DNA of 64,000 bases from the NCBI GenBank assembly GCA_964036195.1, contig OZ038460.1, positions 1,739,504-1,803,503 on the forward strand, in the 5' to 3' direction. Numbering within the stretch: position 1 is the first letter of the stretch; each line of letters opens with the position of its first letter. This stretch comes from Sphaerolaimus hirsutus (Eukaryota; Nematoda; Chromadorea; Monhysterida; Sphaerolaimidae). Below, in pieces: positions 1-64,000 of the stretch. Position numbers and translations under genes: made by a program. The notes under the pieces are model-generated. The model did not search any database and was not told the DNA's origin. It worked only from the letters and a program-made list of their open reading frames with translations.

Positions 1-88
1 ACCGTACCCGTAACCAGGGGAGGGCATATTTTTTTGGGGGGATAGGGTTTGGAAAGATGTCATTTTTGTCATATTTAAAATCGATATA

Positions 89-528
89 CCGTATTACCTC
101 GAAATACCCCCATGGGGGTTTACTATTTCGCCAGCAAAATTTGAGAGGGGGTTAATTCGAGGGGGGGTTTAGTCGAGGGGGGGTTTATTATTTCGTCAGA
201 AATTGTCGTAAGGATCGTAGTAAATAGTAGGCATTTGCGTACCCAAAATAGGTAATAAATCTGTCCAAACAGGATATATTTGGACATAAAAACGTAGATA
301 GCTACACAAACTACTCTATGTGTAGCTGCAATGCAAATTAACAGTAATATACATCATGTACATTGCGTACATGACGTATTTATTATGTACATGACGTACA
401 TCATTCCGAAGGGGGGGGGTATTTCGAGGGGGGGGGGGTTATTATTTCAACAGCCCATTTTGAGGGGGGGTTAATTCGAGGGGGGGGGGGGGTTAATTCA
501 AGGGGGGGGATAATTCGAGGTAATACGG
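89..528. mobile_element. TA-target MITE, ends CCGTATTACCTCGA, copy B only
   Basis: Flanked by TA on both sides, with inverted ends CCGTATTACCTCGA and a G-run/C-run interior. Block A lacks it at about 21150 (ATCGATATTTT). TA target and short inverted ends fit a non-autonomous Tc1/mariner-type element. Confidence 0.8.
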
Positions 529-734
529 TATTTAAAATTTAAATATTGATATCGAAAAGTGTTAGATATGTTATGTGATATATCAATTTTGGTATCGATG
601 AAAGTGAATCATACTGCAGAAAAATTCGAAATGGCTTATGTAACAATGAAAGAGAAACCCACAGCAACAACAGTAGGTTTCAAAATAGCACCAAAGTAAT
701 TACAGCTTTTAGATAACACTATATTTACCATAAT

Positions 735-897
735 GGCCCCACACACGCTAGTTGACATCGACACCAAATGTCAACTGGTTCCGTTCCTAATCCAAAGATT
801 GCGTTTGAACCTCGTTCGTCCACTCGTCAGCAAGCTTTGAATCGGGATCGGCACCAGTTGACATTTGGTGTCGATGTCAACTAGCGTGTGTGGGCCC
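735..897. mobile_element. MITE, ends GGGCCCACACACGCTAGTTGAC (copy B)
   Basis: Near-perfect palindrome: GGCCCCACACACGCTAGTTGAC...GTCAACTAGCGTGTGTGGGCCC, with sub-terminal GACACCAAATGTCAACTGG repeats. Shared with block A at 21359-21521. Confidence 0.75.
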
Positions 898-1044
898 ATT
901 TTGGTGTGAAGACATCTTTCAAAAAATTTATTTTATTATGCCATTTTTACTGGATACTGCATATGGTAAATACAACTAATATCGAGTAGCAAGATTTAAC
1001 GTTTACCGCACCAATTTCACGCGCAAAACTAACAGTAAACCCAC

Positions 1045-1275
1045 CTATACCCATGTCTACACCTCTCCAAGAACCCCCTCACAGCTGTCTGAACCACGAT
1101 CAAGTGCGCACAGCGCCACTTAATTTTCTCGCGCAACTTTATAACCATCCAAGTTCCATATTGAGCCTTGCGCCATCTACTACGAAGGAGCCATTGATGC
1201 ACGGCAGCGAGGAGGGAGGAAACGTTTGAGGGGTCCGAACGGACTAGTTTGTCGAATTCGGCGAATTTGCCCCGT
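1045..1275 (-). CDS. MYO6: Myosin VI exon 18, copy B (neck), intact
   Basis: Encodes the reverse-gear/IQ neck, residues 801-877, with an intact end TAVRGFLERCRHGY(R). Donor TATAG|GTGGGT joins in phase 2 to exon 19. The acceptor is preceded by 16 C. This is the version that keeps the 930-codon frame open. Confidence 0.92.
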
Positions 1276-1476
1276 CTGAGGGGGGGGGGGGGGGGTTGAT
1301 TATGTAAAGCGACTTTTACACGGTTTTGATAGGGGGGAATATCGATAATGAAACGTTTCGCAAAAATTGTAGAATATCGACCATTTTTCACATCGAATAT
1401 CGATATCGAGATCCCATATACCGATAGTGTAGTATCAATATCGAATATTGAGTTTGTATGTACATCTGTGTACATA

Positions 1477-2474
1477 CCGTATTACCTCGAATTCACCCCC
1501 TCGAATTACCCCCACCAACTCGAAATACCCCCCTAAAATTTGGCTGAGGAAATAATAACCCCCCTCGAAATACCCCCCTAAGATTGAGTGCAAAGAGAAC
1601 GTACATGACAAATTCCGCAGTTTGTGATCTGTACAATGCAGAACACACGTTAAAACCGATGATTGAGTAACGTTAGGGAAGGGTTTACGTGTATATACAG
1701 TTGAGGCGTCCAATTCTAAAAGTCGACAAGTCCAAATATGAAAATTTCGAGTTGGGCCCGGAAACGTCATCTGGGGCTACTTCCGCAAATTTTTCATCAT
1801 TTTCCATAAATTTTTTGACCTCACATGCCCATATGGCATAGTGCCAAATTCGACACTTTTGGGGAAAAATGCAACAAATTTGGGCAAGAAGTCGACAAGT
1901 CCACTTAGTTTTGGGCTAAAAGTCGACAAGTCCATCCTGCGCATCCCTTTTTTATGGGGAAAAACGCAAGAAATGTGATAAGTCCACTAGGGGCACCGAT
2001 TTCTAAAAGTCGAGAAGCGCATAAATTTCCCATAAGGGAGGCGCAACGCGGGCGGGAACAAAAATGTTCTCGCGTGCAAGAGGGCGACAAGTCCATTTCC
2101 CTCCCAAAAACAGTTTTGCTCTGACCGAATGGAATTTTATGGACACCCCATTTTTCACATATACGTTGAGATTTGGGGCTGAAAATTTGACACTTTATTG
2201 TCAACATATGGAACTTAATGAAAAGCATGAGAGAGCCAAATTGGACACGCACCACGGGCCTTGAATTGGGTTTGAAACTTAAAATGCGATTTACTCAAAA
2301 TCACATTTCGTGGACTTGTCGACTTTTAGAATTAGACGCCTCAGTTATATATGCCTATAAACACATAAATATAAATCTATGTAATTGTTTGATTTTTCAC
2401 GTCTGAGTATGGGGAATTTCCAAAAATTTCTGGCGAAATAATAGACCCCCTGGGGGTATTTCGAGGTAATAAGG
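1477..2474. mobile_element. TA-target MITE (CCGTATTACC family) with nested element, copy B
   Basis: Left end CCGTATTACCTCGAATT after TA; right end ...GAGGTAATAAGG before TA. A second element (1703-2342) has inserted in its middle. In block A only the right part (about 23500-23742) remains. Confidence 0.7.
1703..2342. mobile_element. MITE, ends GAGGCGTCCAATTCTAAAAG, AGTT duplication
   Basis: Inverted ends GAGGCGTC(C)AATTCTAAAAGTCGAC... Directly flanked by AGTT on both sides. Block A has the empty site ATACAGTTATATATGCC. A 4-bp target duplication; superfamily not assigned. Confidence 0.78.
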
Positions 2475-2651
2475 TATGTTGCAAAAAATGATATTTCATA
2501 AAAATTCTGACGAAATAATAACCCCGCCTCGAAAAAGCCCTCCCTTAATTAACCCCCAAAAAAATTTGCTGGTGAAATATTAAAACCCCAGGTAAATAAA
2601 GTGATAGTTAAGTTTAGATGAAAATACTTCTCATCATTGTGAAAGACGTAC

Positions 2652-2719
2652 CTAAAAAAAACCTTAGTCAAGCCAAACTTGAAGTCCATGTCGTTCAGCC
2701 CGAGCGCTTTGAACAGACA
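2652..2719 (-). CDS. MYO6: Myosin VI exon 17, copy B (converter end)
   Basis: Second copy of the [11 protein letters not shown] exon, 68 nt, intact; donor GTACGT. Confidence 0.92.
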
Positions 2720-2767
2720 CTGTGCACGGAATATCAGACTTAAGATAAAATTAATTGGTGCAATATT

Positions 2768-3188
2768 TAGCGTTCAAACGGGATTGACTTTTCGGGATCG
2801 GGATCGGGATCGGGATTGTTTTTTTTGAGATTTCGGGATCGGGATCGGGATTGGGGTCACGGGATCGGGATCGGGATTGGGGTCTTGGGATAGAGATTTT
2901 GGCCAATGTTCTGGCATCCACAGTTGTTCATAAAGGTCTGAAAACACAGCTGGATGCCAGAAAAGTGGTATAAAATGGACACTGGGGGGAATTTCGTTCA
3001 CATTTTTGCATGCAAAAACGTCATTTTTTCACTTTTTATAATTTCACTAATTTTTACGGGATCGGGATCCCGGACTTGGGAGTTTCTCGGGATCGGGATT
3101 TGAAAATTTTCGGGATCGGGATCGGGACTGCAAAATCCCGGAATTTCACGGGATCCGGGATCGGGATCGGGATCCCGTTTGAACCCTA
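2768..3188. mobile_element. hAT-like MITE with GGGATC minisatellite, copy B only
   Basis: Ends TAGCGTTCAAACGGG and CCCGTTTGAACCCTA. Flanks GCAATATT/GCAATATC form an 8-bp duplication; block A has the empty site GCAAATATC. The interior is mostly GGGATC hexamers in both orientations around a unique core. Confidence 0.75.
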
Positions 3189-3467
3189 GCAATATCTCGA
3201 TACTTCTTCTCTGGATAACTTATTTTTTCAAGATTACCGATATCGATATCAATGTGTAGTTAACTTGTCGCAAGTTGACAAATTGCCATTTTCAAGCTGA
3301 ATTATTTTGTCAAAACCCATATTTCTTCACACCAAATGACGTGCATTAGCTTTCAAATTTCTCTTTTGAATTCATCACAAAAGATAAAAATATCAGCTAC
3401 ATTATGATCAACATTAAAGATCGACACTAATTAGAAAACCCTTCAATCAACAGCCCAAATTTCCAAC

Positions 3468-3625
3468 CCTGCAAAAAAGTCTCGGGTCCAATCTCTTCAA
3501 TCTTTCGTCGGGCATAGCCGCCGCATAGGTATCATAAAGTCGGGCAAAATTTGTGCGGCACGGGAAACCCGACTGCATAAGCTTCACAGCGCTCAAAGTG
3601 CCCGAACAGCGTAATTGCGACAAAA
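3468..3625 (-). CDS. MYO6: Myosin VI exon 16, copy B (SH1/converter)
   Basis: Second copy of the QLRCSG...LDPRLFCR exon, 158 nt, intact, with the same acceptor GTGCCCCAG. Confidence 0.92.
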
Positions 3626-3902
3626 CTGGGGCACTCCCAGACCCTGCCAAATGTCATGCAGTCAAGTGTCAAAAGTTCAATGCCATACAGTCAAGTGTAA
3701 AAAGTTAAGTAGAATGCCCTGGAGAATATAAAATGTCTCGAAAAGTGTCAAAAGTCATGTCATGTAATGCCAAATTGTCATGTAAAACGACCATAAAATG
3801 GCAAACTAGTTTGCCATTTTCCACGGCATTTTCCATGGCTTTAGACACTTTGCATATCATTTGACATTTTACAGGGCATTTTACAGAGTCTGGGAGTGGA
3901 AC
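3626..3902 (-). other. Myosin intron 15, copy B, made of an inverted-repeat element
   Basis: On the sense strand the intron opens GTTCCACTCCCAGACTCTGT and closes with the reverse complement (CAGGGTCTGGGAGTGCCC) followed by CAG. The inverted repeats start at the first intron base and stop three bases before the end, where CAG matches the CAG ending the upstream exon. The interior is made of short TGTCATG/TGTAAAATG repeats. Candidate introner. Confidence 0.7.
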
Positions 3903-3972
3903 CTGATGCGCCGTCGAAGTTCAATGGACGCATGTGCGAGTTCGGCTTGACGCAGCGTATGAAGTGCACTTC
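3903..3972 (-). CDS. MYO6: Myosin VI exon 15, copy B
   Basis: Second copy of the FIRCVKPN exon, 70 nt. The donor is GTTCCA, weaker than GTGCCA in copy A. Confidence 0.91.
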
Positions 3973-4160
3973 CTGGGAGCGATTTTAATTACGCAATTGA
4001 AAAGTGACGGAAAAGTGGTAAGTGGTAAATACAGTTATGAATATGTCTAAATTAAGTAACAAGTATATTTTTAATTGAGAATACTTGTCGCATATTGCAC
4101 TTTGAACTCTATTCTAAGTTGACATTTTTGTTATCAAGTATAAAGCTGCGTAATTAGCAC

Positions 4161-4332
4161 GGGGGCAGTCCCGCACCCTGTGAAGTGTAAAGTAAAGCGT
4201 CAAATGTCATGTAAAATGGCATATAAATTTGTCAAATGTAATGCAAAGTGTCAAAACTTCAGTAATAGTCTTTTCTTATATTTTAATGGACATTTCACAA
4301 TTTGACACTTGACAGGGTGCGAGACTGCCCCC
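4161..4332. mobile_element. Fold-back element, ends GGGGGCAGTCCCGCACCCTGT (copy B)
   Basis: Inverted termini GGGGGCAGTC(C/T)CGCACCCTGT and a TGTAAAGT/TGTCAAATG interior. The ends resemble those of intron 15 (GGCACTCCCAGACCCTGT), so both probably belong to one family. It lies in intron 14, 24 bp from the exon 14 donor. Copy A equivalent is 25101-25271; a related fragment is at about 60680-60850 in intron 1. Confidence 0.6.
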
Positions 4333-4356
4333 TGAACAACCCCCACCCCACCCCAC

Positions 4357-4590
4357 CGTATCCTTCAATTTCTCCAAAAGCTCATTCAACTGCTTTCTAA
4401 ACTTCGCCGCCAAACTCGGCGCGGCCAATTTTCTGCCGCCCTTTTTGGCTGGACTTCCCGCTGGACTCGCCGCGGCGGCAGATTTTGTGCAGTCGGCGTA
4501 GAGAAGTTTTATGAGAGGGGAGGCGGAGTCTATGAGGATTGCCGTGAGCCAGTCGTGCAGGGCGTCGTTGTTCTTGGACAGGAACGAGTG
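4357..4590 (-). CDS. MYO6: Myosin VI exon 14, copy B (loop 2)
   Basis: Second copy of the loop 2 exon, 234 nt, in frame. It differs from copy A by at least two residues (Lys for Asn in the C-T-N-S stretch; Asp for Asn at KLKNT). The acceptor is preceded by 14 C. Confidence 0.91.
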
Positions 4591-4978
4591 CTGCGGGGGG
4601 GGGGGGGGTACTTGGTTTGAGATGTTTTTTGTTGTTTTTGTCGCGGCGATTTACCGTACATGTAAATTGACAAACAAAATACTACCATCACAGCTATCAA
4701 TGTCAGAATATACCTATATTGTAGTTAAATACGTAAAGTCTACTGTTACTGGCTGCATCTCTACCATATTGCACCTGAATGCAGTGCCAGAATCCAATGT
4801 TTCTTCCAATGTTTATACGCTCTTTTCACTGTAGTAAATTTCAACAACAATTCTTTACAGCACGATTTTTCAGTATGTCGCTGCACACTTAGCATCAAAA
4901 TTTATACCATATCCCATCTAATGTAAAGACTAAAAAATAACTCCAGAAAGAAAATCAGAAATACAGAAGATGCTATCC

Positions 4979-6472
4979 GGGGCCAGTTCTGCAAAATGAG
5001 AAGTGAGAAGTGAAATGGCAAAGGCGAAGTGAAACGGCAAGTGAATTGGCAAAAGCGAAGTTAAAAAATAAAAAAGTAATTTCTCTTCGCGTTTGCTGTT
5101 TCACTTGCCAATTCACTTGCTATTTCAGTTCCTCTTTGCGTTTTTACTTCGCCATTGCCATTTCACGTCTCACTTCTCATTTCACTTTGCATTTGCCATT
5201 TCACTTCTCATTTCATATCGCATTCCATTTCACTTCTCACTTCTCATTTCACTTTGCATTTGCCATTTCACTTCTCACTTCTCATTTCACATCGCATTTG
5301 CCACTTCACTTATCACTTCTCATTTCACATCGCATTTGCCACTTCACTCATCACTTCTCATTTCACTTCGCATTTGCCATTTCACTTCTCACGTCTCATT
5401 TCATATCGCATTTGCTATTTCACTTATCACTTCTCATTTCACTTCGCATTTGCCATTTCACTTCTCACTTCTAATTTCACATCGCATTTGCCAGTTCACT
5501 TATCACTTCTCATTTCACTTCGCATTTGCCATTTCACTTCACAGTTCTCATTTCACATCGCATTTGCCACTTCACTTATCACTTCTCATTTCACTTCGCA
5601 TTTGCCATTTCACTTCTCACTTCTCATTTCACATCGCATTTGCCACTTCACTTATCACTTCTCATTTCACTTCGCATTTGCCATTTCACTTCTAATTTCA
5701 CATCGCATTTGCCACTTCACTTATCACTTCTAATTTCACATCGCATTTGCCACTTCACTTATCACTTCTCATTTCACTTCGCATTTGCCATTTCACTTCT
5801 CACTTCTCATTTCACATCGCATTTGCCACTTCACTTATCACTTCTCATTTCACTACGCATTTGCCATTTCACTTCTCACTTCTCATTTCACATCGCATTT
5901 GCCACTTCACTTCTCACTTCTCATTTCACTTTGCATTTGCCATTTCACTTCTCACTTCTCATTTCATATCGCATTTGCCATTTCACTTCTCACTTCTCAT
6001 TTCACATCGCATTTGCCATTTCACTGATCAGTTCTCATTTCACTTCGCATTTGCCATTTCACTTCTCATTTCACATCGCATTTGCCATTTCACTGATCAG
6101 TTCTCATTTCACTTCGCATTTGCCATTTCACTTCTCACTTCTCATTTCACATCGCAGTTGCCACTTCACTTATCACTTCTCATTTCACTTCGCATTTGCC
6201 ATTTCACTTCTCACTTCTCATTTCACATCGCATTTGCCACTTCACTTATCACTTCTCATTTCACTTCGCATTTGCCATTTCACTTCTCACTTCTCATTTC
6301 ACATCGCATTTGCCACTTCACTTATCACTTCTCATTTCACATCGCATTTGCCACTTCACTTATCACTTCTCATTTCACATCGCATTTGCCATTTCACTTC
6401 TCACTTCTCATATTTATCACTTCGCATTTGTCATTTCACTTCTCACTTCTCATTTTGCGGAACTGGGCCCTG
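4979..6472. repeat. Fold-back element with expanded TCACTTCTCATTTCAC minisatellite (copy B)
   Basis: Outer inverted ends GGGGCCAGTTCTGCAAAATG / CATTTTGCGGAACTGGGCCC. The interior is about 1.3 kb of TTCACTTCTCATTTCACATC-GCATTTGCCA units (about 38 bp with variants). Block A has about 275 bp at the same site. The unit lacks stops in several frames and gives spurious ORFs up to 321 codons. Confidence 0.88.
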
Positions 6473-6505
6473 GTCACTCAGAAAAAAATAACAAAATGTA
6501 CACAC

Positions 6506-6593
6506 CACGGTGTAGCACACGGCGCCGGCGTAGTGCCTCACCACGAAGCCGTGCTGGTCGGGCATGCGGCGGTGCACTTTCAGCACGGACTTC
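6506..6593 (-). CDS. MYO6: Myosin VI exon 13, copy B
   Basis: Second copy of the YAGAVCY exon, 88 nt, identical in layout. The minisatellite expansion at 4979-6472 ends only about 35 bp downstream of its donor. Confidence 0.92.
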
Positions 6594-6701
6594 CTGCGAT
6601 CAGATGCAATTTCCCAATTTTCCAAATTACACTTAGGTAGTCCAAAAATCGCCAATTTTTGGAATGCCCGACAAGATACAGATAGAGTGCAAAATTGCAC
6701 T

Positions 6702-6781
6702 ACCGCAAGCGGGAATCGAACCCGCGCCTGTCGTAAAGAAAACGAGAGCCGCAACTGCCGGACCACGGACCACAGTGGCGG
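6702..6781 (-). repeat. tRNA-derived SINE head (copy B)
   Basis: Same insertion as 26722-26800 in myosin intron 12; B box GGTTCGATTCC intact. Confidence 0.6.
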
Positions 6782-6888
6782 CTGGGCTCTAGTCACTAGT
6801 AGGGGCTGATATGCTGCGACGGCAATGCCCTTAACTTTACATCAAACAACCCGACAAAACCATTTGTCGGGCTAACCAAACCCCTCAC

Positions 6889-7024
6889 CTAGGAACAGCC
6901 AGGCGGTTATGGGTCGCATTTGCCCGATGCGCCTCCGTGGCAAAATGGTCGGGTGAAGGTCGCGGCAATTTTGCCTCCTCGTCGAGCAGCGCCAGGAGCC
7001 CGCTGGGCATCCGCTCGAACAGAT
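6889..7024 (-). CDS. MYO6: Myosin VI exon 12, copy B
   Basis: Second copy of the LLDEE exon, 136 nt, intact. The only coding differences I noted from 26908-27043 are scattered substitutions. Confidence 0.91.
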
Positions 7025-7617
7025 CTGAGTGATGTTTGGCGGGATTTTTGGGTTGAAGATAATCATGTTTTTGAATACTCCACGGCAGATTTTTACTCTT
7101 TCCACTTAACGTGAACTTTGAGTAATGATAACATTATTGTTGATTACAGTGCGCGCACATATTTTTATGCGCATAGCCACTCAAATGAGACTCCGCCCAC
7201 TTTCGTGTAAATGCACGCGAGGGCCGTCCCTCGAAAATTGCGGATTTACCGTCAGGCTCGCTTTTTTGTGTGTGGGCTCAATAAAGACAGTAAAATTTCT
7301 ACATTTTATTACATTTGACAGAGATCGCACATAATTTTAGCCCTCTGTGCGTACGCTCGACCCACAATTCCCATTTTCAAGCGCGTGGTGGGCCTCAAAA
7401 AGTTGGTAGAAATCACAAGTTTGTATAGGGAAAACGAAGCGCGTGGCCGAGCCAAATTCACATGTGGTTTGATGATGTAGGCTGGCGCGAGTGCGCGGAG
7501 TAACAGTGGCACTTGGCTAGGTGCCAATACGCACAGGAGTTTCTGCGCGCACTTTAGGTAGCGTGAATTTTATTCAAAATCGAAAAGAAACACAGCGCAA
7601 CAACGACATAAACAAAC

Positions 7618-7782
7618 CAATGCAGTCTGCATTGTCATCGAATTGTATCGGGGCCACGTGCAAACCTTCAGCCTCGTACAAATTCTGCTCATTCCCCAAA
7701 ATTCGCTCATTAAAAAACTGCTGCAACTTCTCGTTGCTGTAGTTTATGCAGAACTGCTCGAAGCTGTTGTCGACGAAAAATT
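7618..7782 (-). CDS. MYO6: Myosin VI exon 11, copy B (relay helix)
   Basis: Second copy of the relay exon, 165 nt, acceptor TCTCAG and donor GTTTGT. It differs from 27643-27807 by a few synonymous bases (for example the Ile codon in FCINY). Confidence 0.92.
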
Positions 7783-7902
7783 CTGAGAAAAATTATGTGT
7801 GTGCTGTATATTTTTGAATAACACACCCAACGCTAATCAGAAAATACGGGCCAAGTGTAAATTACGGGACGGAAAAGTAGCCTATTCTTGAATGACCCCC
7901 CC

Positions 7903-8033
7903 TAGGGTGTCAAATTTCCGTTTCCGTTTTCCGTTTCCGCAGGAAAATTTTTTACCTTTCCGTTTTCCGTATTCCGTAAAGTGAAAATCTTTCACCTTTC
8001 CGTTTTCCGTAAAAAAAATTTTTTGACACCCTA
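7903..8033. mobile_element. hAT-like MITE, ends TAGGGTGTCAAA, copy B only
   Basis: 131 bp: TAGGGTGTCAAATTTCCG ... TTTTTTGACACCCTA, flanks ACCCCCCC/AACCCCCC. Interior TTTCCGTTTTCCG repeats. Absent from block A at about 27915. Related fragments at 51621-51775 and about 56930-57015. Confidence 0.7.
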
Positions 8034-8583
8034 AACCCCCCCCCCTCCTTCGGAAATTAAATAGCTGGACAGAATGGCAGAATTCAGCGGGGGGTGTGGC
8101 TTACTTTGGTGCCCTCAAATGGCGCCATCCCATCACTAATCATTTGTGTATTTGATGTTTTTGGAGGGGGGCCGCAGAGGTTCAATATATGGGGTTTTTC
8201 AAGCTTTAGAAGAAAAAAGGAGAAAACTCACTAGATACATATGTAGATAGCTGGAGCGTTTGGGGGTGAACCCAACCCCCCTCCAACCCCCATACTGAAC
8301 CCCTGCACTGCCCATGAAGACCAAGTGCTCAATTATGGGGGCCGTACCCGAGCACCAGGTCTACATTGGCACCGGACATTGTTACTTGTGCACCGGGTTT
8401 ACTTGTGCACTGGCGCTGCGCCGAATTTACCGTACCGTACCCTCTACCGTAATTATGGAAATTTACCATACCGAACTGTCAATCGCAAGATTGAAGATTT
8501 ACCGTATTAGGTAAAAACAAAATTACCGCACCGTTTACCGCCCTACCGCCGACAACTTGAAACCCCCCTTACCCCCCACCCAC

Positions 8584-8741
8584 CAAATCCGGCAATATCC
8601 AATACGCCAATGTAAGCGACGCTGTCCCCGGTGGGCACGCTGGAGTTGATCAAGCCAACCACGTAATCGAACAGTCTCGAATAAATCGACTTCGCTAGGG
8701 CGTCGCGGGCCGCGCACGCTTCGTGTCGTTTCAGGGGTACC
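8584..8741 (-). CDS. MYO6: Myosin VI exon 10, copy B (switch II)
   Basis: Second copy of the DALAKS...DIAGF exon, same length (158 nt) and same splice sites as 28546-28703. No lesion seen. Confidence 0.92.
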
Positions 8742-8994
8742 CTGGGTATTTGGGTATTGGGTATTTGGAGTGGGTATGCTTTTGGGGTGCAGTGGGTATT
8801 TGGGAGGGTTGATTCAAAAAATACACATCGTGTTTAGGATATTTCACAAAGAAATCGATTTTGAGAAAGTTTACGTTGAAAGTTGAGGCAAGTAAATGTG
8901 TGGCATGGTATTCTAAAGTTGAGTTAAAGTGACGCACAGTAAAATCAATAAAATTAAATCAATTTTTTTGCAGATTGGTACTTTTGCAACCATA

Positions 8995-9408
8995 CCGTAT
9001 TACCTCGAATTATCCCCCCCTTGAATTAACCCCCCCCCCCCCCTCGAAATGCCCCCCTAAATTTCGGCTGAGGAAATAATAAACCCCCCCCCCTCGAAAT
9101 ACCCCCCTAAAATTTAGTGTAACGTGAACGTACACGACAAATACCGCAGTTTGTGATCTGTACAATACAGAACACACCTTAAAATCGATGATTGAGTGAC
9201 GTTTGGGCAGGGTTTATGTGCATATACAGTAATATATGCCTATAAACACATATAAATCCATGTGATTGTTCGATTTTTCTACGTCTGCGTATGGGGAATT
9301 TCCGATAATTTCTGGCGAAATAATAGACCCCCCCCCCTCGAATTATCCCCCCCTCAAATTTTGCTGGCGAAATAATAAACCCCCTGGGGGTATTTCGAGG
9401 TAATACGG
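8995..9408. mobile_element. TA-target MITE, copy B only
   Basis: CCGTATTACCTCGAATTA...TTTCGAGGTAATACGG, flanked by TA. Block A has the exact empty site GCAACCATATTTTGAAAGC at about 28950. Confidence 0.85.
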
Positions 9409-9852
9409 TATTTTGAAAGCAGGTAAGCAGTTATGGACGCACACTATTAAAAGAAATTTTGTCTGGGTTGTATTTATTGGGGTGTCGGGAACGTTTTTTT
9501 CCGTTTTCGGCTCGTCTTCTATTGGATGGTGCTGGGTTGTGACGTTTTTCCGGGGTGTGTAACCTGGAATTACAGCTCCACATAATATTCGAGAATAAAA
9601 ATTTACTGTGAAATTGAATGCATAAAAGTGGATGTCTCCAACTTTATCTTCCCAACTGATTTTACACAGAAAATTTATTGAAAAATCGAAAGCTCCAGAA
9701 ATGGTGGAATGAGCACGTTGAGTTCTGGACATTATTAAGAGATGAATTAGTACTGGATGCATTTTTATGAAATCAATTTCGATTTAAAATTAAATGTTTG
9801 TATAAATTCCAACTTATATACACCGGCTGAAGCCCCCGAGGATCGTCCAGGA

Positions 9853-10337
9853 CAGGGGATTAGTAGGGGGGGGGTTGGGGGGGGGTTACCCCCCCCCCAA
9901 ATCCGCCAGCTATCTATCTATCCCGGACTCCCGCTCAGCTATGTATCTATCCCGGAGGCAAAATTTTTGGCTACTATCCCCTAACCCCCCCCCCCCCCAA
10001 ATCGTCCAGATATCTATCTGAAGCAATTTTTGAACAAATTTCGTACAAAATCGCTAATTTTCGTACCTTTTTATAGTTTTTCACCTTCAAAATCGCTAGT
10101 TCATGTTCATTATCGCCTATTTTGTCTATATATGTGCTTATATACTTATTTTTAGCTATTTTTCACCTACTTTTAGCTATTTTCCCCCCTTTTCTTCCTT
10201 CTATACCTCGGAAAACCCTATATATTGAACCCCCGCGAAACCCCCCCCCAGAAAAATTTTCAGCTATCTATCCCTCCGGAGGAGCGATTTGCTATCTATA
10301 TAAACCCACGCGGGGGTCCAAATCTACAAAACCCCTG
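9853..10337. mobile_element. hAT-like element, ends CAGGGG, CTATCTATC interior (copy B)
   Basis: Perfect 8-bp duplication GTCCAGGA. Interior holds long G/C runs, AGCTATCTATCTATCC microsatellite, GGAGGAGCGATTTGCTATC and TTTTTATAGTTTTTCACC. Shared with block A (29404-29891). Confidence 0.85.
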
Positions 10338-10399
10338 GTCCAGGACGATCCAATGCGAGACGATAAGGAGACGGAAGGAAATTTCCCGACAGCCCAATA

Positions 10400-10954
10400 C
10401 AGGGGTGGGCATCTTCAGTTACCGCTGGGAAAATGCGATAGATTGAGCTACGGTTGAGCTAGCACAATGAAATTTTAACACAATGGAGCAGACTCCATAG
10501 GACACCTATTCTGAAGTTTGCAACCCAAACGGCCACATTTTGGGTGAGTTGTGGAACACACGGTTTTTAGTGTAATTTTGTGACTTGGCGTCACCCATAG
10601 GATAAATCGAGGGTGGCATTTGAGGGGGGGGGGCATCGGTCGTTGGTGTCGTCCCATTCTGTCGTACATCGGCCGATTTTGATGCCCTTTGAGTATGTTG
10701 TGGTCGCGCCTACTACCACATTCTTTTTTTACTCGAATAGTCCCCCAGTCCCGAGATAAGGGGGGTGAAGTCACAAAATTACACTAAAAACTGTGTGTTC
10801 CACAACTCCTCCAAACTGTGGCCGTTTGGGTTGCAAACTTCAGCATAGGTGTCCTATGGAGTCTACTCTATTGTGTTAAAATTTCATTGTGCTAGCTCAA
10901 CTGTAGCTCAAGCTATCGCGTTTTTCCAGCGGTAACTGAAGATGCCCACCCCTG
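10400..10954. mobile_element. Palindromic element, ends CAGGGGTGGGCATCTTCAG, copy B only
   Basis: About 555 bp with long inverted arms (CAGTTACCGCTGG... / ...CCAGCGGTAACTG, and GTCCTATGGAGTCT repeats). Block A reads straight through at about 29951. Target duplication unclear. Confidence 0.7.
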
Positions 10955-11373
10955 TGTTCAATTGCTGTTTTCAAGAAAAATTGCTGTTTTCACGGAAAAA
11001 TTGCTGTTTTCAAGGAAAATTGCTGTTTTCAAGGAAAATTGCTGTTTTCACGGAAAAAGTCAAGGAAAAAATGCCGTTTTCAAGGAAAAATTCCAATAAA
11101 AAATAGCTTTAATCAAAGTGGAATTGGTGGTTTGTATTTATGTTGATTGTCAATTGCCTAGTTACCGTGGAATTTAGAAATCAAATTGAATCGCACTGCA
11201 TTATGTAGTATTTGTTGAATTACTACAATATTGTAATTCAATCAAATACTACAATATTACATTGCACGTGTTACCAAACAGCATAGGAATCCCTATTTAC
11301 ATGTCTACAATTAAACCCATTTTCAAAATTCTGTAATTTGTTTATTTTTTAGTTTTTCCGATGTTTATAATTA

Positions 11374-11706
11374 CCGTATTTGCTTGAATAATTCCCCCCC
11401 TTGAATAATTCCCCCCTCGAATAATCCCCCCCTGTAAGACGAGTGAGGAAATAATAATTCCCCCCCCCCTCGAATAATCCCCCCTTTAAAGATTTGATTA
11501 ATTTGTTATACCTAATTTTAACAAAAATGGCACGTTATTGTGTTTATGAAGCATATTTCGTGAAATGAGTTGATGGAAACATGCTTGAATATTTTGACGA
11601 AATAATAATTCCCCCCCTTGAATAATTCCCCCCCTCGAATAGTTCCCCCCTCAAAAATGTCTGACGAAATAATAATCCCCCAGGGGGATTATTCAAGCAA
11701 ATACGG
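11374..11706. mobile_element. TA-target MITE, TTGCTTGAATAA subfamily, copy B only
   Basis: CCGTATTTGCTTGAATAATTCC ... GGATTATTCAAGCAAATACGG, flanked by TA; empty site TTATAAGTATTTGTG in block A at about 30335. Confidence 0.83.
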
Positions 11707-11872
11707 TATTTGTGTTTAGTAATGCAATGATGTGGCGGTTTTTTCTGACCATTTCAGCGCGAGACATCAAAAGAGCCATACTGCTTTTACGTCACTGTGT
11801 CTATTTGTGTTAATATTAAGCTGGAACTGTTGTAAATATCATCGCTGCACGCGGTCGTTTGGCGGTAATATA

Positions 11873-12313
11873 CCGTATTTGCTGGAATAAATCCCCCCTC
11901 TTGAATAATCTCCTGTGAAATCAGTGAGGAAAAATCCCCCCCCCCCCAATCAGGCGTATGATAAATTTGTTGTGCCCAATTTGAACAAAAACGACATGTT
12001 ATCGTGTTAATGGGCCCCCACACGCTAGTTGACATCGACACCAAATGTCAACTGGTGCCAATCCCGATTCAAAGCTAGCTGACGAGTGGACGAACGACGT
12101 TCAAACGCAATCTTTGAATTGGGAACGGAACCAGTTGACATTTAGTGTCGATGTCAACTAGCGTGTGGGGGCCCAATGAGGCATATTTCGTGCAATAAGT
12201 TGATAGAAACATGCTTGAAATTTTTGACGCAATAAAAATCCCCCCTCCCTTGAAAAGACTGGTGAAAAAACAATATACCTAATTGCCCGGGGGAGTGTTT
12301 CGAGCAAATGCGG
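11873..12313. mobile_element. TA-target MITE, shared site (copy B)
   Basis: CCGTATTTGCTGGAATAAATC ... TTTCGAGCAAATGCGG; also in block A (30755-31026). Copy B carries the nested element 12012-12174. Confidence 0.65.
12012..12174. mobile_element. MITE, GGGCCCACACAC family, copy B only
   Basis: 163 bp, flanked by AAT on both sides. Block A at about 30893 has the empty site GTGTTAATTAGGCAT. A 3-bp A/T target would fit PIF/Harbinger-type elements. It is nested inside the TA-target MITE at 11873-12313. Confidence 0.78.
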
Positions 12314-12392
12314 TGAAAAATGGCAGTTTTCAAATGCAATTTACTCTCCCCCACCAATAAGGGCTCGTTTAAGTTTATAATAATTTGTAAGT

Positions 12393-13846
12393 AAACGCCT
12401 TCCCGGACAAGTTCACCACCCATTTTTTTATTTCACTTCGAATGCAATATCTCCGTCCATGGGGGTGTTATAAGGCTGAAACTTTGTATATATAAAGTTG
12501 TAAGACCCCCTTACTCCCCAACAATGGAGCGAGGTGCGGCGACTCACTACAGGGTTGGTCGCCCTATATGCAACAATTTTTTTGTGGCGTTTTTGGTGTC
12601 CCAAGCAAGTTCACCACCCACTTGATTAGCTACACTTTGAAGGCTATATCTCCAGTTGTGAGGGCGGTAGAAAGCTGAAATTTGCGGGATGTCTTGCCAA
12701 CAACCCCACCACAATACACCAGTGGGGCGGCTGCCGACGACCCACTAAAGCATGGGTCACTGCATATAAAGTTGATAATTTTTTTAAGAACAGCCCAAGT
12801 GTCCCAAACAAGTTTGCCACCCAACTGCATTATAAAAAAATGTTGTGACAACATACCTGATATAAAATTGAATAAGATTTTAACCCTAGTTCTGCTCATT
12901 AAAATTTTTTCAGTGGGGCACCCACACTGTCCCATAAACAGCAGACTGAAAATTTCACTTTAAACCAATTTTTTGTATCACACTTAAAAAGTTGGTTTAC
13001 AACGTTCACTAGGGGAGGGTCTTAGGTTAAAAGTTATGTAAACAACATAACCTCTAAAATGCTTCCATAAGGAAATTTATTTGGGGTGAATGAAAAAGTG
13101 AAAATTTTGTCAAATTTTGTTCCTGAAATGACATCATTTTGACATCAATGAATTCACCCCAAGTAAATTGCCTTATGGAGGCATTTTAGAGGTTATTTTG
13201 TTTACATAACTTTGAACCTTAGACCATTCTCTAGTGAACTTTGTAAACCAACTTTGTAAGTGTGAAACAAAAAAATGGTTTAAAGTGAAATTTTCATTCT
13301 ACCATTTATGGGACAGGGTGGGTGCCCTACTGAAAAAAATTTTTGTGGCTGAAATAGTGTTCCAACCCGATCCAGTTTTTTATTAGGTATGTTGTTGCAA
13401 CATTTTTTTAATGCAGTAGGGTGATTAACTTGTTTTGGGACACTTGGGCTGTTTTTAGAAAATGGTCAACTTTATATGCAGTGACCCATGCTTGTGTGGG
13501 TCGTTGGCAGCCGCCCCACTGGTGTATCGTGAGGGGGGTTGTTGGTAAGACATTCCCCAAATTTCAGCTTTATACCGCCATCACAGCTGGATATATGGCT
13601 CTCGGAGTGTAGCCAATCAAGTAGGTGGTGAACTTGTTTGGGACACCAAAAACGCCGAAAAAATTGTTGCATATAGGGTGACCCACCCTGTAGTGAGTCA
13701 CCGCACCTCCCCCATTGTTAGGGAGTAGAGGCGTCTTACAACTTTATATATACAAAGTTTCAGCTTTATAACACCATCATGGACGGAGATATTGCATTCG
13801 AAGTGAAATCAAAAAATGGGTGGTGAACTTGTCCGGGAAGGTGTTT
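12393..13846. mobile_element. Giant palindromic element, copy B only
   Basis: Two arms of about 700 bp, inverted (AAACGCCTTCCCGGACAAG ... CTTGTCCGGGAAGGTGTTT). Inner landmarks such as GTGGGGCGGCTGCCGACGAC mirror GTCGTTGGCAGCCGCCCCAC. Block A is uninterrupted at about 31110. Confidence 0.8.
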
Positions 13847-14428
13847 ATTAAAATTTTCTACGGCGTTTAAAACCGATTCATTTTGAATTCACATGAGCAC
13901 ATTCAATAAATCAAAAAGACATCTATAGAAGACTAATTTGCAACACATTTTCCTAGCGTAATCGAACTCAAAGTAATGTAAAGAAAAAATGTGTGTGAAG
14001 TGAATGACGGGAATGAAATGATTATGTGAATGTGAAATGTGGATAGATGTACACAAGCACAATGTAATGAGCGAAGAAATTAATACTCGTAACACAATTC
14101 ACTGAATAACTCAAGAATGCAGTATTTAAGCCGCTTATAAAATACACAAAAACAATTATGCACTGATCAACACACTTTTAATATAAAAGAATGATTCAAA
14201 AGAGCCATGGCGCATGGCTCCAGTAATTTTTTTGAGACACAACTCTCAATAAAGTTATAGTCAAAAGCGCGACAAAAAAATTAACTGGCACAGCTGCCAA
14301 AATCACATTTGGATGGCGGCTCGCCAAAAAAGTCACAACTGTGCCTACACAAAATAGTTTCCTACCAAAATTTAAAAAAATTGGAAAACTCATATATCAG
14401 CTTTGTATGCACTTCAGTTAACCGGAAC

Positions 14429-14847
14429 CAGGGGTCTCCTAGGGGGGGGGGGCTGGGGGGGGGGCTGCCCCCCCCAAATCGCTCAGCTATATATCTATCT
14501 GGAGTGGTTTTTGAGAAATTTTGCCCCAATTTATGCCAAAAATCACCAATTTTAGCACCTTTTTATAGTTTTTCACCTTCAAAATCGTGCTCTCCGGCTA
14601 TATGCATGGTTATATGCCTGTTTTTAGCCATCTTAAACCTACTTTTGGCCACTTTTAACCGATTACTAGCGATTTTTTCCCCTTTCGGCCTTCTATGCAC
14701 TGAAAAACCCTACATATTTTGCCCCCGCGAGCCACCCCCCCCCAAGCCCCCCCCCCCCCAGAAAATTTTTTCAGCTATCTATCCCTCCGGAGGAGCGATT
14801 TGCTATCTATCCAGCCCCCGCGAGGGCCAAAATCTTGGAGACCCCTG
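14429..14847. mobile_element. hAT-like element, ends CAGGGGTCTCC, copy B only
   Basis: 419 bp, flanks ACCGGAAC/ACTGGAAC (8 bp, one mismatch). Empty site AACTGGAAGAAG in block A at about 31674. Confidence 0.85.
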
Positions 14848-15353
14848 ACTGGAACGAGTCATTCTATTGTTCAACAACAGAAGTTGACAGACACCTGATT
14901 TTGGTAAACTCAAATCCGTTCAAAGCTGATTTATGTGTCCTCCAATTTTTGGGAAATTTCGGTAGAAAACTAGCGTGTGTGTAGGGGATAAAAAACGAAG
15001 TTGCACAAAATTCATCATGAGATCATGATAGACCCTTAAAAAAAATAACATACTACACAAACACATTGACAGTGGGGCTAAAAAACCCCCCAAGTTTTCA
15101 CCTATCTCAAGTGATTTTTCTCAGAGAAATAAAAACATAAAATTGCTCAGCTGAATTTGAAGAAAAAAATTTGAATGCAGTGAATGGCAATGGTTGATGA
15201 CCATCGTCTAGGTTCAAACTTGATACAACCAAAAATCTGAATATTTTTTTTTGTTGGAAGAAATACACAAATTATCTTAAAAAAAATTTAAAAGTTTTCT
15301 AAACTTGTACCAAGCTTGAACCTAGACACCAAAAAAAACAACCCAAAAATATA

Positions 15354-16227
15354 TCACAGCGCAGTGGGCACACTAGCGCGCCGATCCAACGACGACACCG
15401 ACGACAAAGTCACAGCCGCGTCGCTCAGCGGCGAGGCGGCGCCAGCCGACTGCGGCGGCTCCACTGGCAACACAACAGCCGCGGTGTTGACGCGCAGCGG
15501 CGACGGCAACCCCCTGGCCCTGTGCTCGCCGCCGATGGACACCATGACGGGCAGGGCGAACGCGTGCTGCACCACGTTCAAGTGCCGCAGCAGCACGGCC
15601 ACGTCGTCGGTGCTGAAGCTGGACGTGCTCTCGCCGCCGCCGCCCGCCGTCTGGCCCGACAATCGCGTCAGCAGCTGGCCAGACACGCGGCGCATGCGCG
15701 CGCGCAGCGTGTCGCCCGCGTCCACGGTCCTGGCGGCCGCCTCCTTGGCCAGGCGGCGGGCGAGCGCCTTCAAGTGCCGCTCGGTGAGCAGCGCGAGCAG
15801 CGGCGACACGACGCAGTGCAGCAGCAGGAACGGCTCGCCGCACCGGCCGAGCATGCGCCAGTGCGGCAGCAGCGCCGACAGGGGCCACGCGGGCGCCACC
15901 AAGAGCGCGCAGGCGACCGCCTTGAGCAGCACGTACACGACGGCCTTGAGCAGCTTGCGGCGCATGCACCGGCGCTGCTTGTCCGACAGCACGCGGTTGC
16001 CCAGCGCCAGCGCGTCGTTGAGCAGCCGCCGCTGCTGCCTGTACACGATGCCGAACACCAGGCCGCACAGGGTCACCGACACCAGCACCGGCGCCGTCAC
16101 CAACGCCATCATGCACGCCAGCAAGCGCAAGCTCAGCTCGCTCGGCTCAGAGTCCCACAGCAGGGTGATGAGTAGGTCGGTGGCGGCTAGACACGATGAT
16201 AGTAAGCCGATGCTGGCGGCGAGTAGC
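15354..16227 (-). CDS. Orphan rhodopsin-like 7TM receptor, exon 2, copy B
   Basis: Second copy of the receptor's terminal exon, 874 nt, intact. I noted two residue changes from copy A (Ser for Cys in LLAASIG; Asn for His in LRVNTAAV). Such low divergence with both copies open argues for alleles or a very recent duplication. Confidence 0.73.
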
Positions 16228-16294
16228 CTGCGACACAAATGCACGTCACTGAGAATTCACTGTGACAAAAAGGAAAGTGTCACAAAGTGACAAA

Positions 16295-16500
16295 GGGCCC
16301 ACACACACTAGTCGACATCGTTGGATGTCAACTAATTGCCTAACACAAAAAAATTAAAGCAGCGCGCTTAACGGAAAAAATGAAAATTATGTCACTATAT
16401 AAAATTAACTATGCTCTAGATCACATAAGAATGTTGAAATTACATATTTAACCAAATTTAGTTGATACAAATTTTGATGTCAACTAGTGTGTGAAGGGCC
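16295..16500. mobile_element. MITE, GGGCCCACACAC family, in the receptor intron (copy B)
   Basis: GGGCCCACACACACTAGTCGACATC ... GATGTCAACTAGTGTGTGAAGGGCC. Occupies about 70% of the only intron of the 7TM receptor gene; AAAGTGAC occurs just outside both ends. Confidence 0.7.
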
Positions 16501-16520
16501 AAAGTGACACCGAAACACAC

Positions 16521-16912
16521 CTATACGTTCTGGCCTTGGCGTGGCGCGCGTGCGCGAACGGCATCGACAAATAGAAGTACATGTCGGCGCTGAGCACCAG
16601 AAACGCGTGCACCGACGTCAGGTGCGCCGCCAGCCAAACTGCACGAAAAACGGGCTGCCGCAACGTAACGTCATCCAGTCCAGCCAATGCACACGCGGCA
16701 GAAACGAAGGCGCCAGCCGCCATGGTGCCTTCAGCCAGCGCCATAGCCAACAGAATGGGTATGTTCCTTTGAGCGCCGCGGCCGCCCGCAGCGCCAGGTT
16801 TGCTCTGGCGCAGGTAGGCGCCGAGCGCCAGGTGCGCCAGGCACAGCGCCGCCAAGGTGCCGTTCAGCGCCACCCCCAGCGTGCCGGCGCAGAGTAGAGC
16901 CGCTTGCAGCAT
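16521..16912 (-). CDS. Orphan rhodopsin-like 7TM receptor, exon 1, copy B
   Basis: Second copy of the receptor's first exon, 392 nt; the predicted protein is identical to copy A through residue 130. ATG at 16912; donor AG|GTGTGT. Confidence 0.73.
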
Positions 16913-17496
16913 GGTTCGGATTAGATGGTTGAGATTGCAATTTGGGCGAGGTTAGATTGGAGCCTGGGTAGTAATGTTGATGCTTTGATAAGATTGAGAC
17001 TATGGCGCCGCGCGGGATAGTGGACCGCCGAAATTTGGGAAACTCATTTTGAAACCAGTTTTGAACATATTTGAGTTCACCAGAATGGGGAGTCTGTCAA
17101 CTGCTGTTTACAACGATCAACAACTAGTCATTCTGGTAAAGTGGAATCTGTTCAAAACAGATTTAGAGTTACCAAATTTCGATGGCGTACTAGTTGACCA
17201 TAGCTCGCGATGGTTGGCATCATAAAAATGAATTATCAAATGCAAAACTGTAGGCGTCAGACCGCATGCGGGTAGAAAATGGAAACATAAATAAATCATT
17301 GCGATTTGCGTGACAGTCAACTGAGTGATAAATGAATCAAACATGATAAACTAATTAGTCACGCATTTGCATCCGAGATCAAAGTTCCACCAAAATTGAC
17401 AGTGATTAATGGGCCCACATACTCCAGATGCGCATACACTCCACATATTTAATGTCGGGAAAGTTTTTGACGTTACCGGGCCGGCTAGCATTGGAG

Positions 17497-17822
17497 GGGC
17501 CAATTCCGCAAGTGGAGACGTGAGAAGTCAAATGGCAAATGCGAAGTGTATTGAGAAGTAAAATGGCAAATGCGAAGTATATTGAGAAGTAAAATGGCAA
17601 ATGCGAAGTGTATTGAGAAGTAAAATGGCAAATGCGAAGTGTATTGAGAAGTAAAATGGCAAATGCGAAGTGTATTGAGAAGTAAAATGGCAAATGCCAT
17701 ATGTATTGAGGAGAAATTACCTTTCATTTTTTTACTTCGCTTTTGCCATGTTACTTGCCATTTTATTTCACTTTTGCCATTTTAGTTATCACTCGTCAAT
17801 TTGCGGAACGGGCACCAGGAGA
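17497..17822. repeat. CCAATTCCGCAAGTGGAG fold-back element with AAGTAAAATGGCAAATGCG units (copy B)
   Basis: About seven 31-bp units (GAAGTAAAATGGCAAATGCG-AAGTGTATTGA) bounded by GCCAATTCCGCAA and TTGCGGAACGGGCACC. Counterpart at 37470-37792. Confidence 0.75.
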
Positions 17823-17920
17823 ATCAGTGGGGTTCAGCCGGGGTATATAAACTAGAATTTATTCAATCCTAAAATTTTACCCTGAAGTTGATTGCGTAAA
17901 AGTGGATCCAAAATTAACTA

Positions 17921-18351
17921 CCGTATTTCCTCGAAATACTCCCCTTGAATTAACCCCCCCCCCCCGGAATACTCCCCTTGAATTAACCCCCCCCCTCGAA
18001 ATACCCCCAGGTGTTTTCGAGCTGAGGAAAAAAAAACCCCCTCTGGAATAAGGTACATCATGTATGCAAGGAACATGAGGTATTTATTGCGACCATTTTG
18101 CATCGCAGTTATATGCACACTAGTTTGTGTAGCGATGTAAGTTTACGTTCCTGTTATGTCCTTATATATTTTATTTGGTCACGTTTATTACCGGTTTGGG
18201 GTATGTAAAAGCGTATTCTTTATTATGACTTTTCCGAAAATTTCTGTCGAAATAATAACCCCCCCCTCGAATAAGCCCCCCCTCGAAATACCCCCTCAAA
18301 ATTTCCACTCTGAAAAAATAAAGCCCCTGGGGGTATTTCGAGGAAATACGG
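17921..18351. mobile_element. TA-target MITE, CCGTATTTCCTCGAAATA subfamily (copy B)
   Basis: Ends CCGTATTTCCTCGAAATAC/GTATTTCGAGGAAATACGG, flanked by TA. Counterpart in block A at 37886-38303, so the insertion predates the split of the copies. Confidence 0.75.
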
Positions 18352-18560
18352 TAATCTATTTCTCAATAGTGTCCAAAACTGAACATGCGCGGACCATTCC
18401 AGAGTTTTAGATATTTCGATGAAATTTCAATTTAGAATCAGTTGGAAACATAAACTTGGAGACATAATCATCCACATTTATGCGATCAATTTCGCGGCAA
18501 ACTTTTATTTTTGAATTTTACGTGGAGCCGAAATTTCAGCTTCTATACCGCAACTGAAAC

Positions 18561-19052
18561 CAGGGGTCTCCAGGATTTTGGCCCTCGCGGGGGCTGGATA
18601 GATAGCAAATCGCTCCTCCGGAGGGATAGATAGCTGGAAAAATTTTCTGGGGGGGGGGGCTGGGGGGGCTTGGGGGGGGGGGCTGGCGGGGGCACAATAT
18701 ATAGGCTTTTTCAAGGTTAAGAAGGCAGAAAGGGGAAAAAAATCGCTAATAATCAGTTAGAAGTAGCCAAAAGTAGGTATAAACTGGTTAAAAATAGATA
18801 TATAACCATGTATATAGCCGGAAAGCACGATTTTGAAGGTGAAAAACTATAAAAAGGTGCGAACATTAGTGATTTTGAGCGAAAATTGTGGCAAAATTTC
18901 TCAAAAACCACTCCAGATAGATAGCTGAGCGATTTGGGGGGGGGGGTCTTTTGGGGTAGTAGCCAAAAATTTTGCCTCGGGATAGATAGATAGCTGGCCG
19001 ATTTGGGCCCGATGGGGATAGATACCCCAGCCCCCCCCCTAGGAGACCCCTG
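18561..19052. mobile_element. hAT-like element, ends CAGGGGTCTCC, copy B only
   Basis: 492 bp, perfect duplication ACTGAAAC. Empty site GCAACTGAAACCACAATGGG in block A at about 38494. Opposite orientation to 14429-14847. Confidence 0.9.
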
Positions 19053-19578
19053 ACTGAAACCCACAATGGGAGACATCCGGAAACGGAAAAAAACTTTCCC
19101 CTAAAAACAAAAAGCCAATACACGGGTGCGTAATGGGCAGACAAAATAAAATAGGCGGACATTCTCAACCATTGTGCAAATTTCGCGTGGCCACATAAAA
19201 TATCTATTTTCAGACAAGGGCCGACATGAATAGCTGGGCTCTCGTACGACGGCCATGCAATTTAAATTAACTTGAAGCGTGACTCTATTGACACAGCGTT
19301 TGCACCGCACACACTAGTTGAATGCCAATGTCTAGGGCCCATTCCGCATCAAAGCCTATTCCGCATGTAGACCCATTATAGACACATTATGCCTGCAGGG
19401 GTAAGAAAGGGGGTGGGTAACACCTAGGGATGGAAAAAGCGCTTTTTTTAACGGCCCCGCTTTTTTTTTAAAAGCGCTTTTTTCGCTTTTTTTCAAAAAA
19501 TGTTGAGACGTTCCCCAAAAACACATTGGCTGAATATTCTATACTACACTAACATATCACCACTTAATATCACATGAT

Positions 19579-19778
19579 NNNNNNNNNNNNNNNNNNNNNN
19601 NNNNNNNNNNNNNNNNNNNNNNNNNNNNNNNNNNNNNNNNNNNNNNNNNNNNNNNNNNNNNNNNNNNNNNNNNNNNNNNNNNNNNNNNNNNNNNNNNNNN
19701 NNNNNNNNNNNNNNNNNNNNNNNNNNNNNNNNNNNNNNNNNNNNNNNNNNNNNNNNNNNNNNNNNNNNNNNNNNNNNN
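19579..19778. other. Assembly gap (200 N)
   Basis: Exactly 200 N, a typical fixed-size placeholder. It sits between the end of block B and exon 19/block A, and interrupts an element that begins TAGGGATGG at about 19424. Confidence 0.98.
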
Positions 19779-19813
19779 GTTGCCTGTGAAAAAATGTAAA
19801 ACGTATGTAAAAT

Positions 19814-20735
19814 CAAGGACGTACGCAGGGGGGGGGCGGGGGGGGCGGCCGCCCCCCCCCCGTTCCCGGGCCGGCCATAAAAATTTGCCATGAATGGCAC
19901 TTTTGTAAAGCGATTTTGTAGGCAGGGACGTATCCAGGATTTTTGAGTGGGGGGGCTGTTTGTTTACGGAGCCTCGCGAACGGGGGGGGGCTCAACCCCC
20001 CCCCCTAAAATTTTGTCTACAGTGTGACGGAATGGCGCCATGGCGCTGGCGCCATTCGTAGGCGCCACGCCATGGCGCCCATTGGCGTTGGCGCTGGCGC
20101 CAAGAGCCGCTGTATATGTATGTAAATATACATATAAACACAGCGGCAGGCACACAGACGTGGCATTTTCAGCGATATGCGCGTGCAGAGGGCGATCCGC
20201 TGAAAACACCTCATATGTTAATTAAGATTGCGCGCTTGCGCGCAAAAAATTTTATGGGTACCTTTTAAATTCCACCCCAAAATCGCATTTTCAGAGAGTT
20301 TTCTGGTCTCACCCCGGGAAGGGGGGGGGGCTGCAGCCCCCCCCGCCCCCCCCCTGGATACGTCCTTGTTTGTAGGTACTTTGAAAATTTTTGCGCGAAA
20401 GCGCGCAAACCCCACCCCGTTGTTTAATGTATACCTAATTTCAGGAGTATAAGGAGTATTTCAAACAGCATTATAAAAGTGCCCAACGTGGTCATAGTAA
20501 CTATATATAGGTCTTAATAGATACCTACATATAGTATATAGTATGTATATAGTATACGTTGGCGCCAGCGCCAACGCCAATACTGCCATGGCGCTGGCGC
20601 CTACAAATGGCGCCAGTGCCATGGCTCCATTCCTTTACTGTAGGGCCAAATTTTAGGGGGGGGCGCCGCCCCCCCCGTTCGCCGGGCTCCGTATACAATC
20701 CGCCCCCCCGCTCAAAAATCCTGCGTACGTCCCTG
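19814..20735. mobile_element. hAT-like element, ends CAAGGACGTACGCAGG, host of a nested copy
   Basis: 922 bp, perfect 8-bp duplication TGTAAAAT. Sub-terminal GGGGCGGGGG/CCCCCC blocks and GGCGCCATGGCGCTGGCGCC repeats. About 108 bp from myosin exon 19. Confidence 0.85.
19923..20368. mobile_element. hAT-like element, ends CAGGGACGTATCCAGG, nested
   Basis: 446 bp, perfect duplication TTTGTAGG, sitting inside 19814-20735, a member of a related subfamily. Confidence 0.87.
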
Positions 20736-20843
20736 TGTAAAATGTAAAAATGTGAGAAAACAACATGTGGTATACAACAAAGAAACAGTTCGTTCCGTAT
20801 CCTATTTATTAAGTGTGAAGTGAAATAAAAAGTGAACAGAAAC

Positions 20844-21000
20844 CTTGACATGATTTCTAAACGTGGCGACATCATCGCGCAGGTTGTCAATGTGCTCGCG
20901 TAACTCGAGTCGATTAGTTTCATCCAATTCAGAGTCGACCTGGGCGCCGAGCTGTTGCAGCTGAGCTAGTTGGTGCCAGGTGCGGCACATGGCGTAGATC
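20844..21000 (-). CDS. MYO6: Myosin VI exon 19 (proximal tail)
   Basis: Encodes (R)IYAMCRTWHQLAQLQQLGAQ, then a charged helical stretch (ELDETNRLELREHIDNLRDD) ending FRNHVK, residues 878-930. Position, phase (AG|G) and helical character fit the three-helix lever-arm extension just after the IQ motif. Acceptor CCCTCGTACAG, donor AAG|GTTTCT. Only one copy is in the window, at the outer edge of block A. Confidence 0.82.
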
Positions 21001-21358
21001 CTGTACGAGGGGGGTGGCAAAATTTACAGTACCGTAACTTTGTACCGGAATTTCGCCGTACCATCGACTACCCTAACCGTAACCAGGGTAGGGCATATTT
21101 TTTTTGGGGGATAGGGTTTGGAAAGATGTCATGTTTGTCATATTTAAAATCGATATTTTCAAAATTTAAATATTGATATCGAAAAGTGTTAGATATGTTA
21201 TGTGATATATCAATTTTGGTAACGATGAAAGTGAATCATGCTGCAGAAAAATTCGAAATGGCTTATGTAACAATGAAAGAGAAACCCACAGCAACAGTAG
21301 GTTTCAAAATAGCACCAAAGTAATTACTGCTTTTAGATAACACTATATTTACCATAAT

Positions 21359-21521
21359 GGCCCCACACACGCTAGTTGACATCGACACCAAATGTCAACT
21401 GGTTCCGTTCCTAATTCAAAGATTGCGTTTGAACCTCGTTCGTCCACTCGTCAGCAAGCTTTGAATCGGGATTGGCACCAGTTGACATTTGGTGTCGATG
21501 TCAACTAGCGCGTGTGGGCCC
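21359..21521. mobile_element. MITE, GGGCCCACACAC family (copy A)
   Basis: Same insertion as 735-897. Confidence 0.75.
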
Positions 21522-21634
21522 ATTTTGGTGTTAAGACATCTTTCAAAAAAATTATTTTATTATGCCATTTTTACTGGATAATGCATATGGTAAACACAAC
21601 TAATATCGAGTAGCAAGATTTAACGTTTCCCGCA

Positions 21635-22301
21635 TAGGGTTGGCCGATGTTTTTTTTTTTTTTAAACGTTTTTTTTTTTTTTTAAACATGACGTCCGAAA
21701 TGTTTTTTTTTTAAAAAAACATCAGCCAAAATTTTTAGTACTAAGCACTAGGTATTTTGCAAAATTTTTGCGCGCAAGCGCGCAATTTCACACACAAATT
21801 GACATTGGTGGTTGTTTTCATTGGTTTTGTTGCATTTTTAGTATCAAAACATCCATTTCTATGTGCTACCATGGGTGAATAAGCTGACATATGTTGCTGT
21901 AATATATATATTGAGGTAATGTGCTTCCATGTACCTCCACAGTGTGTAACTTCACTCCCAAAGTAACAACCTCCTTCTATAACCTTGTTTGATAACCATT
22001 CCGTGCCAAACTTTACCTGAAGTCACGAACATTCGACTATAAGGCGATATACGAACGATATGTCGACGAAAAATGGATATTTTTGACACAAATCACCACT
22101 TATAATGCTATCCCATGGCTCCACAGCCATTATATGGTCATATTTAACATCACAGAGTATTGCCAGTGTCTGATATACCTATATATGTTGACACTAGGTC
22201 ATATCTGGGAGCTTTAAAAAAAAAACGTTTTTTTTTTTAAAAAACGTTGTTTTTTTTAAAAAAAACATCGAGTTAAAAAAAACGTTTTTTTTCCAACCCT
22301 A
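21635..22301. mobile_element. hAT-like MITE, ends TAGGGTTGG, copy A only
   Basis: 667 bp with perfect 8-bp duplication TTCCCGCA. Block B has the empty site TTACCGCA at about 1007. The terminal regions are T/A homopolymer hairpins (TTTTTTTTAAACGTTTTTTT). The core carries a conserved about 500-bp sequence with no coding potential that recurs in the other copies. Confidence 0.9.
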
Positions 22302-22343
22302 TTCCCGCACCAATTTCACGCGCAAAACTAACAGAAAACCCAC

Positions 22344-22573
22344 CGATGCCTATGTCTACACCTCTCCAAGAACCCCTCACAGCTGTCTGAACCACGATCA
22401 AGTGCGCACAGCGCCACTTAATTTTCTCGCGCAACTTTATAACCATCCAAGTGCCATATTGAGCCTTGCGCCATCTACTACGAAGGAGCCATTGATGCAC
22501 GGCGGCGAGAAGAAAGGAAACGTTTGAGGGGTCCGAACGGACTAGTTTGTCGAATTCGGCGAATTTGCCCCGT
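22344..22573 (-). pseudogene. MYO6: Myosin VI exon 18, copy A (neck), frameshifted
   Basis: Encodes (R)RGKFAEFDKLVRSDPSNVSF and WLLRSRWRKAQYGTWMVIKL: the reverse-gear insert and the IQ/calmodulin-binding neck unique to class VI. It is 230 nt against 231 in copy B. A run of four C at 22373-22376 replaces five C in copy B, so the frame breaks after TAVRG and the last 11 or so codons are lost, disrupting the join to exon 19. This could be a true allele defect or a homopolymer sequencing error. The acceptor run is 10 C (16 in copy B). Confidence 0.85.
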
Positions 22574-22608
22574 CTGAGGGGGGGGGGTTGATTATGTAAA
22601 GCAATGTA

Positions 22609-23495
22609 CATGGTCCGGCTGAAAAGTCCCCGGGCAGTGCTCGCCATTCGCGCTAGGGGTAAGCTACGGTCATAAAATTTTAACACTTTAATATATGAGG
22701 TGTTTTGAGTTTTCATCCAAAATTTTACCACTCTAGCTCCACCCACTGCGGAACTGTGGGTGTTACAATTTCGGTCATTTTGTACTGATGTACAAATGAT
22801 GCTCTAGCTCAATGCTGCTTTAAGTTGTGATCATGAAACTTTGGCTAGTGTAAGCCACCAGTGTTGGCAATGTGCCAGCCCTAACCAACATTAGCTATGA
22901 TATCATAAGCCCAGTCAATATTGTCATTACTGTCACTACTCTCACTACAGAATTCATCATTCACCACAAAAGTGGTTAATACAGGATGCATTTTGCATGC
23001 ACACTGCTGTTGAACACAGGTAATGAAACATAGGGAAATTTTTAAAATACATACATCACTAACTTACTGCACATTTCAAAATAACATTAAAATCACTGCA
23101 ATACAACATGATCTCAGATGATCACCAAAAACATCCATCACAGTTCCCACGTTTTTTGCACATCACCCTGATCTGCATATAAATTTTACCTTATCAGAAA
23201 TGATGTTGATAAGTGTTGAATATCATCAGCACATTGCCAACACTGGTGGCTTACACTAGCCAAAGTTTCATGATCACAACTTAAAGCAGCATTGAGCTAG
23301 AGCACCATTTGTACATCAGTACAAAATGACCAAAATTGTAACCCCCACAGTTCCGCAGTGGGTGGAGCTAGAGGGGTGAAATTTTGGGTGGAAACTCAAA
23401 ACACCTGATACATTAAAGTGCTAAAATTTTATGAACGTAACTTACCCCTAGCGCGAATGGCGAGTACTGCCCGGGGACTTTTCAGCCGGACCATG
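22609..23495. mobile_element. Long-inverted-repeat TA element, copy A only
   Basis: 887 bp, TA flanks, ends CATGGTCCGGCTGAAAAGTC. Arms of about 270 bp are near-perfect inverted copies, separated by a unique AT-rich core of about 340 bp. Block B lacks it. Mariner-like ends, no ORF. Confidence 0.8.
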
Positions 23496-23921
23496 TACAA
23501 TGCAGATCACACGTTAAAACCGATGATTGAGTAACGTTACGGAAGGGTTTATGTGTAAATATATACAGTTATATATGCCTATAAACACATATAAATCTAT
23601 GTAATTGTTTGATTTTTCTACGTCTGAGTATGGGGAATTTCCAAAAATTTCTGGCGAAATAATAGACCCCCCTCGAATGACCCCCCCCTGAAATTTTGCT
23701 GGCAAAATAAAAAAAACCTGGGGGTATTTCGAGGTAATACGGTATGTTGCAAATAATGGTATTTCATAAAAATTCTGACGAAATAATAACCCCACCTCGA
23801 AAAAGCCCTCCCATAATTAACCCCCAAAAAGATTTGCTGGTGAAAAAATAAAACCCCAGGTAAATTAAGTGATAGTTAAGTTTAGAGATGAAAATACTTC
23901 TCATCATTGTGAAAGGCGTAC

Positions 23922-23989
23922 CTGAAAAAAACTTTAGTCAAGCCAAACTTGAAGTCCATGTCGTTCAGCCCGAGCGCTTTGAACAGACA
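23922..23989 (-). CDS. MYO6: Myosin VI exon 17, copy A (converter end)
   Basis: A 68-nt exon encoding [20 protein letters not shown] then FF(R), residues 779-800. [11 protein letters not shown] closes the converter. Acceptor CCGTGCACAG, donor TTTCAG|GTACGC, phase 2. Confidence 0.93.
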
Positions 23990-24291
23990 CTGTGCACGGT
24001 AAAATTAATTGGTGCAAATATCTCGATACTTCTTCTCTGGATAACTTTTTTTTCAAGATTACCGATATCGATATCAATGTGTAGTTACTTGTCGCAAATT
24101 GACAAATTGCCATTTTCAAGCTGAATTATTTTGTCAAAACCCATATTTCTTCACACCAAATGACGTGCATTAGCTTTCAAATTTCTCTTTTGAATTCATC
24201 CCAAAAGACAAAAATATTAGCTACATTATTATCAACATTAAGAATCGACACTAATTAGAAAACCCTTCAATCAACACCCCAAATTTCCAAC

Positions 24292-24449
24292 CCTGCAAAA
24301 AAGTCTCGGGTCCAATCTCTTCAATCTTTCGTCGGGCATAGCCGCCGCATAGGTATCATAAAGTCGGGCAAAATTTGTCCGGCACGGGAAACCCGACTGC
24401 ATAAGCTTCACAGCGCTCAAAGTGCCCGAACAGCGTAATTGCGACAAAA
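24292..24449 (-). CDS. MYO6: Myosin VI exon 16, copy A (SH1/converter)
   Basis: Encodes (V)LSQLRCSGTLSAVKLMQSGF, then PCRTNFARLYDTYAAAMPDE and RLDPRLFCR, residues 726-778. QLRCSG contains the reactive SH1 cysteine region; the rest is converter, including the LDPRLFC block typical of class VI. Acceptor GTGCCCCAG, donor AGG|GTTGGA, phase 0. Confidence 0.93.
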
Positions 24450-24843
24450 CTGGGGCACTCCCAGACTCTGTCAAATATCCTGTCAAATGTCATGCAGTCA
24501 AGTGTCAAAAGTGAAATGTCATGCATAGGGTTGGAAAAAACGTGTTTTTTTAAATAAAACGTTGAAAAAAACATCGGCCAACCCTAGTCATGCAGTCAAG
24601 TGTAAAAAGTTAAATGTCATGCAGTCAAGTGTAAAAAGTTATGTAGAATGTTCTGGAGAATATAAAATGTCTCGAAAAGTGTCAAAAGTCATGTCATGTA
24701 ATGCCAAATTGTCATGTAAAACGCCCGTAAAATGCCAACCTAGTTTGCCATTTTCCACTGCATTTTCCATGGCTTTAGACACTTTGCATAACATTTAACA
24801 TTTGACATTTTACAGGGCATTTTACAGAGTCTGGGAGTGGCAC
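24450..24843 (-). other. Myosin intron 15, copy A, made of an inverted-repeat element
   Basis: Same structure as 3626-3902: sense ends GTGCCACTCCCAGACTCTGT and ACAGAGTCTGGGAGTGCCC plus CAG. It is longer because of extra TGTCATGCAGTCAAG repeats and a 61-bp MITE (24526-24586). Confidence 0.7.
24526..24586. mobile_element. hAT-like MITE, TAGGGTTGG family, 61-bp derivative, copy A only
   Basis: Only the hairpin termini remain (TAGGGTTGGAAAAAACG ... ACATCGGCCAACCCTA), yet the 8-bp duplication GTCATGCA is perfect. Sits inside intron 15. Confidence 0.88.
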
Positions 24844-24913
24844 CTGATGCGCCGTCGAAGTTCAATGGACGCATGTGCGAGTTCGGCTTGACGCAGCGGA
24901 TGAAGTGCACTTC
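24844..24913 (-). CDS. MYO6: Myosin VI exon 15, copy A
   Basis: A 70-nt exon encoding EVHFIRCVKPNSHMRPLNFD, then GAS, residues 703-725. (H)FIRC(V/I)KPN is the SH1-helix approach found in all myosins. The exon ends TCAG, directly abutting intron 15, whose two ends are inverted repeats. The copy A donor is GTGCCA; copy B has GTTCCA. Confidence 0.93.
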
Positions 24914-25100
24914 CTGGGAGCGATTTTAATTACGCAATTGAAAAGTGACGGAAAAGTGGTAAGTGGTAAATACAGTTATAAATATGTCTAAATTAAGTAC
25001 AAGTTATTTGTAATTGAGAATACTTGTCGCATATTGCACTTTGAACACTCTTCTGAGTTGACATTTTTGTTATCAAGTATAAAGCTGCGTAATTAGCACG

Positions 25101-25271
25101 AGAGCAGTCCCGCACCCTGTGAAGTGTAAAGTAAAGTGTCAAATGTCATGTAAAATGGCATATAAATTTGTCAAATGTGATGCAAAGTGGCAAAACTTCA
25201 GTAACAGTCTTTTCTTATATTTTAATGGACATTTCACAATTTGACACTTGACAGGGTGCTAGACTGCCCCC
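25101..25271. mobile_element. Fold-back element, GCAGTCCCGCACCCTGT family (copy A)
   Basis: Allelic counterpart of 4161-4332, present at the same site in intron 14. Confidence 0.6.
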
Positions 25272-25296
25272 TGAACAACCCCCACCCCCACCCCAC

Positions 25297-25530
25297 CGTA
25301 TTCTTCAATTTCTCCAAAAGCTCATTCAACTGCTTTCTAAACTTCGCCGCCAAACTCGGCGCGGCCAATTTTCTGCCGCCCTTTTTCGCTGGACTCCCCG
25401 CTGGACTCGCCGCGGCGGCAGAATTTGTGCAGTCGGCGTAGAGAAGTTTTATGAGAGGGGAGGCGGAGTCTATGAGGATTGCCGTGAGCCAGTCGTGCAG
25501 GGCGTCGTTGTTCTTGGACAGGAACGAGTG
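25297..25530 (-). CDS. MYO6: Myosin VI exon 14, copy A (loop 2)
   Basis: Encodes HSFLSKNNDALHDWLTAILI to NELLEKLKNT, residues 625-702. The middle (residues about 660-690: AAAASPAGSPAKKGGRKLAA) is the positively charged actin-binding loop 2, rich in Ala, Pro and Lys. The acceptor follows eleven C (fourteen in copy B). The donor ACG|GTGGGG is in phase 0. Confidence 0.92.
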
Positions 25531-25927
25531 CTGCGGGGGGGGGGGTACTTGGTTTGAGATGTTTTTTTGTTGTTTTTGTCGCGGCGATTTACCGTACATG
25601 TAAATTGACAAACAAAATACTACCATCACAGATATCAATGTAAGAATATACCTATCCTTGTAGTTAAATACGTAAAGTCTACCGTTACTGGCTGCATCTC
25701 TACCATATTGCACCTGAATGCAGTGCCAGAATCCAACGTTTCTTCCAATGTTTTTAGGCACGCTCTTTTCACTGTAGTAAATTTCAACAACAATTCTTTA
25801 CAGCACGAACATCCGAGTAAGTATGTCACTGCACACTTGACATCAAAATTTATACCATATCCCATCTAATGTAAAGACTAAAAAATAACTCCAGAAAGAA
25901 CATCAGAAATACAGAAGATTCTATCTG

Positions 25928-26203
25928 GGACCAGTTCCGCAAAATGAGAAGTGAGAGTGAAATGGCAAAGGCGAAGTGAAAGCGCAAAGGCGAAGTGAAA
26001 CGGCAAGTGAATTGGCAAAAGCGAAGTAAAAAAATAAAAAAGTAATTTCTCTTCGCGTTTGCCGTTTCACTTGCAAATTCACTTGCAATTTCAGTTCGCC
26101 TTTGCGCTTTTACTTCGCATTTGCCATTTCACTTCTCACTTCTCATTTCACTTCACATTTGCCATTTCACTTCTCACTTCTCATTTTGCGGAACTGGGCC
26201 CTG
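25928..26203. repeat. Fold-back element, unexpanded allele (copy A)
   Basis: Same site and ends as 4979-6472, with only a few units per arm. Confidence 0.85.
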
Positions 26204-26235
26204 GTCACATAGAAAAAATAACAAAATGTACACAC

Positions 26236-26323
26236 CACGGTGTAGCACACGGCGCCGGCGTAGTGCCTCACCACGAAGCCGTGCTGGTCGGGCATGCGGC
26301 GGTGCACTTTCAGCACGGACTTC
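26236..26323 (-). CDS. MYO6: Myosin VI exon 13, copy A
   Basis: Encodes (R)KSVLKVHRRMPDQHGFVVRH, then YAGAVCYTV, residues 595-624. YAGAVCY is the conserved strand of the upper/lower 50K domain. The donor was set at GTG|GTGTGT because this keeps the family's spacing to KNNDAL in exon 14. Confidence 0.92.
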
Positions 26324-26365
26324 CTGCGATCAGATGCAATTTCCCAATTTTCCAAATTACACTTA

Positions 26366-26653
26366 CCGTATTACCTCGAAATACACCCAGGGGGTTTATT
26401 ATTTAGCCAGCAAAATTTGAGGGGGGATAATTCGACGGGGGGTTTATTCGAGGGGGGGGGGTCATATATAACTGTATATACACATAAACCCTTCCCTAAC
26501 ATCACTCAATCATCAGTTTTAACGTGTGTTCTGCATTGTACAGATCAAAAACTGTGGTATTTGTCATGTACGTTCTCTTCATACTCAATTTTAGGGGGGT
26601 ATTTCGAGGGGGGGTTTATTCAAGGGGGAGGGGGTTAATTCGAGGTAATACGG
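26366..26653. mobile_element. TA-target MITE, copy A only
   Basis: TA-flanked CCGTATTACCTCGAAATACA...CGAGGTAATACGG. Block B has the empty site AATTACACTTAGGTAGTCC at about 6630. It lies in myosin intron 12, just upstream of exon 13. Confidence 0.85.
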
Positions 26654-26721
26654 TAGGTAGTCCAAAAATCGCCAATTTTTGCAATGCCCGACAATATACA
26701 GATAGAGTGCAAAAATGCACT

Positions 26722-26800
26722 ACCGGAAGCGGGAATCGAACCCGCGCCTCGTATAGAAAACGAGCGCCACAACTGCCGGACCACAGACCACAGTGGCGGC
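26722..26800 (-). repeat. tRNA-derived SINE head (copy A)
   Basis: On the minus strand, GTGGTCCGGCAGTTGTGG resembles a pol III A box, followed 35 nt later by the B box GGTTCGATTCC inside the stem GCGGG...CCCGC. The acceptor stem cannot pair, so this is not a functional tRNA. Followed by a tail matching TGCACTCTATCTGTAT. Counterpart at 6702-6781. Confidence 0.6.
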
Positions 26801-26907
26801 TGGGCTCTAGTCACTAGTAGGGGCTGATATGCTGCGACGGCAATGCCCTTAAACTTTACATCAAACAACCCGACAAAACCATTTGTCGGGCTAACCAAAC
26901 CCCTCAC

Positions 26908-27043
26908 CTAGGAACAGCCAGGCGGTTATGGGTCGCATTTGCCCGATGCGCCTCCGTGGCAAAATGGTCGGGTGAAGGGCGCGGCAATTTTGCCTCCTCG
27001 TCGAGCAGCGCCAAAAGCCCGCTGGGCATCCGCTCGAACAGAT
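26908..27043 (-). CDS. MYO6: Myosin VI exon 12, copy A
   Basis: Encodes (D)LFERMPSGLLALLDEEAKLP, then PSPDHFATEAHRANATHNRL, ending AVPR, residues 550-594. It aligns with the LLDEE...LP.PS..HF segment after the relay helix. Acceptor ATCACTCAG, donor CCTAG|GTGAGG, phase 2. Confidence 0.92.
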
Positions 27044-27642
27044 CTGAGTGATGTTTGGGGGGATTTTTGGGTTGAAGATAATCACGTTTTTGAATACTCC
27101 ACGGCAGATTTTTACTCTTTCCATTTAACGTGAACTTTGAGTAATGATAACATTATTGTTGATTACAGTGCGCGCACTTATTTTTATGCGCATCGCCACT
27201 CAAATAAGACTCCGCCCACTTTCGTGTAAATGCCCGCGAGGGCCGTCCGTCGAAAATTGCGGATTTATCGTCAGGCTCGCCTTTTTTGTGTGTGGGCTCA
27301 ATAAAGACAGTTAAATTTCTACATTTTCTTACATTTGACGCACGTAATATTAGCACTCTGTGCGTACGCTCGACCCACAATTCCCATTTTCAAGCGCGTG
27401 GTGGGCCTCGAAAAGTTGGTAAAAATCACAAGTTTGTATAGGGAAAACGACGCGCGTGGCCGAGCCAAATTCACGTGTGGTTTTAAGCTGTAGGCTGGCG
27501 CGAGTGCGCGGAGTAACAGTGGCACTTGGCTAGGTGCCAATACGCACAGGAATTTCTGCGCGCACTTTAGGTAGCGTGAATTTTATTCGAAATCGAAAAG
27601 AAACACAGCGCAACTTTTCTGTGTGCAACGACATAAACAAAC

Positions 27643-27807
27643 CAATGCAGTCTGCATTGTCATCGAATTGTATCGGGGCAACGTGCAAACCTTCAGCCTC
27701 GTACAAATTCTGCTCATTCCTCAAAATGCGCTCATTAAAAAACTGCTGCAACTTCTCGTTGCTGTAGTTGATGCAGAACTGCTCGAAGCTGTTGTCGACG
27801 AAAAATT
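27643..27807 (-). CDS. MYO6: Myosin VI exon 11, copy A (relay helix)
   Basis: Encodes (E)[28 protein letters not shown] and [16 protein letters not shown], residues 495-549. This is the relay helix that carries ATPase changes to the converter. Acceptor TCTCAG. The donor GTTTGT is weak, but the phase fits exon 12 (G|AT = Asp). Confidence 0.92.
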
Positions 27808-28114
27808 CTGAGACAAATTATGTGTGTGCTGTATATTTTTGAATAACACACCCACCGCTAATCAGAAAATACGTGTAAAATTACGGGACGGAAAAGTAGC
27901 CTATTCTTGAATGACCCCCCCCCCTCCTTCGGAAATTAAATAGCTGGACAGAATGGCAGAATTTATCGGGGGGTGTGGCGTACTTTGGTGCCCTCAAATG
28001 GCGCCATTCCATCACTAATCATTTGTATATTTGATGTTTTTGGAGGGGGGTCGCAGAGGTTCAATATATGGGGTTTTTCAAGCTTTAGAAGAAAAAAGGA
28101 GAAAAATCACTAAA

Positions 28115-28184
28115 CCCTTGTTTACCTCGATCCGGATGGTTGTGAATTTTTTTTAAACGTTTCGTTCACGCCCCCCTGTTAGAT
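28115..28184. mobile_element. Terminal fragment of the CCCTTGTTTACCTCGATCCGG element, copy A only
   Basis: About 70 bp matching the left end of 53317-54596 (through CGTTTCGTTCACGCCCCCCTG). Absent from block B. Confidence 0.6.
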
Positions 28185-28545
28185 TTAGATACATAAATAT
28201 GTAGATAGCTCTGGAGCGTTTGGGGGTTAACCCAACCCCCCTCCAACCTCCCATACTGAACCCCTGCAGTGCCCATGAAGACCAAGTGCTCAATTATGGG
28301 GGCCGTACCCGAGCACCAGGATTTACATTGGCACCGGACATTGTTACTTGTGCACCGGGTTTACTTGTGCACTGGTCCTGCGCCGAATTTACCGTACCGT
28401 ACCCTCTACCGTAATTATGGAAATTTACCGTACCGAACTGTCAATCGCAAGATTGAAGATTTACCGTATTCGGTGAAAACAAACCTTACCGCACCGTTTA
28501 CCGCCCTACCGCCGACAACTTGAAACCCCATTACCCCCCACCCAC

Positions 28546-28703
28546 CAAATCCGGCAATATCCAATACGCCAATGTAAGCGACGCTGTCCCCGGTGGGCAC
28601 GCTGGAGTTGATCAAGCCAACCACGTAATCGAACAGTCTCGAATAAATCGACTTCGCTAGGGCGTCGCGGGCCGCGCATGCTTCGTGTCGTTTCAGGGGT
28701 ACC
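28546..28703 (-). CDS. MYO6: Myosin VI exon 10, copy A (switch II)
   Basis: Encodes RVPLKRHEACAARDALAKSI, then SRLFDYVV and YIGVLDIAGF, residues 442-494. Acceptor is AATACCCAG, donor is GTGGGT in phase 1; the split codon G|AA completes DIAGFE. This is the nucleotide-sensing switch II region. Near-identical copy at 8584-8741. Confidence 0.93.
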
Positions 28704-29403
28704 CTGGGTATTTGGGTATTGGGTATTTGGAGTGGGTATACTTTTGGGGCGCAGTGAGTATTTGGAAGGGTTGATTCCAAAAATACATATCATGTTTAGA
28801 ATATTTCACAAAGAAATCGATTTTGAGAAATTATGTGTTGAAAGTTGAGGCAAGTAAATGTATGGCACGGTATTCTAAAGTTGGAAAAAAGTGATGCACA
28901 GTGAAATCAATTAAATTAAATCAATTTTTTTGCAGATTGTTACTTTTGCAACCATATTTTGAAAGCAGGTAAGCAGTTATGGACGCACACTATTAAAAGA
29001 AATTTTGTCTGGGTTGTATTTATTGGGCTTTCGGGAAAGTTTTTTTTCCGTTTACGGCTCGTCTTCCATTGTATCGGCCGGGGTTGTGACGTTTTTCCGG
29101 GGTGTGTAAGCTGGAATTACAGCTCCACATAATTTTCGAGAATAAAAATTTAAAAACTGTGAAATTGAATGCATAAAAGTGGATGTCTCCAACTTTATCT
29201 TCCCAACTGATTTTACACAGAAAATTTATTGAAAAATCGAAAGCTCCAGAAATGGTGGAATGAGCACGTTGAGTTCTGGACATTATTAAGAGATGAATTA
29301 GTACTGGATGCATTTTTATGAAATCAATTTCGATTTAAAATTAAATGTTTGTATAAATTCCAACTTATATACACCGGCTGAAGCCCCCGAGGATCGTCCA
29401 GGA

Positions 29404-29891
29404 CAGGGGTTTAGTAGGGGGGGGGGGGGGTTGGGGGGGGGGTTACCCCCCCCCCCAAATCCGCCAGCTATCTATCTATCCCGGACTCCCGCTCAGCTAT
29501 GTATCTATCCCGGAGGCAAAATTTTTGGCTACTACCCCCTAACCCCCCCCCCCCAAATCGTCCAGCTATCTATCTGAAGCAATTTTTGAACAAATTTCGC
29601 TTAAAATCGCTAATTTTCGTACCTTTTTATAGTTTTTCACCTTCAAAATCGCTAGTTCATGTTCATTATCGCCTATTTTGGCTATATATGTGCTTAAATA
29701 CTTATTTTTAGCTATTTTTCACCTACTTTTAGCGATTTTTCCCCCTTTTCTTCCTTCTATACCTCTGAAAACCCTATATATTGAACCCCCGCGAACCCCC
29801 CCCAGAAAATTTTTTAGCTATCTATCCCTCCGGAGGAGCGATTTGCTATCTATATGAACCCCCTCGGGGGTCCAAATCTACAAAACCCCTG
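29404..29891. mobile_element. hAT-like element, CAGGGG family (copy A)
   Basis: Counterpart of 9853-10337 with the same duplication; homopolymer lengths differ. Confidence 0.85.
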
Positions 29892-30361
29892 GTCCAGGAC
29901 GATCCAATGCGAGACGAAAAGGAAACGGAAAGAACTTTCCCGACAGCCCAATACTTCAATTGCTGTTTTCAAGGAAAAATTGCCGTTTTGACGGAAAAAT
30001 TGCTGTTTTCAAGGAAAATTGCTGTTTTCACGGAAAAATTGCTGTTTTCAAGGAAAATTGCTGTTTTCACGGAAAAATTCAAGGAAAAAATGCCGTTTTC
30101 AAGGAAAAATTTCAAAAAAGGGAGCTTTAATCAAAGTGGAATTGGTGGTCAGTAGGTATTTATGTTGATTGTCAATTGCCTAGTTACCGTGGAATTTACA
30201 AATCAAATTGCATCGCACTGCATTACATTGCACGTGTTGCCAAACAGCATAGGCATCCCTATTTACATGTCTACAATTAAACCCATTTTCAAAATTTTGT
30301 AATTTGTTTATTTTTTATTTATTTTCCGATGTTTATAAGTATTTGTGTTTAGTAATGCATT

Positions 30362-30606
30362 GGCCCTACACACACTAGTTTTCACCGTGACTTGTGTGAA
30401 AACTGAAATGGCCACATGGCGACATCCAGCATACTCTTATTGTATGCTATACTTGTTTTAGTTTTAAAATTTTCAAATTTTTACTTCCATTAATTTAAAT
30501 TCACATTAAAATAAAAATCAATCATTCAACCGTGTTGATTAATCTGCACTTGAAAAAAAAATCAGTTTTCCCACGAAGTCACGGTGAAAACTAGTGTGTG
30601 TGGGCA
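30362..30606. mobile_element. MITE related to the GGGCCCACACAC family, copy A only
   Basis: GGCCCTACACACACTAGTTTTCACCG ... CACGGTGAAAACTAGTGTGTGTGGGCA. Block B at about 11728 has the empty site TAATGCAATGATG. Sub-terminal sequence differs from the main family (TTTTCACCGTGAC instead of TTGACATCG). Confidence 0.7.
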
Positions 30607-30754
30607 CAATGATGTGGCGGTTTTTTCTGACCATTTCAACACGAGACATAAAAAGAGCCATACCGCTTTTACGTCACTGTGTCTATTTGTGTAAATATTA
30701 AGCTGGAACTGTTGTAAATATCATCACTGCACGCGGTTGTTTTGCTTTAATATA

Positions 30755-31026
30755 CCGTATTTGCTGGAATAATTCCCCCCTCTTCAATAATCTCCTGTTA
30801 AATCAGTGAGGAAAACATACCCCCCCCCCCACTCAGGCGTATGATAAATTTGTTGTGCCCAATTTGAACAAAAACGACATGTTATCGTGTTAATTAGGCA
30901 TATTTCGTGAAATAAGTTGATAGAAACATGCTTGAAATTTTTGACGCAATAAAAATCCCCCCTCCCTTGAAAAGACTGGTGAAAAAATAATATAATTGCC
31001 CCGGGGAGTGTTTCAAGCAAATGCTG
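30755..31026. mobile_element. TA-target MITE, shared site (copy A)
   Basis: Counterpart of 11873-12313 without the nested insertion. Confidence 0.65.
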
Positions 31027-32180
31027 TGAAAAATGGCGGTTTTCAAATGCAATTTACTCTCCCCCACCAATTAGGGCTCGCTTGTAAGTGTATAATAATT
31101 TGTAAATATTAAAATTGTCTACGGCGTTTAAAACCGATTCATTTTGAATTCACATGAGCACAATCAATAAATCAAAAAGACATATATAGAAGACTAATTT
31201 GCAACACATTTTCCTAGCGTAATTGAACTCAAAGTAATGTAAATAAATAATGTGTGTGAAGTGAATGGCGGGAATGAAATGATTATGTGAATGTGATATG
31301 TGGATAGATGTACACAAGCACAATGTAAATAGTGAAGAAATACTCGTAACACAATTCACTGAATAACTCATAATAACTGCAGTATTTAAGCTACTAATTA
31401 AATACACAAAAACAATTATGCACTGATCAACACACTTTTAATATAAAAGGAATGATTCAAAAGACCCATGGCGCATGGCACCAGTAATGTTTTTGAGACA
31501 CAACTCTCAATAAAGTTATAATCAAAAGCGCGACAGAAAATTAAATGGCACAGCTGCCAAAATCACATTTGGATGGCGGCTCGCCAAAAAAGTCACAACT
31601 TTGCCTACACAAAATAGTTTCCTACCAAAAAATTGGAAAACTCATATATCAGCTTTGTATGCACTTCAGTTAACTGGAAGAAGTCATTCCTTTTGTTCAA
31701 CAACAGAAGTTGACAGACACATGATTTTGGTAAACTCAAATCCGTTTAAATCTGATTTATGTGTCCTCCAATTTTTAGGAAATTTCGGTAGAAAACTAGC
31801 GTGTGTGAAGGGGATAAAAAACGAAGTTGCACAAGATTAATCATGAGATCATGATAGACCCTTCAAAAAAATATAATACTACACAAAAACATTGCCAGTG
31901 GGGCTAAAAAAACCCAAGTTTTCACCTATCTCAAGTAATTTTTTCTCAGAGAAATAAAAACATAAAATTGCTCAGCTGAATTTGAAATCGAAATCATAAA
32001 CATTTGAATGCAGTGAATGGCAATGGTTGATGACCATCATCTATGTTCAAACTTGATACGAACAAAAATCTGAATATTTTTTTTGTTGGAAGAAATACAC
32101 AAATTATCTTTAAAAAAATCGTTTTCTCAACTTGTACCAAGCTTGAACCTAGACACCAAAAAAAACAACCCAAAAATATA

Positions 32181-33054
32181 TCACAGCGCAGTGGGCACAC
32201 TAGCGCGCCGATCCAACGACGACACCGACGACAAAGTCACAGCCGCGTCGCTCAGCGGCGAGGCGGCGCCAGCCGACTGCGGCGGCTCCACTGGCAACAC
32301 AACAGCCGCGGTGTGGACGCGCAGCGGCGACGGCAACCCCCTGGCCCTGTGCTCGCCGCCGATGGACACCATGACGGGCAGGGCGAACGCGTGCTGCACC
32401 ACGTTCAAGTGCCGCAGCAGCACGGCCACGTCGTCGGTGCTGAAGCTGGACGTGCTCTCGCCGCCGCCGCCCGCCGTCTGGCCCGACAGTCGCGTCAGCA
32501 GCTGGCCCGACACGCGGCGCATCCGCGCGCGCAGCGTGTCGCCCGCGTCTACGGTCCTGGCGGCCGCCTCCTTGGCCAGGCGACGGGCGAGCGCCTTCAA
32601 GTGCCGCTCGGTGAGCAGCGCGAGCAGCGGCGACACGACGCAGTGCAGCAGCAGGAACGGCTCGCCGCACCGGCCGAGCATGCGCCAGTGCGGCAGCAGC
32701 GCCGACAGGGGCCACGCGGGCGCCACCAGGAGCGCGCACGCGACCGCCTTGAGCAGCACGTACACGACGGCCTTGAGCAGCTTGCGACGCATGCACCGGC
32801 GCTGCTTGTCCGACAGCACGCGGTTGCCCAGCGCCAGCGCGTCGTTGAGCAGCCGCCGCTGCTGCCTGTACACGATGCCGAACACCAGGCCGCACAGGGT
32901 CACCGACACCAGCACCGGCGCCGTCACCAGCGCCATCATGCACGCCAGCAAGCGCAAGCTCAGCTCGCTCGGCTCGGAGTCCCACAGCAGGGTGATGAGT
33001 AGGTCGGTGGCGGCTAGGCACGATGATAGTAAGCCGATGCAGGCAGCTAGCAAC
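32181..33054 (-). CDS. Orphan rhodopsin-like 7TM receptor, exon 2, copy A
   Basis: Residues 131-421: TM4 (about 132-155), TM5 (about 162-193), a basic third loop (RQQRRLL...KQRRCMRRK), TM6 (about 223-252, with the class A proline in LLVAPAWPL) and TM7 (about 261-279). TM7 has SPLLAL in place of NPxxY. A long Ser/Ala/Gly-rich C-tail ends VPTAL and then TGA. Acceptor is GTGTCGCAG. Third codon positions are very GC-rich, unlike the AT-rich surroundings, which creates long shadow ORFs on the other strand. Confidence 0.75.
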
Positions 33055-33118
33055 CTGCGACACAAATGCACGTCACTGAGAATTCACTGTGACAAAAAGG
33101 CTATCACAAAGTGACAAA

Positions 33119-33324
33119 GGGCCCACACACACTAGTCGACATCGTTGGATGTCAACTAATTACCTAACACAAAAAAATTGAAGCAGCGCGCTTAACGGAA
33201 AAAATGTAAATTATGTGACGATATAAAATTAACCATGCTCTATATCACATAAGAAAGTTGAAATTACATATTTAACCAAATTTAGTTGATACGAATTTTG
33301 ATGTCAACTAGCGTGTATAAGGCC
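33119..33324. mobile_element. MITE, GGGCCCACACAC family, in the receptor intron (copy A)
   Basis: Same insertion as 16295-16500. Confidence 0.7.
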
Positions 33325-33344
33325 AAAGTGACACCGGAACACAC

Positions 33345-33736
33345 CTATACGTTCTGGCCTTGGCGTGGCGCGCGTGCGCGAACGGCATCGACAAATAGAA
33401 GTACATGTCGGCGCTGAGCACCAGGAACGCGTGCACCGACGTCAGGTGCGCCGCCAGCCAAACTGCACGAAAAACGGGCTGCCGCAGCGTGACGTCATCC
33501 AGTCCAGCCAATGCACATGCGGCAGAAACGAAGGCGCCAGCCGCCATGGTGCCTTCAGCCAGCGCCATAGCCAACAGAATGGGTATGTTCCTTTGAGCGC
33601 CGCGGCCGCCCGCCGCGCCAGGTTTGCTCTGGCGCAGGTAGGCGCCGAGCGCCAGGTGCGCCAGGCACAGCGCCGCCAGCGTGCCGTTCAGCGCCACGCC
33701 CAGCGTGCCGGCGCAGAGTAGAGCCGCTTGCAGCAT
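33345..33736 (-). CDS. Orphan rhodopsin-like 7TM receptor, exon 1, copy A
   Basis: With 32181-33054 this makes a 421-residue protein with seven hydrophobic segments. This exon encodes residues 1-130: TM1 (about 5-33, with Asn in LGVALNGTL), TM2 (about 51-79, LAMALAEG, Glu where Asp is usual) and TM3 (about 88-119). TM3 ends SADMYFYLSMPF, which aligns with the class A (D/E)RY...P block but has Met for Arg. The N-terminus is very short, so an upstream exon may be missing. The donor is AG|GTGTGT, phase 2. It lies inside myosin intron 9 on the same strand. A 7TM fold is well supported; ligand and subfamily are unknown. Confidence 0.75.
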
Positions 33737-34719
33737 GGTTCGGATTAGATGATTGAGATTGCAATTTGGGCGAGGTTAGATTGGAGCCTGGGTCGTAATG
33801 TTGAAGATTTGATGAAATTGAGACTATGGCGCTGCTCGCGCTGTGGACCACCGAAATTTGGGAAACTTATTTTGAAACCAGTTTTGAACATATTTGAGTT
33901 CACCAGAATGAGGAGTCTGTCAACTGCTGTTTACAACGATCAACAACTAGTCATTCTGGTAAAGTGGAATCTGTTCAAAACAGATTTAGAGTTACCAAAT
34001 TTCGATGGCGTACTAGTGAGCATAGCTCGCAATGGTTGGCATCATTCAAATGAATTATCAAATGCAACAATTTAGGTGTCACACCGCATTCGGGTGGAAA
34101 ATGGAAACATAAATAAATCATTGCGATTTGCGTGGCAGTCAACTGAGTGATAAATGAATCAAACATGATAAACTAATTAGTCACGCATTTTGCATCCGAG
34201 ATCAAAGTTCCACCAAAATTGACAGTGATTGAATGGGCCCACATGAGGGATGTAAAAAAGTGCTTTTTTAACGGCCCCGCTTTTTTAAAAAAAACGCGCT
34301 TTTTTCGCTTTTTTAAAAATTTGTCAAGACATTTCATAGAAAGCTCCCAAATACGGCTCTGAGTCATTATATACAGGTATATCAGACAAGTGGCAGTACT
34401 TGTGATCATATTTAACCATAGAATGGCTGTGTAGTCATGGGATAGCACTATAATGGTGAATTCTGCCAAAAAAATCCACTTATCATGTTGACTCATTATG
34501 TATATCACTGTTTGTGGATGTTTCATGACTTCAAGTGAAGTTAGGTTTGGAATAGTGCTTAAATAAGTAATGAGAGAAGAATAGTACATTATGACTGACT
34601 AGCAGGATTCTCTCCGACCTTCGGTCGGGTTTTGTAGTGTTCTAATCCTACAAAAAAGCATTATTTCAAATTTGTTAGATGCAGGTGTTTAATTTAAGGG
34701 TGGAGGGTGTAATGCATAT

Positions 34720-35990
34720 ATTCAACGGAGTGCATATTTCAAATCAAGGCAATCAAAAACCCACAAATGCAACATTTCACAATTTCTAATTTATTAGCCC
34801 CAGGGGATCTATTTTAAGGCTTACAGTAATGTAGAGTCAAAATGGAGTGCATATTTTAAATCAGTGCAATTAGAAACCTACAAAATGCATCATTTCACAA
34901 TTTGAAATTTTTGGCCCTAGGGGTTCATTATCAGGGTTACAGTAATGTAGTGTCAGAATGGAATGCATATTTGAAATCAGTGCATGAAAATACTCACAAA
35001 TGCATCATTTCACAAATTGAAAGTTTTTGGCCCCAGGGGTTCATTTTCAGGTTTATGATAATGTAGTGTCAAAATGGAGTGAATATTTCAAATCAGTGCA
35101 ATTAGAAACCCACAAATGCATCATTTCAATATTTGAAATTTTTGGCCCCAGGGGTTAAATTTCAGGGTTACCGTAATGTAGTGTCAGAGTGGAGTGTATA
35201 ATTGAAATCAGTGCAATCAGAAACTTAAAAATGAATGATTGAACCAATTGAAAATTTTTGGCCCCCGGGGTTCATTTTCAGGTTTATGGTAATGTAGTGT
35301 CAAAATGGAGTGCATATATCAAATCAGTGCAATTAGAAACCCACAATGCATCATTTCACAAATTGAAAGTTTTTGGCCCCAGGGGATGCATTATTTCACA
35401 ACTTGAAATTTTTTGGCCCCAGGGTTTCATTTTCAGGGTTATGGTAATGTAGTGTCAAAATGGATTGCATATATCAAATCAGTGCAATTTCTAATTTTTT
35501 AAGCTCTGGGCATTATACTTAAAGGTTATGGTAATGTAGAGTCAAAATGGAGTGCATATTTGAAATCAGTGCAATCAGAAACCCACAATGCATCATTTCA
35601 CAAATTGAAAGTTTGTGGCCCCAGGGGTTTATTTTCAGGGTGATGGTAATGTAGTGTCAAAATTGAGTGCATATATCAAATCGGTGCAATTAGAAACCCA
35701 AAAATGCATTATTTCACAAATTCAAAGTTTTTGGCCCCAGGGGTTCATTTTCAGGGTTATGGTAATGTAGTGTCAAAATGGAGTGCATATATCAAATCAG
35801 TGCAATTAGAAACCCACAATGCATCACTTCACAATTTGAATGTTTTGGCCCCAGGGGTTCAATTTCATGGTTATGGTAATGTACTGTCAGAATGGAGTGC
35901 ATATTTCAAATCATTGTAATCAGAAACCTACAAATGCATCATTTCACAATTTATATTTTTTAGCCCCAGGGGCCTCACTTAAGGGTTATT
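34720..35990. repeat. Tandem array, period about 116 bp, about 11 units
   Basis: Each unit contains TTTTTGGCCCCAGGGGTTCA, GGTAATGTAGTGTCAAAATG, GCAATTAGAAACCCAC and ATGCATCATTTCACAA. GTAG(T/A)GTC anchors occur at 34831, 34947, 35063, 35178, 35294, 35449, 35536, 35651 and 35767; the irregular 155/87 spacing reflects one partial unit. Confidence 0.88.
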
Positions 35991-36654
35991 GTAATGTTAT
36001 TGTCAACTCCCATAAACTCAGCCCCTAATTTGGTAAACTCACATCAACTTAACTCCCATAAACTCAGCCTCTAATTTGTAAACTTTTGTCAACACAGCTC
36101 CTTATTTTTAAACTTCAGTCAACTCAACCCTAATTTATAAACACCTGTCAACTCAACCCTGAATTGTAAACTCAACCCTTAAAAACTCAAGTCAACCCCC
36201 TATACATGTACAATTGCATTCTTGGAAAGCTACTCTGCCATATGTGAACCCTGTTTGTCAAGATTGTAAAGGGATCGTGATTGTAAAGGGCATTTTGTGC
36301 TGATAAAAAGTGTCCACTTTGTGTGTAAAAAGACACACGAATCGGGCAGAAGCAGAAACGTCCTATCTTTTACGTTGGAGCATCCTTACCACACGAATAA
36401 ATAGTGGCTTTATAATATGGTAGTAGATGTTTCTCACTGTAGAAGTATGTGGAAGCACATCGGCTGGATATTATATGCTACAGTAACATAATTTGGTTTG
36501 ACATGATAGCATGCAGGAATAGAAACAATCATCCTAAAAATACCACAAACCAATTTAAACAACCAACAATGGTAATTTACTTGTGAAATTGCGCACTTAC
36601 GCACAAAAAACTGCAAAATACCCAGTGCTTGAGTACCGAAATTTTTGCCAGCGC

Positions 36655-37295
36655 TAGGGTTGGCCGATGTTTTTTTTAAACGTTTTTTTTAAATAAAAAA
36701 AACGTTTTTTTTTTTTAAAACATGACGTCCGAAATGTTTTTTTTTTAAAAAAACATCGGCCAAAATTTTTAGTACTAAGCACTAGGTATTTTGCAAAATT
36801 TTTGCGCGCAAGCGCGCAATTTCATACACAAATTGACATTGGTGGTTGTTTTCATTGGTTTTGTTGCATTTTTAGTATCAAAACATGGGTGAATAAGCCG
36901 ACATATGTTGCTGTAATATATAATATTGAGGTAATGTGCTTCCATGTACCTCCACAGTGTGTAACTTCACTCCCAAAGTAACAACCTCCTTTTATAACCT
37001 TGTTTGATCACCATTCCGTGCCAAACTTTACCTGAAGTCACGAACATTCGACTATAAGGCGATATACGAACGATATGTCGACGAAAAATGGATATTTTTG
37101 ACACAAATCACCACTTATAATGCTATCCCATGGCTCCACAGCCATTATATGGTCATATTTAACATCACAGAGTATTGCCAGTGTCTGATATACCTATATA
37201 TGTTGACACTAGGTCATAACTGGGAGCTTTTAAAAAAAACGTTATTTTTAAAAAAAAAACATCGAGTTAAAAAAAACGTTTTTTTTCTAACCCTA
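36655..37295. mobile_element. hAT-like MITE, TAGGGTTGG family, nested
   Basis: 641 bp with perfect duplication GCCAGCGC, inserted inside the 3.1-kb element 34245-37383. Confidence 0.88.
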
Positions 37296-37469
37296 GCCAG
37301 CGCTTTTTTTAAAAAAGCGCTGGGACCTTTGCGCTTTTTTTTTAAAAAGCGGCGTTTAAAAAAAAAATCGCTTGCCATCCCTAGCCCACATACTCCAGAT
37401 GCGCATACACTCCACACATTTAATGTCGGGAAAGTTTTTGAACGTTTCCGGGCCGGCTAGCATAGAAGG

Positions 37470-37792
37470 GGCCAGTTCCGCAAGTGGAGACGTGAGAAGT
37501 AAAATGGCAAATGCGAAGTGTATTGAGAAGTAAAATAGCAAATGCGAAGTGTATTGAGAAGTAAAATGGCAAATGCGAAGTGTATTGAGAAGTAAAATTG
37601 CAAATGCGAAGTGTATTGAGAAGTAAAATGGCAAATGCGTAGTGTATTGAGAAGTAAAATGGCAAATACGAAGAGAAATTACTTTTTTATTTTTTTTACT
37701 TCGCTTTTGCCAATTTACTTCCCATTTCACTTCACTTTTGCCATTTTAGTTCTCACTTGTCAATTTGCGGAACGGGCACCAGGAGGATCAGT
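37470..37792. repeat. CCAGTTCCGCAAGTGGAG fold-back element (copy A)
   Basis: Counterpart of 17497-17822. Confidence 0.75.
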
Positions 37793-37885
37793 GGGGGTTC
37801 AGCCGGGGTATATAAACTATAATTTATTCAATCCTAAAATTTTACCCTGAAGTTGATTGCGTAAAAGTGGATCCAACATTAACTA

Positions 37886-38303
37886 CCGTATTTCCTCGAA
37901 ATATTCACCCCCTTGAATTACCCCCCCCCCCTCGAAATACCCCCAGGTGTTTTCGAGCTGAGGAAAAAATACCCCCCCCCCCCTCTGGAATAAGGTACAT
38001 CATGTATGCAAGGAACATGAGGTATTTATTGCGACCATTTTGCATCGCAGTTATATGTATATTTACACTAGTTTGTGTAGCGATGTAAGTTTACGTTCCT
38101 GTTATGTCCTTATATATTCTATTTGGTCACGTTTATTACCGGTTTGGGGTATGTAAAAGCGTATTCTTTAGTATGACTTTCCCGAAAATTTCTGACGAAA
38201 TAATAACCTCCCCTCCTCGAATAAGCCCCCCCCCTCGAATTACCCCCTCAAAATTTCCACTCTGAAAAAATAAACCCCCTGGGGGTATTTCGAGGAAATG
38301 CGG
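37886..38303. mobile_element. TA-target MITE, shared site (copy A)
   Basis: Counterpart of 17921-18351; the C-run lengths differ between the copies. Confidence 0.75.
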
Positions 38304-38744
38304 CAATCTATTTCTCAAAAGTGTCCAAAACTGAACATGCGCGGACCATTCCAGAGTTTTAGATATTTCGATGAAATTCCAATGTAAAATCAGTTGGAAA
38401 CATAAAGTTGGAGACGTAATCATCCACATTTCGCGGCAAACTTTTATTCTTGAATTTTACGTGGAGCCGAAATTTCAGCTTCTATACTGCAACTGAAACC
38501 ACAATGGGAGACAATCCGGAAACGGAAAAAACTTTCCCCTAAAAACAAAAAGCCAATACGCGGGTGCGTAATGGGCAGACAAAATAAAATAGGCGGACAT
38601 TCTCAACCATTGTGCAAATTTCGCGTGGCCACGTAAAATATCTATTTTCAGACAAGGGCCGACATGAAAAGCTGGGCTCTCGTACGACAGCTATGCAATT
38701 TAAATTAACTTGAAGCGTGACTCTATTGACACTGCGCTTGCACC

Positions 38745-38955
38745 GCACACACTAGTTTAATGCCAGTAAGCAAAAATTTTCGTAAACTCGTGAATTGACT
38801 TTGAATGGCATTTCAGTCAACTGGAATTGGGTATCCGTCAACTACAGTTGACGGGGAGTAAAATAAATAATTCCAGTAAACTCAAATACGTACACGGCTG
38901 ATTTATGAGTTTACTAGGCTTTTAAAATTTCATTAGTAAACTAGTGTGTGCGCAG
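38745..38955. mobile_element. CACACACTAGT-ended MITE
   Basis: GCACACACTAGTTTAATGCC ... TTAGTAAACTAGTGTGTGCG, with internal GTCAACTG/AGTAAACTC inverted motifs. The A/B homology ends about 20 bp inside this element. A similar fragment lies at about 48540-48645. Confidence 0.5.
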
Positions 38956-39262
38956 ACATGAGGTTTAGCCTAAAATAATTCAAGCTTTTCCGCATTGCAC
39001 GCGTTAAATTAAAATACCTAAATTAGATGGATTCAAGTGCACTAATAAGTGTTTTCTAGAGCTCCTTTAATCTCGTTTTCGTTATTAATAGCTAGGCTAA
39101 TTAATTACTTGATGATCAAAATTGCGACATCAAAGGTTCCAACGTGGATAGCAGATGGTTAAAAGTAAACAACAAACAAAGTACTGTGACGTCTATTTAT
39201 ACACCTACTTATTTATTCACGTAAATCCAATAAAAACGGACACCGAAAAAATCCATGGGGTT
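38956..39262. other. No feature recognised
   Basis: AT-rich single-copy-looking sequence in myosin intron 9; no ORF, tRNA or terminal repeat seen. Confidence 0.5.
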
Positions 39263-39337
39263 TAGGGATTGACTTTCCGGGATCGGGATTGCATTTTTAG
39301 TTTTCAGAATCCCGATCGCGAACCCATCTGAACCCTA
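39263..39337. mobile_element. GGGATC-repeat MITE, 75-bp derivative
   Basis: TAGGGATTGACTTTCCGGGATCGGG ... TCTGAACCCTA. A compact deletion derivative of the same family. Confidence 0.45.
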
Positions 39338-39415
39338 AAAGGGGGTACCCAAATCTTTGGCAACACCCCAAACTCGCAAACCACAGAAAACAGCATCAAC
39401 TAATCCGTAGTGATG

Positions 39416-40330
39416 TTAAAGGCACCGGGAAAAATGGCACCGCACCGCACCGGCACCTTTGCCAACGCATGAAAAGGGCACCTGGCACCCTGGGGCACTG
39501 GCCAGAAAATGGCACCGCACCGCACCGGCACCGGTGCCATTCGGAAAAAATGGCACCGGCACCGAAGGGCACCGGCGGGTTGCCGGTGCTAGCACCGAAA
39601 GGCACCGCACCGGGCTTGAATTTCCGAAGTAAATATCGGATAGTAACTCAGTGGCCACACCTTCGGAAGTGCATATTTCCATGAATTTTCAACTGATTTG
39701 ATGGTTGAGCACTTAAAATGATCAGAATGATGAAGCAATCAATTTTATGAAGCAATTACAATGATTACAAATGAAAGATAAAATATTTAATTCACTAGAA
39801 ACCCCATAGCCACTATTGTCTACGGATCAGGAGTCGTTGCTGTACAGAGAATGGGACTATCTCTGTCATAAACTGACAACAATTTTTGAGCAAAATGTAA
39901 GAGAAATCTAAAATCCAAAAATGATTTAAAATTCAACAAAATTTTAGATTCGCTCGTCCGATCACGTATCGGCTATAATGGATTTCACAGTAGGTATATT
40001 TATTTGATGGGATGTTTACAAAATAGGCAAAAAACGGTTGGGTAAATATATCGCTGTTTTCTGAAATATGAATAAGCACATACTATGGACAACATTGCAC
40101 AGCACATGAAGCCTTGGCCAGTGCCTTTCCCGGTGCCTTTTACTCAAGCGCTGGTGCTAGCACCTTTGGCACCGGCAAAAAAATGGCACCGCACCGAACC
40201 GGCACCGGTGCTATTCTGAAAAAAATGGCACCGGCACCGGCATGGCACCCCTGAAGATTGCAATGGCACCGCACCAGCACCGGTGCTGGTGCCCTTCGGT
40301 GCCCAGCACCGGGGCACCGGTTCCGGCGAC
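39416..40330. repeat. GGCACC minisatellite arms around a unique core
   Basis: Arrays of GGCACC(G)/ATGGCACCGCACC at 39416-39615 and 40125-40325, in the same reading sense but with inverted outer motifs (AAAGGCACCGGG / CCCGGTGCCTTTT). They surround an AT-rich 500-bp core. Probably one element of the same TIR-plus-minisatellite style. Confidence 0.5.
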
Positions 40331-41449
40331 AGGTAAAAAAAACCCAAAGCGACAATGAACGCAGTCTTCAGCAGCCGGGCAGCCGGGGCGGCTGAAACAA
40401 ACCCTACCAATCATCGCAGCGCGGCCAAAAATAGCGCCGCAGACGAGCGGCGGCGGCGGCGCGGCGGCAGCGCGCAGGTGTGTGAAATTGGCGGCGGCGG
40501 CTAAATGAACCAACCGTTCACACGTGTCAGGGGGATGTTAGCCTGAACTGTAGAGTGATGACTGGGGATGTTGGAAAAAACTGGAGAAAACACAGGTGTT
40601 TTTTTTTCTTAAGTTTGAGCATCACACTCGATCGAGCAAAAAAGCATTCTATTTATTTGGAAGACAGAAAAAATAATCAGAGGGTGTGTTTGATAGCCAG
40701 GGTTTCTTCAAAAGTTTTTAAAACACGTTTTAAAATAAAAATGCAAGCATCGAAACCATTCGAACAACCCAAAACACAAAGAAAAAAAACCTATCCAAAA
40801 CAGGGCTCCACAAACAAACACTCAAAAACAGACCAAAATACAGAAAAATCTATTTGAAAAAAACAACACATTTAACACCGCCATTCACGCATTTTAACAC
40901 CGCCATTCATCATGCACAATTACTGGTGATGCGTCGGCGGGGCGGCGGGGCGGCACAAAAAAAGATCATGAGAGCGCCGCTGCAACTGCAGTCGGACAGT
41001 GAGAGCGGCGGCGGACGCGCGGCGAGAAAAAACAATAGGGCAGACACACCGCGCCGCTGACTAAAGGGGGGGGGCTTAAAGGCTGAAATGAGTGCAGCAC
41101 ACTGTTAAGTGTGAATTGTGAATAATGATTCTAATATGTTTAAGTGTTGTGAAATTATGCTTTGCTCACATAAGAGATTAAATTTGTCAATTAGTTTGAA
41201 TTTTGTCATCTGATAACCCACTAAATATTGAATCCCCCATATTGAGGATATTTTTTATGGAATTCCCTCTAATAAAATTCATGACAAATGATCATGTGAA
41301 GTATTGTCACATAAAAATTATAAAATTACTGGAATGTGTCAAAAAACCATCAAAAATCGTTTTGGCATTCAAAAATCACTTACAGTAAAATGCATGCACC
41401 TTTTTATTACAGGGTATCAGACAACATTCAATTATGTCTATGTAGCTAC
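40331..41449. other. No feature recognised; GC-rich island
   Basis: 40370-40500 and 40930-41060 are GCGGCGG-rich; the rest is AT-rich. ORFs up to 100 codons show no family resemblance and no splice-compatible neighbours. Confidence 0.5.
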
Positions 41450-42134
41450 TAGGGTTGGCACTTGATTTTTTTAACTGATTTTTTTTTTAAATCTGATTTT
41501 TTTTTTAATCAAAGGGTGGAAACTGATTTTAATTTTTAAAAATCAAAAGGCAAAATTTCTGGTAGACTTGCACTTGGTATTTTGCATTGTTTTGCGCACA
41601 AGCGCGCAATTTCTCATACATATCACCATTTGTGGTGTTTCATGGGATTTGGGGCATTTTTAGTGTAAAATCTTCCATTTCTTCATGTTACCGTGTAATA
41701 ATAAGCCGTGATATGCTAGTGTAGTATAAAATATCAAACTAATGCGCTCCCACATACTTCTACAGTGTGTAACATCACTGTCAATGTATATGCCTTCTCT
41801 TACAACCTTATTTAAGCACTATTCCATGCTGAACTTCACTTGAAGTCACAAACGTTAGACAAAGGCTGATATACGTAATAAGTTGACATAAAATGGATAA
41901 TTTTGAAAGAAATCACTGCTTATAATGCTATCCCATGACTCCACAGTCATAATATGACCACAATAGACATAACAATACATTGTCTGGCACTTAACATACA
42001 TATATTTTTTCTCTATACCTATATTTTGGGCGATTTAAAAAAAAATCTGATTTTAATTTTTAAAAATCAATTTTTTTATAAAAAAATTGATTTAAAATCA
42101 AGGCGTTTAAACAAATTGATTTTTTCCAACCCTA
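41450..42134. mobile_element. hAT-like MITE, TAGGGTTGG ends, TGATTTTTTT subfamily
   Basis: Same termini, but the hairpins are built of TGATTTTTTTTTAAATC instead of AAACGTTTTTT, and the core is diverged. Flanks (GTAGCTAC / GACTAGCTAC) are only imperfectly duplicated. Confidence 0.7.
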
Positions 42135-43377
42135 GACTAGCTACATGCAAAAACAATAACCCACTAATATCAAATTTCTAAGCAAAGTGTAAATGAAGAA
42201 CACTACTTCCATTTGTTTTCACATGTTCAAACACTCAATGGAAATTGTGTTCCTGCTCCAATAAGGGTAAAGCTCTCAACAAAACATTTTCATTAAAATG
42301 CATGTATTTTTAGAATGATATTGATGCACATAAATTTTATTTGTTCACCTTGCCTGAGGTTACATCCATTCAAATAAATGACTACTTTTTCATGGGATAC
42401 ATGATATTTTCTATTCTATAAGTAAACCACCTTTCATTCAGATTCAAAATTGATAGTCAGTTTTGAGATGGTGATGAAAATATTTGCTTCGGTTGAAAGT
42501 AACATCAACTAAATAGTAGCTAGGGTTGGAATGGTATAAACTTTTTTGTTGATAGCTATAGAAAAGTGCCCAATACTTAATCCCCATCGATTATGTAAAA
42601 AAAATTGCTGCTGTCAACATTGACCATTGATAGTGGTATTGTCCAATGATTAACATTTTTTGAGACTTTAAATGTCAGTCTCCAATCAAAATAAATACAT
42701 TCAATATGAAAAAATTCTCTATACTTGATCCACATTAAAACCCCACCTCTACCTGTTCATATTAATAATGAATACACATGGAAACTTGTCACTCAGATAA
42801 ATACATATAAATAGTAAAAGCAGGGGTCTCCATCACTTTGGCCCTCATGGGGGCTGGTGCTGGATAGATAGCAAATCACTCCTCGCTAGGGATAGATAGC
42901 TGAAAATAATTTTTTTGTATGGTCTGGTGAGGGGCTTAGGGGTTTGGTGGGGGAGGGTAAAATATATAGCTTTTTCAAGGTTTTCAAGACCCCATCAAGA
43001 CCTCTAAATCATACATACTAGGGACAAAGAAAATCCATTTTTTCAACAACCCCTCAATGAAAAGACATAGATGAGCTTCACACGGGCAGAAATTATGTAA
43101 ATATCATGGAAATTCCATGATGGAAAGGAGTGCTGATATGTTCACATGAATTAATACAATCTACTGCATTTACATTGACAGTTCTTTCTAGGCTTATTTA
43201 TAAAGGGATATTATATTTATCACCTGAGATAGGGAATACAATGTCTCAATCTCAACCTAAATGTCTCAACAGCATTAACTCCAAAAAACATTGTCACAGG
43301 ATACCACCACATTTTCCATAGAAATCACAGTTTACCCTAATAATGACCATTTATATCCTTCAAAGTTATGTTGCAAC
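42135..43377. other. Mostly unannotated AT-rich intron sequence
   Basis: Contains an end-like AGGGTTGGAATGG at 42523 and the fragment 42821-42990. Otherwise no coding or structured feature seen. Confidence 0.45.
42821..42990. mobile_element. CAGGGGTCTCC-family fragment
   Basis: CAGGGGTCTCCATCACTTTGG, then the diagnostic GGATAGATAGCAAATC; truncated. A smaller end fragment is at 46613-46645, and further remnants lie in myosin introns near 54885-55265, 56160-56400, 57640-58085 and 58490-58570. Confidence 0.55.
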
Positions 43378-43961
43378 TAGGGTTGGCCGATGTTTTTTTT
43401 AAACATGACGTCTGAAATGTTGTTTTTTTTAACATTGGCCAAAAAATTTTTGTACTAAGCTCTATGTATTTTGCAAAATTTTTTGCCAAATTGACATTGG
43501 TGGTTGTTTTCATTGGTTTTGTGGCATTTTTAGTATCAAAGCATCCATTTCTATGTGCTACCATGGGTGAATAAGCCGTCATATGTTGCTGTATTATATA
43601 ATATTGAGGTAATGTGCTTCCATGTACCAGTGTGTAACTTCACTCCCAAAGTAACAAACTCCTTTTATAACCTTGTTTCATCACTATTCCGTTCAAAACT
43701 TGACCTGAAGTCTCCGAACATTCGACTATAAGGCGATATACGAACATGTCAAAAAAAATGGATATTTTTGACACAAATCACCACTTATAATACTATCCCA
43801 TGGCTCCACAGCCATTATATGGTCATATTTAACATCACAGAGTATTGTCACTGTCTGATATACCTATATATGTTGACACTAGGTCATATCTGGGAGCTTT
43901 TAAAAAAACGTTGTTTTTTTTAAAAAACATCGAGTTAAAAAAACGTTTTTTTCCAACCCTA
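43378..43961. mobile_element. hAT-like MITE, TAGGGTTGG family
   Basis: 584 bp, perfect duplication GTTGCAAC, with the standard core. Confidence 0.9.
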
Positions 43962-44425
43962 GTTGCAACTCGCTTCCAAAAAAATGTAAAACGAGCAGCG
44001 ATTATAAAGATGTAAAGAATTTTCAGCAAACTTGAATGTAAAAAGAAAGCAGCTACACTTTTCATTTGCAGCGACAACAATACACCATGAATTTTTATTT
44101 CTAAAAAACTGCGCGCAGTGGTCCGCAACCGCCTTTAACAAGGCCAATATGCCGCACTTGTCTCCCATGAGCTTCAGCGGAGACCTTTTGCCTCCTTATT
44201 TATCGAAGTTGACATTTGAGAAAGTGGCACCGGGCCCCGCTGAGCGAACATTTACGCGCGCGCTTCGCGCTGAAATGCGGCAGACATCGCTGAAACAATT
44301 GATGTTATATATTTTCGTGGTCATCCATGCTGGGGGGGGGGGTCCCCAGGGGGTGCCAGTCACAGGGGTCTGCAAAGGGGTACACCCCCTGGCCCCTCAC
44401 CCCAAATCGCTCAGCTATCTATCTA

Positions 44426-44847
44426 CCGTTTTACCTCGAAATACCCCCAGGGGGTTTATTATTTCGCCAGCAAAATTTGAGGGGGGGATAATTCGAGGGG
44501 GGGGTTTATTCGAGGGGGGGTCTATTATTTCGCCAGAAATTTTCAGAAGTTCCGCATACTCAGACGTAGAAAAATCAAGCGGTTACATAGACGTATATGT
44601 GTTTTTAGGCATATATAACTGTATATTCACATAAACCCTTCCCTAACGTCACTCAATCATCAGTCTTAACGTGTGTTCTGACTTGTACAGATCACAAACT
44701 GCGGTATTTGTCATGTACGTTCTCTTTACACTCAATTTTAGGGGGGGTATTTCGAGGGGGGGTTTATTATTTCCTCAGCAGAAATTTAGGGGGGTATTTC
44801 GAGGTGGGGGGGTTAATTCAAGGGGGGGATAATTCGAGGTAATACGG
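44426..44847. mobile_element. TA-target MITE
   Basis: TA-flanked CCGTTTTACCTCGAAATACC ... ATAATTCGAGGTAATACGG. Inserted in a CTATCTATC stretch of a CAGGGGTCTCC-type element, so it is nested. Confidence 0.75.
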
Positions 44848-45509
44848 TATCTATCTATCTATCTATCCCGGAGGCAAATGTTTCGGCTACTTTCTAAAAG
44901 TTTTGCATGTTGTTTAAATGCGGGTTCAATGCTTGCACCGAAAAAAAGTGGGTTTTTTTACACTCCAGCAGTCGCTATTAACAGCACCACTGTGTAATAA
45001 TAACTGAATTTTGACCAAAAATAATCAACCAAAAGATGTTTTACCGAGGTAGGCGTCGGAGGGGGTTACTCAAATTGACCCCTGGCACCCCCTGGATGCA
45101 CCCTAATATGAACACATATTCCGAAAGATATAGAGTGTAATCTTTGTCAACCAAACCCAGATGTTCAGTTAACGGGGCAGCGGCGTTAAAATGTCAAGGC
45201 GTCGCAGCAGACAAAATGGCAGACAAAACTGCCAGTTGACGTTAAGTGGCCGGGCGACAGAAAAAATACATAATGATATATTTAATATGTGAATTGAAAT
45301 AACGGGGCTGAAATGAAGGTGTGATAAAATTTCAGTCTAGCGATAAATTACGCGGTGGAGTAAAAGTGGATCGTCAGCAAGCTTTGAATTGGGATCGGAA
45401 CCAGTTGACATTTGATGTCGATGTCGAATAGTAGGGCCAATATGAGAGTGAGAATTATTTTGGCACTGAAACTATAGATTAATTTTTGGTTGATACAGGA
45501 GGTTAAACC

Positions 45510-46163
45510 TAGGGTTGGCCGATGTTTTTTTAAACGTTTCATTTTTTTTAAACGTTCTTTTTTTTTAAACACGAGGTCCGAAACGTTGTTTTTTTTAAAA
45601 AACATCGGCCGAAATTTTTAGTACTAAGCACTAGGTATTTTGCAAAATTTTTGCGCGCAAGTGCGCAATTTCACACACAAATCGACATTGGTGGTTGTTT
45701 TCATCGGTTTTGTGGCATTTTTAGCCTCAAAGCATCCATTTCTATGTGCTACCATGGGTAAATAAGCCGTCATATGTTGCTGTAGTATATAATATTCAGG
45801 TAATGTGCTTCCATGTGCCTCCACAGTGTGTAACATCACACCCAAAGCAACAACCTCCTTTTATAACCTTGTTTGATCACTATTCCGTGCCAAACTTCAC
45901 TTGAAGTCACGAACATTCGACTATAAGGCGATATGTGAACATGTCGACAAAAAATTGACATTTTAGACATTTAGACAATCACCACTTATAATGCTATCCC
46001 ATGGCTCCACAGCCAAGTATAACATCACAGAGTATTCTCACTTGTCTGATATACGCATATATGTTGACCCAGGAACATATATGGGAGCTTTAAAAAAAAC
46101 GTAAAAAAACGTTTTTATTTATATAAAAACATGGCGTTAAAAAAACGTTTTTTTCCAACCCTA
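45510..46163. mobile_element. hAT-like MITE, TAGGGTTGG family
   Basis: 654 bp, perfect duplication GTTAAACC. Confidence 0.9.
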
Positions 46164-47064
46164 GTTAAACCTGAAATTCTTTTCACGCTTGTCCCGTCAT
46201 TCTACAATAACTAAAGAGGAAATTAAATTTGTAAAAAAGTAAAAATGTCTTTTTTCTAAATCAGGCAGTCTAAAAATAGATTATTTAAATTCAAAACAAT
46301 CATGAACACCAATAATTCAACACCGAAAAATACAAATCACATTCAATGAATCTTCCAAAAAAAAGAAAAAAATCAGCCATCGACTACAAACAAAACATAA
46401 TCTCAATCTCCGCCGCCCGAAAATCGAGACATATAGCAGAGCACATTTGCGCAGCGCTGACAGCTGGGCGGCAGACAACAAGGTGCCCGCGCCGGATGCA
46501 AACAGGATGTGCACCACGACTGGGGATGGGAAATTTTTTTTAAGGGCCCTGTTTTTTATTTTAAAAACTACACTTTTTAAAAAATAAAACGTTTTTTAAA
46601 AGCTCCCAAACACAGGGGTCTCCAGCGGGCTGGGGGGGGGGGGCTGAAAAAAATGTAATTGGCATTGAAACAATCAATCCGGTCATTTTTAGAAAATAAT
46701 TGAATATATATATTTATGTCAGAAAATCTCTTAGAAAGAAAAGGTGATAGAATTTTTCAGAGAAATGCTGGGAAATATTTTTTTAGAAATCATGTGCTGT
46801 ATTTTTTCAGGTATTTTGAAAAATCTCAGAAAATCTCTCAAGAGGAAAATAATCTTAAATATCCCTGAAAAAATATAAATACAAAACTTGTATTTTTATA
46901 TTTTCTGATATTATTTAAAATTAACCCAGAGATTTTTTCAATGCTAGACGCACTCATCAGACATTTCGGCGCGCCAAGAACCGTCAAATGCAAATTATGA
47001 CATTTGAAATTTGTTCTTATCTGGGAAGGGGTATTCTTAGGTAGTGTAAAATCAAAGCATCTGC
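46164..47064. other. Unannotated, with hAT-like end remnants
   Basis: CTGGGGATGGGAAATTTTTTTT at about 46515 looks like the TAGGGATG family. 46680-46930 has repeated TTTTCTGAGATTTTTC-type motifs. No gene seen. Confidence 0.4.
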
Positions 47065-47753
47065 GGGCCCACACACACACACTAGTTGACATCGCAGTTA
47101 AATGTCAACTGGATGTCAATTAAATAACACAAAAATAAAATCATCACACTTGACAGAAACACTGAAAATTAACTGTCACGATATAAAATTAACTATGATC
47201 TATGGCATAGAAACGTTGAAATCACATACCGTATTACCTCCAATAAAAGGCATCCCTCTAATACAAGGTACCCTCTAATATAAGGTATAACTTTTGGCTA
47301 TTTTGAACGCGACGAAATAAATATAAGGTACCCTCTAATATAAGGCATACCTCTAATATAAGGCACAGCTGGCTGCGTGTTAAAACGCGCAAAATCATAA
47401 AAACGGTCGCCAAACATGGCGGAAAATGATGAAAATGGTGCCGAAAACCACTGCGATAACTCTTCGTCGAGTTCTGCCATTTTGAAGTGATACTGTACCA
47501 CCTATTTCGTACATTCCAATTTGAACAAATGAATTGTATCGTTGTTCACTGTTGGTAAAATTTATTTAAAATCTGGTGAAAATAATTGTAGGGACCCTCT
47601 AATAAAAGGTACCCTCTAATATAAGGCATAACTTTTAGCTCGAAAAATCTGACGAAAACAATATAAGGTATACCTTATATTAGAGGTAATACGGTAATTT
47701 ACCAAAATTCGATTGTCACAGATTTTGATGTCAACTATGTAGGGTGTTGGGCC
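47065..47753. mobile_element. GGGCCCACACAC-family MITE carrying a nested TA element
   Basis: GGGCCCACACACACACACTAG at the left and GATGTCAACTATGTAGGGTGTTGGGCC at the right, split by the TA-target element 47229-47694. Removing that element restores a copy like 33119-33324. Confidence 0.65.
47229..47694. mobile_element. TA-target MITE filled with ATAAGGTA repeats
   Basis: TA flanks and CCGTATTACCTC ends, but the interior is built of CTCTAATATAAGGTACC units instead of G/C runs. A distinct subfamily sharing only the termini. Confidence 0.72.
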
Positions 47754-47833
47754 TTTTCCTACTACAAAATTACCGGTAATAAAATTATATCAATAAATCA
47801 ATGCTATGCGGGTTGAAATATCAGAATGACCAG

Positions 47834-48068
47834 GTGCCGGTTCCGCAAGTGGAAAAGTTAAGAGTGAAGAGTTTTAACTCTTAAAAGAGTTGAGTGAAAT
47901 GATAAATGATAAGTGAAGAGTAAAATTAAAAGTTAAGAGTTGAGTAAAATCATTTGTCGTTTTACTCAACTCTTAACTCTTAAATTTTCTCATAACTTGC
48001 CATTTGTCATTTTACTCAACTCTTAAGTTTTAACTCTTAACTTTTCCACTTGCGGAACTGGCCCCTGG
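47834..48068. repeat. GTTCCGCAAGTGG fold-back element, AAGAGTTGAGT units
   Basis: CCGGTTCCGCAAGTGGAAAAG ... CTTTTCCACTTGCGGAACTGG. Interior of GTTAAGAGTTGAGTAAAAT and its inverse; the same termini as 4979-6472. Confidence 0.75.
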
Positions 48069-48727
48069 TATAAATTATACTTTTCACAGTAATCTCACAG
48101 TTCCAACATGCCTCTCCCCACTTTCAATGTGTAATTTCAAGGTGATCGTAAATTTCGGAATTTTCAATCAAATTTCTCCTCGAGCGATGCGAAATGAATC
48201 GAAAAAAACGGCATGATCACCACAAATACTGCGTATTCAGAGCCAACATATACCGAGTGGAGCGCATATTTGCGCGGAATACTACCATAATTTAATGAAT
48301 AACATCTTGTGATAAATTTCTTAATTAATTATTCCATAGTAGAAACGAAATATCAAGATGTAATTTTTTTTAATTTTTGGTTCATTATTCAGACGGGTTA
48401 TGGTAGGTTTCCGTACTAAGTGTGATGTCCGCCGAGTATATCTATGTAACCAGTGTATGTGTTTCTGTGAGAATTACCTCAAATCAAGGGAGAAACCTCA
48501 GGTTTGAAGGCATCTGAGTTTCTGCAATGAGTTACTTTAATCACCATAAACTGTAGATGACAGACACCTCATTTCGGAAAACTCAAATGCACTCAAAGCT
48601 AATTTCCGAAATTACAATAGTAAACTAGTGTGTGAACGGCCATCATAAACAATTTCAGGTTCAGTTGAGCTATACTATTCTGCTAACTGGCTAGGGTGAA
48701 AATGCAACTGAAAATGTTGCCCTCGAG

Positions 48728-48820
48728 TAGGGCTGGGAATTTCAAAATGTTCGGTTCCGATTCTCGGTTCCAAAGTATGCTTAGAACCGCCTTTCGGGTC
48801 GGTTCGGGTTTCCAACCCTA
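48728..48820. mobile_element. hAT-like short element, ends TAGGGCTGGGAA
   Basis: TAGGGCTGGGAATTTC ... GGTTTCCAACCCTA, interior GGTTCCGATTCTCGGTTCC repeats. Imperfect flanks CCCTCGAG/CTCTTTAG. Confidence 0.5.
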
Positions 48821-49455
48821 CTCTTTAGCCTGAAAATCGGATCCAAAACACCTAGATAAATGTCGCTGCACACACTAACGAAATGTTACTCCAGTCACAA
48901 TAGTTTAATAAAGAAATTTGAAAAATTTAGTAAACTCATAAATCAACCTTGAACCCATTTGAGTTTTTCTCCAATAAATGGACATCGCTCTAAGTGCAAT
49001 CATGCCGCATCCAGATCTATCATTCGATCTTGATGCCGGGGTAGACCAACGTAAACAAGCTGTACACTGAAAATAGCTCAGAATTGTGTAAAAACACTGT
49101 AAAATGTCATGTCAAAAATGTCATGTTGAATGTATTAAAATTAATGTATCAACACGCCTCATCCACCCCCGCCTGCAGAATCTACCGTAAAAGTTGAATT
49201 TCAAATTTTTTGCAGTTTGTGGTGGGAAAGAAAAGTTTAAGTCAACTGTAGTAAACGTCAACTAATTCCAGTAAACTCAAATGCCATTCAAAGTCGTTTA
49301 AGTAGTTTACCAAATTTTGAGTTTCCCAAATTTTGAGTTTATTATATTTTGAGTTAACCATATTTTGGGTTTCCCATATTTGGAGTTTACGAAATTTTGA
49401 GCCACTGGCAGTGAAATTATGTCTGCAACGCCAATACGTCTGTAAACAGTAAACA

Positions 49456-50615
49456 CAGGGACGTATCCAGGATTTTTGAGCGGGGGGGTCTGCTTGTTTA
49501 CGGAGGCTGGCGAGGGGGGGGGGGCTCAGCCCCCCCCTAAAATCTTAGCTACATAGTGGCGGAATGGCGCCATGGTGCTGCCGCCATTAGTAGACGCCTC
49601 GCCATGGCGCCATTGGCGTTGGCGCCAGCGCCATGGAACGCTGTATATGTATGTAGATATACATACAAAACAGCAAAAAGCACAACATTGAGTGTAGTTT
49701 AACGATCTGCGATCACTTGGAGAAAATTTGATGATAATACCTAGGGTTGGAAAAAAAACGTTTTTTTTTAACTCGATGTTTTTTTTTAAAAAAAAACGTT
49801 TTTTTTTAAAAAAAAACGTTTTTTTTTAATAAAAAACGTTTTTTTTTAAAAGCTCCCAGATATAACCTTGTGTCAACATATATAGGTATATCAGACAGTG
49901 GCAATACTCTGTGATGTTATATATGACCATAGTATGTCTGTGGAGGCATGGGATAGCATTATAAGTGGTGATTTGTGTCAAAAATATCCATTTTTCGTCG
50001 ACATATTGTTCGTATATCGCCTTATAGTCGAATGTTCGTGACTTCAGGTAAAGTTTGGCACGGAATAGTGATCAAACAAGGTTATTAAACGAGGTTGTCA
50101 CTTTGGGAGTGAATTTACACACTGTGGAGGTACGTGGAAGTACATTACCTCAATATTATATACTACAGCAACATATGACGGCTTATTAACCCATGGTAGC
50201 ATATATAAATGGATACTTTGATACTAAAAATGTCACAAAACCAATGAAAACAACCACCAATGTCAATTTGTGTGTGAAATTGCGTGCTTGCGCGCAAAAA
50301 TTTTGCAAAATACCTAGTGCTTAGTACTAAAAATTTTGGTCGATGTTTTTTTTAAAAAAAAAACATTTCGGACGTCATGTTTTTTTTTAAAAAAAAAACG
50401 TTTTTTTTTAATAAAAAACGTTTAAAAAAAAACATCGGCCAACCCTAATAATACCTTATGTCTGGTGAAAAATGCGCGCTCGCGCGCAAAATTTTTTACG
50501 CTGACGTTGAAAAAATCGCATTTTCCAGTCACTTTCTAGTCTCGCCCCGGGAGGGGGGGGGGGGGGGCTGCAGCCCCCCCCCCCCCCGCCCCCCCCCCCC
50601 CTGGATACGGCCCTG
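49456..50615. mobile_element. hAT-like element, ends CAGGGACGTATCCAGG, with nested MITE
   Basis: 1160 bp, perfect duplication AGTAAACA. Same GGCGCCATGG repeats and G/C runs as 19923-20368; split by the MITE 49742-50447. Confidence 0.88.
49742..50447. mobile_element. hAT-like MITE, TAGGGTTGG family, nested
   Basis: 706 bp, opposite orientation, perfect duplication ATAATACC. Inserted inside element 49456-50615. Confidence 0.9.
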
Positions 50616-50872
50616 AGTAAACATGTAAGCTAATGACGACCTTTTGAAAGCGATGAAACGTCGCAAAAAAAACATTTCACAGCGAACTGATAAAATGCAT
50701 CGCTGCGAGGCGGAGATTAGCGCAACAAATGAATTTGGATGAATTATTCAACCCAACAGATAAATCAACTACGCATTAGCTAATTAATCAGATAAACCGA
50801 GAATAATTAATGGATGCAAAGCACCCAAAACCTATCTAGAGATTTTTGAGCTGTTGAGATCTCAGGGGTTTA

Positions 50873-51050
50873 TTCCGCAAGTGGAGAAGTAAACAAAAAC
50901 CATTTTAGAGGTGAGAAGTAAAATGAGAAGTGAAATGATAAGTAAAAAGTTTTGGTGGCTTTTAACTTTTGAGTTATCATTTCACTTATCACTTTACTTA
51001 TCACTTCTAAGATGTTTTTTACATCTCTAATTTTCGCGGAATTGGCACCA
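50873..51050. repeat. TTCCGCAAGTGGAG fold-back element, short
   Basis: ATTCCGCAAGTGGAGAAGTAA ... TTCGCGGAATTGGCACC with AGTGAAATGATAAGT units inverted. Confidence 0.6.
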
Positions 51051-51494
51051 AACATTTCGTGAATTCCCCACGCAAGGAATGAATAGCTGAAAAAAAATTT
51101 GGGCTCTGAGCCTCAGGCCCCAGAAAGAATTTTCCGAAGAATGTTGAGGCTTGGAAATTTGTAAAAAAATGTGCATTAGAGAGACTCAGCAAAATTAACT
51201 CCTGCAAATCATATTTTCGCAAATTTGTCATTTTCGTAAAATACAAAAATGCCGGCAAAAATTGCCCGATCAAGATAATTTAATGGCTGGAAAATAAGGG
51301 GGTCGTGGGTCTTTTTACGTATTTTTTAAAACCGAAAAATTATATTGTCGGGACTGGGAGCATTATTATGACGCAGACAGACAGCAAAAATACTCTCCGC
51401 AAGAAAGACCATGATTTACGGGACCTGAATCCTAAATATGTGTTGGGAATTTCAATATTGTTAGGTTCGGGTCGCCTCCAGCATTGGGACGATA

Positions 51495-51590
51495 CCGTAT
51501 TTCCTCGAAATACCCCCAGGAGGGTTATTTTTTCATAGTGGACATTTTGAGGGGGGTAAACAAGGGGTGTTATTTCGCTAGAAAGGTCCG
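51495..51590. mobile_element. TA-target MITE fragment
   Basis: CCGTATTTCCTCGAAATACCCC after TA; the right terminus is missing. Confidence 0.5.
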
Positions 51591-51827
51591 AACTCACAGT
51601 ACTAATTTGTTGCTTCTAACTAGGGTGTCAAAATAAATTTTGTGTGTCAAAAAAAACGGAAAAAATAAGCACTTGCCGGAAAACGGAAACGGAAATTTCT
51701 TAACACTTGCCGGAAAACGGAAACGGAAAAAAAATTTTGCACTCGGCGGAAAACGGAAAAAAATCGCACTCATATCTTTCTAACCCCACAGCCCGACCCG
51801 AGGCAGGCGGGCCAGACGGGGGTGCAC

Positions 51828-52017
51828 TGATACGCACATTTGCCCGTTTTTTTCACTTGACACTTTTTTAAGTGATTTTCAGATATGAGTAAGTGAAAAA
51901 CGCTGCGCAATGACATTAGTGAACTTTTTTCACTTCACTCATATCTGAAAATCACTTGAAAAAGTGTCAAGTGAAAAAAAACGGGCAAATGTGCGTAACG
52001 GGCATATGTGCGTATCA
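51828..52017. mobile_element. Palindromic element, ends TGATACGCACAT
   Basis: TGATACGCACATTTGCCCG ... CGGGCATATGTGCGTATCA, with inner inverted TTCACTTGACACTTTTT and CAGATATGAGT. A self-complementary 190-bp sequence. Confidence 0.65.
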
Positions 52018-53316
52018 GGCCTGCCCCGGCCAGACCACCGGCGCGTGCCCGGCGCCAGACGAGCCGAAATTGCGGCGGCCACGCCGCCCCCCCCCCCCTC
52101 CCCCGACCTTGTTACGGCGGCGCCCAGGTTGCGGCGCTACTACTCACTACGCGGCCGCTAAAATCAGCAGTGCTACACATGTGGTCGTCTGGGTCTATAG
52201 CACTGCAAAAATGTGTGATTTTTAACAGATTTACGATTAATATAATCTCAGAAAATCACTTCAAAATCAAAAAAAAAGAAAATATGATTGAATCGCTCTG
52301 GAAAAAGTAAAGTAAGAAAAATATAATTAAAAATAAATGCGAAAAAAATCATATTTTCTGATATCTTGAACAGTTTCAGAAAAGCTCGAAAAAAATATAT
52401 CTTTAAATCTCTCTGAAAAATCCTGGAAAAAATATAAATTATCTCCCAGATATTTTTGCACTGCTATGTGCGAATAGTATTGCGGCGTAATAATGGGTTT
52501 ATTTTCTACGTTCAAATGCCCTTTTCCAGGGAGATAAGAGCGCGCCAGCGGCAGACATATTTACCGTATTTTCTGGAATAGACCCTAATAATGTACTTTT
52601 GAAAGGTATTTTTGACGCTATAGCTTTTTTTCCGGAGAGGCTTTTGGGGGATATAATGACGTAAAATACGAAATACGAATATTTAAAATGTCTAAGCTGT
52701 CTAATCTGCTGTCTAAACAATGGTTGGAAACAGAATAATATTTATTTTTGGTTTTAATATCTGAAGGAAGGTTGCATGCAGTAGCAAAAGGCAATTAGGT
52801 GTCAACTGGGTTTTTTATGGACAACAGAGAAAGTTGAGACCGTAGTGTCAACTCGATTTTGTCCAATGTAGATTGCAGGACAATTATTAAGTAATGGTGG
52901 AATGTATTGGTAATGTGGAAAAGTAATCAATGATATTCAGAGAATGCAAACATTACCTAATCTTAAAATATTACGTCGAATGATTATTTATACACAAAAA
53001 TCAGGTATATACAAATGCAGGCATAAATACAAAAATACAGGCTATAAGGCACTCATTAAATAAATTGAAATATTGCAGTGGTTAACAATAAGAAAGCGAT
53101 TCTGTGAGCCAATATGGCAGCACTGGTAAATAAAAGAAAACAATAAAAGTCTTGAAAAATTGGATAAGAGCTGGAATGTCGGTACGGTCGGTAGAGCAGA
53201 CCATTGGGGGAATGTATTAAATACATCTATATATACTTTTATGTTTTTTAATATGATAACAATATTTTGATGATAATTTATAATGATAACGATGTCTAAT
53301 GATATGATAAGATATA
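52018..53316. other. No gene recognised
   Basis: GC-rich patch at 52020-52160, then AT-rich sequence. Short ORFs only; TTTTTCTGA/CAGAAAA inverted motifs at 52240-52470. Confidence 0.45.
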
Positions 53317-54596
53317 CACCCTTGTTTACCTCGATCCGGACGGTTGCGAATTTTTTAAAAACGTTTCGTTCACGCCCCCCTGTAAAGTTTTTGGGAAAAT
53401 TGACCCAACTCAAAAAATAGCCCAAAGAGTTGTCTACATGATCTATGGATCGCCCCCCAATATAACGCCGCGTGGGCCGTGTAAGCGGGCCACGCATTTT
53501 TTTATACCAAAATGCAGTGTTTACCTCTGTCCGGACGGTGGCTCCAAATCCAATATAGTCTGTTTTTCAAGGCCAGAATTTGGCCGAAACATAGAACAGA
53601 GTCCTGGCTTAGTGCCAAATGCCATTTCAACGGTTTCTTTACAGGCAGAAATAAGGTAAGGATATTTTCAATTTGCACTGTTTTGTACTGCGGATCACGA
53701 TCAGCTGTGATTGTGATCATTTTATCTCCTCATCTTACATCTATTAACACAGAAAATGCTTCCACCAGAAAGAGAAATCTTTCGCGGTATTTTAAAAAAC
53801 CTACTCCGCTTAAATACACCCTTCCCAAAAATGAGATATTGAGCAGTGAAATTTAAAAAACTTGGTACATTTCGTCCAGGGAAGGAAATTAGTAGTAAGT
53901 GAAATTTAGCAATGTTTTTTAAATTTCGCCCCTCAAATTCTCATGTTTGGGTGGGTGAATTTAAGCGGTGTAGGTTTTAAAAATACCGCCTAAGATTTCT
54001 CTTTCTGGTGGAAGCATTTTCTGTGTTAATAGATGTAAGATGATNNNNNNNNNNNNNNNNNNNNNNNNNNNNNNNNNNNNNNNNNNNNNNNNNNNNNNNN
54101 NNNNNNNNNNNNNNNNNNNNNNNNNNNNNNNNNNNNNNNNNNNNNNNNNNNNNNNNNNNNNNNNNNNNNNNNNNNNNNNNNNNNNNNNNNNNNNNNNNNN
54201 NNNNNNNNNNNNNNNNNNNNNNNNNNNNNNNNNNNNNNNNNNNNGAAAATATCCAAACCTTATTTCTGCCTGTAAAGAAACCGTCGAAATGGCATTAGGC
54301 ACTAAGCCAGGACTCTCTTCTATGTTTCGGCCAAATTCTGGCCTTGAAAAACAGACTATATAAGATTTGGAGCCACCGTCCGGACCGAGGTAAACACTGC
54401 ATTTTGGTATAAAAAATGTGTGGCCCACTTACACGGCCCACGCGGCGTTATATTGGGGGGTGATCCATACATCATGTAGACAACTCTTTGGGATATTTTT
54501 TGAGTCGGGTCAATTTTCCCGAAAACTTTACAGGGGGGTGGGAACGAAACATTTAAAAAAAAATTGCAACCGTCCGGATCGAGGTAAACAAGGGTG
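53317..54596. mobile_element. Palindromic TA element interrupted by the assembly gap
   Basis: Ends CACCCTTGTTTACCTCGATC / GATCGAGGTAAACAAGGGTG, flanked by TA. The two halves are inverted copies around a centre near 53885. Left part 53317-53850 matches the reverse of 53930-54596. A fragment of the same end is at 28115-28184. Confidence 0.8.
54045..54244. other. Assembly gap (200 N) inside a palindrome
   Basis: Exactly 200 N inside the right arm of the inverted repeat 53317-54596. By symmetry with the left arm (about 53670-53728) the true missing length should be about 60 bp. Confidence 0.95.
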
Positions 54597-54728
54597 TATG
54601 ATAAGCCACCAAAAATACGACATTATTGTACATTTATCGAGTATCTTGCCATATACAACTTTCCCACAGATAAAAAACATCAAATTTTCCCAAGCAAGGC
54701 ACCTACCCCACCCCCCACTCCCACCCAC

Positions 54729-54879
54729 CTAATGAGCGTGCCGGCCAGGCCACCCCCTTTGGTCGGCTGCATGAGCCTGGCGCACAGGGCCGACCGCAGC
54801 TCGTCGCACGGCACCCCCAGCAGTCTGGCCGCGTGGCCCAGCGACCGCTCGCTGCCCGAGCACGACACCCGGCACCCGC
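54729..54879 (-). CDS. MYO6: Myosin VI exon 9
   Basis: Encodes (G)GCRVSCSGSERSLGHAARLL to GLAGTLI(R), residues 392-441. Includes the probable TEDS-rule threonine (T439) that often tunes motor activity. The acceptor follows ten C. The donor GTGGGT is in phase 2 and is completed by exon 10 (AG|G = Arg). This is the last myosin exon present once before the duplicated block; the next one lies 26 kb away. Confidence 0.92.
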
Positions 54880-55293
54880 CTGGGGGGGGGGTTGCCATTG
54901 GGGGTTGACATCGGGGGTTGGGGGCAATGGTTAACCCCCAAATCGCCCAGCTATATGTCTAACTCGGAGGCCGCCTCAGCTATCTAAATATTATTCCGGA
55001 AGCAATTTTTTTGCTACGATCTCCTGAAACGCCCCCCACCCCGATCGGCCAGCTATCTACCTATCTGCAGCGATTTTTTTATTAATTTTACCCCAATCTT
55101 GCTCAAAATCGCTAAATTTCATACCTTTTTACCAAAATCACTAGTTCACGTTTTCATTGCCTATTTTCAGCTATTGTTCGTAAAAAAGGTGCTTTAAACC
55201 TATTTTTAGCTACTTCCTAAAAAAATTCTTGACTAATTTCACATTTTAGCCCCCACCAGAGACCCCTTGGCAAGTGGCAACCCCCTCCCAACA

Positions 55294-55530
55294 AGGGTTC
55301 AAACGCGATTGACTTTTCGAGATCGGGATTGGGATTTTCAGATTACGGGACCGGGATTCGGGTTTTTACAGTTTTCGGGATCGGTATCCGGATGGACCGG
55401 GATTAGGGTTTCGGGACCGGGATCGGGATTTTCAGATTTCGGGATCGGGTTTCGGGACTGCAAAATCCCTAAATTTTCGGGATTCAGGATCCCGTTTGAA
55501 CACCCGTTCGGGATCCCGTTTGATCCCAAC
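55294..55530. mobile_element. GGGATC-repeat hAT-like MITE beside the exon 8 donor
   Basis: AAGGGTTCAAACGCGATTGAC at one end and GGGATCCCGTTTGAA/TGATCCC at the other, with the right terminus repeated. The last bases lie within about 5 bp of the exon 8 splice donor at 55534. Confidence 0.65.
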
Positions 55531-55534
55531 GCAC

Positions 55535-55718
55535 CCTTCACATCATCACAATCGTCGTCAAAGTCCACGTTGCCCAAGTGCAGCAGGGCGGCCAGCGTGG
55601 CGGCCAGTTGCGCCCGCTGCACCGCGTCCAGCCCCACGTGCGACAGCGCAGACTGCAGCCGCGACCAGCCCATGCAGTCGTCCACGACTGGGTCGCACAG
55701 CCCGCCCAGGGAGATGTG
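55535..55718 (-). CDS. MYO6: Myosin VI exon 8
   Basis: Encodes HISLGGLCDPVVDDCMGWSR and then LAALLHLGNVDFDDDCDDVK, residues 331-391. The LHLGN(V/I)DF block is universal in myosin heads. The acceptor follows a C-rich tract. The donor is AAGG|GTGCGT; this phase was chosen because it restores the conserved GGC junction with exon 9. A GATC-repeat transposon begins only a few bases into the intron. Confidence 0.92.
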
Positions 55719-56051
55719 CTGGGAGGGGGAGGGGGGGGGGGGTTGAGGGGGGTCGGGAAAAAGGGGGAGGGGGGATTCTGAAAATTTGCAACACACTTTA
55801 ACCCCCCCCCCCCAATGATACTATGTGAGGAAAGGTGAATATAATAAAATATCGGGTTTTTAATTTTTTCTTAAAAAAAGCGGTTTATCACCAACGCTAA
55901 TGATGAGTTTCGGTACAGTAAACGAGGTCCGTTTACCGCAGCGATTTACCAATGCAGTGATTTATGAGCTTTATTTACCCCAGAAACGTTTTGACTTATT
56001 TATATCCTTCAGCAAAAATTTAAAGAAATAATTTTTAAAAAACTCGGCCAC

Positions 56052-56156
56052 CTGTTTGCTGCATCGCGCTTGGCTCAACTGCGCATCGGAAGTGTCTCTT
56101 TGATTGGAGCTTGGAGTTTGGCTGCAGAAGTACCGATCACAGCCCTGCTTCAGGTA
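56052..56156 (-). CDS. MYO6: Myosin VI exon 7 (insert-1 region)
   Basis: A short 35-codon exon beginning YLKQGCDRYF and ending ARCSKQ, residues 296-330. YLxxGCxRYF is diagnostic for myosin VI; the more variable downstream part fits the class-specific head insert. Acceptor CCCTCGCAG, donor GTGGCC, phase 0 on both sides. Confidence 0.9.
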
Positions 56157-56501
56157 CTGCGAGGGGAGGGGGGTAATCAGGGGATAAGTAGGGGTGGTAA
56201 CCCCCCAACCCCCCCCCCCCCCAAAAAAAAATAACCACTCCAGCTATAAGTCTTTCCCGACAACATTTTTTGGCTAAAATCCCTCCAACCCCCCCCCCCC
56301 CCCAATGGATCAGGTATCTAACTGGAGCGGCTTTTGAGAAATTTTGCACCAATTTTCGCTCAAATTGCCAATTTTCAAACCTTTAATATCAACATTTTCA
56401 ATAGTTCACCTTAAAAATCACCATCGTAGTTTTACGGATTCTCTACGGTTGTCCAGGAGTGTCTACTGCCCACAGCCGCGGCGTCCCCCAAAACAACCCA
56501 C

Positions 56502-56785
56502 GTGAAACTGGTCGGGCGGCGCCAACGCAAACTCCTCGTACAGCTTCTGATCTAGCGCGGCGCACATCATGTAAAAAACGTGGTAATTCCTTTCTCCCTC
56601 CTGCTGCCGGCACAAACGCGACCGTTCCAGTAAATAATGGGAAATTCGGGCGCCGCAAACCCGTAATTCGCCCGACTGCCCGACGTCGGGCTGCCCGAAA
56701 TGCACCTCGATGAACTTGCCGAAGCGGCTGCTGTTGTTGTTGCGCAGGGTTTTCGCGTTGCCCAATGCCTCGACTAGGGGGTTCG
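56502..56785 (-). CDS. MYO6: Myosin VI exon 6 (switch I)
   Basis: Encodes [20 protein letters not shown] then [21 protein letters not shown] and GERNYHVFY, residues 201-295. It contains switch I and the central head strands. It enters in phase 2 (G|CG = Ala) after a 12-C run and CAG, and exits in phase 0 at CAC|GTGGGT. Residues [14 protein letters not shown] match the family's ERNYHIFY block. Confidence 0.94.
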
Positions 56786-57171
56786 CTGGGGGGGGGGGGT
56801 AATTTTGAGTAATTCCAAAGATTTAAAAACGGAAATTTTAAGAATGTAAGAAAATATAAAATGTATTATGTATATTTTCAAAATTTAAAAAGGATATTTT
56901 CTTCGGGGCTGGAGAAATTTATTTATATTTTATAAGGAAAACGGAAAATGAGCGAGAAAAACGGAAACGGAAAAAAATTTGCCTGCGGAAACAGAAAACG
57001 GAAAGTTGAAACCCTACGTGCAACCTCGTTGACAGGGCTGCATATAACTAATTCCCCCGACAACCACCGACAAAAAGAATAAATAACGTGATCTAGTGTG
57101 GATGATCAATACATCTATGAAATAAATGTTTATCCTAGGCGGTGAGGTTGATAAAATGTGATCGATCGGCG

Positions 57172-57352
57172 CTACACACACCAGTTGACATTTTAATGTC
57201 AACTGCTTTATGTTAACTCAGATTTAAGCTAAGGTGTACAAAGCCAGCTCCAAAAAAGTTTTGAAAAATAAGTATAAGATCGCTCTGCGCACGTAAAGCC
57301 GAAATCTGAGTTGGCAATAACCAGTTGACATCTGTCAACTAGTTGTGTGGCA
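57172..57352. mobile_element. CACACACCAGTTGACAT-ended MITE
   Basis: GCTACACACACCAGTTGACATTTTAATGTC ... TGTCAACTAGTTGTGTGGC. A diverged member of the GGGCCCACACAC group inside myosin intron 5. Confidence 0.5.
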
Positions 57353-58099
57353 CCATTGAGGCGGCAAAATTTTCATATTCCTCACAAACAAATGGTCACA
57401 AATCGCAATTTTTGTCGTCACAGAAATACCGCGTGAACGGCCCCTAATTTTGGTTTTCATTTTTTATAAATAAAATAGTTCCTGAGGTACAAATGGTGCA
57501 AATGGAGGATACTCTGTCTACCGGGTGGGAGTGACATATACAGGCCTCTTGACGGTGTAGGAGAAAGATCGTCAAAAATATGTACAACACATATGGCCAA
57601 AAACGTTTTAAAAAATTAGAAATTTTGAGCGAAAATTGAAAGTCGTTACAAATAGCTAGATATTTATGTGGCTGATTGGGGGGGGGGGATTCAGGGGACA
57701 GTAGCCCAAAATTTTGACGAAATCGGGATAGCTGGAGTGTTGGGGGAGTATTACCGAACTACAAAACCCCTCGATGGACCCGAGAAAATTCTACGTCGGT
57801 TATGCTTGGAACATAAATAGATCGCCTCGAATATCGATATTTAATGATTTTCCATGTCACTGGTTTCCGAAATGGTTATATTCTCCGAATTTGCCAGCTC
57901 TGTTTACAAGCAGCACGTGACCACATTACAATTTGCAAACACACCGATGTCGATTTGTCCAGGTAAGGAAATTATCGATTTTGGGCAAAAATTGGGGTAA
58001 AATTACTCTTAAGTAACCCAACATAGCTAGATAGTTGACCGATTTTGTGGGGCTACCCCCCAGCCCCTCCCCACAGGAGACCCCTGTCGAATTACCCAC

Positions 58100-58300
58100 C
58101 ATCCAAAATATTCTGCTCCAGCTGGGGCACGTGCTTGGCCCAGTTGTGGCACAGGTAGCTGAGCAGGTGCTTCTGGCTCTCGGTCTTGCCCGCGCCCGAC
58201 TCGCCCGACACGATGATCGACTGGCTCCTGCCCGGCGACCCGACATGGCTCCCCCCGCCGCCGCGGCAAGCCCGCTGCATGTTCCGCTGGGCGCAGTCCG
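58100..58300 (-). CDS. MYO6: Myosin VI exon 5 (P-loop)
   Basis: Carries the ATP-binding P-loop GESGAGKTE at residues 166-174, preceded by SQSIIVS. Compared with known myosin VI the exon has about 15 extra residues, rich in Gly, Ser and Arg (ACRGGGGSHVGSPGR), between the KA/MQ helix and SQSIIV. The acceptor follows a run of seven C. The donor is GTGGGT, directly beside a CAGGGGTCTCC-type transposon end. Confidence 0.94.
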
Positions 58301-58661
58301 CTGGGGGGGTGGTATGTTGTGGTATGTGTGGGTATAAAACCATGTAGAGCCGAATATAGTGATTTTGATGGCAAATATTGGCAGAATAGAGCAAAATTTG
58401 GAGTAACAATTGGTGAACGTTCAACATTTGTTCCGCATAGATAAATAAGAGTTCGGTGGCTCAGGGAATACTAGTTAAAAAGGCCTCCAGTATAGATAGC
58501 TGAGCGGCCTCCGTGAATAGCTGGCCAGATTAGGGGCTGCCCCATCCCAGTCCGCCCATTGGAGACCCCCGTGTCATTTTCATCAACCCCCCCCCCCCCA
58601 AAAAAAAAAAAAAATCCATCAGAATACCCCCCCAAGCGCACGCCCCATGCAGCGCACTCAC

Positions 58662-58791
58662 CAATGGCATACAAGTGGGGCGGAAGCGCGCCCAGCGATT
58701 TGCCGCCGTAGCGCCGCATCGTGTCCTCCGAGTACAGGCCGTCGATCAACTCGTAGGGGTTGACCGCGAGCAACATGTTCGCCACGTACGT
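58662..58791 (-). CDS. MYO6: Myosin VI exon 4
   Basis: Encodes TYVANMLLAVNPYELIDGLY followed by the YGGKSLGALPPHLYAI segment, residues 91-133. This is the purine-binding NPY loop region of the motor head. Acceptor TTCTACAG, donor GTGAGT, phase 1 exit. Confidence 0.94.
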
Positions 58792-59073
58792 CTGTAGAAG
58801 GGGGCGGAGTTTGGGAAATGGGATTGGGCAGTATAAGTTTCCACAATGTTTTAAAGGGCTTTTTCAAACGGGATTTTCAACAAGGAACAAGAAAATTAGG
58901 TCGGTTAGTGACGTCACCAAAACCTAGTCAAGCACGCGCCACTCCAATTTATTTAGAAGTGATCGCTATTTTCAGGTACCTACTATGCAAAATCGCCACT
59001 TAAAAGCATGTCACTTTAAATTCACTTATCATATACAACTTTTTCACTTTATCTGCAGAATTTTTCGACTCAC

Positions 59074-59147
59074 ATAAATTCGTCTGCGGAAATATCGCCG
59101 CCTGACGTTTTCCAGCAGCGTTCCTTCGTTCAGGTACATCAATGAGC
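59074..59147 (-). CDS. MYO6: Myosin VI exon 3
   Basis: Encodes the strongly conserved (C)SLMYLNEGTLLENVRRRY and ends RRRIY, residues 66-90. Acceptor CTCGCAG and donor GTGAGT. The split Cys from exon 2 is completed by GC. This is the start of the myosin head proper. Confidence 0.93.
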
Positions 59148-59177
59148 CTGCGAGCGGCTGGCAGAATCATCATCATA

Positions 59178-59435
59178 CCGTATTTCCTCGATATACCCCC
59201 CCTCAAAATGGACACTATGAATTTATTTATTTTTTTTAACGAAACACCCAAGTCTATAGATTCTTATACATGGCGGTTTTTGTTGCATTTTTCGACGTCT
59301 GTGTACGTTTCAAACAACAATTTAGTACTGGGATTTCAAACAATTTCTAGCGAAATAATACCCCCCTTGCTCAACCCCCGTCAAAATTCTCACTCTGAAA
59401 AAAGAAACCCCAGGGGGTATTTTGAGGAAATGCGG
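59178..59435. mobile_element. TA-target MITE in intron 2
   Basis: CCGTATTTCCTCGATATACC ... GTATTTTGAGGAAATGCGG, flanked by TA; its edge is about 30 bp from myosin exon 3. Confidence 0.7.
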
Positions 59436-59665
59436 TATGTAAAGTTTGTTGGCAAGAGTTTTAAAAAAGTTTCAAATAAGTGCAGGTCAACAATTTGATT
59501 ATACCAAGTCGTTAGAGTTTTTCCTTTTCCAATTTTGTATGCAAGTATTCAACATCTGTAAAACTTTAACCTAATTAACCCCCCACCTATTAAAATAACC
59601 TTACTACCGCCTGGCCAAAACCGCACACGAGTGTCTAATTTTACACCAAATAAAGATTCATAGCG

Positions 59666-60279
59666 GCTGCGCACACTCAAAATAATCACGGGCAGTTCGA
59701 ACGTTTTTGAGTTCCGCCAAGGCGGAACTCCAAGGGCGGTTCGAACAGTTTGAGTTCGGCCAATAACGGTGTTAGGGGCGGAATTTGAACAAAGTTCGGA
59801 TGAAATTCGGACGGATCAACACAAATTCAAACACTTTTTGGGCATTTGCTTGTCGTAACATGTCCACACCTAATGTTTCAAAAACATAGGGACACTTTCA
59901 ATTCTGCCCTTGACTTAAGAGATACGCCACTTAGAGAAGGTTGTTATGAGAAACACATCTTATTTATCTTGCCAAACATATGTGTGAAATTTTTTATACA
60001 GGTAGATTTAGGCTTTGTCTTCAAAAATGAATAGAGATAAAAGCGCCAAGACGGAACTCCAAGGGCGGTTCAGATGTTTTGCACTTTCCTACCTGTCTGA
60101 AATAATTCCGCCTGTGCACAATCCAGGGCAATTCCGCCATGGTGCTAAGTGTTCGAACACTTTGTGGGCGGAATTGAAATCGAGGGCGGTTCAAACGTTT
60201 TTGGATGCGGCCCCCGTTTTTAATTCCGCCCTTGCAAAAAGTGTTCGAACCGCCCTTGCCAATTTTGAGTGTGCGCGGC
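59666..60279. mobile_element. MITE, ends GCTGCGCACACTCAAAAT, in intron 2
   Basis: 614 bp, GCTGCGCACACTCAAAAT ... ATTTTGAGTGTGCGCGGC. Interior of AGGGCGGTTCGAACG and GGCGGAATT motifs in both orientations. No clean target duplication. Confidence 0.65.
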
Positions 60280-60426
60280 AACATACTAAATTGAACACCA
60301 CATAATAAAATTTGGTATGGCCTCACTCTACTGGGACTTTATTAGAATTATCTAGCGACTTAGCGACCTAGCGAATAAAAAGGGCTCAAAAACGATTAAA
60401 GTAGAATTAAACAACAAAAAGTTAAC

Positions 60427-60496
60427 AATTATCTTCCACGTCGTCATTGTCACTTTCCTCAGCCGGCATCAAATCTTCATAGGCGCAAACACGCTC
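60427..60496 (-). CDS. MYO6: Myosin VI exon 2
   Basis: A 70-nt exon after a TTTTTACAG acceptor, entering in phase 0. It encodes residues 43-65 plus one base. The acidic stretch PAEESDNDDVEDN corresponds to the conserved myosin VI segment that ends VEDNC; the Cys codon is split across the junction. The donor is GTTAAC. Confidence 0.9.
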
Positions 60497-61139
60497 CTGT
60501 AAAAATAAAAGGTCTATTTCACATTTGTAACTAGTTGGTTGTTTCAAATGTCATGCAATTTTGCAATCAGAATGAAACAAACAATTTTATTACTGAACTT
60601 TTGACACTTTGCATAACATTTGACAAATGCTTATGACATTTTACATGACATTTACTTTTCAAAATTTACTTTACACTTTACAGGATGCGGGACTGCTATC
60701 AGGTGCCAATAACAGACCCTGTAAAATGCCTTGTAAAGCCGTCAAAGTTAATCAAAGGTCATGTAAAATGCCGTGTAAAAATGGCAAACGTACGTTTTTC
60801 AAGGGAACATTCCACCACTTAAGACACTTTGTATGACATTTGACATTTATCCCATGGTGAAAACAATTTATCCTTTAGGGTGCAAAGTATCGTTTTTTAT
60901 TCATGATTCAGATTGCAGATATCTATGCACAATGCGTTCGGTAGATAATACCGTCATTTGTATAAAAACAATCATTTTATAAGATTACCATAAAGTACTC
61001 CCACGATGTATAAAGTCAAAACAATCATTTACAAAAATAATTCTAAACAAAAAGCTTCCCAATCCATCGCTCAATCCACTCAAGGCAAAACTAGTACACT
61101 ATTTGGCACTGTGCCAAACTTTCTCAACTCATCCCTCAC

Positions 61140-61265
61140 CTCCGGTGGGTTAATGCGACTGTCGCACGTTTCCACAGTGACCGTTTCCGGCTTGATGTCG
61201 ATCGTACGACACAAAACGTAGCCGTGAGTCTCGTCAGCGGCCCATTGACGCCCTTTGGAGCCCAT
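61140..61265 (-). CDS. MYO6: Myosin VI exon 1 (N-terminus)
   Basis: Encodes residues 1-42, starting MGSKGRQWAADETHGYVLC. This matches the short N-terminal SH3-like subdomain of myosin VI, with a conserved W about 8 residues from Met and a later T-x-G-Y/F. The ATG at 61265 was chosen because it gives the family's usual start; the reading frame upstream continues without a Met. The exon ends ...INPPE at a GTGAGG donor, phase 0. Confidence 0.88.
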
Positions 61266-62759
61266 AACGAGTGACAAAGCGATTTTTCTTTTTTTTCAAT
61301 TTTTGATTTGGATGGTAAAGAAGTGGATACATATTTACGTGTGCGGAAAATATTTCGGTTACTACTGGTCCAAATGGTCAGTTTGAGAGAAGGGCAAGCT
61401 TTGAGTCCTGGAGAAATAACAAGAAGTGACAACTTTATTTATTCTTAAGTGTCTCCGTCGGAATTGTCTAATCAATTTACGGGTTTCTCGTCCCTGCCCT
61501 GAGAATTGTAGAATATCGCTCTAGAGAATGGGCTCCAATCCAATTGGGAGCTCGAGAGACAAAAACAATGTTTTATTCATATTTCATTGAATCAATCACT
61601 TCCACATGAAAATAAAGCATCGTGGTTGTAAGAAGCTGTCTACAGATTGTTTACATAACACATTTCCGGAATATAATCCAGTCAAATGTGATTGTGATCC
61701 TGGGAACTTTATCACACCCTGAGAAGTGCCTGTTAAGCTAATTGTTCCAGTCAAATGTTTGAATTCCCTATTCTCAATTTAGAAGATTATGAAAAACCAC
61801 ATGAAACTTTTACACAATGCAAATTTGTCACTGGCAGGGCAATTCAATCATGTGTGGCATTAGCACCAAGATTGGAATTGTTCATATCAATCATCATAAT
61901 TATATATTGTGCTTTCTTGGAACTTGCAAAACAAACTTGAGCACATATTCATTGCAATTTCAATTTCAATGCTGCCAGTAACTATCCTGCTCTTCAGTCT
62001 GCACATTACTGACTTATCATCACATTATGTCAGCAAGTACGAAAATTGAATATGTACATTACTCACACTCATATTGACTGGATGTTTAACAAATACTACT
62101 ACTGTGACTATGGTCATAACTCACAGCAATTGCATTGACAAGTTATGCATCCAAAAATGTGTAAAAATTGTTTTGGTGTTGCAGTAAAAACCTTAACAGC
62201 ATGTCAAAATGGTAGTCAGCAAACACCATTACATGAAATTGTAGGTCAATTCTGGCACAGAAAAAAATCGGTTTGTGATCAGTCATGAAGAACACTTGGG
62301 AAGGCACTTAAGTTAAATTTGCAGCAGACAATATACATTTGCATAAAAACCATCAGAATATCACCTAGTTTTATGTTGCCTTGCGATGCCTCAAAAATGT
62401 ATGAGGCACTTAGAACGAATGGGCCCTCAACCCCCATGCACGTAAAACCTGCGGAATTTTTCACATACCTCAATCACCACAAGCTGAACATTTAATGTGA
62501 AATGCCTCCATCCAATTACAAGTGCTGTGAAGTGGCCTAATGCTATTTACATGAAGATGATTATCCATTTTTCTGAAGTGCTTATGGTATTTACATTTCC
62601 ACATAATTATTTACACACAAAGGCACTTGATAAAACTCCACAACAGATCACACCACAATTTTACTGCGCAGTGGGCAAATTGGAATGAGCCCCAGCAGTA
62701 GTGCTGCACAAAATGATGAGGACAGATCACAAATCGGGGGGAGGACCGGGGGGGGGTGA
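61266..62759. other. Intergenic: 5' flank of myosin VI and 3' flank of the upstream gene
   Basis: Should hold the myosin promoter and 5' UTR plus the upstream gene's polyadenylation site. AT-rich, with unusually few transposon ends for this window. No confident core promoter motif identified by eye. Confidence 0.5.
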
Positions 62760-62855
62760 TCAGCTGCGGGTCGATGACGCGGCAATCATGTCGCGACATT
62801 TGCGTGCCCTCTCGTTGAGCACGCGCAGCTCCTTGTAAGACCGATTCAACTGGCC
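62760..62855 (-). CDS. Terminal exon of the unidentified upstream gene
   Basis: Acceptor ATCACCGCAG, then GQLNRSYKELRVLNERARKC, RDMIAASSTRS and TGA. The heptad-like L/V spacing suggests a C-terminal coiled coil. No GT donor follows before the stop, so this is read as the last exon. Myosin VI starts about 1.5 kb downstream. Confidence 0.55.
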   Translation of the reverse strand, partial: GQLNRSYKELRVLNERARKCRDMIAASSTRS

Positions 62856-63079
62856 CTGCGGTGATTAGATGTTAAGTGAGCCGTTTTTGAACTTTTGGGA
62901 GAGTAAATATAATATAATATAATGCATTTTTGAAGTGCTTTTTCCAATGAATTTTTCTTTGGATTTTTCTTTCGGGAAAGTTTTAGAACTTTGAATTCTG
63001 AAATAGTTTTTGAATTTCTGCTTGGCATCGTTACCCACTTTAATTCATCAGAACACGCCAATCGAGGGCGAAAAGCCAG

Positions 63080-63180
63080 AAGCGCGCAATCCTTAAGCGC
63101 GGGTTCGATCCCAGCCAAATTCAGTGTCATTTTTGCACTCTCTCAAATCTCAATCCAATATAAAACCCACATAAACAACT
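63080..63180 (+). repeat. Possible SINE fragment with a pol III B box
   Basis: AGCGCGGGTTCGATCCCAGC contains a good B box, followed by TTTTTGCACTCTCTCAAATC, like the tail of the other SINE. The A box is not convincing. Confidence 0.35.
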
Positions 63181-63181
63181 A

Positions 63182-63284
63182 CCGTATATCCTCGAATAAG
63201 TTCCCAGTGGAGGCATTTTTTCATAAAAATTTTTTTGAGGGGGAGTTATTCAAAGGGGGGGGGGGGCTTATTCAAGCATACAGG
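63182..63284. mobile_element. TA-target MITE, short
   Basis: CCGTATATCCTCGAATAAG ... CTTATTCAAGCATACAGG; 103 bp, ending 12 bp from the donor of exon 63297-63475. Confidence 0.55.
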
Positions 63285-63296
63285 GTAAACACAAAC

Positions 63297-63475
63297 CTGC
63301 GTGTCGGCTCTCCTAGTGTCGTGTTTGTACACGAAATTGAGCAGGCCGGCCTTCCGGCGGTCAGCCAAAGCAACGTGCCGCTTGCAGTTGAGCAGCTCGT
63401 CGCGGTTCACATTTTGCGGGAACGGCCGCTGCGGTTCAGAGTCGGGCTCCTTGCGAGAGATGATTGAGGGGGTGC
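63297..63475 (-). CDS. Penultimate exon of an unidentified upstream gene
   Basis: Open from a C-rich CCCCCTTTTCAG acceptor to a CAG|GTTTGT donor. Encodes GTPSIISRKEPDSEPQRPFP, then VNRDELLNCKRHVALADRRK and NFVYKHDTRRADTQ. Charged, helical and without a motif I recognise. It is in phase 0 with 62760-62855. The gene runs toward the myosin gene on the same strand. Confidence 0.6.
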
Positions 63476-63515
63476 CTGAAAAGGGGGGGGGCGGAGTTTA
63501 GAGTGAAGTTGTAAG

Positions 63516-63631
63516 TAGGGTTCAAACTGGATTGACCTTTCGGCGTCGGGATGGGGATTTGGGCATTGGGATCGGGACTGAGAAATCCTGAAATATTTCA
63601 GGATTCGGGAGCGGGACCCTTTTGAACACTA
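63516..63631. mobile_element. GGGATC-repeat hAT-like MITE, short copy
   Basis: TAGGGTTCAAACTGGATTGACC ... TTTTGAACACTA, with degenerate GGGATC/GGGATT units. About 40 bp upstream of the acceptor of exon 63297-63475. No clean duplication seen. Confidence 0.5.
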
Positions 63632-64000
63632 GGTAGATGTAATTTGGTGCCATTAATCTAAACTCCGGCGACATAAAGTAAACCCTAAATGTAATCTACC
63701 ATATTCCATCTGAATAAAAGAACAAACATAAATTTGTTCTCATCATAGTTATCACATTGCTTCTACTTGGGTGAATTTGGTGTAGCTTTACACGTGACCT
63801 TATTCATCAAAATATGGTATCATTCACTATATAGCGATTTGTCTGTCCAGGTTTACTACAGTGATGCCCACTTTTGGCCCATTTTTAAATGCGTCGCGCT
63901 AAGTCTTGGGCGTGGGCAACGATGGCAAAAACACCATGAAAATTTTCCAAAACATGAAAAAAAATTTGTAAAACCAATATTTGATATGAAAACTACTGTT
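63632..64000. other. No feature recognised
   Basis: AT-rich sequence, probably an intron of the unidentified upstream gene. Confidence 0.4.

Follow-up and report, generated by a model that had tools for sequence, protein, structure and literature searches.

A myosin VI intron of the nematode Sphaerolaimus hirsutus that probably originated as a MITE inserted at an exonic CAG

Results

A myosin VI gene with part of its exons present twice

The analyzed window, a stretch of 64,000 bp from the Sphaerolaimus hirsutus assembly GCA_964036195.1 (contig OZ038460.1, positions 1,739,504 to 1,803,503), carries a class VI myosin gene on its minus strand. The exons were located by tblastn, with a class VI myosin bait as the query, and the splice sites were then placed by hand. 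Eighteen exons join into a single open frame in block A (see below), the final ones encoding the lever arm, and the assembled protein matches Myosin_head (E 8.9e-205) and MYO6_lever (E 3.1e-07), and the segment encoded by exons 10-16, with introns 10-15 between them, matches solved myosin VI with 367 bits. No convincing tail exons were found by tblastn of the window. All 17 introns of the gene are GT-AG; a non-canonical exon 16/17 junction was considered and dropped, the donor being AGG|GTTGG and the frame open. Intron 9 extends over 26 kb and has an N gap inside. In both blocks it also harbors a two-exon gene on the minus strand (15354-16951 and 32181-33775), whose product, judged by eye, seems to be a membrane protein with several passes (seven-helix-like); Pfam returned a sub-threshold huntingtin match and nothing else, and the intron of this gene holds an inverted-repeat element located away from the splice sites.

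Exons 10-18 are present twice, in block A (28.7-22.4 kb) and in block B (8.7-1.1 kb), and exons 10-16 are open in both. The two blocks flank a gap of 200 N (19579-19778), and positions 1-19578 are 92-97% identical to positions 19779-38500 in aligned blocks of at least 400 bp. They are likely two unmerged alleles scaffolded side by side, although they may instead be a true duplication. Given this identity and the position of the blocks on either side of the N gap, the block B copy of intron 15 is homologous by descent to that of block A, so that one insertion is seen twice. The blocks differ by MITE insertions, for example one at 26364-26655 in A only, held by an intron 12 of 584 bp (295 bp in B), and one at 8992-9411 in B only. 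In block B, positions 12398-13841 are taken up by an element of 1.4 kb with long inverted arms, for which the corresponding part of block A has no room. A long inverted repeat at 53314-54599 runs across the second 200-N gap (54045-54244), and is perhaps the cause of the assembly break there.

Anatomy of intron 15

In block A, intron 15 (24450..24843, minus strand) is 394 bp long and transposon-like over its whole length between the splice sites (GTGCCACTCCC...GGGAGTGCCCCAG), whereas the allelic or duplicate copy of this insertion in block B (3626..3902, minus strand) has 277 bp. Exon 15 (24844..24913 in A, 3903-3972 in B, minus strand), delimited by tblastn and reading frame, ends ...GGC GCA TCA G, and exon 16 (24292..24449 in A, 3468-3625 in B, minus strand) reads TT TTG TCG ... 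TGC AGG. On the minus strand, intron 15A starts with GTGCCACTCCCAGACTCTGT directly after exonic ...GGCGCATCAG, and terminates ...ACAGAGTCTGGGAGTGCCCCAG, followed by TTTTGTCG; intron 15B starts with GTTCC... and ends with GCAGGGTCTGGGAGTGCCCCAG. The 5' end of the element (24824..24843, minus strand) consists of the donor GTGC (24843..24840) and an inverted-repeat arm, CACTCCCAGACTCTGT (24839..24824), and the 3' arm is ACAGAGTCTGGGAGTG (24456..24471, minus strand). According to the preliminary description of this locus, the sense strand closes with the reverse complement of its 20-bp start; this is true of the inner bases, complementary at 16 of 16 positions in block A and at 14 of 15 in block B, but not of the outermost four, which read GTGC (GTTC in B) against GGGG. 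The CAG ending the intron (24450..24452, minus strand), at once the acceptor and the proposed second copy of a 3-bp target duplication, repeats the last three bases of exon 15 (24846..24844), as had been claimed and as direct reading of the sequence confirms. A nested small element (TAGGGTTGG...CCAACCCTA; 24526..24586, minus strand), found in block A only, is flanked, as judged by eye, by an 8-bp duplication, TGCATGAC.

With up to three mismatches allowed, the 20-mer terminus has three matches in the window, all at ends of introns 15A and 15B (0.00 expected from 100 shuffles), and the 15-mer CACTCCCAGACTCTG has four, which are the four intron 15 ends with at most one mismatch each; shuffled sequences contained on average 0.55 matches to the 15-mer, and none contained four. 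The same 15-mer occurs in 29 stretches of viral_contigs, with one match in each, taken as chance.

The coincidence of inverted ends with splice sites was assessed by counting inverted pairs that match at 15 or more of 20 positions and come within 6 nt of the splice site at either end of an intron. A total of 439 inverted pairs in the window pass the 15/20 threshold. Among 19 intron copies (11 positions), inverted ends at both splice sites were found in introns 15A and 15B only, where random placement predicts 0.013 over the 19 copies and about 0.008 with one copy per position (11). No such pair occurs in the remaining six positions, introns 4-9, which come in addition to the 19 copies that the expectation of 0.013 covers; the overall count is 2 of 25 intron copies, or 1 of 17 positions. 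When about 3000 random 394-bp segments of the window were compared, ends as complementary were found in 0.24% of them for 15A (p 0.0024) and in 0.81% for 15B (p 0.0081); as this null is inflated by the window's own inverted repeats, the placement test was used in addition. As first proposed, intron 15 is a transposon-like element with inverted ends at both splice sites, no more than 6 nt from either in both blocks. The statement that copy B shows the same stands for the inverted ends at both splice sites, but copy B does not count as an independent insertion, being homologous by descent.

Related elements in the window

No other whole intron was seen to be similar to intron 15; its related copies sit within introns. 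With copy B as the query, the matches outside its own loci, to intron 1 with 53.6 bits and to intron 14 with 46.4 bits (block B) and 41.9 bits (block A), surpass all 200 dinucleotide shuffles (at most 34.6 bits), in agreement with the earlier view that the family is mobile. Elements with GGGGGCAGTCCCGCACCCTGT-like ends had also been reported elsewhere in the gene, and both ends were found in both blocks. The intron 14 element lies at 25101..25270 in A and at 4162-4331 in B (minus strand). In intron 1, a relict on the plus strand (60703..60789) has an end, CAG|GTGCCAATAACAGACCCTGT, close in sequence to the start of intron 15, and it adjoins an intron-14-like relict (60699 leftwards) via one common CAG.

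Three further elements have termini near GKGCCMGTTCCGCA and a common layout, and are tied to intron 15 by the terminus only. The first, in intron 13, covers 273 bp in block A (25928..26200, minus strand, GGCCCAGTTCC...GGAACTGGTCC) and about 1.5 kb in block B (4980-6469, minus strand), where it is expanded by a minisatellite with a spacing of about 76 bp. The second, at 37469..37779 on the plus strand (17497-17815 in block B), has one GGGCC and one GTGCC end, and the third, at 47834..48064 on the plus strand, has one GTGCC and one GGGCC end. Overall, the 20 listed element ends start with GGG, GGC, GGA, GTG, GTT, AGA or ATA. Since GTGCC is also the terminus at three non-splice ends (60703, 47834 and 37779), the donor of intron 15 looks like a recurrent trait, and not like a change in that copy alone. 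A terminus profile built from these same ends revealed no further confident copy in the window (next best E 0.17).

Flanking triplets

Counting one allele per locus, with ends picked by eye from searches of the window, a CWG triplet (CAG or CTG) stands directly before the terminus, read inward, at 8 of 10 non-splice ends, or at 7 of 9 when the triplet shared in intron 1 is counted once; the two exceptions are ACG (3' end in intron 14) and AAG (37469). CWG was found at 0 of 10 ends in each of 12 shifted registers, and the window background is 2.5% of positions. An exact 3-bp direct duplicate flanks two of the five two-ended elements, those of intron 15 and, in block A only, intron 13, both with CAG on either side; in the B allele of the latter the 3' flank differs (CCG read inward), and the match is lost or lacking. 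The flanks of the elements at 37469 (AAG/CAG; GAG/CAG in block B) and 47834 (CAG before the first end and CTG after the last, differing at W) are one base off, and those in intron 14 (5' CAG, 3' CGT) are not duplicates.

Splice consensus itself favors a CAG ahead of the donor and another at the acceptor, so that the CAG at both edges of intron 15 would alone be weak evidence for a target duplication; the presence of CWG at non-splice copies helps to break this tie. Where AG stands on both sides throughout an introner family, a duplication is indistinguishable from the insertion site (PMC9860276). A hAT-like CAGGG terminus, in which CAG would lie within the inverted repeat, was considered and dropped, as the inward flanks include both CAG and CTG and a direct duplication fits better; the element at 47834-48064, with CAG at both ends read inward, is a better fit to the dropped reading.

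Splicing, reading frame and predicted hairpin

Joining of the outer splice sites (D1/A1) gives FDGASVLSQL, which is gap-free in four solved myosin VI alignments among the matches listed, and retention of intron 15 brings a frame shift and stops in both blocks. Judging from this restoration of the frame, intron 15 would be spliced at its outer sites. Its donor, GTGCCA in A and GTTCCA in B, is weak, without the G at +5 that is present in 14 of the 16 remaining introns (all but introns 2 and 7). Inner sites lie 18 nt in from either end, a donor TCT|GTAAAA (D2) and acceptors (A2) TTTGACAG in A and TTTGGCAG in B. Combining one outer with one inner site (D1/A2 or D2/A1) keeps the frame and is stop-free in both blocks, with six additional residues, whereas both inner sites together give a stop in block A, and no stop but twelve additional residues in block B. 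The RNA of intron 15, extended by 20 nt into either exon, is predicted to fold with the inverted ends paired (z -8.30 in A and -4.05 in B), and 0 of 100 shuffles were as stable in either block. There was no match in Rfam at gathering thresholds, and no tRNA was predicted by ARAGORN.

Discussion

Affinity to CWG-targeting transposons

NuwaI transposons (PHIS: PIF/Harbinger, ISL2EU, Spy) make CWG duplications confirmed by empty sites, have TIRs of 12-61 bp that usually start with GGG, and are reported from 16 animal genomes (12 bony fish, a beetle, a crustacean, a mollusc and an anthozoan), and from animals only (PMC4482050). Autonomous members of this type encode a DDE transposase and a Myb/SANT protein; no transposase was seen with the elements in the window. 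These resemble NuwaI in the CWG target triplet, in an inverted repeat length within this range and, roughly, in termini that often read GGG; they differ in being short and seemingly non-coding, in the GTG that several have in place of GGG at one end, and in that exact target duplications are a minority among them. By flanks and termini, they are likely NuwaI-type, Harbinger-related elements targeting CWG.

Origin of intron 15

Landing of a mobile element in coding sequence, with subsequent removal by splicing, is a known route of intron gain. Intron 15 is probably a MITE, a non-autonomous DNA transposon, that entered the coding sequence at an exonic CAG and is now spliced out. A CWG-targeting, Harbinger-related transposase, putatively of NuwaI type, would have cut ...GCATCAG|TTTTG... 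and caused duplication of the CAG. With the GTGCC terminus oriented to the upstream exon, CAG|GT would become the donor, and the duplicated CAG past the other end of the element the acceptor, in the layout CAG|GTGCC...CCC|CAG. Splicing would take out the element together with one CAG and bring back the pre-insertion mRNA, which would make the insertion cost-free for the protein. Through the hairpin, the two outer splice sites probably come to lie next to each other, with the inner GT and AG that compete with them masked. The preliminary description had already suggested birth by insertion into coding sequence with a CAG duplication. Independent support for such an introner-like origin comes from CWG at the non-splice relatives, from the terminus shared with the intron 1 relict and from the exact restoration of the frame; against the duplication part of the claim stands that the 3-bp duplicate is exact in only two of the five two-ended elements, intron 15 included. 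Both blocks contain the element, and neither provides an empty site. The flanking 97-residue protein had no relative in viral_contigs and genome_contigs, neither of them a collection of eukaryotic genomes, and the accessible part of the literature on myosin gene structure (PMC5583752) gives no class VI intron coordinates.

It is unlikely, if still conceivable, that intron 15 is an old intron in which a MITE inserted and whose flanks were later trimmed by deletions to the element edges. The elements inside introns 1, 13 and 14, which stop short of the splice sites, indicate that insertion into existing introns is common in this gene; trimming, however, needs two deletions that each halt at an element edge, a coincidence for which the placement expectation is 0.013 over 19 intron copies, and the CAG on either side of intron 15 agrees with the flanks of the other copies. 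Less probable still is an exonic transposon insertion in which splicing uses an inner GT or AG, so that part of the element is coding. The inner donor and acceptors do exist, and either combination with an outer site is in frame and free of stops in both blocks, but the added residues would fall in a stretch aligned gap-free to solved myosin VI, use of both inner sites would introduce a stop in one of the blocks (A), and the inner sites sit in the predicted stem. An ordinary intron with ends complementary by chance or through local palindrome formation, without transposition, is very improbable despite the abundance of inverted repeats in the window (439 pairs at 15/20), as copies at other loci match its termini and interior above 200 shuffles and related ends have CWG flanks.

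Comparison with introners

Introners were found in 175 of 3,325 genomes, and among animals and land plants in two groups only, both of them animals; a family was defined by at least four similar introns per genome, and the described layouts include an element-borne donor with a co-opted acceptor (PMC9860276, the layout in the Fig. 2C legend). A MITE origin of intron 15 would agree with this picture in that a non-autonomous DNA element occupies the intron end to end, with inverted ends and a short direct repeat, and in that the donor comes with the element while the acceptor is co-opted, leaving the mRNA length unchanged. It differs in number, as the survey's families comprise at least four introns and here there is one intron in one examined gene. 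Introners of Amoebophrya have inverted repeats of 8-20 nt and direct repeats of 3-5 nt and are mostly non-canonical introns (PMC7789003), whereas intron 15 is GT-AG. Harbinger does not appear in the main text of the introner survey (PMC9860276); in open-access literature, a fungal paper was the only match for introners together with Harbinger, and no link of Nuwa or CWG elements to introns was found. Intron 15 of myosin VI would share a MITE-like intron origin in an animal with the introns of the larvacean Fritillaria, which are reportedly attributed to MITE-like insertion; the splice sites there are said to be largely non-canonical, in contrast to the GT-AG of intron 15.

Implications

Intron 15 is a credible case of introner-like intron gain, a single one in an animal gene, and the element behind it looks like a CWG-targeting MITE. 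How introns originate is an old open question and, if this reading is right, here is an animal intron in which the transposon is still legible, and a transposon type that by its choice of target alone accounts for the appearance of both splice sites at once. Introns of the form CAG|GTGCC...GGCCC|CAG would then be expected genome-wide. In elements of this kind the target CAG would lie at the heart of both splice junctions, and the change of a single base, from GGG to GTG at the terminus, would complete the donor. More tentatively, and with the balance rather against it, NuwaI-like MITEs might be ready-made introners in general and may have created many introns genome-wide in this lineage.
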